A stretch of 64,000 bases of DNA from Microcoleus sp. FACHB-672 (GTDB lineage Bacteria; Cyanobacteriota; Cyanobacteriia; Cyanobacteriales; Oscillatoriaceae), in the NCBI RefSeq assembly GCF_014695725.1, contig NZ_JACJOU010000007.1:186001-250000 (forward strand), given 5' to 3'. The translations under genes and the position numbers were made by a program. The stretch's first letter is position 1. The number at the start of each line of letters is the position of its first letter. Shown here piece by piece: positions 1 to 64,000 of the stretch. The notes under the pieces were generated by a model, which was not told the origin of the DNA, did not search any database, and saw nothing but the letters and a program-made list of their open reading frames with translations.

Positions 1-402
1 ATCCAGTGCCGGTTCGCCGGTGCGTGGGTCTCTAAACAGTTCTAGATCCCAATAAACCCAGTGCCAGCAGGCAGCTAGGAACAGCAAACCAGACAGGATG
101 ATGTGAGCGGCAGCGACGCCTTCAACGCTCCAGACACCCGGATCAACTGCTGTTGCGCCAGTTACGCTCCAACCCCGCCAAGAGTCGGTTACGCCCAGAC
201 GAGCCATGAAGGGCATGACGTACATACCCTGACGCCACATCGGGTTCAGGACTGGATCACTGGGGTCAAAGATTGCCAGTTCATACAAAGCCATAGAACC
301 AGCCCACCCGGCCACCAGGGCAGTATGCATGAGGTGGACAGAAATCAGGCGGCCTGGGTCGTTCAGAACGACTGTGTGTACTCGATACCAGGGTAGTCCC
401 AT
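1..402 (-). CDS. psbB: Photosystem II CP47 chlorophyll-binding protein, N-terminal part
   Basis: Only the first 134 codons are in the window; the gene continues past the left edge. The reverse strand translates from the ATG at 402 as [19 protein letters not shown], the invariant CP47 start, followed by the first transmembrane helix with its histidine ligands ([13 protein letters not shown]) and later [20 protein letters not shown]47 is the inner antenna of photosystem II, a six-helix thylakoid protein binding chlorophyll a and passing energy to the D1/D2 reaction centre. A strong purine-rich ribosome site (GGAGGAGGAAG) lies about 10 bases before the start. No frame damage is visible. Confidence 0.97.
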
Positions 403-664
403 TGACTACGCTTCCTCCTCCATGAGAGATGTCTACTTGAACGCTATCTTTCAGTCTTGTGTTTAAGTGCTAAAGTCTTAAATCTGCTTGAGGCTAGCCG
501 GCTGAACAAGAAACTTGTTTGCCAGACCGCATGGGCAGGCATGACAGTGCGTTCTCGAAATATGAGTAGTATTTAAAGAAGTGTAACCATTGAGTGACCC
601 TATTGCAAGCAATTTGACAGGGATAGTGCCGGCACCGCCAGCCTACTGAGTATGGTTAACACTG
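403..664 (-). promoter_or_regulatory. psbB upstream region
   Basis: This 262-base spacer holds the psbB ribosome-binding site next to the start and must carry its promoter. The core is AT-rich with several TTAAG/TAAAG stretches, but I cannot pick a -10/-35 pair with confidence. No tRNA or structured RNA was recognised. Confidence 0.4.
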
Positions 665-1018
665 TTATATTTGCTCATTGGTGCCGGTGGGTTCTACAAT
701 CGCCCCTCCTAATTGGCACGTCGCACCGGCAGCACAAAGTCGCTCAACGACTTGATCGCCGCTGATCAAGCGTTTTAATACGACTTGTCCGATGTTCTTG
801 GCTATCGGTTCGCCCGGTTCTGGAGCAATCGGTTTCACTTCCACCATCAAAACCGCATCTTCCACGCGATAGAGCCACATTCTTTCCTCTGGCTCCATCA
901 GACAAAGATCCATTTGCTCAATTTTGGGTTGACGCCGCCAAGCCATTTCGTTCCACAGACCCTCGGCTCCCCAGACTCGACCTATCGTCCATCCATCTGA
1001 TAGAAAAAAGTATTTCAC
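665..1018 (-). CDS. Conserved cyanobacterial hypothetical protein (117 aa)
   Basis: A soluble, acidic protein of 117 residues beginning MKYFFLSDGWTIGRVWG, with an ATG start. It has no signal peptide, membrane segment or recognisable catalytic motif. The first 70 residues (tryptophan-rich, then a run of alternating hydrophobic and charged residues) look like a compact beta-rich fold, and the last third, after PEPGEPIAKN, looks like a separate helical segment. The overall look is that of small conserved cyanobacterial proteins, but I cannot name a family. It lies upstream of psbB in the same orientation, 262 bases away, so cotranscription is possible but not shown. Confidence 0.6.
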   Translation of the reverse strand: MKYFFLSDGWTIGRVWGAEGLWNEMAWRRQPKIEQMDLCLMEPEERMWLYRVEDAVLMVEVKPIAPEPGEPIAKNIGQVVLKRLISGDQVVERLCAAGATCQLGGAIVEPTGTNEQI

Positions 1019-1478
1019 AGATTTTCGTTGCCACCGTGTTTTTTGGAATTATGCCCTTTTAAGGGACACCGTTGTGCAAGATACCTGTTCTTTGGGTGTG
1101 GTTAGTCATTTTAAGGTAAAGCCCTCACAGGATGTGAAGGGTGGTACCGGCTTCCTCTTTCACCGGCAACGACAGATCAGAGTAGAGGTGCCGGCAGCAG
1201 CCTTCCAAGTCCCAAAACTTCTAAACCTTCGCCTTGACATTCTTTGCGGCATTGCCCTCTTTATTGTGATACGTTGGGCCATTCGCCCCAGTCCACTCCC
1301 TAAGTTTCAAGGCGATGATCTCAACGATCTTTACCTGATTGACGACAGGTAGATGACAACTTGTTGACGAATTTAGCGCGTTTAACTGTAATTGAGCGAG
1401 TACGAAACTGTTTGCACTCTATTTAAAACCTGCTAAACTTCTAATTTAAGAATATCTATTTCAGAAATATTTATAAAT
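1019..1478. other. Intergenic stretch, no recognised gene
   Basis: About 460 bases. A GTG-initiated frame of 92 codons (1074-1352, plus) is open, but its product resembles nothing I know, has no ribosome site and is matched by an open stretch on the other strand, so I do not call it. The right part, from 1420, is AT-rich and leads into the exported protein gene. Confidence 0.5.
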
Positions 1479-2099
1479 ATTAAATACTTTAATTTTACGG
1501 GTTTACTAACAGCAGCAACTTTGGCAGCTAGTAGCTTCGGTTTCTCATTTCCTGTTAGTGCAGAGTCGGTTATTCTAGGAAATTGTGGGAAGCAAAGCTG
1601 CGAGGATCTTCTAGAGCAATTACGCAAACAGTGGCCAGAACAAATCAGCCAATACGAAGCAAACTGTCAAGACAACAACACCCTTGGCTTGCAAGTATTT
1701 GCCAATGAGGGCGAAGCGAGAAAAGTGATGGTTGCCTGTTGGGGAGAAAAGCAGCCAGATGGTTCTAGGTCTGGAGATTTCTTAGCCGTTTTGCCGATTC
1801 CTGGGGAAGAAGCGACTTTTGGGAGTTCGTGGTCTTGTAGCGAAGGCGAATGCTTGGATATTTTAGAAAAGTTACGGGAGCGCTCTCCAGATAAAATTAA
1901 AAAATATGAAACTAAATGTGGAATGGAAGCGGGGACTTTAAACTTATTGATTTCTCAAGAAGAAGCTAATAAAAAAGTAGAAGTTCAATGCTATTTTTTT
2001 AGTGCTTATTTAATCGATGACAATGGAGATGGAGTGGCAGAAGGTGATCGGCAAACAGGTGTTGACATCATTTTAGATACCTTTTCTTGGCCAAAATAG
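1479..2099 (+). CDS. Exported protein with a duplicated four-cysteine domain; unusual start
   Basis: Function unknown. From ATT at 1479 the frame reads as a textbook cyanobacterial signal peptide (MKYFNFTGLLTAATLAASS, then FGFSFPVSA before ES), with cleavage after the SA. No ATG, GTG or TTG exists between the upstream in-frame stop (1434) and TTG 1521, and starting at 1521 would remove the positively charged part and most of the hydrophobic core. The mature protein of about 180 residues is two copies of one module of roughly 75 residues: CxxxxC, a helix with LLEQLRKxxPEQIxxYE, a cysteine, a GTL strand, an EEAxKxV motif and a final cysteine. Four cysteines per copy suggest two disulfides each, fitting a periplasmic or extracellular place. 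A conventional caller would give 1521-2099. Confidence 0.6.
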   Translation: MKYFNFTGLLTAATLAASSFGFSFPVSAESVILGNCGKQSCEDLLEQLRKQWPEQISQYEANCQDNNTLGLQVFANEGEARKVMVACWGEKQPDGSRSGDFLAVLPIPGEEATFGSSWSCSEGECLDILEKLRERSPDKIKKYETKCGMEAGTLNLLISQEEANKKVEVQCYFFSAYLIDDNGDGVAEGDRQTGVDIILDTFSWPK

Positions 2100-2330
2100 C
2101 CACTCAAAAATATTTATTGTGACACCGGCATCTTATTTGGAATACGGGCAGCCCCGATTAACAACAGCTAATTTGACCCTCACCAGCAGAAACATTCCCC
2201 ATTGCCCCAATCCGACTACCTGTAGCCGGAAAGGAACAACCTTTGGTTACGGTGGGAGCGAGCGGTACTTTACTGCCCTTGTATGATTAGATACGGGTGA
2301 ATCAGGCAAGTACCGATTACGGAGGGATGG

Positions 2331-3917
2331 ATGACAATCAAGCGGTTGCTTTTAGGTGCTCTGACAATACTGGCGCTCTTCCTAGTCAGCGCTTCTCTCG
2401 TACAAAGCTGGAACCAACCCCAGATTCAAAGCCGGCTGGAACTGTACCAAACCAATCTCATACTCCATGCCGCAGAGTGGCGAGGGGATAGCGATCAAGC
2501 AGCCGGCGTAGAAAATGCCCGCAAGACGCTAATCGGTGATGATGCCTTTGAAACAGCGCTCAAACAGTATCAGGAAACACGCCAGTCAGCGCAGAAATCT
2601 CTGGAAACCACCCAACAGCAACTCGAACTCGCCCAAACAGCGGCAATCCCACCGGCACCAAAGCCGCCGGCACCAGAGAATCCGCCGGTTAAAACCGCTG
2701 TGCAATCTCCGCAGCAGTTGCAGGCATCGATTGATCGGCTAGATAAATTAATTGATGAACTTGATTTGCGGATCGGTGTTTTGCAAGCGCACAAAGCTCA
2801 AACAGAAGCCGCACTCACAACTTGGACAGGAATAATCGAGCGATCCAGCAACCGCCCTATTGCTCAACCATTCGTTACAACAGCCGGCGTGTTGCGCGAA
2901 CTGTGGAACTCCCGCATCTTACCCGACGCTGAGCCGCAGATCCAACAGAATCTCGATGGGTGGTTTCGCTATCAAGCATTATCCCGCCTTTACGAATTGC
3001 AGGAAAGCTCGAATGTGCTGGCAACGCTGCAAGCAGAGGAACAAGAAGTTGCCCAGCAAGCAGCAATAAAATTAGCAATTATTGGGGGAATTCCGACGAT
3101 AGGCTTCTTTGTAGGAGTTGGCTTACTGATCTTTTTGCTAGCACAGCGGGTGGTGAAGGGAAAAGAATCCCTGCTGGCTCAGCATGGGGAGCTTTCTTGG
3201 GAAACGCCTTGGGATGCTGAGACGATTTGGCAGGTTCTAATCGTCGGTTTTTTCTTTGTGGGACAAATTGTGGTGCCACTGAGCTTAGGGCTATTGAATT
3301 CGGCACTAGACATCAACCCTGCAACTCTCGATGTACGCTCTAAAGCTTTCTACATTCTCGCCAGTTACGTGCTGCTGGCATCGGGAGGGCTTTTGGTAAT
3401 TTATTTATCTGTCAAGCCTTATTTGCCGCTGCCAGAAAGTTGGTTTCGCTTTGATTGGCGCGGAAACTGGTTTTTGTGGGGACTCGGTGGTTACTTGGTG
3501 GCTTTGCCGCTGGTGGTTGTGGTGTCCCTGATTAACCAACGACTATGGCAAGGACAAGGGGGTAGTAATCCGATTCTTCCCATTGCTTTGGAAGGAAAGG
3601 ACAACGTAGCCTTAGCAATATTTTTCTTAACGGCATCCATTGGTGCGCCGGTGTTTGAGGAACTCATGTTCCGGGGGTTTCTGCTGCCCTCTCTAACGCG
3701 GTACGTGCCGGTGTGGGGCGCGATCGCAGCCAGCAGCTTGTTATTTGCAATCGCTCACTTGAATGTATCTGAAGTGCTGCCTCTGGCAACGCTAGGCGCA
3801 GTCTTGGGATTTATTTACACTCGCTCGCGCAATTTATTGGCTCCGATGCTGCTTCATAGTCTGTGGAACACCGGCACCTTACTAAGCTTGTTTATTTTGG
3901 GTAGCGGTTCTAAATAA
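2331..3917 (+). CDS. CPBP (Abi/CAAX-like) intramembrane metalloprotease
   Basis: A 528-residue membrane protein. An N-terminal membrane anchor (about residues 5-25) is followed by a roughly 200-residue region rich in coiled coil and proline (APPAPKPPAPENPP near 105-120), then by six to eight membrane helices. The C-terminal 110 residues carry the glutamic-type CPBP signature: EELMFRG (EExxxR), FAIAHL (second motif histidine) and HSLWN (HxxxN). This family includes CAAX endopeptidase Rce1 and bacteriocin-immunity proteins, which cut inside membranes. The long N-terminal coiled-coil extension is found in cyanobacterial members and its role is unknown. A GGAGGG ribosome site sits just before the ATG. 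The substrate cannot be predicted. Confidence 0.85.
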   Translation: MTIKRLLLGALTILALFLVSASLVQSWNQPQIQSRLELYQTNLILHAAEWRGDSDQAAGVENARKTLIGDDAFETALKQYQETRQSAQKSLETTQQQLELAQTAAIPPAPKPPAPENPPVKTAVQSPQQLQASIDRLDKLIDELDLRIGVLQAHKAQTEAALTTWTGIIERSSNRPIAQPFVTTAGVLRELWNSRILPDAEPQIQQNLDGWFRYQALSRLYELQESSNVLATLQAEEQEVAQQAAIKLAIIGGIPTIGFFVGVGLLIFLLAQRVVKGKESLLAQHGELSWETPWDAETIWQVLIVGFFFVGQIVVPLSLGLLNSALDINPATLDVRSKAFYILASYVLLASGGLLVIYLSVKPYLPLPESWFRFDWRGNWFLWGLGGYLVALPLVVVVSLINQRLWQGQGGSNPILPIALEGKDNVALAIFFLTASIGAPVFEELMFRGFLLPSLTRYVPVWGAIAASSLLFAIAHLNVSEVLPLATLGAVLGFIYTRSRNLLAPMLLHSLWNTGTLLSLFILGSGSK

Positions 3918-4690
3918 GCGCCGTTTTCATCTAATATCCCAGTTGAAAAATAAGGTAAAAGTGTCTTCTGTTTCTGTTGCAAACGCTACATATCCCAAAA
4001 AAAATCTGCTAATCTATCGGTGCTGCTCAACTGATTTGTAGCCGAGGAACCGAAAAATAGTCTAACTTGCCTTAGTTTATTTTCAAGCAGCTACAGATTC
4101 ACCCCAATTTCTCCTCAAATCCGGGATATTGCGCGTTTTTTTTAGGACTTAACTCAAAAGTTCTCTAAGTAAATTTGCTGTTGGTTAAAGAGGAAAAATA
4201 ATAGAATTCTCGCTATGTCTCGAGGGAACGAGCAGGAGTCATCAGCGAACTTGCTTTCTACCTGAAAAATGAACCAGACACAGGGGTAGGAGCAGAAAAA
4301 AGCAAAATTGAGGAAGACAGAGGGACAAGGAGTGGCAAAATCAAAATGAATCCTGAGCAGGAAAGCTGGATTTTAACTGAACAATGAGAAGCCAGCCGGT
4401 GAGGCAACGGGAGCATAAAGCAGGATGAGAGTTTTAATAAATAATCCCACTTTATTTTTTGTTAAATTTAAAATATTGATTTATATTTTACAGTAATTTC
4501 AGGCTATCTTTCAATTAAAGCGTGGGCTACTTCCGTGAGGCGGCTCTATTTCATATCCTGAAAAAATAAACAGCAGTTAAATAAAAGCTTTTCAAAGCAG
4601 GGCACCTGCTGCAGAGACCTTTCACAAAGCTTTTACAAAGACGCTCCGTGATTTATAAATTGTTGGCAGGGGAAACGCATTGCCGGCCCT
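3918..4690. other. Long intergenic region (773 bases)
   Basis: AT-rich spacer between the protease and the GGDEF/EAL gene, with no open frame resembling a protein. It contains purine-rich tracts around 4270-4420 and AT-rich stretches around 4440-4500. I looked for riboswitch cores (cobalamin, glutamine, c-di-GMP GEMM types) and found none. It probably holds the promoter and a long leader of the next gene. Confidence 0.4.
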
Positions 4691-7600
4691 GTGCAACGCT
4701 TTACGCAATCTGAATTCAATATGCAGCGAAACAACCATCCTATCTATCTGCCGCAACTAAACGAAGTCATTGACCGAAACCCTCTAATTGTTGCCCCTCA
4801 AACGCCCCTCATAGAGGTGATAGCACTGATGGGACAACTCCGCAGCAGCTGCCCGCTTGAAAGCCTCAATCCATCCCTCGACGTTGACACCATGCAAGCG
4901 GGTTTAGTGGGAGAAGCGAGGGCCAGTTGTGTCCTGATCAGAGAACCCAGACAAGCGGGAACACCGGCAGGCGAGGTTTTGCAAGGGATCTTTACTGAAC
5001 GGGATCTTGTGCAGCTAATCGCTTCTGGAAAATTGAACTCTTCCGAGTGTTCTCCCTTAACCCAGATTCCTATCGCTGAGGTTATGACTCAACCGGCGAT
5101 CACCCTCAAGGAATCTGAGGCTCAAGATATCTTCACATTGCTACTATTGCTGCGTCAGTACCGAATTCGCCACTTGCCCGTTACAGACAAGCTGGGTCAG
5201 TTAATTGGGGTCGTAACGCCGGAAAGTATCAGGCAAGCCATGCTGCAACCGGCTAACCTTCTAAAAATGCGGCGAGTGGACGAAGTGATGAACGCTGAGG
5301 TGATTCAAGCGCCGGTGAGTGCATCCGTCCTGAGTCTCGCCCAACTGATGAGCAAACATCGTGTCAGCTGTGTCGTCATTACCGAGGAACGGGAAATGCA
5401 AAACAGCGGCAATTCTCGATTCCCCCTACCCTTAGGAATTGTTACAGAGCGAGATATCGTGCAGTTTCAGGCATTAGAGCTAGATTTGTCACAGTTGCCG
5501 GCTCAAGATGTGATGAGTTCGCCCCTATTTTGTCTGCAACCCCAAGATTCCTTGTGGGTAGCCCATCAAGAGATGCATCAGCGCTATGTGCGGCGCTTGG
5601 TTGTCGCCGGCAGCCACGGAGAACTGCTGGGGATCGTCACCCAAACAAATGTCCTGCGGATGCTCGATCCAATGGAAATGTCTGGCGTCATTGATGGCTT
5701 GCAAGTCGCGGTTGAACAGCGAACCGGCGAACTCAAAGAGGCACTCGCTGAACTCAACGAAACGATCGCTCGATTAGAAAATGAGATGGCCACCCGCGAG
5801 CGAGCTGAGCAGCGCTTGCGCTTGCTGGAATCGGTCGTCGTCAACGCCAACGACGCCATCATTATTATGGATGCGGGGTGCGATGATGCCTCAGACCCCA
5901 AAATTGTTTATGCCAACGAAGCGTTCACGCAGCTAACGGGATACCAACCCGAAGAAATTATTGGCAAAACGCCGAATATTTTGCGCGGGCCAAATAGCGA
6001 TCCTGAGCAAATCGCCAAAATCCGCACCGCCTTGTCACACCGGCAGCCGGTGCGCGTGGAATTAATTAACTATCGCAAAGACGGTTCTGAATATTGGGTC
6101 GAACTCAACAGTGTCCCCGTCACCGATCAACAGGACAACTTAACCCACTGGGTGTCTGTGCAGCGCAACGTCACTGAACGCAAACGCATGGAACAAGCAC
6201 TCTTTGAAGAAAAAGAACTGGCGCAAGTCACGTTGCAATCAATCGGCGATGGCGTCATTACCACTGACGCAGCGGGCCGAATAGAGTCACTCAACCCAGT
6301 GGCTGAACATCTGACGGGTTGGTTAAGCGCTGACGCAAAAGGCTTACCCTTAACCCATGTCTTTCAGATTGTTAACGAAATCACACGCTTGCCGGTGGAT
6401 AATACCGCCGAGATTGCCTTGCGTGAAGACAAAGTGGTCGAGATTATGAACCACAGTGTCTTAATTGCCCGTAATGGCCACGAGTGCGCGATCGATCATT
6501 CTGCTGCCCCCATTCATGCCAGTGATGGTTGCATTATCGGTGCAGTTCTCGTTTTCCGAGACAGTACCCTAACGCGGGATATGGCACGCCAATTATCCTG
6601 GCAGGCGAATCACGATGCACTTACGGGTTTGGTCAACCGGCGCGAATTTGAATATCAATTAGAACAAACTATTTTTAAGGTTAAAACCGACAGTCAATCG
6701 CACATCCTGTTATATCTGGATCTCGACCGATTTAAAATTGTTAACGATACTTGCGGTCACGTTGCCGGTGACGAATTGCTGCGTCAAGTTAGCCAGCAAT
6801 TTAAAAGTAGAATTCGCAAAACTGATACTTTAGCGCGTCTGGGCGGTGATGAATTTGCCGTACTGCTTTACCAATGTTCAGAGGCGCAGGGTTTACAGGT
6901 TGCTGAGTCTCTTTTGCAGAGCATTCAGACATTGCGCTTTGTGTGGCAAGATAAAACCTTTTCCATTGGGGTCAGTATTGGTTTAGTTGCGATTAATGCT
7001 GAAACGCAAAGCATCTCGAGTGTTTTGTGTGATGCTGATACAGCCTGCTACACCGCCAAAGATCAAGGCCGCAATCGTATCCACATCTACCAAGCCAATG
7101 ACCACGAATTAGCCCAGCATCGCGGCGAAATTCAGTGGGTTGTAAAAATTAATCAAGCGTTGCAGAACAATCTGTTCTGCCTTTACCATCAGCCAATTAT
7201 CCCGGTTGCCAATCCCAGCGCCAATGTAGAACATTATGAAGTATTCGTGCGCCTGCAAGATAAGACGGGGCAGATGTTTTCACCAATGGCATTTATCCCA
7301 GCAGCGGAGCGCTACCATTTGATGCAAACGATTGACCGCTGGGTTATCCGCACACTTTTCGCTCATTTATCAACGCTCATAACTCACGGTTCAGGAACAA
7401 GCCGGCAGGAGGAATACCTACTGGAAAAAGCCCAACAAACTTCCAACACAAAAGAGAGTTTGTATGCCATTAATCTCTCAGGCTCTAGTATTCATGACGA
7501 GCAGTTCATTGACTTTCTTAAAGAACAGTTTTTTCTCTATAAAATCCCCCCGCAAAAAATCTGTTTTGAAATTACGGAAACAGTTGCAATTGCGAACTGG

Positions 7601-8008
7601 ACGAAAGCCGGGGATCTGATTCAGTCGCTTAAGGAAATGGGCTGCCGGTTTGCTTTAGATGATTTTGGCAGTGGGATGTCTTCCTTTGCCTATCTCAGAC
7701 ATTTACCACTTGATTTTCTGAAAATAGATGGCAATTTTATTAAGAAAATAGTAGAAAATCCAATAGATTTAGCGATGGTAGAATCGATTCATCGAATTTG
7801 CAATGTGATCGGAATTCAAACCATTGCTGAATGTGTAGAAAGTGAAACAGTTTTAAAACAAATCACCCAAATAGGAATTGATTACGCTCAGGGTTATGGC
7901 ATTGCGAAACCGGAGCCGTTTAACCTCACAAATTTGGCCGGCTCAGAAGATGTGCTGGGGGAGTTTCCCCTGAATAAATTAATTTGTGAGGCAAAACTCC
8001 TTTGCTAA
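4691..8008 (+). CDS. CBS-PAS-PAS-GGDEF-EAL c-di-GMP signalling protein
   Basis: A 1105-residue cytoplasmic sensor/effector. Domains in order: four CBS-type segments (about residues 25-130, 133-185, 195-265, 272-330; the first is interrupted), a coiled coil (340-378), two PAS domains (about 378-500 and 510-635), GGDEF (640-800) and EAL (815-1090). The cyclase motif GGDEF is intact, and an RKTD inhibitory site lies five residues upstream, so it should make c-di-GMP with product feedback. The EAL motif reads EVF rather than EAL, while the DDFGSG, NLS and ET motifs remain, so phosphodiesterase activity is uncertain. No transmembrane segment is present; CBS domains suggest adenine-nucleotide sensing. 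Start: GTG 4691 is used here; ATG 4721 (MQRNNHPIYL) is equally plausible. Confidence 0.9.
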   Translation: MQRFTQSEFNMQRNNHPIYLPQLNEVIDRNPLIVAPQTPLIEVIALMGQLRSSCPLESLNPSLDVDTMQAGLVGEARASCVLIREPRQAGTPAGEVLQGIFTERDLVQLIASGKLNSSECSPLTQIPIAEVMTQPAITLKESEAQDIFTLLLLLRQYRIRHLPVTDKLGQLIGVVTPESIRQAMLQPANLLKMRRVDEVMNAEVIQAPVSASVLSLAQLMSKHRVSCVVITEEREMQNSGNSRFPLPLGIVTERDIVQFQALELDLSQLPAQDVMSSPLFCLQPQDSLWVAHQEMHQRYVRRLVVAGSHGELLGIVTQTNVLRMLDPMEMSGVIDGLQVAVEQRTGELKEALAELNETIARLENEMATRERAEQRLRLLESVVVNANDAIIIMDAGCDDASDPKIVYANEAFTQLTGYQPEEIIGKTPNILRGPNSDPEQIAKIRTALSHRQPVRVELINYRKDGSEYWVELNSVPVTDQQDNLTHWVSVQRNVTERKRMEQALFEEKELAQVTLQSIGDGVITTDAAGRIESLNPVAEHLTGWLSADAKGLPLTHVFQIVNEITRLPVDNTAEIALREDKVVEIMNHSVLIARNGHECAIDHSAAPIHASDGCIIGAVLVFRDSTLTRDMARQLSWQANHDALTGLVNRREFEYQLEQTIFKVKTDSQSHILLYLDLDRFKIVNDTCGHVAGDELLRQVSQQFKSRIRKTDTLARLGGDEFAVLLYQCSEAQGLQVAESLLQSIQTLRFVWQDKTFSIGVSIGLVAINAETQSISSVLCDADTACYTAKDQGRNRIHIYQANDHELAQHRGEIQWVVKINQALQNNLFCLYHQPIIPVANPSANVEHYEVFVRLQDKTGQMFSPMAFIPAAERYHLMQTIDRWVIRTLFAHLSTLITHGSGTSRQEEYLLEKAQQTSNTKESLYAINLSGSSIHDEQFIDFLKEQFFLYKIPPQKICFEITETVAIANWTKAGDLIQSLKEMGCRFALDDFGSGMSSFAYLRHLPLDFLKIDGNFIKKIVENPIDLAMVESIHRICNVIGIQTIAECVESETVLKQITQIGIDYAQGYGIAKPEPFNLTNLAGSEDVLGEFPLNKLICEAKLLC

Positions 8009-8036
8009 AGACGCTCGAATTGAACCGAGTGGGGTT

Positions 8037-9002
8037 TTATTGCATCAAAACCACCGCATCCCGTCCAGAAGCTTTAGCCTGGTAAAGTGCCTTATCAGCC
8101 GCTAAAATCAGCGTCGCCGATAAGGAGCTAGGGACGGGGATTACGCTGCCAACGCCTAAACTTACGGTAATGTACTTGCTAGCTGTAGAAGTGGCGTGAA
8201 CAATTGCCAGCGCTTCCACTCGCTTGCGGATAGATTCAGCCACCTGCACCGCACCGGCAGCTTCAGTGTTGGGCAAAATCACCGCAAACTCTTCTCCTCC
8301 ATAACGTGCCACTAAATCGGCAGGACGCCTCACCGACTCCGTAATGGCACGGGCAACCTGCTGCAAACACTCATCACCGGCTTGATGGCCATAAGTATCG
8401 TTGTAGGCTTTAAAAAAATCAACATCACACATGATTAGAGACAGAGAAGCCTGCTCTCGCGCCAGTCGCAGCCACTCTTTCTCAAACCGCTCATCAAACA
8501 AACGCCGGTTGGCTACTTGGGTTAAACCATCAAGAGAGGCAAGCCGGCGCAACTTTTGATTAGCCGCCTCTAATTGTTTATAAAGATGGGATTGTTGAAT
8601 CAGACGCCGCACCCGCTGACGCAACACTGCCCAGTGAATCGGTTTAGTGACGTAATCACTCGCGCCCACCTCAAACGCCCGATCCACCGACTCAGGATCG
8701 TCCAGACTGGTAATGATCAGCAGCGGTGTCCGATCACCCCCAGGCAAGGCTTGCAGGTGTCGGCAGCAAGTAAAACCATCCATCACCGGCATCACCGCAT
8801 CCAACAGGACAATATCCGGCTGCAGGTGATTGTAATCGGCTAAAGCTTGCTCCCCGTCAGTTGCCTCTGCCACCCGGTAGCCTTCTTTTTCCATTGCGCG
8901 TCGCAGTAGCATTCGCGTGGTTCGATCGTCCTCAACCACGAGGACAAGAGGGGGTTCATTCTCTAGAGAAATTGTTGTATCAGGGGCAAATTGCTCGAAC
9001 AT
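8037..9002 (-). CDS. Response regulator diguanylate cyclase (REC-GGDEF, PleD/WspR type)
   Basis: A 321-residue protein. The receiver domain (about residues 17-135) has the acidic pocket (VEDD), the phospho-acceptor in IVLLDAVMPVMDG and the conserved TKP lysine. The GGDEF domain (about 150-320) carries GGEEF, which is active in this family, preceded by an RPAD inhibitory site. The likely role is phosphorylation-dependent synthesis of c-di-GMP. It lies convergent to the GGDEF/EAL gene (28 bases apart) and just downstream of the giant hybrid kinase on the same strand, which makes that kinase a plausible phosphodonor; this is inference from position. Confidence 0.93.
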   Translation of the reverse strand: MFEQFAPDTTISLENEPPLVLVVEDDRTTRMLLRRAMEKEGYRVAEATDGEQALADYNHLQPDIVLLDAVMPVMDGFTCCRHLQALPGGDRTPLLIITSLDDPESVDRAFEVGASDYVTKPIHWAVLRQRVRRLIQQSHLYKQLEAANQKLRRLASLDGLTQVANRRLFDERFEKEWLRLAREQASLSLIMCDVDFFKAYNDTYGHQAGDECLQQVARAITESVRRPADLVARYGGEEFAVILPNTEAAGAVQVAESIRKRVEALAIVHATSTASKYITVSLGVGSVIPVPSSLSATLILAADKALYQAKASGRDAVVLMQ

Positions 9003-9184
9003 AGCATCGTAGAAGAACTAGGGCTAGGGAAGAATTAGAAATGGCTTTTTTCTTCGGCAGCAATCAAAAAGTTTAAAGACTCATGAGCTGACTTAATCGG
9101 GTCGCAATCAAAAGCGGCAGAGCAGTAAAGATGTTAAGGAAATCGCAAAATATTCTCCAGAGCAAGCGTATGTGTGAACCCTAA

Positions 9185-12100
9185 TTAAAAATTTAAACTT
9201 TCTTGCAACTCTTGCTTTACTCTTTCATACTCCATTTCCACTTGAGAGACAATTGCCGCCGCCTCTGTTATTATGCCGGTGCGTGCCATTGTTTCTAACT
9301 GCTTGCACAACTGAGCCAGAACCATTGCTCCGAGGGTTGCACTTGTGGACTTTAGTGTGTGAGCCGGCAAGTTGAGCGCTGTGGCATCTCCTTGTTCAAC
9401 TGCACGACGCAGCGCTTGCAACAGATCGACTGCATCAGTCAAATAGCTATCAATCACTATTGTCAACATTTCTGCGCTGTCTTCTCCCAGCATCTGGCGT
9501 AACTCGTTTAAAGCCTTAGAGTCAATTGCCGGGTATCTCGGTGAAGATGGAACCGTGGCAAATTCTTCGCCTCTTTTTGTCTCCCTCTCTGTCCCTCTAC
9601 CTGTATGTCCCTCTCCCTCTGTTAATCTCTCGCTCTCTTCCTTTCTTCCTCTCTCTTGCTCTACCTCTGTTACTCTCTCGCTCTCTGCTAAACTCCCGCG
9701 ATCCTGCGCTCGCTTCCTCTGCCGCACGCCTGTACTATTCTTGGGCTGACATCTCTCCAGCGCCTCAACCAACACCGGCACTCGGATCGGCTTGCTGATG
9801 TAGTCATCCATGCCAGCTTGCAGGCACATTTCCCTATCGCCTTGCATGGCATTGGCCGTCATGGCAATAATTTGGGGTCGCTGTTTTGGATCATCCCACT
9901 GTTGGCATATCTGGCGTGCGGCTTCCAAACCATCCATTTCTGGCATATGGACATCCATCAGCACCACGTCGTAAGGCTGCCGGTGCAGCGCTTCGAGGAC
10001 TTCCAACCCGTTGCCGGCAATATCTGCCCGATACCCCAGGCGCTCCAACAAATGTAGGGCAACCTTTTGGTTCACCACATTGTCCTCGGCTAACAGAATT
10101 CGCAAGGGAAGACGGGGTGCCGGTTGGGAGTTTGCCGGCGGCAGTTGCCGCTCTGGGCGCACGGAAATCGGCTGCTGGCCCAATATCTGGATCAAGACAT
10201 TGTAGAGCTGAGATTGTTTGAGGGGCTTATTGAGAAACGCCGCAAAATTGATGGGAAACTCAGAATTGGCTAAGTCTTCGCCGGCTGCGATTTCTGGCTT
10301 GCCAATCGAAGTAAACATCACCAAGGGCAATTTCTGGTAGTGAGGCAGCTTGCGGATTTGTGCTGCCAAAGTCATGCCGTCCATGTAGGGCATTTGCATA
10401 TCCAGGAAGGCAATGTCAAAGGATTCACCCCGCGCCAGCCACTCTAAACCCTCGGCACCGGAGCCGGCAGCCCAGGAGAACATTCCCCAAGCTTGCGCTT
10501 GCAGCGTCAAAATCTGCCGATTGGTGGCATTATCATCCACAATCAGCAATCGCTTGCCGGCTAAAGCATCATGATTGTCAGCCGGCAAATCAGTTTCTAG
10601 GGCGCGGGCGATGACTGTGAAATAGAAAGTCGAGCCTTGGCCCATTTGACTTTCAACCCACATTCTGCCACCCATCATGTGACTCAAGCGTTGAGAAATC
10701 ACCAAACCCAAGCCGGTGCCGCCATACTGGCGAGTTGTGGAAGCATCAACCTGGCTAAAGGGCTTAAACAGGCGCTCCATCCGATCTTCAGGAATGCCGA
10801 TGCCGGTGTCTGTAATCGCAAATTGAATTTCGTAGGTTAATTCTTTGGCTTCATTGGCATCTGCCAAAGGAGAAGAAATCGCAGAGGCTGTCACCGAAAC
10901 TACCACTTCGCCTCTCTGAGTAAACTTAACGGCGTTGCTGAGCAGATTCACCAAGATTTGGCGTAGCCGAGTCACATCCCCGATACACACAGCCGGCGTC
11001 GGTGGCAAAATCAGATAGGCGAGTTCAAGACCTTTTTGGGCCGCCCTAGGAGCCAGCAAATCCAGAGATTCCTCTACACAGGAACGGAGATTGAAGGGAT
11101 GAGCCTCGATATCCAGCTTGCCCGACTCAATTTTAGAAAAATCGAGAATGTCGTTAATAATGCTGAGCAACGCTTCGCCACTGGTACGGATGGTTTCGAC
11201 AAAGTCTTGCTGTTCAAGACTTAGCTGGGTATCGAGCATCAAGCCGGTCATGCCGATCACAGCATTCATGGGGGTTCTGATTTCGTGGCTCATCATGGCC
11301 AAAAACTCACTTTTAGCCCGGTTGGCGGCATCCGCTGCTTGTTTGGCTTGCTCTAAAGCTAAATTATGCTCGGCAAGCTGCTGTCGCTGCTGAGTTTCTT
11401 GCTCCAGCAATTGAGCTTGCGCTAAGGCAATGCCGACTTGAGCAGCGACAGCTTCGAGCAGCTCAATTTCATCTTGCCCCCACCGGCGGAAACGATCACA
11501 TTGGTGCAAGCCAATGATTCCGTTGGGTTCTCCTTTATAAGAGGTGCGAATGGCCAGCATGGATTTCAGGCCCATTTGGCGACAAAGATCGGCACCGGCT
11601 TGCAGCAGAGGATCTGAAAAAACATCAGGCGAGGCATTTGCCCGATCCTGAGCGATAATTTGCTCAGCGTGGGGGTTGCCCGTCACCGGCACTTGGGTTT
11701 CTAAATCTAAAAATGATTGATACCCCGGTTCTAAATACTCGGCTACCAATGGAATTTGAGCCGTTGGCGTTGCGATATAGCTGTGAATTAAACAGCGATT
11801 CACCCCAAATGCGCTTCCTAGCAGCGTAGCGGTGGTTTGGAAAATTTGGTGTGTGTCTAAGCTTTGGCGAATTTCTTGGGTAACTTTTCCCAGCAGGAGA
11901 CTACGTTGAAGCTGCCGGTGTAGGGCAGTTTGGGCGCTGTCACGCTCAATTTCACCGCCAATCCATTGTGCCATCAGTTTGAGCAGTTCTTTTTCGACTG
12001 CTTTAACCGGGTTGTGGCGGGGTGTGGGACTACAGAAACTGAGGATGCCATAAAGGTAGCCGGCAACCATCACCTTCGCTCCCACATAAGCTTCTATCTG

Positions 12101-15061
12101 CCGTGCTGTGTAGGCTGGATGATAGCGCCATTCGGTTGCAGAAGCGAACTCAAAACAGATCGGTTCAGTTGCCTGTGCGGTTTCCCGGAAATAGGTTTGC
12201 TCTAAGTTAAAGGCATCTCCCTTAAGCATTTTCATCGGGGTATTTTCTGGCAATCGAGCTGCAATCACTTCACAGTATTCTTCTCGGATACGGCCTAAGA
12301 TGCCAATCTCCAGATTAAACCGGCTACAACCCATTTCCAGCAGATGTTGGGCTTTCCCGTCAAAGTTCATATCTGGGGTGGCAGTCACGGTATACAGCGC
12401 TCGAATTGCCGCTTCACTTTCTCGCAGTTCTTCTTCTGCTAATTTGCGCTCTGCGAGTTCAGTTTTTGCTTGCTCGAAGAGGGTAGACTGCTGAATGGCG
12501 ATCGCGAGTTGTACGCTGAGTTGCTTGAGCAAGACAATTTCGTTCGATCTCCACCGGCGCGGTTCATTGCAGTGATGGGCAATGAGTAACCCCCATAAGT
12601 TTTCGCCTTGCAAAATCGGCACAACTAAGTTGGCTCTAACTTGATACTGGGAAAGCAGATCTATATGGGGCTGGTTAAGTTCTGCTGTATAAATATCTTC
12701 AATCGCCGCAATGCGATTGTGCTTGTACAGTTTTACATGAGTTTCCCCAAAGCAAGGGTCGTTGATATTGGCTCCTAAAGTTTGGCTCCAACCCTCACCA
12801 ACGGACTCTACCTGTACGAAACCACTCCAATCTGGGAGAAAGCGGTAAATAACGGTCCGGTCGGTTTTGAGAAATTGCCGCACTTCTGCTACTGCAGTAT
12901 TAAGCACTTCTTCGAGGTCTAAAGATTGGCGGATGCGCTGGGCAATTGTTCCGACTAAGTGTTCTCTTAAAAATTGCTGACGTAATGATTCTTCTGCCTG
13001 CCGGCGCTCTGTGATGTCGTTGAGGGTGCCGCCAGTGCCGACGATTTGGCCGGCTGCATCGAGCTTGACACGGGCGCATACTTCTACCCAGCGAAACGTG
13101 TTAATCCCTTCATTTTCCCCATATCGAGAGCAAGAAATAAGGCAATTTTCTGTGTTCGTCAGGTATCTCACCTCATACCGGCACTCGTCTTTTTTCCCTT
13201 CCACCAGCCATTGAAACAACTCGCGATTGTTTTGCCGGTCATCGGGATGAACGTATTTTAAAAAGTGCGTACCTAAGCTTTCTTCGATTGAAAAGCCGGT
13301 AATTTCACTCCAAGCAGGGTTAAGAAATGTCCACGATCCCTCTGCGTCTGTCTGGAAAATCACTTCTCTAACACTCTCAACGACTGAGCGATATTGGTTT
13401 TCGCTCTCCCGCAGCGCCGCCTCTGCTTGTTTGCGCTCGGTAATGTCGTGAGCAACGGCGTACATCAGCCCCTGTTCTACAAATGGGGTGGCGTTCCACA
13501 ACACCCATCTATAAGAGCCATCTTTACAGCGATAGCGATTTTCAAAGGAAATCGTCGCGGCTCCTTGGGCTATTTTCTCCGCTTCGGCAATGGTTGCTTC
13601 CTGGTCGTCGGGATGCACAAAGTCCAGGTAGGGTTGACTTTTTAAAGTTTTTATCGAGTGGCCCAAGGTTTCTTCCCAAGCAGGGTTGAGCTGCTTGAAA
13701 TAGCCATCAAACCCAATCACGCAAAGCATATCCACGGAAAGGGTGAAAAACCGATCCCGATCTTCCTCTGCCTGCTTGCGTTCGGTAACGTCCTCAACAA
13801 CATAAGAAAACCGTTCTTGACCACCGGCTGCTGTGGGGATGGAGCAAACTGTTGCAGATAACCACCGGCTGCTGATACCAGTATTGTGCGTATATTCAAA
13901 GTGGACTGGAGAGCGATTGTGCTGGCTTTGCCGGTAGTAGCTACTCCACAAGCGCACATACTCTTTTGGTGCCCCCATTTCGGTTGCTAGCCGGTTTCGC
14001 ATTGCTTCCGGGGTGAGGCCGAAAAGCTCAGCCGTTGCTGCGTTATCAGAGATATGTAGGATGTCATCATCCCGCAACTCGACAATGCCCATCATCATGG
14101 TGGCACTATCAAAGAAACTGCGAAGCGTTGATTCACTTTCTCGCAGTGCTGCCTCCGCCTGCTTGCTTTCCGTGATATCTGTGGCGATCCAGATCAATCC
14201 CTGACCGAGATCTCCCACCGGCGTCGCTCGATTTTCATAGTGTACAGACGTGCCTTGAGGCGTCTGGACCGCTGAAATCCAAGTGCCTTCTTCGCCCTGC
14301 AAAACGCGCTGAAGATTGGTTAAAATTTCTGGCTGATTGCGATATATCTCAAAGATAGAATGTCCGACGAGTTCCCCAGAGCCAAATCCCAAAGATTCCA
14401 ATCCTTTCCCTTCTGAAAGTGCGATCACGCCATTACTATCTAAGGCATACAGAATAATGGGGGCATTGGTGACAACCGTGCGAAGCGTGGATTCACTTTC
14501 TTGGAGTGCTGCTTCAGCTCGCTTTTTTTCTTGAATTTCTTTGATTAACTGTTCGTTGGTTGTCTCTAATTCGGCTGTGCGTTCTCTCACCCGTTCTCCT
14601 AATTGAGCGTTAAGGGTGCGAATTTGTTCTTCTGCTTGCCGGCGTTCGCCGACTTCTTTTTGCAGGGTTTTGTTAACTAAGTCAAGCTGGATCGGGCTGG
14701 AAAGGCCCAAAGCGTTGGGCATTAATGGCACAAGCAATGCTGCTGTCAGCAACGATATGGCTGCGGTGATCGCGTTGATGAAAGTTGCAACCCAGTAATC
14801 TGGGTGCCAAAGCACCCACACTGATATCAGGTGGGTCGTGCCACCGGCAATGATGAAACTGCCAATGAGCAAAAAGATCCATCGAAAGGGCGCATCTTGT
14901 CGCTTACGGATAAAATAAACGAGCAGCAGGGGAATTGCGTAATAGGACAGCGCGATCAGCAACTCTGAAAGCACCTGCAGCCACACCAGCCCGCTATTCC
15001 ACAGGTAGCAATCACCTTGAGGAAGAAAGTTGTTTGAAAAAAAGGTTTTTATTAATTCCAC
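9185..15061 (-). CDS. Hybrid histidine kinase with ethylene-receptor-like membrane domain, PAS, GAF, REC and HPt modules
   Basis: A 1958-residue phosphorelay kinase starting at a GTG. Residues 1-125 form a three-helix membrane domain homologous to the ethylene-binding domain of ETR1 and its cyanobacterial homologues ([16 protein letters not shown]... and THLISVW). Then come a coiled coil (130-190), about four PAS domains (190-690), three GAF domains (700-1230; GRWR/RRW-type cyanobacterial GAFs), HisKA with [14 protein letters not shown], HATPase ([19 protein letters not shown]), two receivers ([11 protein letters not shown] and [11 protein letters not shown]) and an HPt domain ([12 protein letters not shown]). 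Before the HPt lies a Glu/Arg/Ser-rich linker encoded by a CT-rich simple-sequence tract. The residue equal to the copper-binding Cys65 of ETR1 is Gly73, while His77 is retained, so ethylene binding is doubtful. Confidence 0.92.
9560..9700. repeat. CT-rich (GA-rich) simple-sequence tract inside the hybrid kinase gene
   Basis: The plus strand is built of CTCTC, CCCTCT and CTCTGT words for about 140 bases. On the coding strand it encodes an Arg/Glu/Ser/Gly-rich, low-complexity linker between the second receiver and the HPt domain. Length is compatible with the reading frame. It resembles the simple-sequence runs seen in the spacers of this window. Confidence 0.75.
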
Positions 15062-15449
15062 AATCGAGTTCCCTGTTACGCAGCCATACTTCGGAAAAGA
15101 AGTCCTATTCTTTAGTTATGCCAAAAAAAAGGGTGTTTTTAAGGATTTCCGCTTTGATTCTCGCTGATGCTGCTGTGGATGATGGGGCTAAGTGCTCAGG
15201 TGGGTGTTTTTCTAAGGAACCGCAAGGCTGGGTGTTCGCCGGCTGACAGCAATTCCTCAGCCGGCACCCTCGTGGGGTAATGTGCTGTAGCTCTGATTTT
15301 GAATTGAATATACAATCTAACGGTTAGGAAGGCTGAGCGCCCAGTGCCGGCATCATCAGTTACGGAATCGTGGCGGCTGCCGGTGCTAGAGTTGTACGTT
15401 CACTGGCAATTAACTCATCTTTTCATAAACGCACAATCAAGTGGTCAAG
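15062..15449. promoter_or_regulatory. Divergent promoter region between the hybrid kinase and CRR7 genes
   Basis: A 388-base spacer between divergent genes. It contains a perfect 8-base inverted repeat (15239-15264, CCGGCTGA/TCAGCCGG, 10-base loop) without a T-run. No reading frame looks like a gene. It must contain promoters for both neighbours, but I cannot assign boxes. Confidence 0.4.
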
Positions 15450-15707
15450 ATGTCAAATCCTTTGCTGTTTCAAGAAGACCATTTTGTGGTTTTAGAAACC
15501 AACCAACCGGAAAAGTTCCTTACACCTGAGGAACTTTTAGAAAAGCTTAAAACAATTTTGTCCCAGCGTCAGCACGAACTGCCACGGGATCTACAGAAGT
15601 TCACGTCTCTGGACACGCAAGCCGAGTATTTGCTAGACACCAGCTGTGAGTTAGATGTTGGCCCTGGAGAATTTTTGCAGTGGTATGCAGTTCGTTTAGA
15701 AAAGTAA
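15450..15707 (+). CDS. CRR7 (chlororespiratory reduction 7) family protein
   Basis: Soluble protein of 85 residues from ATG 15450; a GTG nine bases upstream would add MVK. It matches the CRR7 family shared by cyanobacteria and chloroplasts: FLTPEELLEKLK, LPRDLQKF, AEYLLDTSCELDVGPG and a C-terminal FLQWYAVRLEK. In plants CRR7 is needed for accumulation of the NDH-1-like complex of cyclic electron flow and chlororespiration; in cyanobacteria the role is presumed related. The gene stands alone, with spacers on both sides. The family call is from memory of the conserved blocks. Confidence 0.82.
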   Translation: MSNPLLFQEDHFVVLETNQPEKFLTPEELLEKLKTILSQRQHELPRDLQKFTSLDTQAEYLLDTSCELDVGPGEFLQWYAVRLEK

Positions 15708-15920
15708 AGTAAAGGCAAACCCCAGCCGTTTTCAGTTCCTTATAGGGGCACAGCATGAGCGCCTAAAATCTATGGCATCAAGCCAATATTTATCCGCTCA
15801 TGCTTCGCTCTTTAGGCTGGAGAATTGCCTTGATGCGAGAAGACAGTACAAGCGTGAAACCTTAAAATTTTCACCTTGCTTTCTCACAAATGTTAATCAA
15901 TGCTTCTCACCTTTGAGGAT

Positions 15921-16481
15921 CTAGATCGCTTTTTCCTTGGGAGTGGTAATCAAAGCGAGGTCAATATATTTGGCGGATGGCTGGGTGAATTCCACTCGCA
16001 CGCCAGGGCCAAAAAATTTCTCAATTTTCTCCTTTTTTTGCTGCCAAGTTTCTAAGGAAACGAACGGCGAGTCAAATTCTAAAATTAAAGCGTAGCTACC
16101 GGCAACCTCGGCTTCCTTTAATCCCTGCAGCAGAGGACGTTCCTCATCTGTGGCGCTAAGTCCTAAACGTGCAAGCGCATCATCAAGATGGGCTTGTTGA
16201 CCGTAACGATATCGAGTCACGTCTTTGCGAATCTGATTTTGAATTTCGGTGGCAAGATTCTCCCGCAGTGTCACGACGTTTGCCGCAGTTGTCTCAGTGA
16301 AAGGAACTGGCTTGAGTTCTGAGGCTTTCAGCGCTAAGCCTCCCAACAGGAGGGGAATTCCATAAAAAAAGCCGGCTAAATTTAATGTGGGATTGTCAGA
16401 AAAATAGGCAGCGAAACCAACAATGGTGAGGAGACCGCCAATCCATAAACCCAAGCTTCCCAAGGACGTTTGACGTAACAT
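15921..16481 (-). CDS. DUF2854 family membrane protein
   Basis: A 186-residue protein with two N-terminal membrane helices (about residues 8-27 and 33-52) and a soluble C-terminal domain with EFDSPFVSLETWQQKK and FFGPGVRVEF. This architecture matches DUF2854, a family of cyanobacteria and plastids without assigned function. The start at ATG 16481 places the first helix immediately at the N-terminus, so it is probably an uncleaved anchor in thylakoid or plasma membrane. Its 3' end faces the end of the CRR7 gene. Confidence 0.8.
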   Translation of the reverse strand: MLRQTSLGSLGLWIGGLLTIVGFAAYFSDNPTLNLAGFFYGIPLLLGGLALKASELKPVPFTETTAANVVTLRENLATEIQNQIRKDVTRYRYGQQAHLDDALARLGLSATDEERPLLQGLKEAEVAGSYALILEFDSPFVSLETWQQKKEKIEKFFGPGVRVEFTQPSAKYIDLALITTPKEKAI

Positions 16482-16840
16482 ATCTGTCTGATGGTTTAAT
16501 TTACAATTACTTCAGCCATTATTGTCGCCTTTTGGGGGCATGAAAGATGCGCGAGTAGATTGAACATTAAATCAGCGGTCTCTGTGATTGGTATCTGTAA
16601 CGAAATCGAAGGTTTTGTGTCTGCGAGGGTTCACCCTAGTCCACGAAATAATGCCGGCTTGACGTGTTTTTACTGGCATTTATATATCACAAAGGGAACG
16701 GACTCAGCAATATCACGGATTTTGATTTTGTAGAAAAACCTAAGGACAGCCACAGAGACAACCAGTATTATCAAGGTAGATCTGAGATAAACTCGCTCTA
16801 TCGCCGGCTTCTATAATTGCTGTTTAACTGAGTATTTGAC
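16482..16840. other. Intergenic region
   Basis: A 359-base spacer between divergent genes, with no recognisable gene or RNA. It presumably carries both promoters. Confidence 0.4.
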
Positions 16841-17098
16841 ATGATTAAAGACCAAAATGGCGAAGCCTCTGGAAAAAGTGCCTTAATCGATGAACTCAAA
16901 TCTCTGAAGCGAGAAGACGAAATGCTGTACAACATCTTGGCGGTGGATGTATGGGCACTCGCAAAAACGATGGATGAGTTTCAACCGGGGTTCTGGGCAG
17001 CTTTTATGAAAAATCGTGAAAAAGCCCTCAAACGCTTTCTAGCTGAAATGATCAAGAATAAGCCGGCAGATAGCAAACGCCCTCCTTTCATGCGTTAA
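16841..17098 (+). CDS. Small hypothetical protein (85 aa)
   Basis: Unknown function. A charged, helical, soluble protein with an ATG start. The middle part (DELKSLKREDEMLYNILAVD, then VWALAKTMDEFQPGFW) and a basic C-terminus (MIKNKPADSKRPPFMR) show no known motif. Codon use is like that of neighbouring genes, and the amphipathic regularity supports a real protein. It stands alone between spacers, in the same direction as the next small gene 190 bases downstream. Confidence 0.6.
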   Translation: MIKDQNGEASGKSALIDELKSLKREDEMLYNILAVDVWALAKTMDEFQPGFWAAFMKNREKALKRFLAEMIKNKPADSKRPPFMR

Positions 17099-17286
17099 GC
17101 ACCCACGGAAATTCACGACTACTCAACTGTTGCTAAAATAATTTCTTCTAGTTAAGAACACGAGAGCACGTTTTCTAAATGCCTGTGGGTAAATTTCCCT
17201 CAGCCTAGGCGTTTGGGAAGCAATGCCGGTGCGCTCTGACTCTAAAAACGCTCGATTAAGCGAAAAGCATAACAAGGAAATCTATC

Positions 17287-17469
17287 ATGGATCGACAAAC
17301 ATTGCAAGAGCGGATGGCAAAAATTGAGAGCCAGCGGGAAGTGCTGCTGCGACTTCTAGAAAAACCAGACCTGGGAACCCTGCGAATCGATGTTAACCAG
17401 GCGCTTGAAGAAATGGATGATTTAATTGACGAATTCAAGCGCACTTTCCCTGACGCTCAAATCGGGTAA
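17287..17469 (+). CDS. Small conserved cyanobacterial protein (60 aa)
   Basis: Unknown function. Sixty residues, nearly all predicted helix, with a heptad-like pattern (MDRQTLQERMAKIESQREVL, then LRLLEKPDLGTLRIDVNQAL). It looks like a small coiled-coil or helical hairpin protein. An AAGGAAAT ribosome site lies just before the ATG, and a good hairpin terminator follows the stop codon (17487-17519), so it is a complete monocistronic unit. Confidence 0.7.
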   Translation: MDRQTLQERMAKIESQREVLLRLLEKPDLGTLRIDVNQALEEMDDLIDEFKRTFPDAQIG

Positions 17470-17486
17470 AAGTGAGAAGCAAAAAG

Positions 17487-17519
17487 TGAGAGGTGAGAAA
17501 ACTTGTCCTCTCATTTTTT
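17487..17519 (+). terminator. Rho-independent terminator
   Basis: TGAGAGG and CCTCTCA form a 7-base stem (17487-17493 with 17507-17513), followed directly by TTTTTTG. It lies 18 bases after the 60-residue gene and faces the end of priA on the other strand. Confidence 0.7.
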
Positions 17520-17554
17520 GTTAGGCTTTCCTCAGAAATTCATTTGAGATGAAA

Positions 17555-20137
17555 TTACCCTAAATTTAACGGGTCAACATCAATTGTTAAACTAACCGAC
17601 CCTGGACAAAGGGCGCGTAAACTCTCGAAAGCCGGCAGATCAAACGGCATATCAAGGGGAAACTTTAGCAAAATATGCCATCGATAGCGGTTCGCCACAC
17701 GCGTGATCGGTGCCGGTGCCGGCCCTAAAATTTCAAAAATAGGAACTTCGGATGCCGGTTGCAACACGGATACCAAACGCTCAGCCGTTGCCTCAACTTC
17801 CGCCTCATCTGCACCACTTAATCGCAGTAAAATCAAACGCCCGTAGGGTGGGAAATTTAGGGCTGCCCGCTGTTCCAATTCCGCCTCGATAAATTGCTCA
17901 TAATCGTGCCGGCGCACCGCTGTGATTGCCGGATTTTCGGGCGTGTAGGTTTGAATAATCACTCGACCCGGATCATCCCCCCTGCCGGCACGACCGGCCA
18001 CTTGCATTAGCGTTTGAACAGCCCTTTCCGCTGCCCGAAAATCCGCCAAATTCAGCAACCCATCAGCCGCCACAACCCCCACCAGCGTCACCTGCGGCAG
18101 ATCCAAGCCCTTTGTGAGCATTTGCGTCCCCACTAAAAGATCGGCTTCCCGGTTGGCAAATCGGGTTAATAGATTTCGGTGCGCGCCCTTCGTGCGCGTA
18201 GTATCGCTATCAAACCGGATCACCCGCAATTGGGGAAACTGCTTGCCTAATTCTTCCTCAACGCGCTGGGTGCCACTGCCAAAGTTTTTTAGGTAAGGTG
18301 AACTGCATTCTGGACAGCGATCCGGGTGCAGTTGTCCATAGTTGCAGTAATGACAGCGCAGCACTTCTGTCGCACCTTCATGGGTGTAGTGATAAGACAG
18401 AGACACGTCGCAGTTTGGGCACTCAATGACATACCCGCAACTGCGGCAAGAAACAAAGGTACTGTGTCCTCGCCGGTGAATGAATAGGATGCCTTGCTCA
18501 CCTGTTGCTTGAAGCCGGCTCAAAGCGTCTTGAAGCGACCGGCTAAAAATTGAACGATTGCCGGCACGCAATTCTAGGCGCATATCCACCACTTCTACCG
18601 GCGGCATTGGGCGCGAGTGGACACGCTCTGGTAAAGATAAATAGTGGGTGGGGCATGGGGAATTGGGAATTGGGCAAGGCTGCGCCAACCTAAAGGTATG
18701 GGCATTGGGCATGGGGAATTGGGCATTTGCCCCCTCTTTCCCTCTTACCTTTACCCAAGTCTCTAAAGCAGGCGTGGCAGAACCTAATATTAAGGGGCAG
18801 TTGGTGAGTTCTGCTCGCCATTGGGCAACGGTTCGAGCGTGGTAGGTGGGAGCCGGCTGATCTTGTTTAAAGCTGGAATCGTACTCTTCATCTAATACAA
18901 TTAAGCCAACTTGGGGCAACGGCGCAAAAATGGCAGAACGAGTGCCTATAACAACTTGGGGGCTGCCGGTGAGCATTTGCCGCCAGGTGTCGTATCTCTC
19001 TCCATCCGAGAGGGCGCTGTGATAAACACAAACTTTTTGGCCAAATCGCGCCCGGAATCGGTCGGTGAGCTGGGGCGTGAGGCCAATTTCTGGGACAAGC
19101 ACGAGGGCAGATTCACCGCGTTGCAGAACCGGCGCGATTGCTTGCAGGTAAACTTCTGTTTTGCCTGAGCCGGTGACGCCATGCAATAGGACTTGAGCAA
19201 AACCATTAAGACCGGCAATTGCTTCTAATGCACATCTTTGATGAACTGTCAATTCTTTGGGTTGGTCTGCTGGTTGCGCCGGCTCAACGGGGATTCGCAA
19301 CACTTCGCGCAGTTGAATCACTACGCAGCCTTTTTCCTCTAGCTTCTTGATAGTGGATGAACTGGTACTGCACGTTTGTAGCAATTCAGTTAGCCAGAGT
19401 TCGCCGCCGCGACGCCTCAGCACTTCTAAAACTTCCCGTTGCCTTGCGGTGAGATCGGTGGGAAAAGCTTCTGTTACCAGAGTTACAGCTTGCTGTTGCT
19501 TGGGTTTCGCCTGGGTGGGAGGTTCTAAGTAGCTTTCTACCCAACTCCGTTTCAATAATTCCCGTAGCCCTCGGTTCGCCCCTCTGATTTGGCGCTGGAT
19601 ATACTGCCATGTGTAATCGCCGGTTTTTGAGGCTTGCAGTAATTCTAGAATCTGACGGGCAACTGGAGAGAGGAAGGCTTCAGCAGTCGATGGATTAGGT
19701 AATTGTGTTCGGCTGAGGCGAATGCGGCGCTGCGCTCGCCCTAACAAGCCGGGAGGCAGCGCGGCGCGAATGACTTGAATGAGGGGAGTGTAGTAGTAAT
19801 TTGCGACTTGTTCGAGGAGTTGCCAGTAGGTGACAGGGAAGAAGCCGGTGCTGACGACATCCTCGACTTCTCGAACTTTATCGGGGGCTAAATCAGCCGG
19901 TAGGTGCTCAACGAGTCGAACAGCAATCGCGCCAAGGCTTTGCGAGCCAAAGGGAACGGTTAAGATATCTCCGGGTTGGATTTCTAAGCCTGCCGGCAGC
20001 CGGTAAGTAAAAAGTCCTTGGGCACCGGGACAATCTACTAAAACTTCTATCCACTGCTGTTGCGCTGTGCCGGCTCGATAAGATTCTCCAGGTTCCGCGA
20101 CGATGCCGGTGATGACATCAAAATCACATTTATACAT
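17555..20137 (-). CDS. priA: Primosomal protein N' (replication restart helicase PriA)
   Basis: An 860-residue superfamily 2 DNA helicase that reloads the replisome at stalled forks. The N-terminal 3'-OH-binding domain (WIEVLVDCPGAQGLFTYRLP) is followed by a winged helix, Walker A GVTGSGKTEVYL, the Walker B-like LDEEYD, motif III GSATPALETW, an eight-cysteine zinc region (CRSCGY, CPNCD, CHYCNYG, CPECSS) and the C-terminal helicase lobe with VAGRAGRGDDPG. Directly after GSATPALETW an insertion of about 35 residues rich in Pro, Asn and Met (FPMPNAHTF, PIPNSPCPT) comes from a CCCCATGCC-type simple repeat that stays in frame. At 860 residues it is longer than most PriA (730-830). The start is an ATG. 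Confidence 0.95.
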   Translation of the reverse strand: MYKCDFDVITGIVAEPGESYRAGTAQQQWIEVLVDCPGAQGLFTYRLPAGLEIQPGDILTVPFGSQSLGAIAVRLVEHLPADLAPDKVREVEDVVSTGFFPVTYWQLLEQVANYYYTPLIQVIRAALPPGLLGRAQRRIRLSRTQLPNPSTAEAFLSPVARQILELLQASKTGDYTWQYIQRQIRGANRGLRELLKRSWVESYLEPPTQAKPKQQQAVTLVTEAFPTDLTARQREVLEVLRRRGGELWLTELLQTCSTSSSTIKKLEEKGCVVIQLREVLRIPVEPAQPADQPKELTVHQRCALEAIAGLNGFAQVLLHGVTGSGKTEVYLQAIAPVLQRGESALVLVPEIGLTPQLTDRFRARFGQKVCVYHSALSDGERYDTWRQMLTGSPQVVIGTRSAIFAPLPQVGLIVLDEEYDSSFKQDQPAPTYHARTVAQWRAELTNCPLILGSATPALETWVKVRGKEGANAQFPMPNAHTFRLAQPCPIPNSPCPTHYLSLPERVHSRPMPPVEVVDMRLELRAGNRSIFSRSLQDALSRLQATGEQGILFIHRRGHSTFVSCRSCGYVIECPNCDVSLSYHYTHEGATEVLRCHYCNYGQLHPDRCPECSSPYLKNFGSGTQRVEEELGKQFPQLRVIRFDSDTTRTKGAHRNLLTRFANREADLLVGTQMLTKGLDLPQVTLVGVVAADGLLNLADFRAAERAVQTLMQVAGRAGRGDDPGRVIIQTYTPENPAITAVRRHDYEQFIEAELEQRAALNFPPYGRLILLRLSGADEAEVEATAERLVSVLQPASEVPIFEILGPAPAPITRVANRYRWHILLKFPLDMPFDLPAFESLRALCPGSVSLTIDVDPLNLG
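18640..18742. repeat. GGGCATGGGGAATTGGG-type simple repeat inside priA
   Basis: The plus strand shows repeated GGGCATGGGGAATTGGG and GGGAATTGGGCAAG words between the sequences for conserved helicase motifs. The same word family occurs in spacers at 20241-20275 and 27364-27402. Confidence 0.85.
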
Positions 20138-20452
20138 AGCGCAAAAGTGAAGTGTGAAGTGGGCAGTGCATGGCGCACAGAAAACTAAACCCTAAGCTAG
20201 ACCCTCTTTACTTTACCGTTCCCCAGGTCTCTACTTCCGAGTCCCATGCCCCATGCTCGATTCCCCATGCACCAACAAACCCTAAATGATGCGTATGTTA
20301 TCATTACAAGGGGAATCCTAATTAACTAGACTCAACTGCTTTTGCGGCGCGGTGCCGATGGTGAACTGAAAGAAGTTTTAAAACAATTAAGCTAAAAACA
20401 GCGCCGGCAGGAAGCTTCTAAGCTCAATTACCATTAGTAGTAGGAAAGCGAA
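20138..20452. other. Divergent spacer between priA and the sigma factor gene
   Basis: A 315-base spacer. It holds a CCCCATGCC-type repeat at 20241-20275 and an AT-rich stretch before the sigma factor gene. No gene was seen. Confidence 0.4.
20241..20275. repeat. CCCCATGCC-type interspersed simple repeat
   Basis: Three imperfect CCCATGC units (TCCCATGCCCCATGC, then TTCCCCATGC). It has the same composition as the insert inside priA and the repeat at 27364. Confidence 0.75.
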
Positions 20453-21451
20453 GTGGCTGAAATGACAGCGACTAAACCTTCATCCGGTTATTACAAAACG
20501 GCTACAGATGATTCAATCGGCGCATTTTTTAAGGAAATGGGTCGTTACCCACTGCTAACGCAGGAGGAAGAGGCGACGCTAGCGCGTGCCGTTCAAGAAT
20601 TAGTTGCCCTCGAAGCACTGCAGGAAAAATTAGCAAATCAATTAGATCGCGCACCAACGCCGGCAGAATTAGCAGCAGCGGCAGAGTTAAGTGAAACTCA
20701 GCTCCAATACCGCCTCCATCGCTGCCGCATGGCGAAACAGAAAATGATTCGCTCGAATTTAAGATTAGTTGTCTCCCTGGCAAAGCGATATCTCAATCGG
20801 GGAGTGCCGTTTCAGGATCTGATTCAAGAAGGCGCTTTAGGACTAAATCGAGCGGCAGAAAAGTTCGATCCAGATAAGGGTTATAAGTTTTCTACCTACG
20901 CTTATTGGTGGATTCGTCAGGGAATTACCCGAACCCTCGCTAATAATTCTCGAACAATTCGTTTACCCATTCATATTGTTGAACAGCTCAATAAACTTAA
21001 ATACGCGATGCGCGAACTTAAGGGAAAGCTGCATCGCAATCCTACAGAAGCGGAACTAACAAAAGCTTTAGAAATCTCTCCAGAAAAGTTGCAACAACTG
21101 CAACAGTTGCGAATGCAATCACTCTCTCTTAACCACCAAATTGGTCAGGAAGAGTCTACAGAACTGATGGATGTGCTTGAAGATGCTCAGACGCCATCAC
21201 CTGAAGCGCAACTAAGTGAAAGAATGCGCCGGCAGGATGTGTGGGAGGTTTTAGGCGAGGTGCTGACGCAGCGGGAACAAGAGATTATTGCTTTGCGTTA
21301 TGGGTTGATGAATGGTGAACCCCGCACCTTAGATGAAGTGAGCCGGCTGTTCGACTTATCCTGTGAGCGGGTGCGTCAAATTCAAGCCAGAGCCATGCGG
21401 AAACTTCGGTTGCCGAATGTTTCACAACGCTTAAAAAGTTGGCTGCGATAG
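20453..21451 (+). CDS. Group 2 RNA polymerase sigma-70 factor
   Basis: A 332-residue sigma factor. Region 1.2 (DSIGAFFKEMGRYPLLTQEE), region 2 (SNLRLVVSLAKRYLNRGVPF with DLIQEGALGLNRAAEKFDP and YAYWWIRQGITR), region 3 and region 4 (LDEVSRLFDLSCERVRQIQA) are all present, with no long region 1.1, so it is a non-essential group 2 (SigB/C/D/E-like) factor rather than the principal sigma. Such factors in cyanobacteria adjust transcription to light, carbon, nitrogen or heat stress. The start is GTG 20453, with AGGAAAG upstream; ATG 20462 would shorten it by three residues. The exact paralogue cannot be named. Confidence 0.92.
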   Translation: MAEMTATKPSSGYYKTATDDSIGAFFKEMGRYPLLTQEEEATLARAVQELVALEALQEKLANQLDRAPTPAELAAAAELSETQLQYRLHRCRMAKQKMIRSNLRLVVSLAKRYLNRGVPFQDLIQEGALGLNRAAEKFDPDKGYKFSTYAYWWIRQGITRTLANNSRTIRLPIHIVEQLNKLKYAMRELKGKLHRNPTEAELTKALEISPEKLQQLQQLRMQSLSLNHQIGQEESTELMDVLEDAQTPSPEAQLSERMRRQDVWEVLGEVLTQREQEIIALRYGLMNGEPRTLDEVSRLFDLSCERVRQIQARAMRKLRLPNVSQRLKSWLR

Positions 21452-21528
21452 AATTTTTGCTGTTCATGGTTCCTGGTTGATTGTTATACTGCCATGAACC
21501 TTAAACCATCAACTGCGAACGATTGGTC

Positions 21529-22497
21529 ATGAACCCAGCGCTCAAGTTACGACCGGCAACCCCGGCTGATATGCCGGCCATTTTTCAGCTAATTCAGGCA
21601 TTGGCGGAGTATGAGAAGTTATCTCACGCTGTCACCGGCACGCCTGAGTCTCTGGAAGCTCACCTGTTTGGCGAGCGTCCTTATGCTGAAGCCATTCTGG
21701 CAGAATATGCCGGTCAATGTGTGGGATTTGCTTTGTTTTTCCACAATTTTTCGACTTTTCTTACCAAGCCAGGAATTTATTTAGAAGATTTATTTGTTCT
21801 CCCAGAATACCGCAATCAAGGTATTGGCAAAGCGCTGCTGTCTTACCTCGCACAGTTAGCAATGACGCGGGGTTGTGGCCGGCTGGATTGGAGTGTTTTA
21901 GATTGGAATGAGCCGGCAATTGCTTTTTACCGGCGCATGGGGGCTTCAATTCGAGAAAATAGCCGGATTTGCCGGGTGAGTGGCGAATCTCTCACTCAAC
22001 TGGCAGCCGGGAACTCATCGGCAATTTTGCGTTCATCTGTGCCGGCAGATGTCCCCGTCTTATTTCAATTAATTCAAGCAAAAGCTGAGTTTGATCAGCA
22101 ATCGCACACATTCACTGGAAATGCCGGTAGTCTCTCAGAACACCTGTTCGGTTTGCGGCCCTATGCTGAAGCAATTATTGCAGAACACGCAGATCAAGTG
22201 GTTGGCTTTGCTTTATTTTTTTATAACTATTCCACTTTTTTAACAAAACCGGGAATTTATATCGAAGACCTCTTCATTTTCCCAGAATATCGGCAGAAAG
22301 GTATCGGGAAAGCGATATTAACTTATTTGGCTCAACAAGCTGTTATTCGCAATTGCGGGAGGTTGGAATGGACAGTTGCGATTTGGAACGAGCCGGCGAT
22401 TAATTTTTATCAGCATTTGGGCGCTTCTGTATTGCCAGACTGGCGAATTTGTCGCGTTGCCGGTGATTCTCTCCCTAACTTAGCGTCCCAGACATAA
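21529..22497 (+). CDS. Tandem double GNAT acetyltransferase
   Basis: A 322-residue protein made of two homologous GNAT domains of about 160 residues (roughly 1-160 and 163-322). Each has the acetyl-CoA loop (EYRNQGIGKALL and EYRQKGIGKAIL), the strand IYLEDLF/IYIEDLF and the C-terminal NEPAI(A/N)FYxxxGAS motif. The pattern FALFFHNFSTFLTKPGIYLE is that of the diamine/thialysine N-acetyltransferase (SSAT-like) branch, so a polyamine or amino-group acceptor is likely. The halves are far from identical, so the duplication is not recent, and both acetyl-CoA loops look intact. ATG 21529 was chosen over a TTG six bases upstream. Confidence 0.88.
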   Translation: MNPALKLRPATPADMPAIFQLIQALAEYEKLSHAVTGTPESLEAHLFGERPYAEAILAEYAGQCVGFALFFHNFSTFLTKPGIYLEDLFVLPEYRNQGIGKALLSYLAQLAMTRGCGRLDWSVLDWNEPAIAFYRRMGASIRENSRICRVSGESLTQLAAGNSSAILRSSVPADVPVLFQLIQAKAEFDQQSHTFTGNAGSLSEHLFGLRPYAEAIIAEHADQVVGFALFFYNYSTFLTKPGIYIEDLFIFPEYRQKGIGKAILTYLAQQAVIRNCGRLEWTVAIWNEPAINFYQHLGASVLPDWRICRVAGDSLPNLASQT

Positions 22498-22675
22498 TGT
22501 ATTAAAATATTTTAGAGAAATTATCGCTAACTTCAAAAATTAGCTTCGGCATTTTTCTTTAAAAAAAATAAATTATCCTAAAAACTTTTAATTTTACGAA
22601 TCTTATTTTTTGTTATGATAAAAACAGTTTAAACGCACAATAATTGACCTAAATTTTCTTTACTAATTCACTAAA

Positions 22676-23809
22676 ATGCTAGACTCAACAAGAACTATAA
22701 GTGTTGGAGATCACGCCCCTCTGTATGCTTTAGAAAATCAAGATAAAAGCCTAGTAATTTTAAGAGATGGCGTGGGAAAACCTTCCCTTCTGATATTTTA
22801 TGCAAATGACGATATTCCCGGCTGCCGGGATATCGCTTGTGCTTTTAGAGATGTCATGCCAACTTTCAAAGAGTTGGATGTGCAAATATTTGGGATCAGC
22901 TCAAATCCGCCTCAAGCACGTCAAGAATTTGCGAAACAACACAATATTCCCTACCCACTTCTTTTTGACGTTAACAACCTAGTTAGTCAACAATATGGAG
23001 TTTGCTATCCAGCCGATGCGAATGATAGCTCAATTTTAACTTACGATAGAATTGCCTTTCTCCTAGATATCAATTTGCGAGTCGTCAAAATTTATCCTCT
23101 GATAGATTTGAAGTCGGCTATGGAAGAAATTTTGAAAGATATCAAGACTGTAATGCCGCGAGAAGAACCTCGCCACCTAACTATGCAAGCGCCGGTTTTG
23201 TTAATTCCAAATGTGTTGGAGCGAAACCTTTGCCGTGAGCTAATGTATATTTGGGAAGCAGAAGGCAACGAAGACTCAGGTTCAATGCGCCGACAAGGTG
23301 AGAAAACAATTACAGTCCTTAATTACAATCATAAAATTCGCCGAGATCATTTTATTAAAAAACCAGAACGGCAAACGATTTTAGATCGAATCTTAAAACG
23401 GCGAATTTTCCCTGAAATTCAGAAAGCGTTTAATTTTGAAGTGACGCGTCGTGAAGATTATCGCATAGCCTGCTACGATGCGAGTCGCGGTGGTTTTTTC
23501 AGACCTCACCGCGATAATACGACTGGAGGAACCGCACACCGGCGCTTTGCAATGACGCTAAATTTAAATGCGGATGAGTATGAGGGAGGATATTTAAGAT
23601 TTCCTGAATATGGCCCTCATCTTTATAAGCCTGAAACGGGAAGTGCTGTGATTTTCTCTTGCACACTCATGCACGAAGCAACGGATGTTACAGCCGGTAG
23701 TCGTTTTGTCCTTCTTTCCTTCTTTTATGGAGAAAAGGAAGCTCAGCAGCGAGAAGCTTATGAAAAGCAAAATTTAACCGACTACAACAATTTAGTTATA
23801 TTGAATTAA
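22676..23809 (+). CDS. Peroxiredoxin (PrxQ-like)/2OG-Fe(II) prolyl-4-hydroxylase-type oxygenase fusion
   Basis: A 377-residue two-domain protein. Residues 1-165 form a thioredoxin-fold peroxiredoxin with the Cys-x4-Cys of the PrxQ/BCP group (PGCRDIACAFRD; Cys50, Cys55). Residues 175-360 form a 2-oxoglutarate/iron dioxygenase of the prolyl 4-hydroxylase type with the iron triad HRD (about 278/280) and a distal histidine (about 333, LMHEAT), plus an arginine (about 343, AGSRFVL) for 2-oxoglutarate. The natural reading is an enzyme that hydroxylates a protein or small substrate while its own peroxide or oxidised iron is managed in cis, or one that senses peroxide; this is inference. No signal peptide is present. 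The surrounding spacers are AT-rich. Confidence 0.88.
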   Translation: MLDSTRTISVGDHAPLYALENQDKSLVILRDGVGKPSLLIFYANDDIPGCRDIACAFRDVMPTFKELDVQIFGISSNPPQARQEFAKQHNIPYPLLFDVNNLVSQQYGVCYPADANDSSILTYDRIAFLLDINLRVVKIYPLIDLKSAMEEILKDIKTVMPREEPRHLTMQAPVLLIPNVLERNLCRELMYIWEAEGNEDSGSMRRQGEKTITVLNYNHKIRRDHFIKKPERQTILDRILKRRIFPEIQKAFNFEVTRREDYRIACYDASRGGFFRPHRDNTTGGTAHRRFAMTLNLNADEYEGGYLRFPEYGPHLYKPETGSAVIFSCTLMHEATDVTAGSRFVLLSFFYGEKEAQQREAYEKQNLTDYNNLVILN

Positions 23810-24304
23810 CATCATTTACAGAGAATTTGCTCATGTATTTTACCTCACCCCATCCTTCTGCTAGGCAGGCGGTGTTTGCCTTTATAGCTCAGGAGAAGTA
23901 AGGTATAATATTGAAGGCATTTCTTACCATGAATTGCCTGAATAATTTGCTTTTAGCCACTCTTTAAATTTATTCGTAATAAAATACGCGTTGGAAAGCG
24001 GCACAAAAATAATTCATAAAATTTTTCTGTTAAATTACTTGATGTTTAGCAAGGTAGAATTTAGGCTAAACTTATTCCTATCAAAGCTTTTGCAGCCTTG
24101 AAACTCAAGGTTTAAATAATTATTTTAAAAGAAAATAAATAAATTTTATAAAATTAGAGCGTGAAATGTAACGATTTACACAGCAATTAAGCCGTAATTG
24201 TAAATAATAGTAAGTTTGCCTTGCTATAACTTCTGAGTTTCTGCTAAAAGATAAGTATAACTGCTTAGCAGTGAAAGCAAATGATCGAGGAATAAGGGGT
24301 TACC
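23810..24304. other. AT-rich spacer
   Basis: A 495-base spacer, very AT-rich (poly-A/T runs around 24110-24160). No gene or structured RNA was recognised; it presumably includes the promoter of the 68-residue gene. Confidence 0.4.
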
Positions 24305-24511
24305 ATGACTATCTGGGTAAACGAACAAATCGATCCTTCGGGTATGCTATTCGCTTGCATTGCCTGTGCCAATGAGTCTCAAGCCAAGGAATGCCATGAG
24401 TCATTCGATCAGAATTTAACTGAAAGCCAAAAAGCAAGCGGATGGATGGCAAGATTGCGGACGGTTAGTTCTTGGGATGAGGTGCCGGTGAACGCCTTAA
24501 AGCTGTCCTGA
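24305..24511 (+). CDS. Small cyanobacterial protein (68 aa)
   Basis: Unknown function. A soluble 68-residue protein beginning MTIWVNEQIDPSGMLFACIA, with three cysteines in the first half (CIACANESQAKEC), a central helix, and a tryptophan pair (GWMARL, SWDEVP) in the second half. A purine-rich ribosome site (GGAATAAGGGG) precedes the ATG. The protein looks conserved among cyanobacteria, but I cannot attach a function. The paired cysteines could bind metal or form a disulfide. Confidence 0.65.
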   Translation: MTIWVNEQIDPSGMLFACIACANESQAKECHESFDQNLTESQKASGWMARLRTVSSWDEVPVNALKLS

Positions 24512-24608
24512 GATTTGATAAGCGTCAGTGAACACGAGAATAGGGGGAGATGGGGAGAATATCTGAGGCAGATTCCCACCCAATTTTACCTCACACTTAA
24601 GGCGGCCC

Positions 24609-25679
24609 TCATGACGGTGACTGTTTAGGCCGGCGAAGCGCCTTCGAGCGAATCGGGCCAAGAATTTGATTGAGTTCGCGTAGTTGCTCAGCTGTCCCCA
24701 TACAGATGAGCAAATCTCCTGCTATTAAATGGGTATCGGCAGTTGGGCCGCCAATAAGCGTACCATCAGCGCGGCGAATGGCCAGAACTAATGCCCCAGA
24801 CTGAGAGCGAAGTTTTGCCTCTCTCAAAGATTGGCCCACAAAAGGACAAGTTTCCGGGTCAATCAAAAACTCTTCTAAATAAAAGGCCCGATCCGCGCCG
24901 GCAATAATTCCATCCACAAAGTCCATAACTTGGGGTCTTAGCGCCGCTGCTGCCATGCGCCTGCCGCCGGTGATATAGGGCGAGACAACCGCATCCGCAC
25001 CGCCACGTTGCAGCTTTTGAACCGCTTCTTCTGTACTGGCGCGCGCGATCGCCCGAACTTTAGGATTAAGTGTTTTTGCAGACAGAACGGTATAAAGATT
25101 TTCCGCATCAGAAGGCAGCGCCGCCACCAAGCAGACAGCCTTTTCAACGCCAACCTTAAGCAGGGTCGCATCTAACGTCGCATCGCCTTGAAAGGCTGTG
25201 TAACCTAGCTGTTGAGCTTCTAAAATCTGTTCGGAATCCGAATCAATCGTTACAAAATCAATGCCTTCTGCCTTAAATTCATAGGCAATTTGCCGGCCCG
25301 TGCGACCGAACCCGCAGAGGATGTAATGCTCAGATAAAGAGTCTATCAAGCGTTTTTTTTGCCTTAATCGAATGCCTTCTTGAAAGTAGCCTTGAATCAA
25401 GGCTTCTGTAAATCGGTTAACAATATAGCCGATGTTGATCAGCCCCATCAAAATCAACGCGATGGTAAACAGCCGCCCGCGATCTCCGAGGGGGTAAATT
25501 TCTCCAAACCCAACCGTTGCTAAGGTGATCACGGTCATGTAAGCGGCATCTGGCCAAGGCCATTTTTCGACCAGCCAGTACCATAACGTGCCGATGAGCA
25601 GAACGCCGGCAAAGGCGATTGTCCCCCCAAGCAGTTCTTTTTGGATGCGTCGATATTTTTGTTCGAGAGTCGTGTACAC
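24609..25679 (-). CDS. Potassium channel with TrkA-N/TrkA-C (RCK) domains
   Basis: A 356-residue channel subunit of the MthK/Kch type. Two membrane helices (about residues 17-37 and 72-93) flank a pore helix with the selectivity filter ATVGFGE. A cytoplasmic RCK domain follows (CGFGRTGRQIAYEF, a Rossmann nucleotide-binding motif, then FVTIDSDSE and FQGDATLDATL), with a TrkA-C domain at the C-terminus (VGQSLREAKL, LIAGDLLICMG). It should form a tetrameric ligand-gated K+ channel in the plasma or thylakoid membrane. The start is GTG 25679. It is divergent from argD. Confidence 0.93.
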   Translation of the reverse strand: MYTTLEQKYRRIQKELLGGTIAFAGVLLIGTLWYWLVEKWPWPDAAYMTVITLATVGFGEIYPLGDRGRLFTIALILMGLINIGYIVNRFTEALIQGYFQEGIRLRQKKRLIDSLSEHYILCGFGRTGRQIAYEFKAEGIDFVTIDSDSEQILEAQQLGYTAFQGDATLDATLLKVGVEKAVCLVAALPSDAENLYTVLSAKTLNPKVRAIARASTEEAVQKLQRGGADAVVSPYITGGRRMAAAALRPQVMDFVDGIIAGADRAFYLEEFLIDPETCPFVGQSLREAKLRSQSGALVLAIRRADGTLIGGPTADTHLIAGDLLICMGTAEQLRELNQILGPIRSKALRRPKQSPS

Positions 25680-26008
25680 CAGCTTTTAATTATTTAAGTT
25701 ATAGAGTTTCAGCATCAGGACAACTTTTCAAACACTGCTAAAAAACAAACGCTCAAACTCATCCACTTGTCTTTGTCTTGATTTCTTGGCATTTCCAAAA
25801 TCGGCTAGAACTCTATCCAAAATACAAAGTCTTTTGCCCTTAATAGTTGTAGCTTATTAAAGTCGCGACCTGATAGCGGCCCAGACAGATTGTTGTGCTT
25901 AATACAATTGCAGATTCTATAAAGCCGGCAAAATAGCAGCTGGGCTGACCTACAATCGAGTCTAGTTCAACTCAGCTGTTTGAAAATTCAGGATTAGAGG
26001 AACCAGTT
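25680..26008. promoter_or_regulatory. Divergent region between K+ channel and argD
   Basis: A 329-base spacer that must hold both promoters. The argD ribosome site (GAGGAA) lies about 10 bases before its GTG. No other feature was recognised. Confidence 0.35.
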
Positions 26009-27286
26009 GTGAGCGTAGAAACTCTTATTGAGCAGACATCTGGAGCGACAGAGTCTAGCCCATTTAGCCCAGAGAGCTTTGACAGCTATGTGATGACCAC
26101 ATACGCCCGATTTTCCCTAGCCTTAGAACGAGGGGCCGGTTGTCGGGTTTGGGACACGCAAGGGCGCGAATATCTCGACTTTGTGGCCGGCATTGCCACT
26201 TGTACCTTGGGACACGCCCACCCAGCAATGGTGGAAGCCGTAACCCAGCAGATTCAAACGCTGCACCATGTTTCCAATCTTTACTACATTCCCGTGCAAG
26301 GTCAACTAGCGCAATGGCTAGTCGATCATTCCTGTGCGGATCGGGCGTTTTTCTGTAACTCCGGCGCGGAAGCGAATGAAGGGGCGATTAAACTGGCCCG
26401 AAAGTACGCGCATACGGTTTTAAATATCAAAGAGCCGGTGATATTAACCGCTCATGCCAGTTTCCACGGACGGACACTGGCAACCATTACGGCAACAGGG
26501 CAACCCAAGTATCAGAAAAACTTTGATCCCTTGATGCCCGGTTTTCAGTATGTGCCTTACAACGATATTGAGGCACTAGAGGCGGTAATTGCAGAACTCG
26601 ATAGCGGCGAACGGCGGGTTGCGGCGATTCTCCTAGAAGCTTTACAGGGAGAAGGCGGCGTGCGACCGGGAGAAGTTGCTTATTTCCAGCGAATTCGGGA
26701 AATTTGCGATGAAAAGGGCATCCTGCTGATTTTAGATGAAGTGCAAGTCGGAATGGGACGTACCGGCAAGCTTTGGGGTTACGAAAATCTCGGCATTGAG
26801 CCAGATATCTTTACCTCTGCCAAGGGATTAGGCGGGGGTATTCCCATTGGTGCAATGTTGTGCAAGTCCTTCTGCGATGTCTTCCAAGCTGGAGATCACG
26901 CCAGTACCTTTGGGGGCAATCCTTTCGCTTGTGCCGTTGCGCTCGCTGTCTGCCAGACAATAGAACGGGAGAACCTGCTGGCTAACGCTGAGGCGCGGGG
27001 TGAGCAATTACGAGCCGGCTTACAGGCGCTAGCCGCGAAATATCCTCACCTGGTTACTGAGGTGCGCGGCTGGGGTTTAATTAACGGCATGGAACTGAAA
27101 GCAGACATCGAGCTAACGTCTCCTGCAGTTGTGAAAGCGGCGATGGATGAAGGCTTGCTGCTGGTGCCGGCCGGTCCCAAAGTTCTGCGGTTTGTCCCCC
27201 CACTGATTCTCAGTTCCCAGGAAGTAGACAGCGCCCTGCAAACCCTTGAACGAGTGTTCGCTCAAGTCCTGAATTCTGATTCCTGA
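26009..27286 (+). CDS. argD: Acetylornithine aminotransferase
   Basis: A 425-residue class III PLP-dependent aminotransferase that converts N-acetylglutamate semialdehyde and glutamate to N-acetylornithine and 2-oxoglutarate in arginine biosynthesis (also possible on succinyl-diaminopimelate). Visible signatures: FCNSGAEANEGAIKLARKY, HASFHGRT, the PLP aspartate in LLILDEVQVGMGRTGKLW, and the Schiff-base lysine in TSAKGLGGGIPIGA. Length and motifs are typical. The start is GTG 26009 with a good GAGGAA site. The first 20 residues are a short extension common in cyanobacterial ArgD. Confidence 0.95.
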   Translation: MSVETLIEQTSGATESSPFSPESFDSYVMTTYARFSLALERGAGCRVWDTQGREYLDFVAGIATCTLGHAHPAMVEAVTQQIQTLHHVSNLYYIPVQGQLAQWLVDHSCADRAFFCNSGAEANEGAIKLARKYAHTVLNIKEPVILTAHASFHGRTLATITATGQPKYQKNFDPLMPGFQYVPYNDIEALEAVIAELDSGERRVAAILLEALQGEGGVRPGEVAYFQRIREICDEKGILLILDEVQVGMGRTGKLWGYENLGIEPDIFTSAKGLGGGIPIGAMLCKSFCDVFQAGDHASTFGGNPFACAVALAVCQTIERENLLANAEARGEQLRAGLQALAAKYPHLVTEVRGWGLINGMELKADIELTSPAVVKAAMDEGLLLVPAGPKVLRFVPPLILSSQEVDSALQTLERVFAQVLNSDS

Positions 27287-27363
27287 GTCTGACGCCGCCG
27301 GCCTCTTCGTGGCCCACAGTACACTAACCTAACAACGGGCTATCCACACAGAATTGGTATAGC

Positions 27364-27402
27364 CCTATGCCCCATGCCCCATTCCCCATGCCCCATGCCC
27401 TA
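27364..27402. repeat. CCCCATGCC-type interspersed simple repeat
   Basis: Consecutive CCTATGCCCCATGCCCCATT and CCCCATGCCCCATGCCCT units. It abuts the stop codon of the pentapeptide-repeat gene (27400), whose last codons lie beside it. Confidence 0.85.
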
Positions 27403-28203
27403 AGGCAATCCCGGATGTGGCAACCCCAAAGCTGACGAATCTGCGCGATATACCCCAGGCTGGGAAAAAGTAACGTAAGCTGGGCTTGACTGGGGCGTGC
27501 CTGACCTCTGAGTGTCATGCCGGCGAGTCCCAGCTTGAGTGTCCATGTAGAGTCCTATCGCACCCTCTAGCTGAGCGTTCGCCAGGTTCGCCCCACTCAA
27601 GTTCGCCCCACTCAGATTCGCCCCACTCAAATTCGCATTCAACAAGTTGGCGCTGCTTAAGTTCGCCCCACTTAAGTTCGCATCACTCAAGTCAGCACCC
27701 ACTAACCGAGCGTCACTCAGGTTAGCATTCGATAGATTAGCCCCTATCAGCTCAGCATGACCTAAATTAGCACCTCCCAAGTCAGTACCGCTGAGGTTGG
27801 CACTATTGAGTTTGGCTCCAATCATATTGGCACCATCCAAGTCAGCACCACTGAGATTGGCTTCGTGCAAATTGCTGTTAACAAATGTGGAAAACCCCAA
27901 GTCAGCACCGCTAAAGTTAGCACTATGGAGTTTGGCATCTAACAAATTTAGTCCTTTGCCATCGATGCCTCTAAGATCGGCATTCGTCAGATCGGCTGCT
28001 ACGAGGTTCGCAAAACAGAGATCGGCACCGCTCAAGTTCGTACTATTAAGATTGGCCCCATGCAGGTTGGCAAACATTAACTTAGCACCGCTGAGGTCAG
28101 CACTACTCAAATTCAATTGAGCCAAGTTTGCTTCGCTCAGATCGCCCCCCTGACATTGTTTTGTTTGCAGCAACCGTTTGACGTGTGCACTATTTCCGGC
28201 CAT
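27400..28203 (-). CDS. Pentapeptide-repeat protein
   Basis: A 267-residue protein of which about residues 25-215 are A(N/D)LSxA pentapeptide repeats (ANLSGANLSSANLLNANLSG), which fold as a right-handed quadrilateral beta helix. No signal peptide; the N-terminus (MAGNSAHVKRLLQTKQC) is a short helix cap. The last 45 residues (RRHDTQRSGTPQSSPAYVTF and onwards) lose the repeat and look like read-through into non-coding sequence ending at a CCCCATGCC repeat, so the natural C-terminus may have been extended. Cyanobacteria carry many such proteins without known function. Confidence 0.88.
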   Translation of the reverse strand: MAGNSAHVKRLLQTKQCQGGDLSEANLAQLNLSSADLSGAKLMFANLHGANLNSTNLSGADLCFANLVAADLTNADLRGIDGKGLNLLDAKLHSANFSGADLGFSTFVNSNLHEANLSGADLDGANMIGAKLNSANLSGTDLGGANLGHAELIGANLSNANLSDARLVGADLSDANLSGANLSSANLLNANLSGANLSGANLSGANLANAQLEGAIGLYMDTQAGTRRHDTQRSGTPQSSPAYVTFSQPGVYRADSSALGLPHPGLP

Positions 28204-28851
28204 ATTTTTTTACCTATACGCTATTTTTTGGCTTATTTCTCCCTTATTACCTCAGCTCTTGGAGTTTCTCAATCCAGAACTGTACAGTCATCGTTTCTGA
28301 TGACCTTCATGGGGGTGAGGGGTCATACCCATCAGCTATAGTTCCCCAATCTATAAATAAAAATCAATAGAATCACTCTTTAATACTGCTAAATCCGCTC
28401 TAGATCAGGAATTTTGCTTTCACCAAGCCGACATAGGAGAGCGAGCTTAAGTCCTGATTGCCGCTTCCTCAGTTGTGAGGGGAAGAATTCATTAAACAGT
28501 GCTTTTGATTTCTCTTGCCAAGAAGTCAAATGAACAGAGCTGTAAAAAGGGGTTACTGAGATGGTTTTGGTATAAAAAGTTGCTGTGGGATCAAGTGATC
28601 CCATGCCTTCCTAGAGTGTCCACTCTTTAGGACATCAGGCCGGCAACTCAAATTTTTATCGGTGTTGAGATTCGGGTTGCTCTCCCCAAGTTACCATTAT
28701 GTCCTCTTCTTTTCTGAAATGGGTATTAGATGCTAATGAGCATAACGTTGGCTACCGGCAACAGCAATTTAGGTTTTTAAGTATAAAAAATTATAGAAAA
28801 TTCTTTGGTTAAGCACTTACAAGCTTTTATCCTGGCTGCGGTAAAGTAACT
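28204..28851. other. Spacer without recognised gene
   Basis: About 650 bases. Short open frames exist on the minus strand (for example 28389-28604), but they have no recognisable product or ribosome site. No ExbD partner gene for the neighbouring ExbB-like pseudogene was found here. Confidence 0.4.
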
Positions 28852-29435
28852 CTAACTTTCCCCATACTTCTGAATCAAAGCCCCCTGCGTCTGATAGAAA
28901 CTCCGAAACAGATTAGCGAATAAAAGTGTAAAGATAGCAACAATTAATCCAGCAGCCGTAGAAATTAAAGCCTGGCTAATACCGGCAGTAACGCCAACAC
29001 TATTGCTATCCCCAACATCACCCACTCGTAAAGCACTGAAAGATTGAATTCATCCTAAAACGGTTCCCAATAAACCCAGCAACGGCGAAATCGCAATAAT
29101 CGTATCAAATACCGTATTAAACCGGCGCATCACCGGCAACTCATCCTGAGATGCGCTCTCCAGCGCCAACCGGAAATCCTCTGGAGAGGGGCAATCAAGT
29201 TCCAATGCTGTCAGAAAAATCCGTGCCATCGGCAAATCCGCATTTTGTACCAGCAGGGGCAACACAGCCTGGGATTTTGCTTGTAGAGGGCAAGCGGTTG
29301 CCGCACGATAGACTCTTGCCGGTTCAGAACCCGCAGCCAAAAAAAGGCTCGTTCCAAAATTAGTGCCACTGCCAGGAGGGAAAATCCCAGCAGTGGCAAC
29401 ATAACAATCCCGCCGGCAGCGAACAGATTTCTCAC
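28852..29435 (-). pseudogene. Disrupted MotA/TolQ/ExbB proton-channel family gene
   Basis: Three pieces on the minus strand together cover one ExbB-like protein. Piece 1, from GTG 29435, reads MRNLFAAGGIVMLPLLGFSL with ERAFFWLRVLNRQESIV; a frameshift near 29270-29285 moves to piece 2 (LVQNADLPMARIFLTALEL, ISPLLGLLGTVLG); an in-frame TGA at 29050 then interrupts before piece 3 (IQSFSALRVGDVGDSNSVGV, TAGISQALISTAAGLIVAIF) ending at TAG 28852. The GLLGTVLG and TAGISQAL motifs are the conserved core of the family, which couples proton flow to outer-membrane transport with ExbD. With two lesions and no ExbD nearby, it is probably dead, unless the lesions are sequencing errors. Confidence 0.85.
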
Positions 29436-29492
29436 GGAGCTAACTTTACAAATTTTGCACCTTATTTTAGATTTTAGATTTTTAATCTCGAT

Positions 29493-29547
29493 TAATTAAA
29501 AGTCGTTTGCTAAGGGTCAACAGCAATCTGAACCCTAGCAAACGACT
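29493..29547 (-). terminator. Terminator of the DUF2993 gene
   Basis: Long hairpin: 29501-29517 pairs with 29532-29547 (AGTCGTTTGCTA/TAGCAAACGACT plus GGGT/ACCC, one bulged base). On the minus strand it is followed by TTTAATTAAT. Confidence 0.75.
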
Positions 29548-29566
29548 ATCTAAAATCTAGATGCAA

Positions 29567-30361
29567 TTATTTAGTCTGCGGGAAGTGGTCGATTTGAGCG
29601 TAGCCGCTGAAAATTAGCTGTTTGCCTTGGGTTTCCAGACGATTGAGCCGCATTGTCACGCCATCGAGATCAAAGCGATCAAGATCGACCATATTATCCA
29701 AAATCTGTCCCAAAGCAATTGCTAGGGTTTTAGAGGTTTCTTGCAGCGATTCCGGTACAGCATCAAGATCGATTTCGGGATTTTGAAACAGAATCCGACG
29801 CCGGCGCTCAATGCCTAATGTTACTGTCAGGGCAACGGGCACGATCCCGTGATCTCCTAAATCTGCCTTGGCGAAGATGCGAAGGCGGTTTTCAGGCAGC
29901 AGTTGCACTTGCACCTCGGAAAAAGAAACGGGTGCGTCACCGCTCAGTTCGTTTAATTCTGGCAGATCGAGGTTTTGCAGCCGCTTTTTCACTAGCTCAG
30001 CTTTAAAAGCCTGGTTAATGCCGTCTTCGGAGAGAATAACGTCGGCGATGGCTTGGGTGGGTTGTTTGAGGCGAATTTGGCCGCTAAGAATAGAGCTAAA
30101 GTCAATGGAAACAGCGTCTGTTTCAAATACCATTTCTTCAACCGGAAAATCCCGGCGAATGACCAGACCCCGACCGCTCATTTTGAAGCTATCAATACTG
30201 CCTTGTAAGAGTTTGCTGGAGGGATGGCAGCGCACAACCACCTCCACGGACTCACTCTGACTGAACAGGTGGCGAATGGATTGGCTGGCGACGGTGTTGA
30301 GCATACGCTCTCCCCAATCCGTGCCAGGGGGGGTTGTTTGACCAATGAGAGTCCCAAACAT
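29567..30361 (-). CDS. DUF2993 family protein
   Basis: A 264-residue protein of the DUF2993 (LmeA-like) family, widespread in cyanobacteria and actinobacteria. Visible conserved features include an N-terminal helix (MLNTVASQSIRHLFSQSES), alternating beta strands, EEMVFETDAVSIDFSSILSG and ILSEDGINQAF. Actinobacterial members bind phospholipid in the cell envelope; a role in lipid binding is only an analogy here, because no clear signal peptide is visible. The start is ATG 30361. It is followed by a strong hairpin terminator. Confidence 0.8.
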   Translation of the reverse strand: MFGTLIGQTTPPGTDWGERMLNTVASQSIRHLFSQSESVEVVVRCHPSSKLLQGSIDSFKMSGRGLVIRRDFPVEEMVFETDAVSIDFSSILSGQIRLKQPTQAIADVILSEDGINQAFKAELVKKRLQNLDLPELNELSGDAPVSFSEVQVQLLPENRLRIFAKADLGDHGIVPVALTVTLGIERRRRILFQNPEIDLDAVPESLQETSKTLAIALGQILDNMVDLDRFDLDGVTMRLNRLETQGKQLIFSGYAQIDHFPQTK

Positions 30362-30815
30362 GAGGTTTCTCGTTTCCAGTAGTTCTTGCTCTTTTGTAAC
30401 AAAGTATTAAGATTTCAGCAAATCCCTTGTTCAACTCGCCAAATTGCCCTAGGAACTGGCGTGGCCGGCTAAGCTCAATGTCAGGGTAGCGGGAATTAGC
30501 CGTTGGGATCATTGCTGCATCTAGATTTAGAACCTTATCTGTATGAACATTATAGGGTTGAGCAAGATGCTCGACTAGCATAAATTTATTAAATAATTCC
30601 TAGCAAAATTAATTTACTGATTGGAATAATCAAAATATCATCTTTTAGTAAATTTACGCTAAAACCCTTCATACATCTACGTTTTAGGGATTTTTAATTG
30701 TTCAGAATATCTAATGTAACAGTTAAAATTTCGGAATACTGTTTGGCGTAGATTTTAGAGAGCTAAGGAAAAAGGGCGAAGGACAGAGAGCAAAAAGCTA
30801 ATCCCTAGCCCCTAG
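30362..30815. other. Spacer without recognised gene
   Basis: A 454-base AT-rich region upstream of DUF2993 and downstream of the TPR gene. Nothing beyond probable promoter sequence was seen. Confidence 0.4.
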
Positions 30816-32765
30816 TCATCGGCTTGGTGGGCTTAACCGCTTTTTCCAAGAAGCGATTGCTGGGTGATCTGGATAAGTCTGCTCAAACATTCCCAGCCAC
30901 GAACGTGCTGCCTCTGGAGAGCCTTTAGCCACTGAAAGTTCCATCTGAACCATACAAAAGGCGGCAAATTCGCTGACATGAAAGCGCCGGCGGGACAGCA
31001 ACGGGTTCAGTAATTCTTCAGCAGCCTCAATGTCTCCCGTAACTAAATGCTGTGAAGCAATAGAGAGACGAGCGAACAAATAATCTGGATAGCGCTCGTA
31101 AATTTGGTGCGTTAGGGCGTACGCTTCTTTTTTGCGCTTCTGCTGTTCATAGGCAGTCGCCAGATTATTTAACAGCGAGGGATCGTCGGGTTCAATTTCC
31201 AGGCATTGTTGGAGCAGGCGCTCGGCCTCATCAGGCTTTTGCTGTTTTAATGCCTTAATTGCCTCACCCAGCCATTTCATAACCTGGGGATCATGCGTTC
31301 CCACCGGCTCAGTATCAATTTCAAAGCCAAAAAGTATTAGTTCTTGCCATTTGCCTCGCATCCACATCCGCACCGGCTCAGCCGCAGAAAGAAGACCGGC
31401 CCTTGAAACAACGGTTGACGCTTCATGCCGGCTTTCATCAGGCCCGCGATTACTCAAGGCAAAATCTTTGAGCGCTTCCAGCATTTCCGGCGTCTTGGCC
31501 ATTTTCGCAAGGCGCAGGGCAAACTCGCGTCCTGGGGGATCGCCCCGATCAAGGAGCATTGGCACTAAGCTGACCATCTCTGGATGCTGTTGCAGATAGC
31601 GTTGGGTTGTCTGTGTGGCGGCTTCTTCATCGTCTTCGCGAAACCCAGACCTTACCTGTTCAAGGAGTTCGTTAATCGCGTGCTGGCTGACCCAGTTGGC
31701 AAAAGGAAAGGGCCAGGGAGAATGGCGCTGACTCACCGGCTGGTTGAGATCGTTGAGGTTCGATTGGGCTAATTCAAATCCAGCATTGATTTTGAGTGCT
31801 TGCTGCCAGTATTTACGGGCACGCTCTTGGTTTCCCTGCCGTAGGTGGGCAACGGCGGCTAGATGATAAAGAAAGGGACTAGAGGGGACAGGTTCTAGGC
31901 TGCCGGCTTTTTCAGCGCCGGCGAAGGCATCAAGAACGCTTTGATCGTCGCCCAGGAAACTGAAGGCTTCTGCTTTTTTTACCCAGATATCTGCGGCATC
32001 AGATTCAATGGATTTAAGTTGCTCAGCTTGCTGCTTAGCTTCGTCAAGCCGGCCACTCAAGCACAGGTAACGGCTGAGGTTGGAGAGGGCGTGATAGTTT
32101 TTGGGATCAATTTCAAGGACGCGCTGGCTCGTGGTAATCGCTGGCTCGATTTGGCCTTCCATCACGTAGGCTTGGCTGATGTTGTTGAGCGCAGAAGTGA
32201 AATCGGGTCGGCGTTCTAATATCTGTTCTTCAAGCTGCCGGCATTCCAAATATTTCCCCAGTTCTAAGCAGCATTGAGCTTGTTCATGAAGAGTTGCCAG
32301 TTCGACAGCATCTTCGCCGGTTAACCCCATTCCTGCAACCATTTCAGTGATTTTGGGTTCCAGTTCCGCAATGGTCTGGTTAACATCGGCAACGCGCTGG
32401 TCGTTTGGCCACCGCTCAACAAACTGGCGAAAGGTTCTGATGGCCAACATGGGGCGGAAGTTGGCCAGATAGGAGCCGGCTAGCCCTAGGGTGCCATCGC
32501 TGTTATTTGGGTCAATTTTAAGCAGGCGCTCGCAAGTGTGCTGATAGTGCTGGATGTCACCAATTTCCAGGTAGAGATTCACTTGGCTGATCAGCACGTC
32601 TGGCTCGTTGGGATAGCGCTTTTCCAAAGCTTCTAGGATTTCCAACGCTTGGAGCCAATTTTTGTTGCGGATCAAGCTTTCGGCTTTGACTAAGCCGGCC
32701 ATGAGTTGTTGAGTGCCGGCACCGAACCCTTTGCCGGTGATTGGCAGTTTTTTCTTTTTTGCCAT
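30816..32765 (-). CDS. Tetratricopeptide-repeat protein
   Basis: A 649-residue cytoplasmic scaffold of helical TPR repeats. The start chosen is ATG 32765 (MAKKKKLPITGKGFGAGTQ), with GAGGAG about 10 bases upstream; an in-frame ATG at 32900 would add 45 residues of unlikely sequence. Repeats are visible around residues 20-130 (ALEILEALEKRYPNEPDVLI), 165-290 (NISQAYVMEGQIEPAI, ALSNLSRYLCLSGRLDEA) and 500-620 (DEAERLLQQCLEIEPDDPSL). There is no catalytic domain, so it probably mediates protein-protein contacts; the partner is unknown. Confidence 0.85.
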   Translation of the reverse strand: MAKKKKLPITGKGFGAGTQQLMAGLVKAESLIRNKNWLQALEILEALEKRYPNEPDVLISQVNLYLEIGDIQHYQHTCERLLKIDPNNSDGTLGLAGSYLANFRPMLAIRTFRQFVERWPNDQRVADVNQTIAELEPKITEMVAGMGLTGEDAVELATLHEQAQCCLELGKYLECRQLEEQILERRPDFTSALNNISQAYVMEGQIEPAITTSQRVLEIDPKNYHALSNLSRYLCLSGRLDEAKQQAEQLKSIESDAADIWVKKAEAFSFLGDDQSVLDAFAGAEKAGSLEPVPSSPFLYHLAAVAHLRQGNQERARKYWQQALKINAGFELAQSNLNDLNQPVSQRHSPWPFPFANWVSQHAINELLEQVRSGFREDDEEAATQTTQRYLQQHPEMVSLVPMLLDRGDPPGREFALRLAKMAKTPEMLEALKDFALSNRGPDESRHEASTVVSRAGLLSAAEPVRMWMRGKWQELILFGFEIDTEPVGTHDPQVMKWLGEAIKALKQQKPDEAERLLQQCLEIEPDDPSLLNNLATAYEQQKRKKEAYALTHQIYERYPDYLFARLSIASQHLVTGDIEAAEELLNPLLSRRRFHVSEFAAFCMVQMELSVAKGSPEAARSWLGMFEQTYPDHPAIASWKKRLSPPSR

Positions 32766-33042
32766 ACATTTTGGCTCCTCGTCTGGGCAAAAGTCCCTTG
32801 CGATCACAGTAGTCGCCGGTTGCGCTCTCATCAAGCCATGGACAAAAAAGCTTATAAATGACGAGAGCAAGTTCAGTGGCTCAAAATGAGCAGCAGACAT
32901 AACACTGAACTTGCCCTAAGGGTTGTCTGATTGATTTCCAAATTCAAGGCGGCTTTTGTTTTAGCCTCAAGGTTTTAGCTTGCCGGTTAATCAGCCTCGG
33001 CCAGAGGTCAAACCGCATAGCCCTGCCATTTTCTCATCAGAC

Positions 33043-33354
33043 TTAGCTAATCTTGCGCTGATACTCTTCTAAGATGTCCATGAGCTGAACTTGAGATTGC
33101 ATTGGCAGCAAATCCAACAGAGAAACTTCCCGTTTGCCACCCCCTAATTTCACAGGAATATTTTGCAGGATCGGTAGAACCTGGTCTTCGTCGATAGTTC
33201 TACCACTCAGGAGCGGGTAAAGACGTTCAGCAAGAACGGTGTGAAGATGAGCTTCACGTAAATGGAGGTGCCACTTGGCGATGTCCATGTAAACGTTCTC
33301 GCCAATCTCAGCCGCGAGTTCTTCGATTGCTTGTGTGGTACTTAGGTTAGCCAT
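33043..33354 (-). CDS. DUF3181 family protein
   Basis: A 103-residue soluble protein specific to cyanobacteria and assigned to DUF3181 by its conserved stretches (IGENVYMDIAKWHLHLREAH, LHTVLAERLYPLLSG, and IPVKLGGGKREVSLLDLLP). Function is unknown. It is followed 80 bases downstream on the same strand by the VKOR-thioredoxin gene in the reverse order of transcription (VKOR is upstream), so the two may be read together. Confidence 0.8.
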   Translation of the reverse strand: MANLSTTQAIEELAAEIGENVYMDIAKWHLHLREAHLHTVLAERLYPLLSGRTIDEDQVLPILQNIPVKLGGGKREVSLLDLLPMQSQVQLMDILEEYQRKIS

Positions 33355-33436
33355 AGTAACTTCTACTCCCTCAACAGAATATTAGCTGCACCAGAGTTTC
33401 AGCTTCTATTCTAGGGTTTTGTAGCTTGAGTGACTT

Positions 33437-34393
33437 TTAAGGCGCTGTGGGCGTGGCGATGGTGTTCTTAAAGTTACGCGGGCCGTTGTAACCGGAGAGA
33501 TCGGCTAGTTTCTCTAGGGATTGTACGCCTTGATAAAATTTGCCGTTAACTTCCCAAGTTGGGTAGCCTTGAACTTTCGCGTCTATACACATTTGAGCGC
33601 GAGAATTGCGGCCCTCGGGGTCACATTCAACATAGTCCGCTAGTGCGAATGCTTCTTTGCCAAACAGTTGCTTTTGATCGTGGCAGTGTGGACACCAAAA
33701 AGCCCCGTATTCCTTGGCACCAACTTGGGTGAGATGACGTGCTAAAGCAATTTCTGCTTCACCAGAGGTGGTTGTAACAGGCGGGCCAACTTGTCCGGAA
33801 CCTGAGGAATTAACAGCAGAGTCCGTTGCCACAGGTGAGTTGGCGTTCGCATATATTCCCAATGCCCCAATCAGCGTCACCATCCCAACAATGATGCCGG
33901 TGAAAACGATTTGACCAATATCTTCCCATTCCCGGCCTATTAGGGTCAGCACAAATATTGCGAGTGAAAATAAGGCTGAGGCGAGGCAATAGAAACAGAA
34001 TTCTTTAATGACAAAAATCAGCAGATACATTAAATAGCCGCTGAAAATCACCAGTGCAATGCCACCGGCAAATAACAATGGCCAAGTTAGGTTTTCCAGT
34101 TTGGAGCGTAGTTCCTTCTGATTGGCCGGATTAACTGCCAAAGGAGCCGCCGCCATTACCGCCATAGCGGTGTAGGCCAAAAAACCTAACAGTGTCAAAG
34201 GTATGCCGAAAACTTGAGCGTAAGGACTGTTGAGTACCTGGTTACAGCCGCTTGTAGGGCAGACGGCACCAACATTGCCGGTCAATTTGACAACTGTGAG
34301 AAAGGCTGTTTCTAAAGCACCGGCAGCTGCTATCGCCGCGATCAGGACACGCGACCAGCGATGAATCCAAGGAGTAGAACGTCGGCGAATCAT
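33437..34393 (-). CDS. Vitamin K epoxide reductase (VKOR) fused to a DsbA/thioredoxin-like domain
   Basis: A 318-residue disulfide-forming enzyme. The VKOR part (residues 1-190) has four to five membrane helices, the loop cysteines in CPTSGCNQVL and the active CxxC in FCFYCLAS that reduces quinone. A lumen or periplasm thioredoxin-like domain (about 215-305) carries CPHC in GAFWCPHCHDQKQLF and YPTWEVNGK with the cis-proline. Electrons from folding proteins pass from CPHC to VKOR and then to plastoquinone or phylloquinone. In cyanobacteria and plants (LTO1) this fusion is needed for photosystem II assembly. The start is ATG 34393. Confidence 0.94.
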   Translation of the reverse strand: MIRRRSTPWIHRWSRVLIAAIAAAGALETAFLTVVKLTGNVGAVCPTSGCNQVLNSPYAQVFGIPLTLLGFLAYTAMAVMAAAPLAVNPANQKELRSKLENLTWPLLFAGGIALVIFSGYLMYLLIFVIKEFCFYCLASALFSLAIFVLTLIGREWEDIGQIVFTGIIVGMVTLIGALGIYANANSPVATDSAVNSSGSGQVGPPVTTTSGEAEIALARHLTQVGAKEYGAFWCPHCHDQKQLFGKEAFALADYVECDPEGRNSRAQMCIDAKVQGYPTWEVNGKFYQGVQSLEKLADLSGYNGPRNFKNTIATPTAP

Positions 34394-34470
34394 GTCAACT
34401 TTAGAGTTTAGATTTAGATTTTAGATTTTAGTGTGTCGTTTGTCGTTTGTGTTTTATCGCCTCCTGGGCG

Positions 34471-35316
34471 CTAATGAACGGTAAAAGACGAAACGGGTTT
34501 GGGGGCCGGCTTTTCCGAGACGCTGCGGCGCGTGGCTTCCACAAATTGGCTGACCCGAATCGGATCGATGGGTTGTTCGATGCGTCCATGTCGTTTCAGG
34601 GAACTAGAGACAATGACGCCGTCTGCTGCTTGCATCAGGGTGGGGATATTTTCCCAATTGGCCCCACTACCAATGAAAACCGGCGTGCCCTTCGCGGCTG
34701 CTGTGGCCAGTTCTAGGTCTTCTAAATTGGGAGGACTGCCGGTTGCCCAACCGGAGAGAATCACGCCATCGGCTAAACCCCGTTCTATTGTCTCTTGTAC
34801 GGCTGTGGTGAGATTGGGAGAACCCAAAGGCCGAGCGTGCTTGACCAGTACATCTGCCAGTATTTTGACATCACTGCCCAATTCCCGCCGGTAGCGCAGG
34901 AGTTGATGGGCTTGTCCTTCGATTAACCCTTGATCGGTGGCCATGACGCCGGTTAGGACGTTGACGCGGATAAATTTGGCTCCCACATTGGAGGCAATGG
35001 CCAATGCGCTGTGGGCATCGTTGCGTAAGACATTGATCCCCACCGGCAGCGTCACCAAATTCATCAAATGCCCAATGATCAGTGTCATTGCACTGACCAC
35101 AGCCGGATCGACTCGGCCACTGGTAAACGGCGCGTCGAAAAAATTTTCCACGATCAACGCGTTAACGCCACCGGATGCCAAGGCCGTTGCTTCTTGTTCC
35201 GCTCGATCAATCACAGCTCTAAGGCTGCCACCCCACCGGGGAGATGTCGGTAGCGGCAATAAATGTACCACCCCAATAATTGGATTTGGTGTTTTGAATA
35301 TCTGATTTAAGTCCAC
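34471..35316 (-). CDS. btpA: Photosystem I biogenesis protein BtpA
   Basis: A 281-residue TIM-barrel protein of the BtpA/SgcQ family. Conserved stretches: PIIGVVHLLPLPTSPRWGG, ALIVENFFDAPF, FIRVNVLTGVMATDQGLI, VFIGSGANWENI and VIVSSSLKRHG. In Synechocystis BtpA is a peripheral thylakoid protein that stabilises the photosystem I reaction centre, especially at low temperature. The start is a GTG. It lies next to the VKOR-thioredoxin gene (77 bases), and both serve photosystem maintenance, so a shared transcript is plausible. Confidence 0.93.
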   Translation of the reverse strand: MDLNQIFKTPNPIIGVVHLLPLPTSPRWGGSLRAVIDRAEQEATALASGGVNALIVENFFDAPFTSGRVDPAVVSAMTLIIGHLMNLVTLPVGINVLRNDAHSALAIASNVGAKFIRVNVLTGVMATDQGLIEGQAHQLLRYRRELGSDVKILADVLVKHARPLGSPNLTTAVQETIERGLADGVILSGWATGSPPNLEDLELATAAAKGTPVFIGSGANWENIPTLMQAADGVIVSSSLKRHGRIEQPIDPIRVSQFVEATRRSVSEKPAPKPVSSFTVH

Positions 35317-35645
35317 AATTTTACGATTCGGACTCGGCAGTAAATTGAGTCAACCACATACATTTCTAAATACAGGCAATGAGATTCACGCTTGCCGTTC
35401 ATCTCTGCTGTAGAGCTTAGAGCAAGTCTCCTGTACTGTACTATAACTGAGAGCGGGCACCCTATAACCAGTTTGATGCAGAATTTGCCGCCGCCAAAGT
35501 TGGTAATTTTCCAGCTTGCTCTGTTAGGTATTCAGCTTCTGGTCTGATTTGGTTGTCACCCAATTAATTCGCCGTGATTAATTTTCCTAGAGCCGGCACT
35601 TAGAATATTTTTCTTTTTTTAATTAATTCTCCCAGCAGATATGAA
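35317..35645. promoter_or_regulatory. Divergent spacer between btpA and the SGNH hydrolase gene
   Basis: A 329-base spacer. It must contain both promoters; the last 60 bases before 35646 are strongly AT-rich. No gene or RNA was recognised. Confidence 0.35.
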
Positions 35646-36605
35646 ATGAAAATTGCGCTGCTCATTTTGGCCATTGGCGTGGGCCTTTTGACGCTATTAG
35701 AGGTGAGCCTGCGCCTGCTATTTGGTTTTGGCAGAACCCTCATTTATATTCCAGATGAGAAAATTGGCTATCTTTTAGCCCCGAACCAGCGCACTCGCCG
35801 GTTTGGCAACCGAATTGAAATTAATCAGTATTCCATGCGAAGTGCGCCGGCATCGCTAACTCGACCGGCTTCTACCTTGCGGGTGCTACTGCTGGGAGAT
35901 TCTGTAGCAAATGGCGGATGGTGGACGGATCGCGAGGAGACGATTTCCGCGATGATGGCTCGTGAGTTAGGAGGGGAAGAGGGAGCAGTTGAAGTCCTCA
36001 ATGCTTCTGCCAATTCTTGGGGTCCCAGAAATGAATTGGCTTATTTACAACGCTTTGGCACGTTTGAGGCTCAGGCAGTAGTGTTGCTGATTAATACCGA
36101 TGATTTATTTGCCACGGCACCCACTTCGCTGCCGGTGGGCCAAGATCGTAACTATCCGAGCCGGCAACCTCCTTTCGCTTTGGTGGAAGTGTTGAACCGT
36201 TACGTTTTGCCTTCGCCGCCGGTTTCCCCTGAATTACAAGCCGTGCAGGCAGAAACCGGCGATCGAGTCGGTCGCAATTTGGAAGCAATCCAACAAATTA
36301 AGGAAATTGTCAACCAAAATGATGGCCAATTTTTACTGGCCATGACCCCTTTATTGCGTGAAATTGGACAGCCCGGTTCGTTGGATTACGAAAAAAAGGC
36401 GCGTCTGCGTCTCAATGACTTTACTCAAAAGGAGCAAATAACCTACATTGATTTTCAGCCCATTTTCAATGCAGCCCAGCAGCCAGAAAGTCTCTACCGA
36501 GACCACATTCACCTTAGTCCCACCGGCAACCAAAAAGTCTGTGAACTCATCAGCAAGGAACTGAGCCGGCTATTGCAGCAAAAACTGCAAGAAGCCGAGG
36601 ATTAA
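35646..36605 (+). CDS. SGNH/GDSL-family hydrolase, membrane-anchored
   Basis: A 319-residue protein with an N-terminal helix (MKIALLILAIGVGLLTLLEV) acting as anchor or signal. The SGNH signatures follow: block I GDSVANGG with the nucleophile serine (about residue 82), an asparagine in NASANSWGPRNE, and block V YRDHIHLSPTGN supplying Asp and His. Members are esterases, acyltransferases or deacetylases acting on lipids or polysaccharides. The substrate cannot be told; an extracytoplasmic glycan is likely from the anchor. ATG 35646 lies just after an out-of-frame ATG at 35641 that is followed by an immediate stop. Confidence 0.85.
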   Translation: MKIALLILAIGVGLLTLLEVSLRLLFGFGRTLIYIPDEKIGYLLAPNQRTRRFGNRIEINQYSMRSAPASLTRPASTLRVLLLGDSVANGGWWTDREETISAMMARELGGEEGAVEVLNASANSWGPRNELAYLQRFGTFEAQAVVLLINTDDLFATAPTSLPVGQDRNYPSRQPPFALVEVLNRYVLPSPPVSPELQAVQAETGDRVGRNLEAIQQIKEIVNQNDGQFLLAMTPLLREIGQPGSLDYEKKARLRLNDFTQKEQITYIDFQPIFNAAQQPESLYRDHIHLSPTGNQKVCELISKELSRLLQQKLQEAED

Positions 36606-36647
36606 TGCCCCTAGCCACTAGCCACGCTTCCCTTCTAGCCGATTCCA

Positions 36648-37754
36648 TCACATAACCGTAACGGTGGAAGGATGTAAGGAACTGCGCTCCGCATCTGAGG
36701 AATACCACACGTTACCGTCAAGGGCCATTTGCTCAATCACACTGGCTAAACGCAAAGCTTTGAGAGCTTGCTGCCCGCCGACAGAAGGTTGATTTCCCCC
36801 CCGGACGCAGTTGACAAAATGCTCTAGCTCTGCATGAAGCGGCTCAATATTGCTGGTATAGACTTTTTCAATTAGACCATCCTGCCGGTAAAGCACTTGG
36901 CCATAGTCCGTCATGTAGTTGGCAGTTGTTTGCCGGTGAATCAAGATTTCATTATTGAGAAAATCCGCCTCCGTTAGCGAATTCTTACAATGAGCCACAA
37001 TTCGCCGCAGTTTTCGGTGAGTCACTTTGCTCGCCGTCAGCGTGGCCACAATCCCATTCGCAAAGCCAAGGGTCGCGGTCACATAATCTAAAAATCCAGA
37101 ACCAGAAGCGCGACTGCCACTAGCCGTTAGCTTAACCACAGGAGCCTCTGCCAGCTCTAAAAGCAGGTCAATGTCATGAATCATCAGATCCAAGACCACA
37201 GACACATCGTTAGCCCGGTGAGAATAAGGACTCATGCGATGGGCTTCTAAAGCCAGCAATTCTTCTGTCTTTAGTACCTTGCTAAGTTCTTGGAAGGCTG
37301 GGTTAAAGCGTTCAATATGCCCCACTTGTAGAATGCAGCCTGATTCAGCGGCAGCATTGACCAGAGATTCAGCCTCCGTAATGCTGGCAGCAATCGGCTT
37401 TTCAATCAAGACATGGACACCGGCATGGAGACAAGTCATGCCTACCGAGTGATGCAGTCTTGTTGGAACGGCAATACAAACGGCCTCCACATGGGGGAGG
37501 AGGTCACGATAATCTTCAAAAAAGCGAATCCGATATTTACTGGCAGTGTCTAGACCCCGCTCTACACTAATGTCGGCCACACCCACTAGCTCTACGTCTT
37601 TCAACAAGCTAAGAACGCGGGTGTGATGCTGTCCCATGTTCCCAACCCCTATCACCCCAATTCGGATGGGTTCGGGTTGATTTCGCGGTACATAAGCGTT
37701 TGAACATCCCACTGATATGCGATCTTGCACTCCTGGATTCTCCTCCTCCACCAC
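36648..37754 (-). CDS. Gfo/Idh/MocA family NAD(P)-dependent oxidoreductase
   Basis: A 368-residue dehydrogenase. The Rossmann fold has GVIGVGNMGQHHTRVL, and the catalytic EKP motif is intact in HVLIEKPIAAS. The C-terminal domain contains LDLMIHDIDLLLEL with the family's histidine-aspartate. Close cyanobacterial relatives act on sugars or sugar nucleotides, but the substrate is not evident. The first 25 residues are unlike the family, so the start is unsure: GTG 37754 is used here, but GTG 37730, spaced well after GGAGGAGGAG, is a better translational start. Confidence 0.88.
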   Translation of the reverse strand: MVEEENPGVQDRISVGCSNAYVPRNQPEPIRIGVIGVGNMGQHHTRVLSLLKDVELVGVADISVERGLDTASKYRIRFFEDYRDLLPHVEAVCIAVPTRLHHSVGMTCLHAGVHVLIEKPIAASITEAESLVNAAAESGCILQVGHIERFNPAFQELSKVLKTEELLALEAHRMSPYSHRANDVSVVLDLMIHDIDLLLELAEAPVVKLTASGSRASGSGFLDYVTATLGFANGIVATLTASKVTHRKLRRIVAHCKNSLTEADFLNNEILIHRQTTANYMTDYGQVLYRQDGLIEKVYTSNIEPLHAELEHFVNCVRGGNQPSVGGQQALKALRLASVIEQMALDGNVWYSSDAERSSLHPSTVTVM

Positions 37755-38014
37755 AAAGCTTTAGCCTTTGGGCAGCCATTAGCCGCCTCAAACCATCCAG
37801 ATACTATCACAGGGTCTCTATTTGTGAAGAATTTCAAAGTTCACTTCCAGTTCCCGCCTTGTGTGATTAACTTCTGGTTAAATGTTGAGCGCTCAGCAAA
37901 AAACGCTGAAGGCTAGGACTTCACCGGCACTGAAACTGCTGAATTTAAAGGGCTTTGTTTAAAGCTGTTGAGACTCTGGCTATCGTTTTGTGGGGTAGCT
38001 AGGGTGCTAGCTGG

Positions 38015-39010
38015 TTGCCGGCATTTTTTTCGGAACACGATCTAGTAACCTATCTTCTGGTGCGGGTCTCGAAACTTAGAAATCTGAACGGGCGTAACCG
38101 GAAAAATGTTTTTAGTCTCACTCGCCTTGAACCCAGCCATATCCTCATTCCCAATCGCAAACTCTTGAAGATTCAAAATTCTAACGAAGTCACAGGTTCA
38201 AAAGTTTCCTTGGCACCGGCAGTTTATATTGTGGGTGCAGGCCCTGGCGATCCCGATTTACTGACGGTTAAAGCTCAGAAAATATTGGCTGAAGCCGATG
38301 TTATTTTGTTTGCCGATTCTTTGGTGCCCAAACAAATTTTACAGGGCGTCCGTTCTGATGCGGAAATTATCCGAACTGCCAATAAAACCCTAGAAGAAAT
38401 TCTGCCGGTGATGATTGCACGCGTGCAAGCGCAGCAGTCTGTCGTGCGGCTGCATTCTGGCGATCCTTGCCTTTACGGTGCTGTTCACGAGCAAATGCAA
38501 GCCTTAGCAGAAGCCGGCATTCCTTTTGAAGTCATCCCTGGAATTAGCGCTTTTCAAGCCGCAGCAGCCAAGCTAAAAGTTGAGCTAACGGTGCCGGGAG
38601 TGGTGCAGACCATTATCTTAACTCGCATTGCCGGTCGCACCGGCGTCCCAGAATCTGAGGAATTGGCCTCACTAGCAGCCCATAAAGCTAGCTTATGTCT
38701 ATACCTCAGCGCCCGCCATGTCGAAGACGCCCAGCAGAAATTAATGGAACATTACCCAGCCGAGATGCCGGTGGCCATTTGTTATCGGCTGGGTTGGCCC
38801 GATGAGAAAATTTTTCAGGTTCCCCTGCACCAAATGGCAACACTCACCCAGCAGGAAGACTTAATTCGCACCACACTTTATGTCATCAGTCCGGCATTAG
38901 CAACGGCAGAAACAGCAGAAACAGCGCGTTCTCGTCTTTACAATCCAGAACACGCTCACCTGTTTCGCCCGTCTAGCATCGGAACTGATAAACTATCGCC
39001 ATCTGCATGA
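38015..39010 (+). CDS. cobM: Precorrin-4 C11-methyltransferase
   Basis: A SAM-dependent methyltransferase of cobalamin (corrin) biosynthesis, CobM/CbiF, methylating C11 of precorrin-4. Signatures: VYIVGAGPGDPDLLTVKA at the SAM pocket, ADSLVPKQIL, RLHSGDPCLYGA, FEVIPGISAFQAAAA and YRLGWPDEKI. The catalytic domain begins at about residue 66; the preceding stretch is not family-like and contains no ATG in frame, so the true start is probably TTG 38165 or TTG 38210, giving about 267-282 residues. No cobalamin riboswitch core was seen upstream. Confidence 0.92.
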   Translation: MPAFFSEHDLVTYLLVRVSKLRNLNGRNRKNVFSLTRLEPSHILIPNRKLLKIQNSNEVTGSKVSLAPAVYIVGAGPGDPDLLTVKAQKILAEADVILFADSLVPKQILQGVRSDAEIIRTANKTLEEILPVMIARVQAQQSVVRLHSGDPCLYGAVHEQMQALAEAGIPFEVIPGISAFQAAAAKLKVELTVPGVVQTIILTRIAGRTGVPESEELASLAAHKASLCLYLSARHVEDAQQKLMEHYPAEMPVAICYRLGWPDEKIFQVPLHQMATLTQQEDLIRTTLYVISPALATAETAETARSRLYNPEHAHLFRPSSIGTDKLSPSA

Positions 39011-39043
39011 AATCAAGATAGTTGTGATTTAAAGGACAAAAAA

Positions 39044-39427
39044 ATGAACGAGTTAAACTGCCCCAAATGTCAAGGAGACTTACAACAAGTTGTTTATGCA
39101 AATGTTGAAGTGGAGCGGTGTGTCGAGTGCAAAGGAATTTGGTTTGATTCTCTTGAAGCCCAGGAACTAAAAGAAATAGAAGGCTCTGAAACAGTGGATG
39201 TCGGTGAGCCAGAAACTGGCAGTAAGTTTAATGAAGTTGGCGATATCAATTGCCCAAAATGTCGCACAAAAATGACGAAGATGGTGGAACTCAACCAGCC
39301 TCACATTTGGTATGAAAAATGCCCGGTGTGCTATGGCATCTGGTTTGATGCAGGTGAGTTTAAGGATTACAAGGAAGAAAATTTTATGGATGCAGTCAAA
39401 GGGCTGTTTGGCAAGGAAAGACGGTAA
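39044..39427 (+). CDS. Double zinc-ribbon (zf-TFIIB type) protein
   Basis: A 127-residue protein with two zinc ribbons of the zf-TFIIB-like family. Copy 1: CPKCQGDLQQ then CVECKGIWFD (residues 5-35). Copy 2: CPKCRTKMTK then CPVCYGIWFDAGEF (about 69-110). All eight cysteines are in place. Such proteins bind zinc and may contact nucleic acid or protein, but no function is established. It lies 33 bases after cobM on the same strand, and a purine-rich AAAGGACAAAAAA precedes the ATG, so it may share the cobM transcript. Confidence 0.85.
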   Translation: MNELNCPKCQGDLQQVVYANVEVERCVECKGIWFDSLEAQELKEIEGSETVDVGEPETGSKFNEVGDINCPKCRTKMTKMVELNQPHIWYEKCPVCYGIWFDAGEFKDYKEENFMDAVKGLFGKERR

Positions 39428-39588
39428 GTCGGAGTCGGCAGCCTCGGTTGCGGCGGTTTGAGGGGAACATACTTGCCGGTGTAACTTAGGTGAGGGCAAG
39501 CCAATCATTCTCATCAGGCTTGAAGTGGACTTGAGTTTGCCGGCAGCACATTGATACACTGATCGGTGTAGTATCGGCGTGTAGACCT

Positions 39589-40071
39589 TTGCTGGACGAA
39601 CAAGCGAAAAAAACAATTCTACGCAAGATTCCCCACGGACTCTATGTGTGCGGCGTTAAGGATGGCGAAGATGTTAACGGCTTCACCGCCAGTTGGGTGA
39701 TGCAAGCTTCTTTTCAACCCCCGCTGGTTGTGAATTGTGTGAAGCAGGATTCTAAATCTCACGCCATGATTAAGGCGAGTGGTGTCTTTGCGCTCAGCTT
39801 TTTGGAGGCGGGACAAAAAGAACTCGCTCAAAAATTCTTTAAGCCACAACGCCGTGTTGGCAATAAGTTTGAGGATGTGGAATTTTATCCGGGAGAAGAA
39901 ACCGGCTGCCCCATCATTTCAGACTCCTTGGGTTATGTAGAGTGCAGAGTTGTGGGATCGGTGGAACATGGCGATCACACCGTTTATGTCGGTGAAGTGG
40001 TTGGTGCCGGCATCCATCGCGAGGGTGAACCCCTCTTGCTCGAAAGCACCGGCTGGCAATATGGTGGCTAA
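39589..40071 (+). CDS. Flavin reductase-like domain protein
   Basis: A 160-residue FMN-binding split-barrel protein of the flavin reductase family, similar to the flavin-reductase part of cyanobacterial diflavin flavoproteins. Conserved stretches: IPHGLYVCGVKDGEDVNGFT, SWVMQASFQPPLVV, the flavin-binding FALSFLEAGQ and HGDHTVYVGEVVGAG. It should reduce free or bound flavin with NAD(P)H, partner unknown. The only upstream start in frame is TTG 39589, matching the family N-terminus (LDEQAKKTILRKIPHG); the codon is weak, so expression may be low. Confidence 0.85.
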   Translation: MLDEQAKKTILRKIPHGLYVCGVKDGEDVNGFTASWVMQASFQPPLVVNCVKQDSKSHAMIKASGVFALSFLEAGQKELAQKFFKPQRRVGNKFEDVEFYPGEETGCPIISDSLGYVECRVVGSVEHGDHTVYVGEVVGAGIHREGEPLLLESTGWQYGG

Positions 40072-40137
40072 TTGCGAAGTCTCATCTGCCATCTGCTAGA
40101 TGCGGCTTTGTAATTAACCTTTTGTTAGCTTTGCATT

Positions 40138-40168
40138 GTGCGGGCGAGTTTACGACACTCGCCCGCAC
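40138..40168. repeat. Perfect 12-base-pair hairpin
   Basis: GTGCGGGCGAGT (40138-40149) and ACTCGCCCGCAC (40157-40168) with a 7-base loop. It ends 23 bases before the ATG of the MIF-like gene, so it sits in that gene's leader, or it ends transcripts from the flavin reductase gene. No T-run follows on the plus strand. Confidence 0.85.
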
Positions 40169-40191
40169 AAACCCTTGAGAGCGAAAATATT

Positions 40192-40545
40192 ATGCCTTTA
40201 ATCAAAGTTCAAACCTCCATTTCTGCCCCTGAAAAGTCTGCGGTGCAGGGATTGCTCAAAAGCCTTTCTGCTAAATTGGCTAAGCATACCGGCAAACCAG
40301 AATCTTATGTGATGACGGCTTTTGAACCGGATGTGGCGATGACATTTGCCGGCACTGTTGAGCCTGTTTGCTATATCGAAATTAAAAGTGTTGGCAGTAT
40401 GAACCCAGCTCAAACCAAGTCTATGAGCCAGGATTTTTGCCAAGAGATCAACCAAACGCTTGGTGTGCCTTCCAATCGTATCTACATTGAATTTGCGGAT
40501 GCCAAGGGTTCGATGTGGGGTTGGAATAGCTCAACCTTCGGCTAG
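40192..40545 (+). CDS. Macrophage migration inhibitory factor/phenylpyruvate tautomerase-like protein
   Basis: A 117-residue member of the MIF/tautomerase superfamily. After Met removal the catalytic Pro1 is exposed (MPLIKVQTSISAPE). Family residues follow: Lys33-region (LAKHTGKPESYVM), a beta strand VAMTFAGTVEPVCYIEIKS and SNRIYIEFADAKGSMWGWN near the end. These enzymes tautomerise phenylpyruvate or related keto acids and form trimers; the natural role in bacteria is unclear. ATG 40192 was chosen because an upstream GTG in frame (40138) would translate through the hairpin and mask the N-terminal proline. Confidence 0.92.
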   Translation: MPLIKVQTSISAPEKSAVQGLLKSLSAKLAKHTGKPESYVMTAFEPDVAMTFAGTVEPVCYIEIKSVGSMNPAQTKSMSQDFCQEINQTLGVPSNRIYIEFADAKGSMWGWNSSTFG

Positions 40546-41068
40546 AAGTGTGCGAGTTTCACCGGCACGAGGCGAAACGCTTCATAGTCAAAAGCTCACC
40601 GGCATCTGCTTTTAAAAGCAACCCGTGCGATGCCGGTGTCAACAAACCCTCTTTTGTTGAGGCTGAATTGAAAATAAGCAAGCTCATCTTTTAAACTTAG
40701 CCTTTTTGCTTAGAGCCGCTTGCGAATGTAATTACATTAATATCTTTATATCTTTATATCTTTATATGTTGTTATTAGAAAAACAATGCTATAGCATTTT
40801 GCGAAAAATTTGCCGATTTGACAAACAGCGGAAGTCTTTATTTATATAGGTAAATTTCTAATTTAAAATCCAAAATTAAAATCAAAAATAGTAGAAAGTT
40901 TCGGGTGTGGCGCAATTTTATTGATGAACTTGGTTGCTTATTTAAATCTCTCTAAGGTTAGACAGCTTTAATAATAACTAACAATCAAAATGTGACTTGG
41001 GCTAGAGGAAATGATAGTGCTCATATCTATATGATTGACAATTGTTGAGAGCAATTGGGAAGTATTTT
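40546..41068. other. Long AT-rich upstream region of the lipoprotein gene
   Basis: A 523-base spacer. It contains three tandem copies of an 8-base unit (TATCTTTA) at about 40740-40768. The rest is AT-rich with no gene. It presumably carries the promoter for the exported-protein gene starting at 41069. Confidence 0.5.
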
Positions 41069-42127
41069 GTGAGAAAGTTAACTGATTTTTTTAAAAAACT
41101 GCGGGTGGTTCAAATTTTAACCGCATTTTTAGCAGGGGTGCTAATGTTGACTAGCACCGCTTGTAACGCCGGCGACGCCACAGGCGCTCGTCCAATCAAT
41201 CCGCCGGTTCAAGCGGGTGGCCAAAATAACCCGCACAAGGGTGCTGGAGATAATTCTAGCAACTTCAAGATGTCCACTGACCCGAAAGTGAATGCTCCAG
41301 TCAAATCTGATCGGGATCGTGCCGATCTGCCTCAACTGGATCGACTGATTGCTGTCAGCAACAGTGAGAGCAACGCCTCTAGGTTAATTTACCCTGGCTC
41401 TGAACCCCTTGAAACCGATAAGTTTGATAAAGAACTGGGCGGAGATCAATCGCTGCTAAAAGCCCCTCAAGTTCCGGCAAAGTCTCAACCAGTCTTCAAC
41501 CGCACTGATCCAGATGCCAAGCTTTTAGAAAGAGCCGGTGCAGTGTTTAAAGATGCCTCTCAATTCATCACAGAAGGTGTTGAAGAATCCTCTAGCGGCG
41601 CGGAAATGCAACCCAAATCACCGATAATGGGTGGTTTAGAAAAACTGACTGGGAATTCCAAAAATACATCCAGTTCAAACGCTTCAAAAAACTCAATCTC
41701 AAATAGCTCAAGGTTACTCTATCCAGGTTCTGAACCCCTTGAAACGGATAAGTTTGACAAAGAATTGGGCGGAGATAGCTCGCTACTACAAGCTCCTCAG
41801 ATTCCGGCAAAGTCTCAACCAGTCTTTAACCGCACTAATCCAGATGCCAAGCTTTTAGAAAGAGCTGGTGCAGTGTTTAAAGATGCCTCTCAATTCATTA
41901 CAGAAGGTGTTGAAGAATCCTCTAGCGGCGCGGAAATGCAACCCAAATCGCCCGTAATGAGTGCGATAGAGAATTTGACGGGTAATTCCAGCACGCCAAC
42001 CAAATCAGCGCCCAAGGAATATAAATCACCGGCAGATACTTCTACGGGTAATTCCAGCACATCTCATTCCAGCAATTCAACCAAATCAGCGCCCAAGGAA
42101 AAGGAATATAAATCACCGGCAAGGTAA
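41069..42127 (+). CDS. Exported (lipo)protein with a recent internal duplication; leader-family member 1
   Basis: A 352-residue protein from GTG 41069 (GGGAAG site five bases upstream; TTG 41042 would add nine residues). The leader VRKLTDFFKKLRVVQILTAF LAGVLMLTSTAC is a signal peptide that may end in a lipid-modified cysteine (weak lipobox, STAC). The mature protein is Ser/Asn/Lys-rich and disordered. It holds two copies of a block of about 90 residues starting RLIYPGSEPLETDKFDKELG and RLLYPGSEPLETDKFDKELG and running to SSGAEMQPKSP; the DNA copies (41381-41660, 41711-41990) are nearly identical. The C-terminus is a low-complexity SAPKEYKSP repeat. The function is unknown. The leader resembles those of the next two genes. 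Confidence 0.82.
   Translation: MRKLTDFFKKLRVVQILTAFLAGVLMLTSTACNAGDATGARPINPPVQAGGQNNPHKGAGDNSSNFKMSTDPKVNAPVKSDRDRADLPQLDRLIAVSNSESNASRLIYPGSEPLETDKFDKELGGDQSLLKAPQVPAKSQPVFNRTDPDAKLLERAGAVFKDASQFITEGVEESSSGAEMQPKSPIMGGLEKLTGNSKNTSSSNASKNSISNSSRLLYPGSEPLETDKFDKELGGDSSLLQAPQIPAKSQPVFNRTNPDAKLLERAGAVFKDASQFITEGVEESSSGAEMQPKSPVMSAIENLTGNSSTPTKSAPKEYKSPADTSTGNSSTSHSSNSTKSAPKEKEYKSPAR
41381..41660 (+). repeat. Direct repeat unit 1 inside the exported-protein gene
   Basis: About 280 bases, highly similar to unit 2 (41711-41990, offset 330 bases) with only scattered substitutions, many of them silent. Confidence 0.9.
41711..41990 (+). repeat. Direct repeat unit 2 inside the exported-protein gene
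   Basis: Second copy of the 280-base unit. A 50-base Ser/Asn-coding spacer separates it from unit 1. Confidence 0.9.
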
Positions 42128-42169
42128 TTCTCTTGTTTCTTGATCTCAGCAACCGAAGGTGAATTTGAG

Positions 42170-42196
42170 GAACCCGTTTTGTTACAAAACGGGTTC
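42170..42196 (+). terminator. Rho-independent terminator of leader-family gene 1
   Basis: GAACCCGTTTTG (42170-42181) pairs perfectly with CAAAACGGGTTC (42185-42196) around a 3-base loop, followed by TTCT and a TTTTTT stretch shortly after. It lies 43 bases after the stop codon. Confidence 0.8.
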
Positions 42197-42560
42197 TTCT
42201 ACTGTTGATTTTTTCCGGTCAATTTCTTGGTGAATGCTTGATGTGGACATAAGACGGGGAACGTGCCGGTGTTAGAGGTGTACTCTGCGCCGCGCACAAA
42301 TGCGCTGCTCCCCAAGCTAAATTTGGCATAAAACTGGGGTGTGCATCTTCAGTGCTTTTTAGCGTCACACCAAAGCTAAATCGACTCGCCGGCAAGAATG
42401 TGACTTCCGATAGAGGCAGCGCACACACTCGCAATATTATGCTTGAGAGGTGTAAGGGACAGATAGCCTTTTACCACAAAATTAGTACAAAGTTAGTAAA
42501 TAATACCGCGACAGAGATGATTCTAAAGCGGTTTGATTCGATCAACCTCAACAACGGAGT
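42197..42560. other. Spacer before leader-family gene 2
   Basis: About 360 bases with no recognised gene. It must contain an independent promoter, because a terminator precedes it. Confidence 0.4.
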
Positions 42561-43223
42561 ATGTCTATGAAGAAAGTGATTGCATTCGTAAAAAACCTGC
42601 GACTAAGCCACATTTTTAGTCTATTTTTAGCCGGCCTGATGGTATTTTTCACCATGCCTGCCGCTAACGCGGGAATCTTCGGCTTTGGGGACAGTGGCAA
42701 GACTTCCGACCAAATCAGGGAAGAAGTTCCTAAAGAGGTCATGGGCAATGAATACCAAGGTGGTATGAACGAGTACCGCGACACTGATCCCAGAAGAGAT
42801 CCCTCCGCAGCCGACGCCAAAGCCAAAGGTTTAATTGACAACGCTCAGCAGAATATCAAGAACAGAACCGGCAATCCCGCAGAAGCAATCAAGCGTGCGA
42901 TTAATGATGCACCAGAGGCAGCCGACAATGTAAAGGAAGGCGCTGACAAGGCGGTTAATAGAGTTCAGCGTAATGCCGAAAGTTTTGCCGACAGAACTCA
43001 AAAGGGTACCGAGAATTTAAAAGAAAATACTCAAGACGCCCTTGATGGAAGCAAGGAAGCCACTGACAAGGCTGCTAGCGGTGTCAAATCTAAAGTCAGC
43101 GAAGACGTTTCTAATACCAAGCAAGCTTTAGACAAGGCTGCTGGTGGTGTTAAATCTAAAGTCAGCGAAGACGTTTCTAATACCAAGCAAGCCGTAGACA
43201 AAGCTGCTAAAAATCTCGATTAA
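42561..43223 (+). CDS. Exported LEA/apolipophorin-like helical repeat protein; leader-family member 2
   Basis: A 220-residue protein. The leader MSMKKVIAFVKNLRLSHIFS LFLAGLMVFFTMPAANA ends in an AxA signal peptidase I site, leaving a mature protein starting GIFGFGDSGK. From about residue 95 it is a long amphipathic helix of 11-residue-type repeats rich in Ala, Lys, Asp and Glu (KEATDKAASGVKSKV), like LEA group 3 or CsbD-like stress proteins. Two 66-base units (43072-43137 and 43138-43203) are nearly identical. Such proteins coat membranes or protect against drying; this role is inference. An ACGGAG site precedes the ATG. Confidence 0.82.
   Translation: MSMKKVIAFVKNLRLSHIFSLFLAGLMVFFTMPAANAGIFGFGDSGKTSDQIREEVPKEVMGNEYQGGMNEYRDTDPRRDPSAADAKAKGLIDNAQQNIKNRTGNPAEAIKRAINDAPEAADNVKEGADKAVNRVQRNAESFADRTQKGTENLKENTQDALDGSKEATDKAASGVKSKVSEDVSNTKQALDKAAGGVKSKVSEDVSNTKQAVDKAAKNLD
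43072..43203 (+). repeat. Two tandem 66-base repeats in the LEA-like gene
   Basis: Each unit encodes 22 residues containing GVKSKVSEDVSNTKQA; the second follows the first without a gap, with few differences. Confidence 0.88.
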
Positions 43224-43269
43224 TTAACTCGATTAATTAACGAGCGCCATAAAAAATCTCTTTCCGGAA

Positions 43270-43318
43270 CAGGCAAGTTTGCCTATTGATTATCCAAACT
43301 TGCCTGAGATTTTTTTAA
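43270..43318 (+). terminator. Rho-independent terminator of leader-family gene 2
   Basis: CAGGCAAGTTT (43270-43280) pairs with AAACTTGCCTG (43296-43306), then AGATTTTTTT. An outer AAAAAATCTC/GAGATTTTTT pairing may extend the stem. Confidence 0.82.
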
Positions 43319-43712
43319 CATTGTTTCGCCTGGTTGGAAAAACTTAAAGTTGCTGATTCTTTTCAGTTAATATCAGATAAAAAAAAGAAGGCCGGCATAA
43401 CCCAGTAAGCAAAAAACTTGAAAAAAAGTTTTATAAATAAAAAGTTGCTAAATAATAAATTGTAGCTTTCAAGATTCTTAAATATTAATCTAAAGATAAA
43501 TAACCCCACAAAAATCCGTTGTAAACGGTTATCTTTTTAGTAGGTTAAGTTAGAAATTAATTAGATAAAACACAAAATTTTATTCCTATAAAATTTCTAA
43601 TTAAAGATGCAATTGTTTTAAAATTATGCTTAAATGAAAGAAGAAAAAAAGAGTTGAGTTGAGTCAAAAATCCTTCTCTCTACATTCAAAAAACCTTATT
43701 AGGAGAAACCTC
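43319..43712. other. AT-rich spacer before leader-family gene 3
   Basis: About 390 bases, extremely AT-rich, no gene seen. It should hold the promoter of the following gene. Confidence 0.4.
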
Positions 43713-44081
43713 ATGAATCGATTAATTTCTTTGCTACAAAGCATTCGCTTGCGTCAAGTTGTTACGGTTGTTATGGCAGCCATTACAATTTTTGTGAGTT
43801 CTGCTTTTGGCAACGGCAACGAGCTTCAAGCTCAAGCTGTTCAAATACTCAATCGTACCGATGCTTCGGCTGAGCAAGTAGACAGCGCTACTATCAAGAG
43901 AATTCAAGACAAGGCTGAAGATATCAATAGTGACAAGATCGGTGACACCGGCTTGAAAAACCTTAAGAATTTAGGCAAGAATATCCCCAAAGTGATCAAG
44001 CAGAATGCTGAAGAAACGCTGAATCCTGATAACCCCAGCGCTCCTGGCACAAGAACTCCTACCAAGTCCGACCGAAAGTAA
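43713..44081 (+). CDS. Small exported protein; leader-family member 3
   Basis: A 122-residue protein from ATG 43713 with an excellent AGGAGA ribosome site at 43701; an upstream in-frame GTG-type start (43659) has no such site. The leader MNRLISLLQSIRLRQVVTVV MAAITIFVSSAFG resembles those of the two preceding exported proteins (basic xLR motif, then an Ala-rich hydrophobic core). The mature part is a charged helix (VDSATIKRIQDKAEDINSDK, TGLKNLKNLGKNIPKVIKQN) ending in a disordered tail (NPDNPSAPGTRTPTKSDRK). Function unknown; probably periplasmic. Confidence 0.8.
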   Translation: MNRLISLLQSIRLRQVVTVVMAAITIFVSSAFGNGNELQAQAVQILNRTDASAEQVDSATIKRIQDKAEDINSDKIGDTGLKNLKNLGKNIPKVIKQNAEETLNPDNPSAPGTRTPTKSDRK

Positions 44082-44173
44082 ATCCGGAAGCGATAAAAAT
44101 TTAGTTTCTTGAGCAATGGTTGTCGGGAGATTCTCTAACAACTGAAGCTTGACTGAAAGACAGGGAGACAAAA

Positions 44174-44203
44174 AACTCCGCTCTTGCTAAGAAGGGCGGA
44201 GTT
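44174..44203. terminator. Bidirectional terminator between leader-family gene 3 and larC
   Basis: AACTCCGCTCTT (44174-44185) pairs with AAGGGCGGAGTT (44192-44203, one G-T pair) around a 6-base loop. TTGTTTCT follows on the plus strand and TTTTTGTC on the minus strand, so it can serve both convergent genes. Confidence 0.8.
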
Positions 44204-44229
44204 GTTTCTGTCTAGATAACTTTTGCGTT

Positions 44230-45687
44230 TTACTGCTGACTTTGGCTATACCAAGTTTGTAAAACGATGCGATGCACTTCACGCCAACTGAGATTGTGCT
44301 GTTTTGCCAATTGAGCGCAATCTTCGTATTCAGGTTGCACGTTAGTAATGGTATCCCCAGACTTGGCAACCTTGACGCGCACCTCTCCTAAAGGTGTCTG
44401 CACCGGCTCTATTTCTCGCTGCAAAATTGCTCGTTCCTGAGTCAGCCGGCGAATACCTAAGGTTGTTGTTTCCCGAAAAATCGTCGCCTCACAAGCAGCC
44501 TGATTTGCCGGCAGACAAATTACTGTCAGCAAAATCCCAGGTCGGCATTTTTTCATCCCGATTGATTGGGTGAACACATCTAACGCGCCGGCATCAAATA
44601 AGGCATCAAAGACATAACCAATCGCTTGCGGACTCAGATCGTCTATTTGTGTTTCCAGTACCGAAACAATTTGGCTCTCATTTGTCTTTTCTTTTTGACC
44701 ATTTGCCAAAGACAAAGGACGCATAACCATTGAGTTCCCAATAGCTAAGCTAGCAGAAATTACCTGTTCAGCTTTGCCCTTTTTCCCTTTTATTTTAACT
44801 TTTAACTTTTTGCCTTTGACTTTTTTTCCAATCCACAAACGTAGGATATTTGGAATTGCCAACTGGCGAGTACCGGCACCCGATCCCAGGCGATTTATCG
44901 CCATAGCCGGCACAGAACCAAAACCTTTTGCTAAAGTAACCGCAATTGCAGCACCCGTTGGCGTTACCAACTCCCGCTCAATACCATTGCTGTAAACCGG
45001 CACCTGCCTCATTTCCCACAACTTCAATACTGCCGGCGTTGGCACCGGCAACTCGCCATGTGCTGCCCTCACCGTACCGCCGCCGGTGGGTAAAGCAGAG
45101 CAATACAGCTCATCAATTCCCAGCCAATCTAACCCCAAACAGGTGCCCACAATATCCACAATCGCATCCGTAGCACCCACCTCGTGGAAATGCACCCGCT
45201 CAGGGGGAATGCCATGCACCGCCCCTTCTGCCGCTGCTAGCTTGCGAAATACCGCTAAACTCCATGCTTGCGCCCGTGCCGGCAACCGAGCTGAGGCAAT
45301 CATCCGCTCAATCTCTGGCAGATGACGCGTATGGCTGTGGTTGGTATTAGCCTCGTGCCGGTGATCCAGGTTGTGATTTTCGCCGTGGGGGTGATGATTA
45401 CTAAACGTTGGCGGTTCAGCCGGCTCGTCACTTGCCAGAGGTAGAACTGCCGCAGAATCCGCTGAAACAGAATGCAAAACTGTCTGTTTTAAGTCAACAT
45501 AAACTTTAGTGGCTTGCTGACCATTGCGATGGACAAGTTCAGCGCGTAACTGGTACTCTTCAGAAATGCCCAAACCGTTCAACTTTTCGATGAGGTAATC
45601 TAAAGGAACGCCCGCACTAACGAGAGCACCGAGGCACATATCACCAGCAATGCCGGTGGGACATTCGAGGTAAGCGATTTTCTTCAT
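44230..45687 (-). CDS. larC: Nickel-pincer cofactor biosynthesis protein LarC (DUF111)
   Basis: A 485-residue cyclometallase that inserts nickel into the pincer nucleotide used by lactate racemase and related enzymes. Signatures: AYLECPTGIAGDMCLGALV, a His-rich metal loop (HHPHGENHNLDHRHE), VHFHEVGATDAIVDIVGTC, LPTGGGTVRAAHGELPVPTP and the C-terminal TQIDDLSPQAIGY. Here LarC1 and LarC2 form one continuous frame, unlike the frameshifted Lactobacillus gene. Between them lies a lysine-rich insert (KKVKGKKLKVKIKGKKGK) coded by an AAAG-rich simple repeat (about 44770-44830). No larB, larE or larA is seen in the window. The start is ATG. Confidence 0.93.
   Translation of the reverse strand: MKKIAYLECPTGIAGDMCLGALVSAGVPLDYLIEKLNGLGISEEYQLRAELVHRNGQQATKVYVDLKQTVLHSVSADSAAVLPLASDEPAEPPTFSNHHPHGENHNLDHRHEANTNHSHTRHLPEIERMIASARLPARAQAWSLAVFRKLAAAEGAVHGIPPERVHFHEVGATDAIVDIVGTCLGLDWLGIDELYCSALPTGGGTVRAAHGELPVPTPAVLKLWEMRQVPVYSNGIERELVTPTGAAIAVTLAKGFGSVPAMAINRLGSGAGTRQLAIPNILRLWIGKKVKGKKLKVKIKGKKGKAEQVISASLAIGNSMVMRPLSLANGQKEKTNESQIVSVLETQIDDLSPQAIGYVFDALFDAGALDVFTQSIGMKKCRPGILLTVICLPANQAACEATIFRETTTLGIRRLTQERAILQREIEPVQTPLGEVRVKVAKSGDTITNVQPEYEDCAQLAKQHNLSWREVHRIVLQTWYSQSQQ
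44770..44830. repeat. AAAG-type simple-sequence insert inside larC
   Basis: Plus strand runs of CTTTTTCCCTTTTATTTTAA, CTTTTAACTTTTTGCC and similar words; on the coding strand it yields alternating Lys, Gly and Val codons in frame. Confidence 0.75.
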
Positions 45688-45743
45688 TGTTCATTGAGAA
45701 TGGGGAGAACTGCACTCAATACTCAACACTCAACTCTATTGTT

Positions 45744-46406
45744 ATGGCTACTGTTTACCAAATTCATCCCGACACACCCCAAGCACGCAAAATCGAGGAA
45801 ATTAAGGATGCGCTTCGGAATGGAGCAGTCATGCTATATCCCACCGATACAGTGTATGCCATTGGTTGCGACCTCAACGTTAAGGCAGCAGTAGAGCGCG
45901 TGCGGCGCATCAAGCAGCTATCCAACGACAAGCCCCTCACCTTCCTGTGCCCTTCCCTCTCGAATGTGGCGCACTACGCCGTGGTGACAAATGAAGCTTA
46001 TCGCCTCATGAAGCATTTGATACCCGGAACCTACACATTCTTGATGCCGGCAACTAAATTAGTGCCCAAGCTTGTGATGAACCCCAAGCGTAAAACCACC
46101 GGCATTCGCGTTCCCGATCATGCAGTGTGTCAGTCGTTGTTACAGTCGCTGGGCAATCCCATCATTTCTACCTCAGCTCACTTGCTGAATGATGATGAAA
46201 CAAAGCCGGCGCTCGACAACCCCCCTGGGCGGGCAGAACTGTTTGATCGGCTAGAAAAATTAGTGGATGTGATCGTGGACAGTGGCCAAGAGCCAGGATA
46301 TCAGGTTTCCACCATTTTAGATTTAACCGGCCCAGAAGCCGTGGTTGTGCGACAAGGTTTAGGATGGCAAGCCGTAGCTACTTGGGTGTCAGGCGTCAGC
46401 GAGTAG
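45744..46406 (+). CDS. YciO/Sua5/YrdC-type L-threonylcarbamoyladenylate synthase family protein
   Basis: A 220-residue member of the YrdC/YciO fold that makes threonylcarbamoyl-AMP for tRNA t6A modification, or a YciO paralogue of similar chemistry. Signatures: GAVMLYPTDTVYAIGCD, RVRRIKQLSNDKPLTFLCPS, YTFLMPATKLVPKLV, TGIRVPDH and NPIISTSAHL. The start is ATG 45744 (MATVYQIHPD); an in-frame ATG at 45687 would add 19 unrelated residues encoded by a repeated-word spacer. The gene is divergent from larC. Confidence 0.9.
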   Translation: MATVYQIHPDTPQARKIEEIKDALRNGAVMLYPTDTVYAIGCDLNVKAAVERVRRIKQLSNDKPLTFLCPSLSNVAHYAVVTNEAYRLMKHLIPGTYTFLMPATKLVPKLVMNPKRKTTGIRVPDHAVCQSLLQSLGNPIISTSAHLLNDDETKPALDNPPGRAELFDRLEKLVDVIVDSGQEPGYQVSTILDLTGPEAVVVRQGLGWQAVATWVSGVSE

Positions 46407-47101
46407 GGAATCAGGAATTGGGCTTTTCTCCCCCTCCTTCCCTCACTTCCTCACCCACTCATCACTCAGCACTCCCCTCACTTCTTTGCTCAGTATCCTG
46501 ATGCGTGGGTTGCGAGAAGGAAGAGAAGCTTTGTATTCAGCGATACTAAGGCTCAAGCCAGACACGGTTGGAGAGCGCCAGCGACACAGAAAGGCGAGCA
46601 ACCTCTAACTCACAAATGATTGAATCTACAGGCTTTTTTCGTTTAAGCTGACCAGCCGAATTCAATCACTACAATGACCTTTTTGAATCTCTTCTATAAA
46701 TGTGACAGTTGTTGTGCCGGTTTGGGGAACGTAGACCAGTTGAGCAATCGTCCACTACACTGAGGGGTGAAACCCCCCATCTATCTAACTGGTTGGCAAG
46801 CGGTCTTTATGGCAGAGAGTGATTATCCAGCAAGGGTTTGCGCCCCTGGAGACGAGAGGGATTTCGGATATCCGTATAAGGCCGGCAAACAGTTACTTTC
46901 GAGGGTGGCAACTCGATATCGCATAGGTTGGGTTAGTGCCACAGCGGCGTCACCGCAGACAATGACAGTTTCATACAGTCGAAGAGTAGAAAGTTAAGAG
47001 ACGGTGCGGCGGGTGAAACTCACTCCTCACACGCTTCCTCCCCTAACTGCCTACGACTTTATTACTGTTTGTCGCTACGGTGCGTCCCCAGAGGCAAAAT
47101 C
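46407..47101. other. Long leader/spacer before the HetZ-like gene
   Basis: About 695 bases. The first 90 bases are CT-rich simple sequence (CTCCCCCTCCTTCCCTCACT). A GGGGTGAAACCCC hairpin lies near 46763. No confident gene; a 76-codon frame at 46767-46997 has no family or ribosome site. The length before 47102 suggests several regulatory inputs, as is usual for developmental genes. Confidence 0.4.
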
Positions 47102-48373
47102 ATGAACTCCCCACTTGCAAATTCCTTCTACCAAACTTCCAACAATTTCAGCATCAACCCTGCACCATCCGGTACTCCCAATAATGCTCCTCGGCAGGGC
47201 AACGAGTCAGAACCCCTAGAAATGAATTCCCTAGGAGGAATCGACACCCAAACCCTAGCCAACCAGCTTGTCCGGGAACTGCACGAAAAAATCCAATCAT
47301 CTTCCAGAAGCGTGCCGGCAGTCGCCATGCGAATTGCCAAGGAAATCGAGCGGATTTGCCAAAAAAGCGCCCGCATCCAAAACTCCGGTCAAGTTCACTC
47401 TTGGCAGCAAGTCTTGGCACGGCACCGGATGCAAAAATGCCTAGATTACTATCAACTCGGTTCCAAACAAGGCCGCGTGGAACTGCACAGCACCCTCAGT
47501 TCAATGGTTTATCGCCATGTTGCCCCGTTACGCTCACGCTTGGGCTTTCAAGGCCGCTACAACCTGATCGAAGACTTCCTGCAAGGCTTCTATATGGAAT
47601 CTTTACGAGCTTTCCGCCGGGAAAACCAACTCACTGAAGATTACACGCCGCGCACCCAGCTTGAACTGGCCGAGTATATGGCCTTTACCGAACACTTTGC
47701 CAAGCGTCGGATCAACTTGCCCGGTCGGGGTGCCCAACAGTTGGTGGTGCTGCGTGCTCAAGGGTTCGCCAACAACCAGCCGGCTGAGACAGTCCTTGAT
47801 ATTGAACAAGCGATTGAATTCCCCAAAGGCGAAGATGCAGAAGTGCAAAATCGCTCTCACGCCGCGCAACAAGTGCGAGAACAGATGATCTCCGAAACGA
47901 TTGACCCCGCTGAGGCCGTTTTGCGGGATCGGGTTGTCGCCGAACTCGTACAATATCTGGAATCTCAAGGTCAATCGGACTGTGTAGATTACCTGGTCTT
48001 AAAACTTCAAGACATGGCTGCACAAGAAATTGATGAAGTCCTCAATCTGAGTTCACGTCAGCGGGACTACCTGCAACAGCGCTTTAAGTACCACGTTGAA
48101 AAGTTTGCTCGCTCTCACAATTGGAAACTGGTGCATCAGTGGTTGGGTGCGGATCTGGATCAAAATTTGGGAATGCCTCCCCAACAGTGGGAAGCGTTTA
48201 TGAACAAACTCACCCCCCAAGACCGGCAGCTATTAGACCTCAAGCGTGCCCAAAAGAGTGAACAAGAAATTGCCCAAGTCTTAAAGTGCACGCCGAAACA
48301 GTTGCAAAAGCGCTGGACTCAGCTGTTAAACCTGGCCTGGGAAGCCCGCAACTCAGGACTGGTGACCGAATGA
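47102..48373 (+). CDS. HetZ-like regulatory protein
   Basis: A 423-residue protein from ATG 47102 (AGAGG site upstream; an in-frame ATG-less extension to 47069 is disfavoured). After a disordered N-terminus (residues 1-55, NPAPSGTPNNAPRQ) comes an all-helical region with RVELHSTLSSMVYRHVAPLR and EDFLQGFYMESLRAFRREN, then a C-terminal region resembling sigma region 4 / helix-turn-helix (LTPQDRQLLDLKRAQKSEQE, CTPKQLQKRW). This layout matches my recollection of HetZ, an early regulator of heterocyst differentiation that also occurs in non-heterocystous filamentous strains. The exact orthology is uncertain; a HetZ-related paralogue is possible. Confidence 0.62.
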   Translation: MNSPLANSFYQTSNNFSINPAPSGTPNNAPRQGNESEPLEMNSLGGIDTQTLANQLVRELHEKIQSSSRSVPAVAMRIAKEIERICQKSARIQNSGQVHSWQQVLARHRMQKCLDYYQLGSKQGRVELHSTLSSMVYRHVAPLRSRLGFQGRYNLIEDFLQGFYMESLRAFRRENQLTEDYTPRTQLELAEYMAFTEHFAKRRINLPGRGAQQLVVLRAQGFANNQPAETVLDIEQAIEFPKGEDAEVQNRSHAAQQVREQMISETIDPAEAVLRDRVVAELVQYLESQGQSDCVDYLVLKLQDMAAQEIDEVLNLSSRQRDYLQQRFKYHVEKFARSHNWKLVHQWLGADLDQNLGMPPQQWEAFMNKLTPQDRQLLDLKRAQKSEQEIAQVLKCTPKQLQKRWTQLLNLAWEARNSGLVTE

Positions 48374-48392
48374 TGAACAGCAAGCTAGGTTT

Positions 48393-48423
48393 GGATTTTG
48401 GATATTAAAATTATCCAAAATCC
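48393..48423. terminator. Hairpin between convergent genes
   Basis: GGATTTTGGATA (48393-48404) pairs perfectly with TATCCAAAATCC (48412-48423), 7-base loop, between the ends of the HetZ-like and ModC-like genes. It lacks a clear T-run, so it may act as a weak bidirectional terminator or RNA-stabilising structure. Confidence 0.6.
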
Positions 48424-48438
48424 ATAATCTAACCTCGC

Positions 48439-49167
48439 TTAACCCCAACGAAAATTAGAGTGAATTTGATCAGAACGAGAATCGAGCAATTGCTTTGCTA
48501 AGCCGACTTCGATAACTTTACCAGCCCCTAAAGTGACGACATGATCAGCAAGTTCCATCGCCTCTGAACGTGAATGAGTAACCAGTATAATGGGCAAATT
48601 CAATCGATGCTGAATAATTTTCAACTCCGCTCTCAGAGTAGCTCTCAACTCATCATCAAGGGCACTGAACGGTTCATCTAATAAAAGGATTTTTGGGTAG
48701 GGTGCAACAGCACGGGCAATGGCAACTCGTTGAGCCTGTCCCCCAGAGATTTGCCCCACCGGCAGATGCACCAAGTCTTGAAGTTCTAACAGCTCAACTA
48801 ATTCTGCAATTCGCTGTTGGCGGTGGTGCCGGTGCCAGTGGTTTAACCCAAAACTGATATTTTCAGTAACATTTAGATGGGGAAATAATGCATAATTTTG
48901 AAAAACATATCCGACTTGTCGCCGATGCGCTGGTAAATTGATGCGCCGGTCTGTATCTAAAAATGTTGTCTCTGCTACTTTTATATAGCCCCAGTCTGGA
49001 TGCATTAAGCCGGCGATCGCTAGAAGGGTGGAACTTTTTCCACAGCCAGACTGTCCAAATAGCACAATCAAGCCACTAGGAACCTCAAATTCAATATCCA
49101 ACCGAAATGGAGGGGCTGTTGGGCCAGACGCATTAGACAACTTTTTGGTAAAGGCGACTTTCAGCAT
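48439..49167 (-). CDS. ABC transporter ATPase, ModC (molybdate) type, orphan
   Basis: A 242-residue ATPase with Walker A FGQSGCGKSST, Q-loop VFQNYALFPHLNV, signature ISGGQAQRVAIARAVA, Walker B ILLLDEPFSALD and H-loop ILVTHSRSEA. The layout FSALDDELRATLRAEL and PILLVTHS-type spacing follow ModC. The C-terminal TOBE/Mop domain of full-length ModC is missing, giving only 242 residues. No permease (modB) or binding protein (modA) gene is adjacent, so it must work with subunits encoded elsewhere. Only about 70 bases separate its start from the divergent PHP gene. Confidence 0.82.
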   Translation of the reverse strand: MLKVAFTKKLSNASGPTAPPFRLDIEFEVPSGLIVLFGQSGCGKSSTLLAIAGLMHPDWGYIKVAETTFLDTDRRINLPAHRRQVGYVFQNYALFPHLNVTENISFGLNHWHRHHRQQRIAELVELLELQDLVHLPVGQISGGQAQRVAIARAVAPYPKILLLDEPFSALDDELRATLRAELKIIQHRLNLPIILVTHSRSEAMELADHVVTLGAGKVIEVGLAKQLLDSRSDQIHSNFRWG

Positions 49168-49236
49168 CCTATGGTCGCTCCCGTTTTAGAAATATTTCGA
49201 TATATTAGACAAGAACCCACTCCTTTTGAGGCAGTC

Positions 49237-50001
49237 ATGGCAGTCAATCTTGCTCAGGCTTCTGCTTCGCCCAAGCCGGCAGCACAGAATATGCCGGCAC
49301 TAAAGCAAGTCTTTAAAACGATTCATGCAGAAAGTTGTCCGCGTTCTTATAACTTTCATATGCATACAGTCCACTCTGACGGCCAACTGCAGCCAGAGGT
49401 GTTGATTGAACAAGCCATCACAATTGGTCTTAAAGGGCTGGCAATTACAGATCACCACAGTGTTAACGGCTATAAGCTGGCTCAGCACTGGTTAGACCAA
49501 TGGCAACAAAATCAGGAAGAATTGAAAGTGAATTATGAGAACAATCATTCTCATTCCTCAATTCCTAATTCTGAATGCCCACAAGCGCCCCACCTGTGGG
49601 TTGGCGTTGAAGTGAATGCTGATTTACTAGGATGTGAGGTACACATTTTAGGCTATGCTTTTGACCCAGAACACCTGAGTATGCAGCCTTATTTGCAAGG
49701 GAAAGGAGTACAGGGCAGTGATTATCAAGCCGGCTCTGTAATTTCTGCAATTCAGGAAGCTGGTGGTTTAGCAGTTTTGGCGCATCCCGCACGGTATCGC
49801 ATCTCAGAAACTAAGTTAATTCCAGCGGCTGCTGAATTAGGGATTGATGGTGTGGAAAGTTACTACGCTTACAATAATCCAAATCCTTGGCGTACTAGCC
49901 CCAAACAAACTCAAGTGGTGGAACAATTTAGCGCTACTTACGGGTTATTAAAAACCTGCGGCACCGACACTCACGGAAAAAATTTGCTCCAGCGACTTTA
50001 A
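49237..50001 (+). CDS. PHP-domain phosphoesterase
   Basis: A 254-residue metal-dependent phosphoesterase of the polymerase-and-histidinol-phosphatase family. All metal motifs are visible: NFHMHTVHSDG, AITDHHSVNG, VGVEVNADLLGCEVHILGY, LAVLAHPARYR and GTDTHG. The start is ATG 49237, with GAGG five bases before; an earlier ATG at 49171 would leave only three bases to the divergent ATPase gene start. Between TDHHS and VGVEVN there is a low-complexity Asn/His/Ser-rich insert (about 49520-49590) that looks like a simple-sequence intrusion. Possible roles include histidinol-phosphate or nucleoside phosphate hydrolysis. Confidence 0.87.
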   Translation: MAVNLAQASASPKPAAQNMPALKQVFKTIHAESCPRSYNFHMHTVHSDGQLQPEVLIEQAITIGLKGLAITDHHSVNGYKLAQHWLDQWQQNQEELKVNYENNHSHSSIPNSECPQAPHLWVGVEVNADLLGCEVHILGYAFDPEHLSMQPYLQGKGVQGSDYQAGSVISAIQEAGGLAVLAHPARYRISETKLIPAAAELGIDGVESYYAYNNPNPWRTSPKQTQVVEQFSATYGLLKTCGTDTHGKNLLQRL

Positions 50002-50426
50002 AGGCAAAATTAAAAATATACAAGGCAAAAGAAGAGATTTTTTCTTTTGCTTTTTTTGTAGGATTTACGGAAATAAAATAGAACTTTTTGAATTAGAACC
50101 GCAGATAATAGCGCAGCCTGCCGTTAAGCATAGCGTGCCGTTAAGCGCAGCGTGCCGCAGGCATAGGCATAGGCATACCCATACGCAGATAAGTAGGTTA
50201 AGTTGATACCCTCCGTTTCACTTCGCCGAACGCAGCGTCTCAAGTTCTTGTAGATAATAGTTTATCAACCCAACATCTTAAATTTTTGTAGATATAACAA
50301 TACTAAATAGGTTGTTAGATTTCTAGTGGGCATCTTGCCCCTGCTGCAAGCTTTTGGAGGTACTGAGTATTAACCAATCACAGAGTAAGGCTATAACAAA
50401 AGTTGTTTGATTAAATAATCAGATTT
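50002..50426. other. Spacer with interspersed short repeats
   Basis: 425 bases between convergent genes. At 50113-50185 there are repeated words (TGCCGTTAAGC twice, GCAGCGTGCCG, and GGCATA three times) typical of dispersed cyanobacterial repeats. Otherwise no gene was seen. Confidence 0.5.
50113..50185. repeat. Dispersed short repeat cluster
   Basis: AGCGTGCCGTTAAGC/GCAGCGTGCCGCAGGCATA plus tandem GGCATA units form imperfect direct and inverted copies that could fold into hairpins. Confidence 0.6.
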
Positions 50427-51608
50427 TCAGAGCTTAAAAAACCACTTTTTTTTGTACATGAAATAAAGAATTAACCACCACAAAAAGACAGTGGTAAGGG
50501 CAAAAGCGAGGGAACCTTTCATTGCGCCGGCCCACGGTCGAAATAAGTTTTCGTAGAGCCAAGTATAAGTTGTGGGAGCGTCTTTACCGGCACCGATATG
50601 AGTCTTAATTAGAAAGCGGGCAACAGTACCAGAGGCGACAAAAAGGAAAATAGCATTCAACCCCATCACTTCAAATGGCCATGCCCACTTACGCCAGTTG
50701 CGGACTTCTAAAATATAGTACAAGCCGGCAAGCAACAGTAACGCCCAACCACTGGTAAAAACAACGTAAGAACTTGTCCAAAGCTGCTTATTGATAGGAA
50801 ACACGAACCCCCACAAATGCCCGACAATTAGACAACAAAGGCCGGCAATCGCCAATTGCACACTAATTTCTGTTCGTACTTTGTGCCGGCGCAGCCACTC
50901 CCCGGTAAAGTAACCAATAAGAACACTGACGACGGCAGGAAGGGTGCTGAATAGTCCTTCGGGATCAAATCCGATGTCACGCTTTAGCAAGTGTGGAGAA
51001 GTGAGGATCAGCCGATCAAGATAAGCCGGCAAACTGCCTTCGCCGTGGGGAGAGAAGTTGCCGGCACCATATCCGGGTACGGGAATTTGTTGCATTAGCA
51101 CCCAATATCCCAGCAGGATCACGGCTGCCAGCACCCATTGAGTTTTGCGCGGCAGATGCAGAATAATCGCGCTAGATATCAAGTAACACAAACTGATGCG
51201 CTGCAAGACGCCCATAATGCGAAGGATGCTGAAATCAAGGGGTTTTGTATTAAACAGCCAATCGAGAATTAAAGGAATAACGGCTAATAATAAACCAAGG
51301 GCAAATAGTAAGACACATCTGCGGACAATCCGCCTGTAAACGGCAGCAGTTGGGCGATTTTCTGGGGTGTATTTGGAAAGAGAGAACGCCATTGCCACAC
51401 CGACAATGAAGAGGAAGAAGGGAAAAACTAAGTCCGTCGGGGTGCAACCGTGCCATTCTGCGTGTTTTAGGGGAGCATAAACATAATCCCAGCTACCCGG
51501 ATTGTTAACTAAAATCATGCCGGTGATTGCAATGCCTCGAAACACATCCAGAGACATTAGGCGCGGGGATTGTTTTGGCGTGGGTAAAAATTGCTCGTCA
51601 GTTGTCAT
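50427..51608 (-). CDS. Heparan-alpha-glucosaminide N-acetyltransferase-like membrane protein (COG4299, DUF5009)
   Basis: A 393-residue integral membrane protein with about ten helices. The N-terminal motif RLMSLDVFRGIAITGMILVN and the following HAEWHGCTPTDLVFPFFLFIVG are diagnostic of the COG4299/NagX group, related to lysosomal HGSNAT, which acetylates terminal glucosamine. In bacteria it may acetylate amino sugars at the membrane. A histidine (HAEWHG) and the FFLFIVG helix near residue 55-75 form the proposed active region. The start is ATG 51608. The gene is the last backbone gene before the island beginning near 51.8 kb. Confidence 0.87.
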   Translation of the reverse strand: MTTDEQFLPTPKQSPRLMSLDVFRGIAITGMILVNNPGSWDYVYAPLKHAEWHGCTPTDLVFPFFLFIVGVAMAFSLSKYTPENRPTAAVYRRIVRRCVLLFALGLLLAVIPLILDWLFNTKPLDFSILRIMGVLQRISLCYLISSAIILHLPRKTQWVLAAVILLGYWVLMQQIPVPGYGAGNFSPHGEGSLPAYLDRLILTSPHLLKRDIGFDPEGLFSTLPAVVSVLIGYFTGEWLRRHKVRTEISVQLAIAGLCCLIVGHLWGFVFPINKQLWTSSYVVFTSGWALLLLAGLYYILEVRNWRKWAWPFEVMGLNAIFLFVASGTVARFLIKTHIGAGKDAPTTYTWLYENLFRPWAGAMKGSLAFALTTVFLWWLILYFMYKKKWFFKL

Positions 51609-51786
51609 TCGTTGGTGCCGGTTTCAAGTCTTTTCCAGAATACGAGGCAAAATACCGCGCCGCCAGATAATATTTGCAGACTGAGTTGATATCTAGGCAG
51701 AATGAATTGCCCTAACTGCCGGCATAAAGCTAAAGCAACTGATTAAGTCTGTCAAGTTAATTAAATGAAATCGCTGGCGTATAGCA

Positions 51787-52104
51787 ATGGAAGGAATAGT
51801 AATGACATTTAAAGCTAGTTGTAACACCGGCTTGGTTGAAGCATGGGTCGAGCAATGGCTTGTCCCCCAATTACACCCAGAGCAAGTGGTGGTGATTGAT
51901 AATGCCAGTTTTCATAAGTGTGCGGCGATTCAACAAGCCATTGAGCAAGCCGGATGCACCCTGCTATTTCTGCCGCCATACTCCCCTGACTTAAACAAGA
52001 TTAAGAAGTTTTGGGCACGGCTCAAGCACTACCTGTGTAAAACCCTAAACCAATTTGAGAATTTCTGGGAGGCCGTGGATAATGCCTTCAAGTCTTTGTC
52101 CTAA
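51787..52104 (+). mobile_element. IS630-family transposase remnant
   Basis: A C-terminal piece (105 residues) of an IS630/Tc1-type DDE transposase. The second aspartate block is present (VVVIDNASFHK), but the DDE glutamate block reads PDLNKIKKFW instead of PDLNPIEKFW, so the catalytic glutamate is lysine; the N-terminal two thirds are missing. It is inactive. The tail overlaps the end of the araC-like gene on the other strand by 17 bases. It marks the left edge of a foreign-looking island (about 51.8-62.4 kb). No terminal inverted repeat pair was found around it. Confidence 0.88.
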
Positions 52105-53128
52105 CCAACCCTTCAACTGCAATAGCAGTCTCCCTAGTAGCTTCTCGCAACCGCTCCACATCACGCATTGGTGGTGCACCAAAGAGGCGCTTGTACTCCC
52201 GGTTGAAGTGCGAGGCATCGTCATAACCCACACGGTAAGCAGCACTGCTAGCATCAAGGTTTTGCCCCAGCATCAGACGGCGAGCCTCCTGGAGCCGCAG
52301 TTGCTTCTGGAACTGCAGGGGACTCATTGCAGTGACAGACTTGAAGTGATGGTGAAAGCCCGAGACACTCATTCCCAGCTCTCGTGCGATGCTTTCAATC
52401 CGAAGCGGCTGGTTAAAGTCTTTACGAAGTCGATCAACGGCTCTAGCAATTTGGTGGGTAGAGCCACCCAGAACTGCAATCTGATGGAGCCGATTCCCTT
52501 GCACTCCCATCAAGAGCCGGTAGATAATCTCCCGCTTAATCAGAGGTGCGAGCACATGCGCTTTAGCCGGGGAATCGAGCAACCTGACGAGCCGCACGAC
52601 AGCATCTAACAGATCTACATCCAACGGACTGACGTCGATTGCTTTGACACTAGCACCCCTTTGGGCTGAGGGATAGCCTGCCTCAACCATGGCTGAGCCA
52701 ACTAGAGTAGGGTCAAGATCGAAACGAAGACCCAGGTACGGTTTTTCCTGGGTTGCTTCTAGAATTCGGCTGGCAATCGGCAGTTCGACCGTCCCCAGCA
52801 AATAATGCATTGGGTCGTACTGATAGCGATCACTGCCTAGAAGGACTTCTTTGCTGCCTTGAGCAATCGCACAAAAGGCAGGAATAGACACACTATGAAA
52901 GCATTCCGAAGGGTAGGAGGCGCGATAGAAGTGTAATCCTTTCAGCGACTCGATCGCTCCATCTTGACGAATCGCTTGGGCAATTCGCTCCGTTAGTTCC
53001 TCTCGGTTGGCTTGCGCTCGGTCTGCCTCGCGCTTTGTCTGAAAGTCATTCATCAAGGCTCTACCAGACTTTTCACTCGTTCTTGCAGCGTTCATTTCTT
53101 GTGCCTGCTCAAATAGATTTATGGACAC
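52088..53128 (-). CDS. AraC-family transcriptional regulator (AraC_N plus HTH)
   Basis: A regulator of up to 346 residues with the AraC_N sensory domain (about 60-210: YRASYPSECFHSVSIPAFCA, SKEVLLGSDRYQYDPMHYLL) and a C-terminal double helix-turn-helix (about 232-330: SIARELGMSVSGFHHHFKSV, PLQFQKQLRLQEARRLM). This is the arrangement of YqhC-like activators that respond to reactive aldehydes. ATG 53128 is the longest start; ATG 53053 (MNDFQTKREADRAQ) fits the family better. It is divergent from a truncated cupin start at 53459, and its 5' end is duplicated at 57496. It probably activates the detoxification genes downstream. Confidence 0.88.
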   Translation of the reverse strand: MSINLFEQAQEMNAARTSEKSGRALMNDFQTKREADRAQANREELTERIAQAIRQDGAIESLKGLHFYRASYPSECFHSVSIPAFCAIAQGSKEVLLGSDRYQYDPMHYLLGTVELPIASRILEATQEKPYLGLRFDLDPTLVGSAMVEAGYPSAQRGASVKAIDVSPLDVDLLDAVVRLVRLLDSPAKAHVLAPLIKREIIYRLLMGVQGNRLHQIAVLGGSTHQIARAVDRLRKDFNQPLRIESIARELGMSVSGFHHHFKSVTAMSPLQFQKQLRLQEARRLMLGQNLDASSAAYRVGYDDASHFNREYKRLFGAPPMRDVERLREATRETAIAVEGLVRTKT

Positions 53129-53513
53129 ATCAAGGTAAAGACAAGGGTTTGGCAGCTAAGCCTGTATAAGAATCTAGCGTGACTTGAATTGAATCTGGTG
53201 CAAGGCGTGCAGGATTGTACAACCATCCTAGACAATCATCCTATTGCTTGCCTTTCAGGATTCATAGAATGAGGTTAAAGCAATGAAACGTGATTCCGGC
53301 TTCTTGTAAACGTCTGGATTTCTCTTCAAGAGAACACTCAAGTTTATTTAGTTAAGCGCTTCTTGCGATTGCACGAGAAGCCTCATCAAATCCACAGCAG
53401 GCATTGGTCGCTGTGGTCAAGCTTTGCATGGGCGTTGCACAACTATGGAGGAACAGAAATGAAACGGCTCACGATACCTGTCATGGCATTTTCCTTATTG
53501 GCTTTGGGGTTCG
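53014..53513. repeat. 500-base direct repeat, copy A
   Basis: Matches copy B (57496-57993) with an offset of about 4480 bases. It covers the araC 5' end, the divergent promoter region and the cupin signal-peptide codons. The araC-side half shows more substitutions plus a one-base deletion in B; the cupin-side half (from about 53210) is almost identical. Confidence 0.95.
53219..53243 (+). promoter_or_regulatory. Candidate AraC-type direct-repeat operator (copy A)
   Basis: ACAACCATCCTA and ACAATCATCCTA stand in tandem with a 13-base period in the araC-cupin spacer. AraC regulators usually bind two direct half-sites. The same sites recur at 57699-57723 in copy B. Confidence 0.45.
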
Positions 53514-53518
53514 CCTAA
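53459..53518 (+). pseudogene. Truncated cupin gene start
   Basis: An ATG with a GGAGGA site begins [19 protein letters not shown] and then hits TAA. The first 18 residues are identical to the signal peptide of the intact cupin at 57939, so this is the broken end of the duplicated copy. Confidence 0.9.
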
Positions 53519-53548
53519 GCTTCAATAGCTTTTATATCAGTACACCTG

Positions 53549-53720
53549 TATAGAACCCATTTGGGATCTTTTCTTAAAGCACAAGGGAGGCAGGAAAGCC
53601 GTTTGAAGCAACCTAACAACCAAGAGCTATAAAAGTATAGAGAAATTACTGCAAAAAAGATGAAACCCGGATAGGTATTAAGCTTGCGATTGCAGCAGAA
53701 GATGTCAAATGGGTTCTATA
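53549..53720. mobile_element. Candidate MITE (172 bases)
   Basis: TATAGAACCCATTTG (53549-53563) and its exact reverse complement (53706-53720) bound a 172-base segment with no gene; imperfect similarity continues inward (ATCTT in both arms). The outer TA on each side fits TA target duplication as in IS630/Tc1 elements. It sits just inside the repeat-bracketed block. Confidence 0.55.
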
Positions 53721-53815
53721 GAAGTTGACAATACTTAATCACAGTGGAAGTGTTTTACAAGGGTGGTAAAGTTTCAGTGGATAGAGTCAGTCAACCTTAT
53801 TTCTAAGTAGCATCT

Positions 53816-54715
53816 ATGAAGCGTCGTAACTTCTGCCTTTATTCAGCTTTATTTGTTGTGTCGGGCTGCACAACCGCTACGACACAATCCTCTAATCCTT
53901 TTCAGAGTCCCTCTCCCTTCAGCAAACTAGAGAAGTTAAGGTTTGCTGTTTCTGATGTCAAGGGTCTAGAAGATTTGAAAAAAGATTACGAACCGTTACG
54001 GTTACTTCTGACAAAGATTCTGGAAACCAAGGTAGAATTCGTTCCCGTAGACAGCTATATTGCAGTGGTGTCTGCTCTCCAACAGGATCAGGTTGACCTA
54101 GTATTTACAGGCCCGTCGGAGTATGTGGTGATGCGTGCCCGGACGAATGCGGTTCCCATTGCCGCCATTGAGCGGCAAAATTACTACTCGATCCTTGCAA
54201 CTAGATCGAACAGTGGAATCAAGTCAGTGCAGGATCTAAAGGGCAAAACCATTGCCCTGTGGGAGCTTGGCTCAACTAGCGGCTATTTAGGCCCGATTAA
54301 ATTACTGATTGATGCGGGATTAGATCCTAAAGTTGACGTGACCATCAAGCTTTTAGGCAAAAAAGGACTGCCTGCCTTAAAGAACGGGGATGTGGACGCT
54401 TGGGGCGGCGGCTTTGTGCGTCACGAAAAATTCCTGAAAGATGAAAAAATGACCGCAACTGACTTACCGATCTTGGCGAAAGGGGTTTCATTACCCTCCG
54501 ATCCCTTTGTGTTGAATAGTAAGCTAGAAGCTGGTTTAGTAGCCAATATCCAGCAACGCATTTTTCAGAATCAAGCCGAGATTCTAGCAGTGATCGCTCC
54601 AGTCGATGGTGCTAAGTTTACAGGGGGCAAGATGATTGAAATTCAAGATACAGACTTTGACGTAATTCGGCAGGTCTATAAGGTCATGGGACAAGGCGCT
54701 TTCCTACAAGGTTAA
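53816..54715 (+). CDS. PhnD-like phosphate/phosphonate-type substrate-binding lipoprotein
   Basis: A 299-residue periplasmic binding protein. The leader MKRRNFCLYSALFVVSGC is a lipoprotein signal with lipobox VSGC. The mature part is the PhnD type: LRFAVSDVKGLEDLKKDYEP, VDLVFTGPSEYVVMRART, SVQDLKGKTIALWELGSTSG and LKNGDVDAWGGGF. There is no ABC permease or ATPase nearby; instead a histidine kinase follows 164 bases downstream, so this protein probably presents a ligand (phosphite, phosphonate or other anion) to the kinase rather than feeding a transporter. The fold is clear, the ligand is not. Confidence 0.85.
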   Translation: MKRRNFCLYSALFVVSGCTTATTQSSNPFQSPSPFSKLEKLRFAVSDVKGLEDLKKDYEPLRLLLTKILETKVEFVPVDSYIAVVSALQQDQVDLVFTGPSEYVVMRARTNAVPIAAIERQNYYSILATRSNSGIKSVQDLKGKTIALWELGSTSGYLGPIKLLIDAGLDPKVDVTIKLLGKKGLPALKNGDVDAWGGGFVRHEKFLKDEKMTATDLPILAKGVSLPSDPFVLNSKLEAGLVANIQQRIFQNQAEILAVIAPVDGAKFTGGKMIEIQDTDFDVIRQVYKVMGQGAFLQG

Positions 54716-54879
54716 GCAGAAAATGTAGGAGAATTCCCCTCGATTTGGCATGGTGTGTCCGGAACATCGATAAAGTTAGTTCCATTTGAAGATGGATTGA
54801 CCCGGATATAAATAGGCTGAGAAGAGAAACTTTCCAGGTTCTCCCCTGCCAACGGGATACTAATTGTTCGAGGTGAAGC

Positions 54880-56712
54880 ATGCAAACGTTTTTGAGAATT
54901 CTCCAGCCCTATGTAGGACGTTTAGGAATTGCTAAAAAAATTGCCTATGGATATTCTCTAGCCATTGGTGTAGCAGTTACAGGAGCAACAGTCGGGTTGG
55001 TGGTAGGTGATTATTATCAGCAACAAGCCCTAGCTCGATTAGAGATTGCCTATGAGCAAGAAGATCTAGTCGGCAGCTTAGCTAGGGAAACATCGGCGAT
55101 TCGCGCCCATCCCCAACGGCTGATGATGGTGTTAGGCGATCCGATCTGGTTTGACTTGGAGCGATCTCGGCTATTAGGGCATGTTACGCAAATCCAAGCT
55201 CTCTCTTCTAAACTTCAGGAATTTATTGACCAGCATCCTACATCCCTGGTGATGCCCCAGCAGGATTTTCAGCGGTTCATCCAAACCTATCAAGCTACGA
55301 CGACTGCCTATAAACAATGGGCAGAAATGACTTGGCAGCAGTTTCACCCTGCGGATCTTTCACAACCCTCCATATCCAAGGCCCAGCAAGATTTATTAGC
55401 AACCCTACGGAAAGACTCGTTCCTTACCTTAGAGATCAAGTTTGACCGCTTTACCGAACAACTGGATCGAAATCTCAAAGCGGCTCAAAATCAACGCTTA
55501 GTAGCCACCTCTGAGATGGAAGCAGCAGAAGCTCTACGCATAAAAATTATCCTGATCAGTATGGGCGGAGCCGTGCTGTTGGCCGTTGTCCTAGCAATTC
55601 TGACAGGTCGAGTTATTGCTCGTCCCATTGAAGCCATCACGAAGATTGCCCAACAGGTGTCGCGTGAATCAAACTTCACCCTGCAAGTTCCTGTCACCAC
55701 CAAAGATGAGATGGGAACCCTGGCAATTTCGTTTAACAGCCTGATTCAACAAATAGACAAGTATACCCATGAGTTAGAGCTGAGCCGCGACACCTTGGAA
55801 GACCGAGTAGAGGCGCGAACGCAGGAACTTCAGCAAGCCCTTGACCATCTTCGGCAAGCCCAATCTCAATTAGTGCAAGCCGAGAAGATGTCTAGCCTAG
55901 GACAGCTTGTGGCGGGAGTAGCCCACGAAATTAATAATCCCGTCAACTTTATTCATGGCAATTTAATCCATGCCAATCAATACATCCAAGATTTACTGGA
56001 ACTCCTTACCCTCTACGATCGCCAGTACCCTGATTCCACTCTGGATATCCAAACTAAAGTAGAGGATATTGATCTGGAGTTTTTACGGGAAGATTTACCG
56101 AGGATCTTGCGCTCTATGCAAGTAGGTACAGAACGAATTCGTGAAATTGTGCAATCGTTACGCAATTTCTCCCGTCTGGATGAAGCAGAAATTAAGACCG
56201 TTGAGATCCATGAGGGCATTGATAGCACCCTGATGATTCTCCAAGGTCGGCTCAAGGCTAATAGTCAACGTCCCACCATTCAAGTGCTCCGAGACTATGG
56301 TTCTTTACCGCTGGTAGAGTGCTATGCCGGACAGTTAAATCAGGTGTTTATGAACATTCTGACCAATGCGATTGATGCCTTGGAGGAACGGGATACGAAG
56401 CGATCGCCCACTGAATTAAGTCAGCATCCTAGTCAAATTACGATCCGGACTGAAGCAGTCGCGGATCAAGTGGTGATTCGCATTGCGGATAATGCGCTAG
56501 GGATGCCGGAAGAAGTTCAGAAGCGATTGTTCGATCCCTTCTTCACCACCAAAGCAGTGGGGAAAGGCACTGGGTTGGGAATGTCGATTAGCTATCAGAT
56601 TGTCACAGAAAAGCATGGCGGGTCTCTAACCTGCATTTCAGAACTGGGACAAGGCACAGAGTTTGTGATTCAAATTCCGCAACCCGCCTCCCTATCTTTG
56701 GCCCGTTCATGA
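54880..56712 (+). CDS. Membrane sensor histidine kinase with HAMP domain
   Basis: A 610-residue kinase. One membrane helix near residues 20-45 (GYSLAIGVAVTGATVGLVVG), a periplasmic helical domain (46-220), a second helix (223-245, IKIILISMGGAVLLAVVLAI), HAMP (246-300), a coiled coil, and a kinase core with the phospho-acceptor histidine in LGQLVAGVAHEINNPVNFIH, N-box NILTNAIDALEE and the G-boxes GKGTGLGMSISYQIV. The VAHEINNPVNFI type is common in cyanobacteria. GAGGTGA lies seven bases before the ATG. No response regulator follows. It probably works with the PhnD-like lipoprotein upstream. Confidence 0.9.
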   Translation: MQTFLRILQPYVGRLGIAKKIAYGYSLAIGVAVTGATVGLVVGDYYQQQALARLEIAYEQEDLVGSLARETSAIRAHPQRLMMVLGDPIWFDLERSRLLGHVTQIQALSSKLQEFIDQHPTSLVMPQQDFQRFIQTYQATTTAYKQWAEMTWQQFHPADLSQPSISKAQQDLLATLRKDSFLTLEIKFDRFTEQLDRNLKAAQNQRLVATSEMEAAEALRIKIILISMGGAVLLAVVLAILTGRVIARPIEAITKIAQQVSRESNFTLQVPVTTKDEMGTLAISFNSLIQQIDKYTHELELSRDTLEDRVEARTQELQQALDHLRQAQSQLVQAEKMSSLGQLVAGVAHEINNPVNFIHGNLIHANQYIQDLLELLTLYDRQYPDSTLDIQTKVEDIDLEFLREDLPRILRSMQVGTERIREIVQSLRNFSRLDEAEIKTVEIHEGIDSTLMILQGRLKANSQRPTIQVLRDYGSLPLVECYAGQLNQVFMNILTNAIDALEERDTKRSPTELSQHPSQITIRTEAVADQVVIRIADNALGMPEEVQKRLFDPFFTTKAVGKGTGLGMSISYQIVTEKHGGSLTCISELGQGTEFVIQIPQPASLSLARS

Positions 56713-56751
56713 GCATTAGCATGAAGCAATGAGTCTGCCAAAATTTTAGGG

Positions 56752-56769
56752 GAGGGTTGAAAAACCCTC
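56752..56769. terminator. Possible hairpin after the histidine kinase gene
   Basis: GAGGGTT and AACCCTC form a 7-base stem with a 4-base loop, followed by AAAAAT; there is no T-run, so termination is uncertain. Confidence 0.35.
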
Positions 56770-56823
56770 AAAAATAACCCCTCACCAACCCCAAAATTAC
56801 AAATTCAGAATTGACAACCCCCT

Positions 56824-57465
56824 ATGGATTGGCAGGAAGTAGCAGTAAACTGGGTTTTAATTCCCCCTCGATAGGTGGCGATTCTGCATTTTCTGGGGGG
56901 TGCCTTTGTGGCGACGGCTCCCCATGTCACCTATCGGTTGCTATTGGAGGATCTGAGTCGTCAAGGCTATGTAGTGATTGCCACGCCGTTTGTGAATACC
57001 TTTGATCACCGAGCGATCGCCCAGCAGGTGTTCCAAAACTTTAACCCAGGCGTAGAAACCCTCTAAGATGGGGGACTGTTGCAGAAGTGCCATCTCCCAA
57101 TTTATGGGCTAGGTCACAGTATGGGCTGTAAGTTGCACCTCCTGATTGGCAGCTTAGCCAAAGTAGAATGAGCCGGAAATATCCTCATTTCTTTCAACAA
57201 TTTCCCCGCTCGGAAGTCAATCCCCTTCCTAGATAAATTCTCCACTCCGTTTCCAGTGGAGTTTACCCCCTTGCCCTTGGAAACCGACGTAATCATTGCT
57301 GAACGTTATCAAATCCGTCGCAATCTGTTAATTAAATTCACCAAGGATGACCTGGATCAAACCCTAGGCTTATACGACATTATCCAAGACTGCTTTCCAG
57401 AGATGGTGACGCTCAAGCAACTCATCGGTAGTCATACGACTCCTCTAGGCCAAGATATTGGTTAG
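56824..57465 (+). pseudogene. DUF1350 family gene, inactivated
   Basis: A DUF1350 (cyanobacterial/plastid alpha/beta-hydrolase-like) gene with several lesions. From ATG 56824 it reads MDWQEVAVNWVLIPPR then a TAG; it continues as VAILHFLGGAFVATAPHVTY and IATPFVNTFDHRAIAQQVFQ, ends at TAA near 57064, shifts frame (LPIYGLGHSMGCKLHLLIGS), meets a TGA near 57170 and goes on as NILISFNNFPARKSIPFLD and VEFTPLPLETDVIIAERYQI to a TAG at 57463. At least two stops and a frame change make it dead, yet similarity remains high, so the decay is recent. Confidence 0.9.
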
Positions 57466-57495
57466 AAAGCAGGGCAGACTTTTACACCGTTGGAT

Positions 57496-57993
57496 GCACT
57501 CGCTCTACCTCGCGCTTTGTCTGAAGGTCATTCATCAAGGCTCTACCAGACTCTTCACTCATTCTTGCAGTGTTCATTTCTTATGCCCGTCAGATAGATT
57601 TATAGGCCCATCAAGGTAAAGACAAGGGTTTAGCTGCTAAACCTGTAAGAGAATCTAGCGTGGCTGGAATCGAAATCGGTGCAGGTTTGCAGGATTGTAC
57701 AACCATCCTAGACAATCATCCTATTGCTTGCCTTTCAGGATTCATAGAATGAGATTAAAGCAATGAAACGTGATTCCGGCTTCTTGTAAGCGTCTGGATT
57801 TCTCTTCAAGAGAACACTCAAGTTTATTTAGTTAAGCGCTTCTTGCGATTGCACGAGAAGCATCATCAAATCCACGGCAGGCATTGGTCGCTGTGGTCAA
57901 GCTTTGCATGGGCGTTGCACAACTATGGAGGAACAGAAATGAAACGGCTCACGATACCTGTCATGGCGTTTTCCTTATTGGCTTTGGGGTTCC
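57496..57993. repeat. 500-base direct repeat, copy B
   Basis: Second copy of the segment at 53014-53513. It keeps a decayed fragment of the araC 5' end (57496-57600) and the promoter region of the intact cupin gene, and ends within the cupin signal-peptide codons. Confidence 0.95.
57699..57723 (+). promoter_or_regulatory. Candidate AraC-type direct-repeat operator (copy B)
   Basis: ACAACCATCCTA and ACAATCATCCTA in tandem, as in copy A, about 215 bases upstream of the intact cupin start; this copy would control the working operon. Confidence 0.45.
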
Positions 57994-58442
57994 CGCAGGC
58001 AGGGCATACACAAGTCTCATCTGGCGATCGCGCACAGACCGTGGAAATCACGCGGAATGGTTCGCAGCCTTCCACTGAAGGATCTGCCGAATATTTCACG
58101 GGTTCTGTCCGCATCAATCCTCTTTTTCCGGTGCACGATCCATCACGCGCCTCTGGCGCAAGTGTCACCTTCAAGCCTGGTGCGCGCACAGCGTGGCATA
58201 CCCATCCCCTGGGGCAAACCCTCATCGTGACGGCTGGAGTTGGTTGGGTTCAGCAATGGGGCGGTCAAGTTCAGGAGATCAGACCTGGTGATGTCGTCTG
58301 GATTCCGCCAGGTGTAAAGCACTGGCACGGAGCTACAGCAACTACAGCCATGACCCATATTGCTATTCACGAACAACTCGACGGCAGGGTCGTGGACTGG
58401 ATGGAACAGGTCAGTGACGAGCAGTACAGAGGAAGATCTTAA
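57939..58442 (+). CDS. Exported cupin-domain protein
   Basis: A 167-residue protein. A signal peptide ([20 protein letters not shown], cleavage near GHTQ) precedes a single small-barrel cupin with the metal motif [12 protein letters not shown] and the second motif GVKHWHGA. Such cupins in AraC-controlled clusters are usually quercetinase- or isomerase-like metal proteins without proven substrate. The start is ATG 57939 with a GGAGGA site; longer frames upstream run through the repeat. Its stop overlaps the ATG of the next gene (TAATG), indicating translational coupling. Confidence 0.88.
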
Positions 58443-58978
58443 TGCTTTTGAGATGGCGTGCCATTAAGGGAAAAAATTGTCAGAAAAGAATGCTGATTTT
58501 GGTTCTCGCCGTATTGATGTCCCTGAGTGACTCAGCCTGCCGTGCCGATAACAGTATGACCATCAGCACCCCGTCAAAGATACCAAATGAAATATCAACC
58601 GAGCGGGCAAACAGTATGAAGATAAACATCAAGGTCGGAGACAAAGTTGTGACAGCCACTTTGATTGACAGCAAAACCACTGGGGATTTTGTTTCCCTGC
58701 TGCCATTAACGCTGACGATGAACGATTTGTTTGGAAGAGAAAAGTTTGCCCACCTGCCGAGAGCGATTTCGCAGGAGGGAGAGCGAACCAAAACTTATGA
58801 AGTTGGAGATGTCATTTACTGGTCTCCTGGTCCTGATGTGGCTATTTATTATCGCCATGACGGACAGGAAATCCCCGACCCCGGCATCATCGTGCTCAGC
58901 AAGATAGATGCTGGCATCGAGGCATTTAATACCCCTGACTCTGTAGAAGTGACAATCGAGCTTGTTCCATCGCCATAA
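58442..58978 (+). CDS. Exported cyclophilin-like fold protein
   Basis: A 178-residue protein whose ATG overlaps the cupin stop. The N-terminus has a basic stretch and a hydrophobic core (MLILVLAVLMSLSDSAC), possibly a lipoprotein signal ending at that cysteine; an internal ATG at 58490 would start directly at the core. The mature C-terminal 120 residues (MKINIKVGDKVVTATLIDS, LPLTLTMNDLFGREK, YEVGDVIYWSPGPDVAIYY) match the bacterial cyclophilin-like fold family found beside such operons. No peptidyl-prolyl isomerase active-site pattern is obvious. Function unknown. Confidence 0.75.
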   Translation: MLLRWRAIKGKNCQKRMLILVLAVLMSLSDSACRADNSMTISTPSKIPNEISTERANSMKINIKVGDKVVTATLIDSKTTGDFVSLLPLTLTMNDLFGREKFAHLPRAISQEGERTKTYEVGDVIYWSPGPDVAIYYRHDGQEIPDPGIIVLSKIDAGIEAFNTPDSVEVTIELVPSP

Positions 58979-58999
58979 AGAGGGTGATCTGCCTGCACT

Positions 59000-59040
59000 G
59001 TGGACTGAATGGAACAGGTCAATGACGAGCAATACCAAGC
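59000..59040 (+). pseudogene. Remnant of a cupin gene 3' end
   Basis: The sequence GTGGACTGAATGGAACAGGT and its continuation match the 3' end of the intact cupin (coding [12 protein letters not shown]) with a stop created at the tryptophan. It is too short to code for anything. Confidence 0.8.
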
Positions 59041-59046
59041 ACCAAT

Positions 59047-59117
59047 ATGAAGTACCGCTTCCTGATTGATATGGCCTCCCTTAAATCCGAATAACCGAGG
59101 TGAAGCCTCGCAGGATT
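59047..59117 (+). pseudogene. Remnant of an alcohol dehydrogenase 3' end
   Basis: Codes MKYRFLIDMASLKSE then stop, the same tail as the complete dehydrogenase (VKYRFCIDMASLKSE), and similarity continues past the stop (ATAACCGAG). Confidence 0.85.
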
Positions 59118-59155
59118 AACAATTCAAACGCGCAAAGACAGGAAACAGCAATTTA

Positions 59156-59215
59156 GAAGTTTGCTTCGTCATTGATATGGCCCCGCTGAAGGCAGAGGCA
59201 TCGAACCAAAGCTAA
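59156..59215 (+). pseudogene. Second remnant of an alcohol dehydrogenase 3' end
   Basis: Reads EVCFVIDMAPLKAEASNQS then stop, a diverged copy of the same dehydrogenase tail. It lies 35 bases before the alpha/beta hydrolase start. Confidence 0.72.
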
Positions 59216-59249
59216 TCCGCTAGATAAACCCACACAGATGGAGAACTCA

Positions 59250-60335
59250 ATGAAAAACCGCATTCTAATACCAACCCTCTTGATTAGTGCAATCTGCACA
59301 ACGGCGGCATTTGCACTTGACAAAACACACGTCTCGCGTAAGGTCTCCCAAGCACCCGTGCAGCAGTCCGCTGTGGTCGAGGGGGCGGACAACTTCTACA
59401 AGAGCGACAAGGTGACCATGCAAAAGGTGACATTCAAAAACCAATACAACATGCAGGTTGCCGGGAATCTCTTCATTCCCAAAGCCTTAAATCAGAACGC
59501 CAAGAATCCGGCAATCATTGTCGGGCACCCCATGGGCGCAGTCAAAGAACAAAGCTCGAATCTGTATGCCCAAAAACTGGCTGAACAGGGATTCATCACC
59601 TTGTCCCTCGATTTGTCCTTCTGGGGCGAGAGCGAGGGGAGTCCGCGAAACCTCATCGCGCCAGAGATTTATGCCGAGGACTTCAGCGCAGCAGTGGACT
59701 TCCTGGGCACCCGACCATTCGTGGACAGAGACCGGATCGGTGTTCTTGGGATTTGCGGCAGCGGGAGCTTCGTTATCAGCGCCGCCAAGATCGACCCCCG
59801 CATCAAGGTCGTCGCGACTGTGAGTATGTACGACATGGGCGCGGCGGCTCGCAATGGGCTTAGGAAGTCGGTGACCGCCGAGCAAAGGAAGCAGATGATC
59901 GCTGCGGCGGCGGAGCAGCGTTACGTGGAGTTCACGGGCGGCGAGACCGCCTACGTGGGTGGAACGACGAACGAACTGACGGCGAGCACCGACCCGGTTC
60001 AGCGCGAGTTCTTCGACTTCTACCGGACTCCCCGGGGCGAGTTCACACCGAAAGGCTCGTCTCCCGAGCGGACGACGAAGCCGACGCTGACCAGCGTCGT
60101 GCGGTTCATGAACTATTACCCGCTTGAAAGGATCGAGGAGATCGGTCGTCCGCTGCTCTTTGTCACCGGCACAGAAGCCCACTCCCGGGAGTTCAGCGAG
60201 GACGCCTACAACCGCGCTGTCGAGCCGAAGGAGATCGTCCGGGTTCCGAATGCGGGACACGTCGATTTGTATGACCGGGTGAACCTTATCCCCTTTGACA
60301 AGCTCACATCCTTTTTCACCCAACATCTGAAATAG
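59250..60335 (+). CDS. Exported alpha/beta hydrolase (dienelactone-hydrolase/YcjY-like)
   Basis: A 361-residue hydrolase with signal peptide MKNRILIPTLLISAICTTAAFA. ATG 59250 with GGAG upstream is preferred to ATG 59238. The nucleophile elbow reads GVLGICGSGSF, with a cysteine at the position used by dienelactone hydrolase; the oxyanion region is IIVGHPMGA and the catalytic histidine is in NAGHVDLYD. It may open lactones or cleave esters. The first third has backbone-like codons, but from about 59,700 on the gene is clearly GC-rich with G/C third positions, unlike most of the window. The antisense frame stays open over 840 bases, a by-product of this composition. Confidence 0.85.
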   Translation: MKNRILIPTLLISAICTTAAFALDKTHVSRKVSQAPVQQSAVVEGADNFYKSDKVTMQKVTFKNQYNMQVAGNLFIPKALNQNAKNPAIIVGHPMGAVKEQSSNLYAQKLAEQGFITLSLDLSFWGESEGSPRNLIAPEIYAEDFSAAVDFLGTRPFVDRDRIGVLGICGSGSFVISAAKIDPRIKVVATVSMYDMGAAARNGLRKSVTAEQRKQMIAAAAEQRYVEFTGGETAYVGGTTNELTASTDPVQREFFDFYRTPRGEFTPKGSSPERTTKPTLTSVVRFMNYYPLERIEEIGRPLLFVTGTEAHSREFSEDAYNRAVEPKEIVRVPNAGHVDLYDRVNLIPFDKLTSFFTQHLK

Positions 60336-60365
60336 GGTGAAGCAAGAAACAAGGTAAAAAATCCC

Positions 60366-61127
60366 ATGAACAATCAGAACTTTACAGGCAAGGTAGCCTT
60401 TGTCACCGGAGCAGCAAACGGCATTGGTCGAGCTACAGCGCTAGCGTTTGCACGCGAAGGCGCGGCAGTGGTAGTCGCTGACATTTCAGAACAGGGCAAT
60501 CAAGAAACGGCTCGTATGATTGAGGAACTCGGCGGACGGGCGATCGCCGTCAAGTGCGACATAACACGAACCGAGGACGTGAAGGCAGCCCTGGATCAGA
60601 CCATTGAGACCTTCGGGCGACTGGACTTTGCCTTCAACAACGCCGGTGTGGAACAGAAGCTAGCGGCGGCGGCGGAACTGGATGAGGCGGAGTGGGATCG
60701 CATAGTCAACATCAACTTGCGTGGCGTGTTCCTGTGCCTGAAGCACGAAATCCCGCTGATGCAAAAGCTTGGGGGCGGTGCGATCGTGAATACCTCTTCA
60801 GGTGCTGGAGTCAAAGGCTTCAAAGGTCAAGCTGCTTACGTGGCTGCAAAGCACGGCGTGGTCGGACTGACCAAGGCAGCCGCTCTCGACTATGCCGCGC
60901 AGAACATTCGCATTAACGCTGTGTGTCCCGGAATCATCGACACCCCGATGATGGATCGCTTCAGCGGCGGCACTTCCGAAGGACAAGAGCGAGTGATCTC
61001 GCAGGAACCAATTGGCAGGATGGGTCAACCCGAAGAGATCGCCAATGCCGTCGTCTGGCTGTGTTCGGATGCGTCCTCCTTCGCCGTCGGGCACGCCCTG
61101 GTCATTGATGGCGGTCAAACGGTGTAG
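60366..61127 (+). CDS. Short-chain dehydrogenase/reductase (SDR)
   Basis: A 253-residue classical SDR. The cofactor motif TGAANGIGRATA, the NNAGV stretch, the catalytic serine (NTSSGAG), YxxxK in AAYVAAKHGVVG and the PG motif in AVCPGIIDTPMMDRF are all present. It should use NAD(H) or NADP(H) on an alcohol or ketone; the acid after the second strand (VVVADISEQ) favours NAD(H). It lies 30 bases after the hydrolase gene in the same direction, so they are probably one transcript. Confidence 0.93.
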   Translation: MNNQNFTGKVAFVTGAANGIGRATALAFAREGAAVVVADISEQGNQETARMIEELGGRAIAVKCDITRTEDVKAALDQTIETFGRLDFAFNNAGVEQKLAAAAELDEAEWDRIVNINLRGVFLCLKHEIPLMQKLGGGAIVNTSSGAGVKGFKGQAAYVAAKHGVVGLTKAAALDYAAQNIRINAVCPGIIDTPMMDRFSGGTSEGQERVISQEPIGRMGQPEEIANAVVWLCSDASSFAVGHALVIDGGQTV

Positions 61128-61210
61128 TGATGTTCCTCGCCAACCCGATAAAACCCTAAACGCACGACAACAAAGCATTGTCGCTATCGTCACCTTCACC
61201 GCCAAGGGCG

Positions 61211-61318
61211 ATGACTCATATCGCTACTCAGAAGGTACTCGACGGCAAACCCGTGGACTGGCTGAAAAAAGTCAGCGACGAACAATACCAGGACAGATTC
61301 AAGAGCGAGTATAAGTAA
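61211..61318 (+). pseudogene. Remnant of a second cupin gene 3' end
   Basis: The frame reads [20 protein letters not shown], continuing [15 protein letters not shown] then stop, clearly homologous to the end of the intact cupin ([20 protein letters not shown]). The 5' part of this copy is missing. It sits between the SDR and the alcohol dehydrogenase. Confidence 0.88.
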
Positions 61319-61352
61319 ACCAGCTTATCTTCCAGATTGGAGCATCAATATT

Positions 61353-62414
61353 ATGTACAACGCCAAAGCTTACTCCGCAGCCAGTGCGACCGCACCGCTC
61401 GCTTCCGACACAATCGCACGGCGCGATCCAACCGAACATGATGTTCAGATCGAAATCCTTTTCTGCGGCATCTGTCACTCGGACGTCCATTCGGTGCGTA
61501 ATGAGTGGAGCGACTTCATGTCTACTACCTACCCAATCGTCCCCGGTCATGAGATCGTCGGACGGGTCACTGAGGTTGGCTCGGCAGTGACGAAGTACAA
61601 GCCCGGTGATCTCGCGGCGATCGGCTGTATGGTCGATTCGGATAGTACCTGTCCCCATTGCAAAGCTGGCTTTGAGCAGTTTTGCCAAAATGTAATCTTC
61701 ACCTACAACTCCCCAGACAAGCACAAGACTGCTCCAGTCACCTATGGTGGCTACTCTGATAGCGTCGTCGTCGATGAACGCTTCGTTCTGCGCGTTCCAG
61801 ATAACCTCGCTCTCGCCGGGGTTGCGCCGCTCCTCTGCGCCGGCATCACTACCTACTCGCCTCTGCGCCACTGGGGCGTCACTAAGGGCAAGAAGGTCGG
61901 CGTAGTAGGTCTTGGCGGGCTGGGACACATGGGCGTGAAGTTCGCCCGTGCGTTCGGTGCCCACGTTGTCGTCTTCACCACCTCGCCCGCTAAGACGGAA
62001 GATGCGCTCCGCCTCGGTGCCCACGAAGTGGTGGTCTCCCGCAATGCCGACGAGATGCAGAAGCACGCTGGTAGCTTTGATTTCATCCTCGATACCGTCT
62101 CCGCCAATCACGACATCAACGCCTATCTCAACCTGCTTCGCCTTGACGGCAACATCACTCTTGTCGGCGCACCCGAAAAGCCAATGGATATCGCGGCATT
62201 CAGCCTGATCGTGGGTCGTCGGAGTCTCTCCGGGTCTATGATCGGTGGAATTGCCGAAACCCAGGAGATGCTCGACTTTTGCGGCGAACATAACATCACA
62301 GCCGATGTTGAAGTCATCCCCATCCAAAAAGTTAACGAAGCTTACGAAAGACTGCTCAAGTCCGATGTGAAATACCGCTTCTGTATCGATATGGCATCTC
62401 TTAAATCTGAATAA
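61353..62414 (+). CDS. Zinc-dependent NAD(P) alcohol dehydrogenase (YahK/cinnamyl-alcohol type)
   Basis: A 353-residue medium-chain dehydrogenase. Catalytic zinc ligands are in CGICHSDVH and PGHEIVG; the cofactor motif is VGVVGLGGLGHMGVKFARAF. The structural-zinc lobe reads DSDSTCPHCKAGFEQFC, with aspartate where most relatives have the first of four cysteines. Such enzymes reduce aldehydes with NADPH, matching a detoxification operon under an AraC regulator. The C-terminal tail YRFCIDMASLKSE is repeated as debris further upstream. GC content is higher than in the flanking genes. Confidence 0.92.
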   Translation: MYNAKAYSAASATAPLASDTIARRDPTEHDVQIEILFCGICHSDVHSVRNEWSDFMSTTYPIVPGHEIVGRVTEVGSAVTKYKPGDLAAIGCMVDSDSTCPHCKAGFEQFCQNVIFTYNSPDKHKTAPVTYGGYSDSVVVDERFVLRVPDNLALAGVAPLLCAGITTYSPLRHWGVTKGKKVGVVGLGGLGHMGVKFARAFGAHVVVFTTSPAKTEDALRLGAHEVVVSRNADEMQKHAGSFDFILDTVSANHDINAYLNLLRLDGNITLVGAPEKPMDIAAFSLIVGRRSLSGSMIGGIAETQEMLDFCGEHNITADVEVIPIQKVNEAYERLLKSDVKYRFCIDMASLKSE

Positions 62415-62496
62415 CCGAGTGGAACCTCGAAGGAGTAATACCCAATTCGGTTAATTGTGACTCTTTTTTTGGGGAGTGTACAGTCGGCAATTCGGG

Positions 62497-62524
62497 CGGG
62501 TGTGTCTGTCGCACCCGATTTTTG
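62497..62524 (+). terminator. Terminator after the alcohol dehydrogenase gene
   Basis: CGGGTG (62497-62502) pairs with CACCCG (62512-62517), followed by ATTTTTGGG. Confidence 0.6.
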
Positions 62525-62580
62525 GGTCGCTAACCCTAATCGGATTTGGCATTACATCCTTTAACAGCAATCCAAACAGA

Positions 62581-62618
62581 AACCGCAGATAAACGGATAG
62601 TTCGTTCATCTGCGGTTT
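62581..62618. repeat. Inverted repeat
   Basis: AACCGCAGAT and ATCTGCGGTT (10 bases) with AACG/CGTT inside form a near-perfect hairpin. It lies between the island and the first backbone gene beyond it; related AACCGCAGATAA also occurs at 50098. Confidence 0.7.
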
Positions 62619-62682
62619 AATAATGAGTGCCGTCGGCTTGGTTCACGCACGGCACCGATAGCCAGCAAAAATACTTAATTTA

Positions 62683-62985
62683 TCAGCAGGTTTTGCTGAT
62701 CACCCGCACACGCCCTTGCACATCTAAATACCGTACCTTGCAACCTCCTGGTAGCTGCACCGAACCGACGCTTACAGGAGAATGACGAACTAATCTTAAT
62801 TCTTCAGGATATCTGGGCTGGGGGTCGTTCTCTAACCAGATGGGCGGCACCATCATGGGATCATACTCAGCGATTGTATGGACAACACCAGGACGCTGTT
62901 TTAGCTCAACCTTTTGGCCAGTGCGATATTTAATCACTTCTTCCTGGTCTAAATCTTCATCCATCCTGATTTGTACCGCAACCAT
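62683..62985 (-). CDS. Hypothetical protein (100 aa)
   Basis: Unknown function. From ATG 62985 (GAGGA site seven bases upstream) it codes 100 residues: MVAVQIRMDEDLDQEEVIKY, RTGQKVELKQRPGVVHTIAE, then a proline-rich stretch (DPMMVPPIWLENDPQPRY) and a C-terminal strand set (VRYLDVQGRVRVISKTC). An earlier ATG (63048) would add 21 residues with no ribosome site. Soluble and acidic, with no motif I can name; the pattern suggests a small beta-rich domain. Confidence 0.6.
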   Translation of the reverse strand: MVAVQIRMDEDLDQEEVIKYRTGQKVELKQRPGVVHTIAEYDPMMVPPIWLENDPQPRYPEELRLVRHSPVSVGSVQLPGGCKVRYLDVQGRVRVISKTC

Positions 62986-63129
62986 AACTTCTTCCTCACC
63001 AAGCTGACTATCTATTATTAACTTAACGGTTAAATATGAAAAAGTCATAAAGACTTATAAATTTGTTACGAACGTTACTGTTTTTTTTTGAGAGTATCTA
63101 AATATAAGAAATTCTTAACATCGCCATAA

Positions 63130-63163
63130 AAAATAGGAAACCCTTACATGGTAAAGGTTTCCT
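63130..63163 (-). terminator. Terminator of the PAP2 gene
   Basis: GGAAACC (63136-63142) pairs with GGTTTCC (63157-63163); on the minus strand it is followed by TATTTTTTATG. It lies downstream of the PAP2 gene. Confidence 0.65.
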
Positions 63164-63244
63164 GAAAATTAATGAACCAGGGAATAGGACTTAGGGAGAT
63201 CGAGCGATTAAAGATTACTCCAGCAGAAACTTGACAAAAATACT

Positions 63245-63934
63245 TTAATCTGGAGTAAGAGATTTATCCTCATTTTCACCGGCAGCAGAACGATAAAAGC
63301 TCCAAACTTCCAGACTGAGAATACAAGTCAACAGCCATACCAAGCCGGCTGAATATCCTGCAACCACATCAGTTGGCCAGTGAACGCCTAGATAAAGCCG
63401 GCTTAACCCAATCGCCGCAATTAACCCAATGCTTAGCGTTACAATCAACCAGCGCCACCGGGGAAAGCGATTTGCCACCAAAAACCCAATTAAACCGTAA
63501 ATCACCATCGAAACCATTGCATGACCGCTAGGGAAACTGTATTGACCCACATCAATCACGCGATCCCACAAAGCCGGCCTGTCACGGGAAAATAGAACTT
63601 TAAGCAAATAATTTAAGCCAACTGCGCCGGCTGCCGCAATCACCAAAGTTGTAGCTTCCGTCTGGCGCTTGAGGATTAGCAACAAAACTCCTAAGCCAAG
63701 ACAGATTACCAGCAAAAAAGTCGGTTCCCCCAAAAACGTCACACCAAGCATCAATTGATCCAGCAGCGGAGTGTGGGAGCGCTTCAGAGCGAGTAAAATT
63801 GCCGTGTCAATCGCTTGGGTTTCCTTATCGAGCACTTCATCAGCGATTTGGACAAAACCCCACATCGCGAAGGCGGCAACCAGCAGTCCTACAATCCGAA
63901 TTGTTGAGAGCAATGATAAAAGCTTATAACGCAT
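63245..63934 (-). CDS. PAP2-family membrane phosphatase
   Basis: A 229-residue phosphatase with about six membrane helices. All three PAP2 motifs are intact: KVLFSRDRP, SFPSGHA and SRLYLGVHWPTD. Enzymes of this family dephosphorylate phosphatidic acid, phosphatidylglycerol phosphate or undecaprenyl pyrophosphate at the membrane. The start is ATG 63934. Nothing in the neighbourhood indicates which substrate it uses. Confidence 0.93.
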   Translation of the reverse strand: MRYKLLSLLSTIRIVGLLVAAFAMWGFVQIADEVLDKETQAIDTAILLALKRSHTPLLDQLMLGVTFLGEPTFLLVICLGLGVLLLILKRQTEATTLVIAAAGAVGLNYLLKVLFSRDRPALWDRVIDVGQYSFPSGHAMVSMVIYGLIGFLVANRFPRWRWLIVTLSIGLIAAIGLSRLYLGVHWPTDVVAGYSAGLVWLLTCILSLEVWSFYRSAAGENEDKSLTPD

Positions 63935-64000
63935 GATGTGCAGTATTTAGGGGGTTGCATGGGTGAGTCGTCTACAGCAAATTAGCCCAAACTTGGGCAA

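Follow-up and report, generated by a model that had tools for sequence, protein, structure and literature searches.

A block of probably foreign genes between two copies of an araC promoter region in Microcoleus sp. FACHB-672

It is an open question how horizontally acquired genes join a regulator which is already present. We will start with the described systems which come closest to the locus studied here. In conjugation experiments with E. coli a PCR product for a partial duplication was obtained in 56 of 60 clones. The 14 clones sequenced had repeats of 109–950 bp, which were ascribed to integration of a truncated circle by single crossover (PMC3240628). Our locus is similar, as a piece of the target occurs twice, on either side of the incoming DNA, with repeats of 500 and 536 columns in the two cases which we describe. 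In comparison with the E. coli clones it is natural and old, it probably joins diverged alleles, its promoter half has probably been homogenised, and the event is read from the sequence.

Homology-facilitated illegitimate recombination has been proposed for the effector modules of the Vibrio T6SS, which may become stacked (PMC5361080). They share with our locus a 5' anchor, a new module in front of it and an old remnant shifted downstream. However the remnant is different: here it is a regulator fragment with a whole promoter, which still precedes an intact operon. The merodiploids found upon transformation of pneumococcus are also comparable, since there too duplications arise when partly homologous DNA is taken up. 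They span about 100–900 kb, with IS861-derived repeats as borders in the case described (PMC3784515), whereas here 0.5 kb is repeated around a block which is probably foreign. With respect to the regulator, YqhC is described as being of AraC-N type and acts on yqhD-dkgA in E. coli (PMC8262776). When compared by domain class alone it is similar to ours, an AraC_N-type regulator beside oxidoreductase genes, but the operon is another one.

These kinds of recombination are already known. We rate as new the recurrent, homogenised form which duplicates a promoter. In the literature that we looked at (titles and the start of abstracts) we found no match for cyanobacterial promoter duplication with horizontal gene transfer, nor for conversion between duplicated bacterial promoters.

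The repeat pair and the genes around it

The window is the whole stretch of 64,000 nt which we have analysed. A preliminary description of it mentioned a direct repeat of about 500 bases around a group of genes. The existence of this repeat is confirmed. Copy A (53013-53512) and copy B (57495-57992) have 93.4% identity over 500 columns and differ by 33 substitutions in all. They can be divided into gapless pieces of 300 nt (98% identical), 93 nt (91%) and 94 nt (84%), with a spacing of 4480–4482. Both copies hold the 5' end of araC (about 27 codons), the spacer with the promoter and the start of the cupin gene, as the preliminary description had claimed. Copy A has the whole araC gene to its left, and its approximately 18 cupin codons belong to a frame which ends in TAA. 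Copy B has a fragment, araC', on one side and, on the other, the first part of a cupin gene which is intact. No third copy was found in the 6.37-Mb genome, where 40 of 93 candidates and then 15 of 20 were scored. Among 80 araC loci a self-match is present in 23, and only L121 repeats in direct orientation a stretch which spans the araC start. In locus L125 a spacer piece of 79 nt is repeated.

The spacer between araC and cupin has a conserved core, detected by column conservation in 82 distinct segments which include the two of the window. It is found on the forward strand at 53208-53345 in copy A and at 57688-57825 in copy B, in the latter case in front of the intact operon. The core of copy A contains a 13-nt direct repeat, ACAACCATCCTAG/ACAATCATCCTAT (53219-53244), which is a candidate operator; no match to the sigma-70 consensus was found in this core. 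The spacer might also have encoded a conserved leader peptide, MKRDSGFL followed by a stop. This idea was discarded: the peptide recurs, but it is variable in length and in its stop, and by the pattern used it is missing from many loci.

The content of the block between the copies is that given in the preliminary description. It begins with a segment of 182 nt (53544-53725) with inverted ends of 27 nt which are 85% complementary and a DNA fold z of -3.05. This segment was found as a single copy in the genome, so that the term MITE expresses a likeness only. Then come two open frames in the forward strand, a PhnD-like substrate-binding lipoprotein (53816-54715; Pfam Phosphonate-bd 5e-37, NCBIfam TIGR01098 above its cut-off) and a histidine kinase with HAMP, HisKA and HATPase domains (54880-56712). 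The last element is a broken DUF1350 gene, also in the forward strand (56823-57500), with 67–68% DNA identity over its length to DUF1350-type genes. The family name comes from Pfam, which assigns it to a relative of this gene, an open frame elsewhere in the same genome. The gene is truncated at an illegitimate joint with araC', where only a short imperfect stretch is shared (57485-57503): in 6 out of 6 comparisons the DUF1350 homology stops at 57497-57500, and from there on the sequence is that of araC.

In 29 of 35 other loci PhnD has a relative of the kinase at a distance of up to about 1.5 kb, though some of these kinase matches are weak. With the window 36 loci were counted, six of them without kinase; the weaker loci L043–L049 were left out of the count. 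Since PhnD and a kinase are a common pair, it is reasonable to read the block as sensory. These two genes are its only sense frames of at least 70 aa, hence neither a transposase nor an integrase is found among them. A transposon or MITE was rejected as carrier of the block, because the inverted ends enclose only the 182 nt given above and no second copy of the element was found in the genome. Site-specific integration was rejected too: the repeat has 500 nt and is diverged, it is not a short identical core, and the two sense frames contain no integrase.

We have searched 388 genomes of the order for the components of the block. The nearest PhnD has 65% amino acid identity and its neighbouring kinase 59%. 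For DUF1350, with two candidates scored per genome, the best match has 68% DNA identity over the length of the gene, and up to 76% is reached over about 200 nt. No donor came to light in these searches. In the five genomes whose matches were compared by eye (G018, G039, G045, G301 and G323) PhnD and DUF1350 always lie apart, and within this scope the block was not met elsewhere without the repeat.

The araC gene is full length and lies on the reverse strand (52088-53128; Pfam AraC_N 4.3e-50, HTH_18 9.8e-22), with a probable start at an ATG near 53094. Among the best 80 of 176 relatives its protein reaches 91% amino acid identity in other cyanobacteria. Its 3' end is abutted, outside the repeat, by a C-terminal fragment of a DDE_3 transposase (51787-52104, forward strand; Pfam 6.9e-24), which we take to be of IS630 type. 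A stretch of about 241 bp (51813-52053) is without counterpart in two congeners: the homology stops at 51800/51812 and restarts at 52054.

Downstream of copy B all genes are in the forward strand. The cupin is an open frame (57939-58442; Pfam Cupin_2) above the cut-off of NCBIfam NF049940, a model of (R)-mandelonitrile lyase. It is followed by genes identified by profile matches: a cyclophilin-like protein (58442-58978), a dienelactone-hydrolase-like hydrolase or DLH (59238-60335) and an SDR oxidoreductase (60366-61127). At the end there is a zinc alcohol dehydrogenase (ADH, 61353-62414), whose nearest NCBIfam model is aldehyde reductase Ahr, below its cut-off. The oxidoreductases suggest a role in carbonyl stress for the operon of the araC regulator. 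The cupin body behind copy B (58095-58694) is 93–99% identical to the Leptolyngbya locus L065. Further downstream the closest relative becomes L056, then L065/L062 and then L169, and therefore the operon looks like a mosaic.

Loci without the block and a second case in the genus

The araC protein was used as a query, and the best 80 of its 176 relatives were taken as loci. In 7 out of 10 loci compared in detail araC, spacer and cupin are not broken by any block. They are AVDCRST_MAG81 (L056), Symplocastrum torsivum CPER-KK1 (L057), a plasmid of Scytonema NIES-4073 (L061), Phormidium tenue FACHB-886 (L062) and the loci L169, L171 and L172 of genomes G045, G121 and G323. In L056, L057 and L169 the cupin is followed by cyclophilin, DLH, SDR and ADH, in the order of the window. 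L059 and L170 have the cyclophilin ahead of the cupin, and the sequence of L058 stops inside the cupin. A survey of 83 loci places the start of the cupin match less than 700 bp from araC in 47, at 700–2000 bp in 5 and at over 2000 bp in 3; it is absent in 21, and 7 loci are too short. This agrees with the former suggestion that araC and cupin were once adjacent.

Since araC and cupin adjoin without it in these seven loci, the block with PhnD, kinase and DUF1350 is an insertion. No PhnD match was found near araC at E 1e-20 in 84 araC loci, up to 10 kb on each side, and the PhnD relatives of two congeners are only 30–32% identical. Together with the uninterrupted loci, these features argue that the genes of the block are probably foreign. 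The congener G002 has a single copy of the repeat, with araC and its promoter and no full cupin at the locus.

Another congener, G001, has at the same site an unrelated block of xanthine-dehydrogenase type, bracketed by its own repeat of araC and promoter (536 columns). On the araC side of this repeat 20 of 302 columns differ; the 217 columns that follow are free of differences, and there are five at the right edge. According to Pfam its block contains a fusion of cupin and carboxymuconolactone decarboxylase, three subunits of molybdopterin-dehydrogenase type, an XdhC-type gene and a MobA-like gene; after it come an araC 5' fragment with promoter, then SDR and ADH. A short match to the cupin N-terminus between its own copy A and the fusion gene may represent what remains of a cupin. 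Neither PhnD nor the kinase has a counterpart in this locus. As a donor, an xdh block beside araC was found, among the loci searched, only as that of G001 itself (L142), apart from one 36% match in L128. At the edge of locus L104 there is a 49% match to the MobA-like gene.

The repeated stretch is present in 41 of the 388 genomes of the order, including this one. Two araC-side copies were seen only in this genome and in G001; two candidates were scored per genome, so that additional copies could be missed. The promoter core is found in 71 of 86 loci, and two of these have more than one copy, G001 and Calothrix sp. NIES-4105. The latter has three cores. They are placed before genes for an alcohol dehydrogenase, for a cupin and for a sodium/hydrogen exchanger, the last of which is named by Pfam.

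Allele history of the two copies

The substitutions between copies A and B are unevenly distributed, 27 in 193 positions of the araC side and 6 in 307 of the cupin/promoter side (Fisher p 2e-7), as anticipated in the preliminary description: the half near the cupin is almost identical, the araC half more diverged. A first tree was built with 15 of 66 loci with a match, chosen because the match extends over more than 440 of the 502 nt. In a tree of 24 sequences seven identical ones were dropped; it retains L221, which is without most of the left half and has a long branch there. In the right half the alignment of L059, L170 and L235 is poor.

On the araC side copy A groups with L057, the Symplocastrum allele (UFBoot 93 and 95), and copy B with L065, the Leptolyngbya allele, which has the same sequence as L216 (78 and 79). 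The clearest signal is found at sites 53182-53207, where A shares with L057 states which B and most other alleles do not have. Copy B has many private changes on this side. Forcing A and B together costs 17 log units, with AU p 0.073 for 17 sequences and 0.045 for 24; with about 195 sites this is a short test, and its result is borderline. A group of A, B and L057 is not rejected (p 0.311). In the promoter half A and B are joined by the tree and fall together with L057; a topology in which A pairs with L057 and B stays outside has AU p values of 0.169 and 0.030. These trees give moderate support to the araC-side halves of A and B being two different alleles, and also to different histories of the two halves of the repeat.

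The promoter halves of A and B are 98% identical, while 6 of 7 other alleles differ from A by 9–13% in this half and L057 by 3%. These six alleles differ from A about equally in both halves. For example L217, which has here the sequence of L056, differs at 19 of 193 positions on the araC side and 28 of 306 on the promoter side (p 2e-4 versus the A-B split). The same comparison with copy A gives p values of 3e-5 to 0.003 for L169, L216, L218, L226 and L219, and 0.03 for L057. With copy B the six alleles other than L057 have p values of 4e-5 to 0.007, and L057 has 0.77: its gradient with B equals that between A and B, as expected if the promoter half of B came from a sequence of A/L057 type.

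It had been proposed that either gene conversion or selection on the promoter shaped this half. Conversion fits better than conservation, because six of the seven other alleles do not show such a gradient with A. There is a sharp tract of near identity, beyond conservation, and the repeat of G001 has the same shape. Selection was rejected as the sole cause of the 98% half, since the comparison between alleles stands against it. The promoter half has thus probably been homogenised by conversion.

Origin of the locus and its significance

A direct repeat of the target flanks the block on both sides, and one joint, that of DUF1350 with araC', has no extended homology. An insertion-duplication is recognised by this combination, in which one side is homologous and the other is joined illegitimately. 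We read the locus in this way, anchored on araC/promoter homology, with a probability of about 0.66. A foreign fragment, in which an araC-promoter-cupin start of its own lay next to the PhnD, histidine kinase and DUF1350 segment, would have recombined with the resident araC-promoter-cupin operon. The araC/promoter stretch would be the homologous side; on the other side the DUF1350 end would have been fused to the araC 5' end. This joint may have been made upon circularisation of the fragment, before a single crossover, or at integration, by homology-facilitated illegitimate recombination. The outcome would be a 500-base repeat in which the block has a different allele at either end, and gene conversion would afterwards have homogenised the promoter half. 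We infer the donor, the order of events, the conversion and the regulation from these comparisons. Integration through the shared region, as suggested in the preliminary description, fits these features.

The other suggestion made there was a tandem duplication, later partly deleted. In such a case the araC-promoter-cupin unit of the host would have been duplicated, the block would have entered one unit, the rest would have been lost and the araC fragment of B would have drifted as a pseudogene. The many private changes of B on the araC side and the near identity of the right halves agree with it, and with 17 sequences A and B on the left are not rejected as a group (AU p 0.073). However it is not well supported, as the araC-side halves look, with moderate support, like different alleles: A and L057 have common states at 53182-53207, B groups with L065 (78 and 79) and the joint group of A and B has AU p 0.045 with 24 sequences. 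The left/right ratio of A and B is also unlike that of A with all seven alleles (p 3e-5 to 0.03) and of B with six of seven. We consider this history unlikely.

A two-promoter state which this genome and G001 inherited from their common ancestor, with blocks and promoter pairs replaced later, appears less probable still. Both cases belong to one genus and one locus, and G001 is the nearer congener by its flanking DNA (92.8% versus 87.4% on the left and 91.4% versus 85.8% on the right, in overlapping stretches). But the repeat borders are different, with about 82 nt of araC versus about 300, the promoters are of different allele types, the G001 locus has nothing that matches PhnD or the kinase, and a third congener showed a single copy. 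Misassembly is unlikely, since 33 substitutions part A from B and a separately assembled congener shares the anatomy. A chimeric join at the promoter half has indeed a possible source in the 300 nt with 98% identity, which could confuse a short-read assembly; both flanks are syntenic with two congeners, which further reduces it to a very small probability.

If the locus arose by insertion-duplication, the old operon would keep an AraC-responsive promoter in copy B, while copy A would now face the PhnD/kinase pair. A wider interpretation, which we present as possible but doubtful, is that the araC promoter is a recurrent landing pad. Each capture would duplicate the promoter, a single AraC regulator would serve both old and new operons, and conversion would keep the copies identical, so that the regulon could grow in a self-maintaining way. 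The three cores of Calothrix sp. NIES-4105 might then be a further stage.

At one and the same promoter two congeners have blocks which are not alike. In both of them a copy of the promoter stands on either side of the block, and the two copies are identical or nearly so. Should both copies be active, the insertion and the regulatory connection would be made in a single step: the old operon would be left with its promoter, and the PhnD gene would be placed about 300 bp behind copy A. This locus, its uninterrupted counterparts and the second case provide the material for a direct test.

Region to the left of araC

Between araC and its left-hand neighbour there is a fragment of a DDE_3 transposase (51787–52104). 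Sequence comparison with the two congeners shows that about 241 bp of this region have no counterpart in either of them.

The promoter core in other species

In Calothrix sp. NIES-4105 the promoter core, a conserved part of the araC-cupin spacer, occurs three times, at positions 7864–8012, 9845–9996 and 13192–13285 of locus L121. The genes that these copies precede encode cupin, alcohol dehydrogenase and sodium/hydrogen-exchanger proteins. In a KSB1 bacterium (L125:11280–11358) a 79-nt piece of the araC side of the spacer is found again beyond its araC gene. The araC-cupin spacer of the window contains a short frame, MKRDSGFL* (53283–53309), which is seen again in many loci, though with variable stop and length.

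In genome G039 (L052:8296–9394) only a truncated 5' end of araC is found, and it stands before two genes, a cupin that is damaged and an alcohol dehydrogenase whose frame is open. In locus L227 (G565:C3:176514–179750) about 2.3 kb separate the promoter match from the cupin match; perhaps this is a further insertion at the same site.

Apparent mosaic features of the operon

Three fragments similar to gene ends lie between the operon genes: a cupin 3' end (59000–59035), an alcohol dehydrogenase 3' end (59042–59119) and a second cupin 3' end (61208–61288) before the alcohol dehydrogenase gene. The last one is also present in both congeners (G001 and G002) and in G045. The three fragments resemble scars left by earlier joins.

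Throughout positions 57495–62450 the nearest relative switches every few hundred bases among alleles of the Symplocastrum torsivum CPER-KK1 (L057), Leptolyngbya (L065), AVDCRST_MAG81 (L056) and G045 (L169) types, so that the operon has the appearance of a patchwork.
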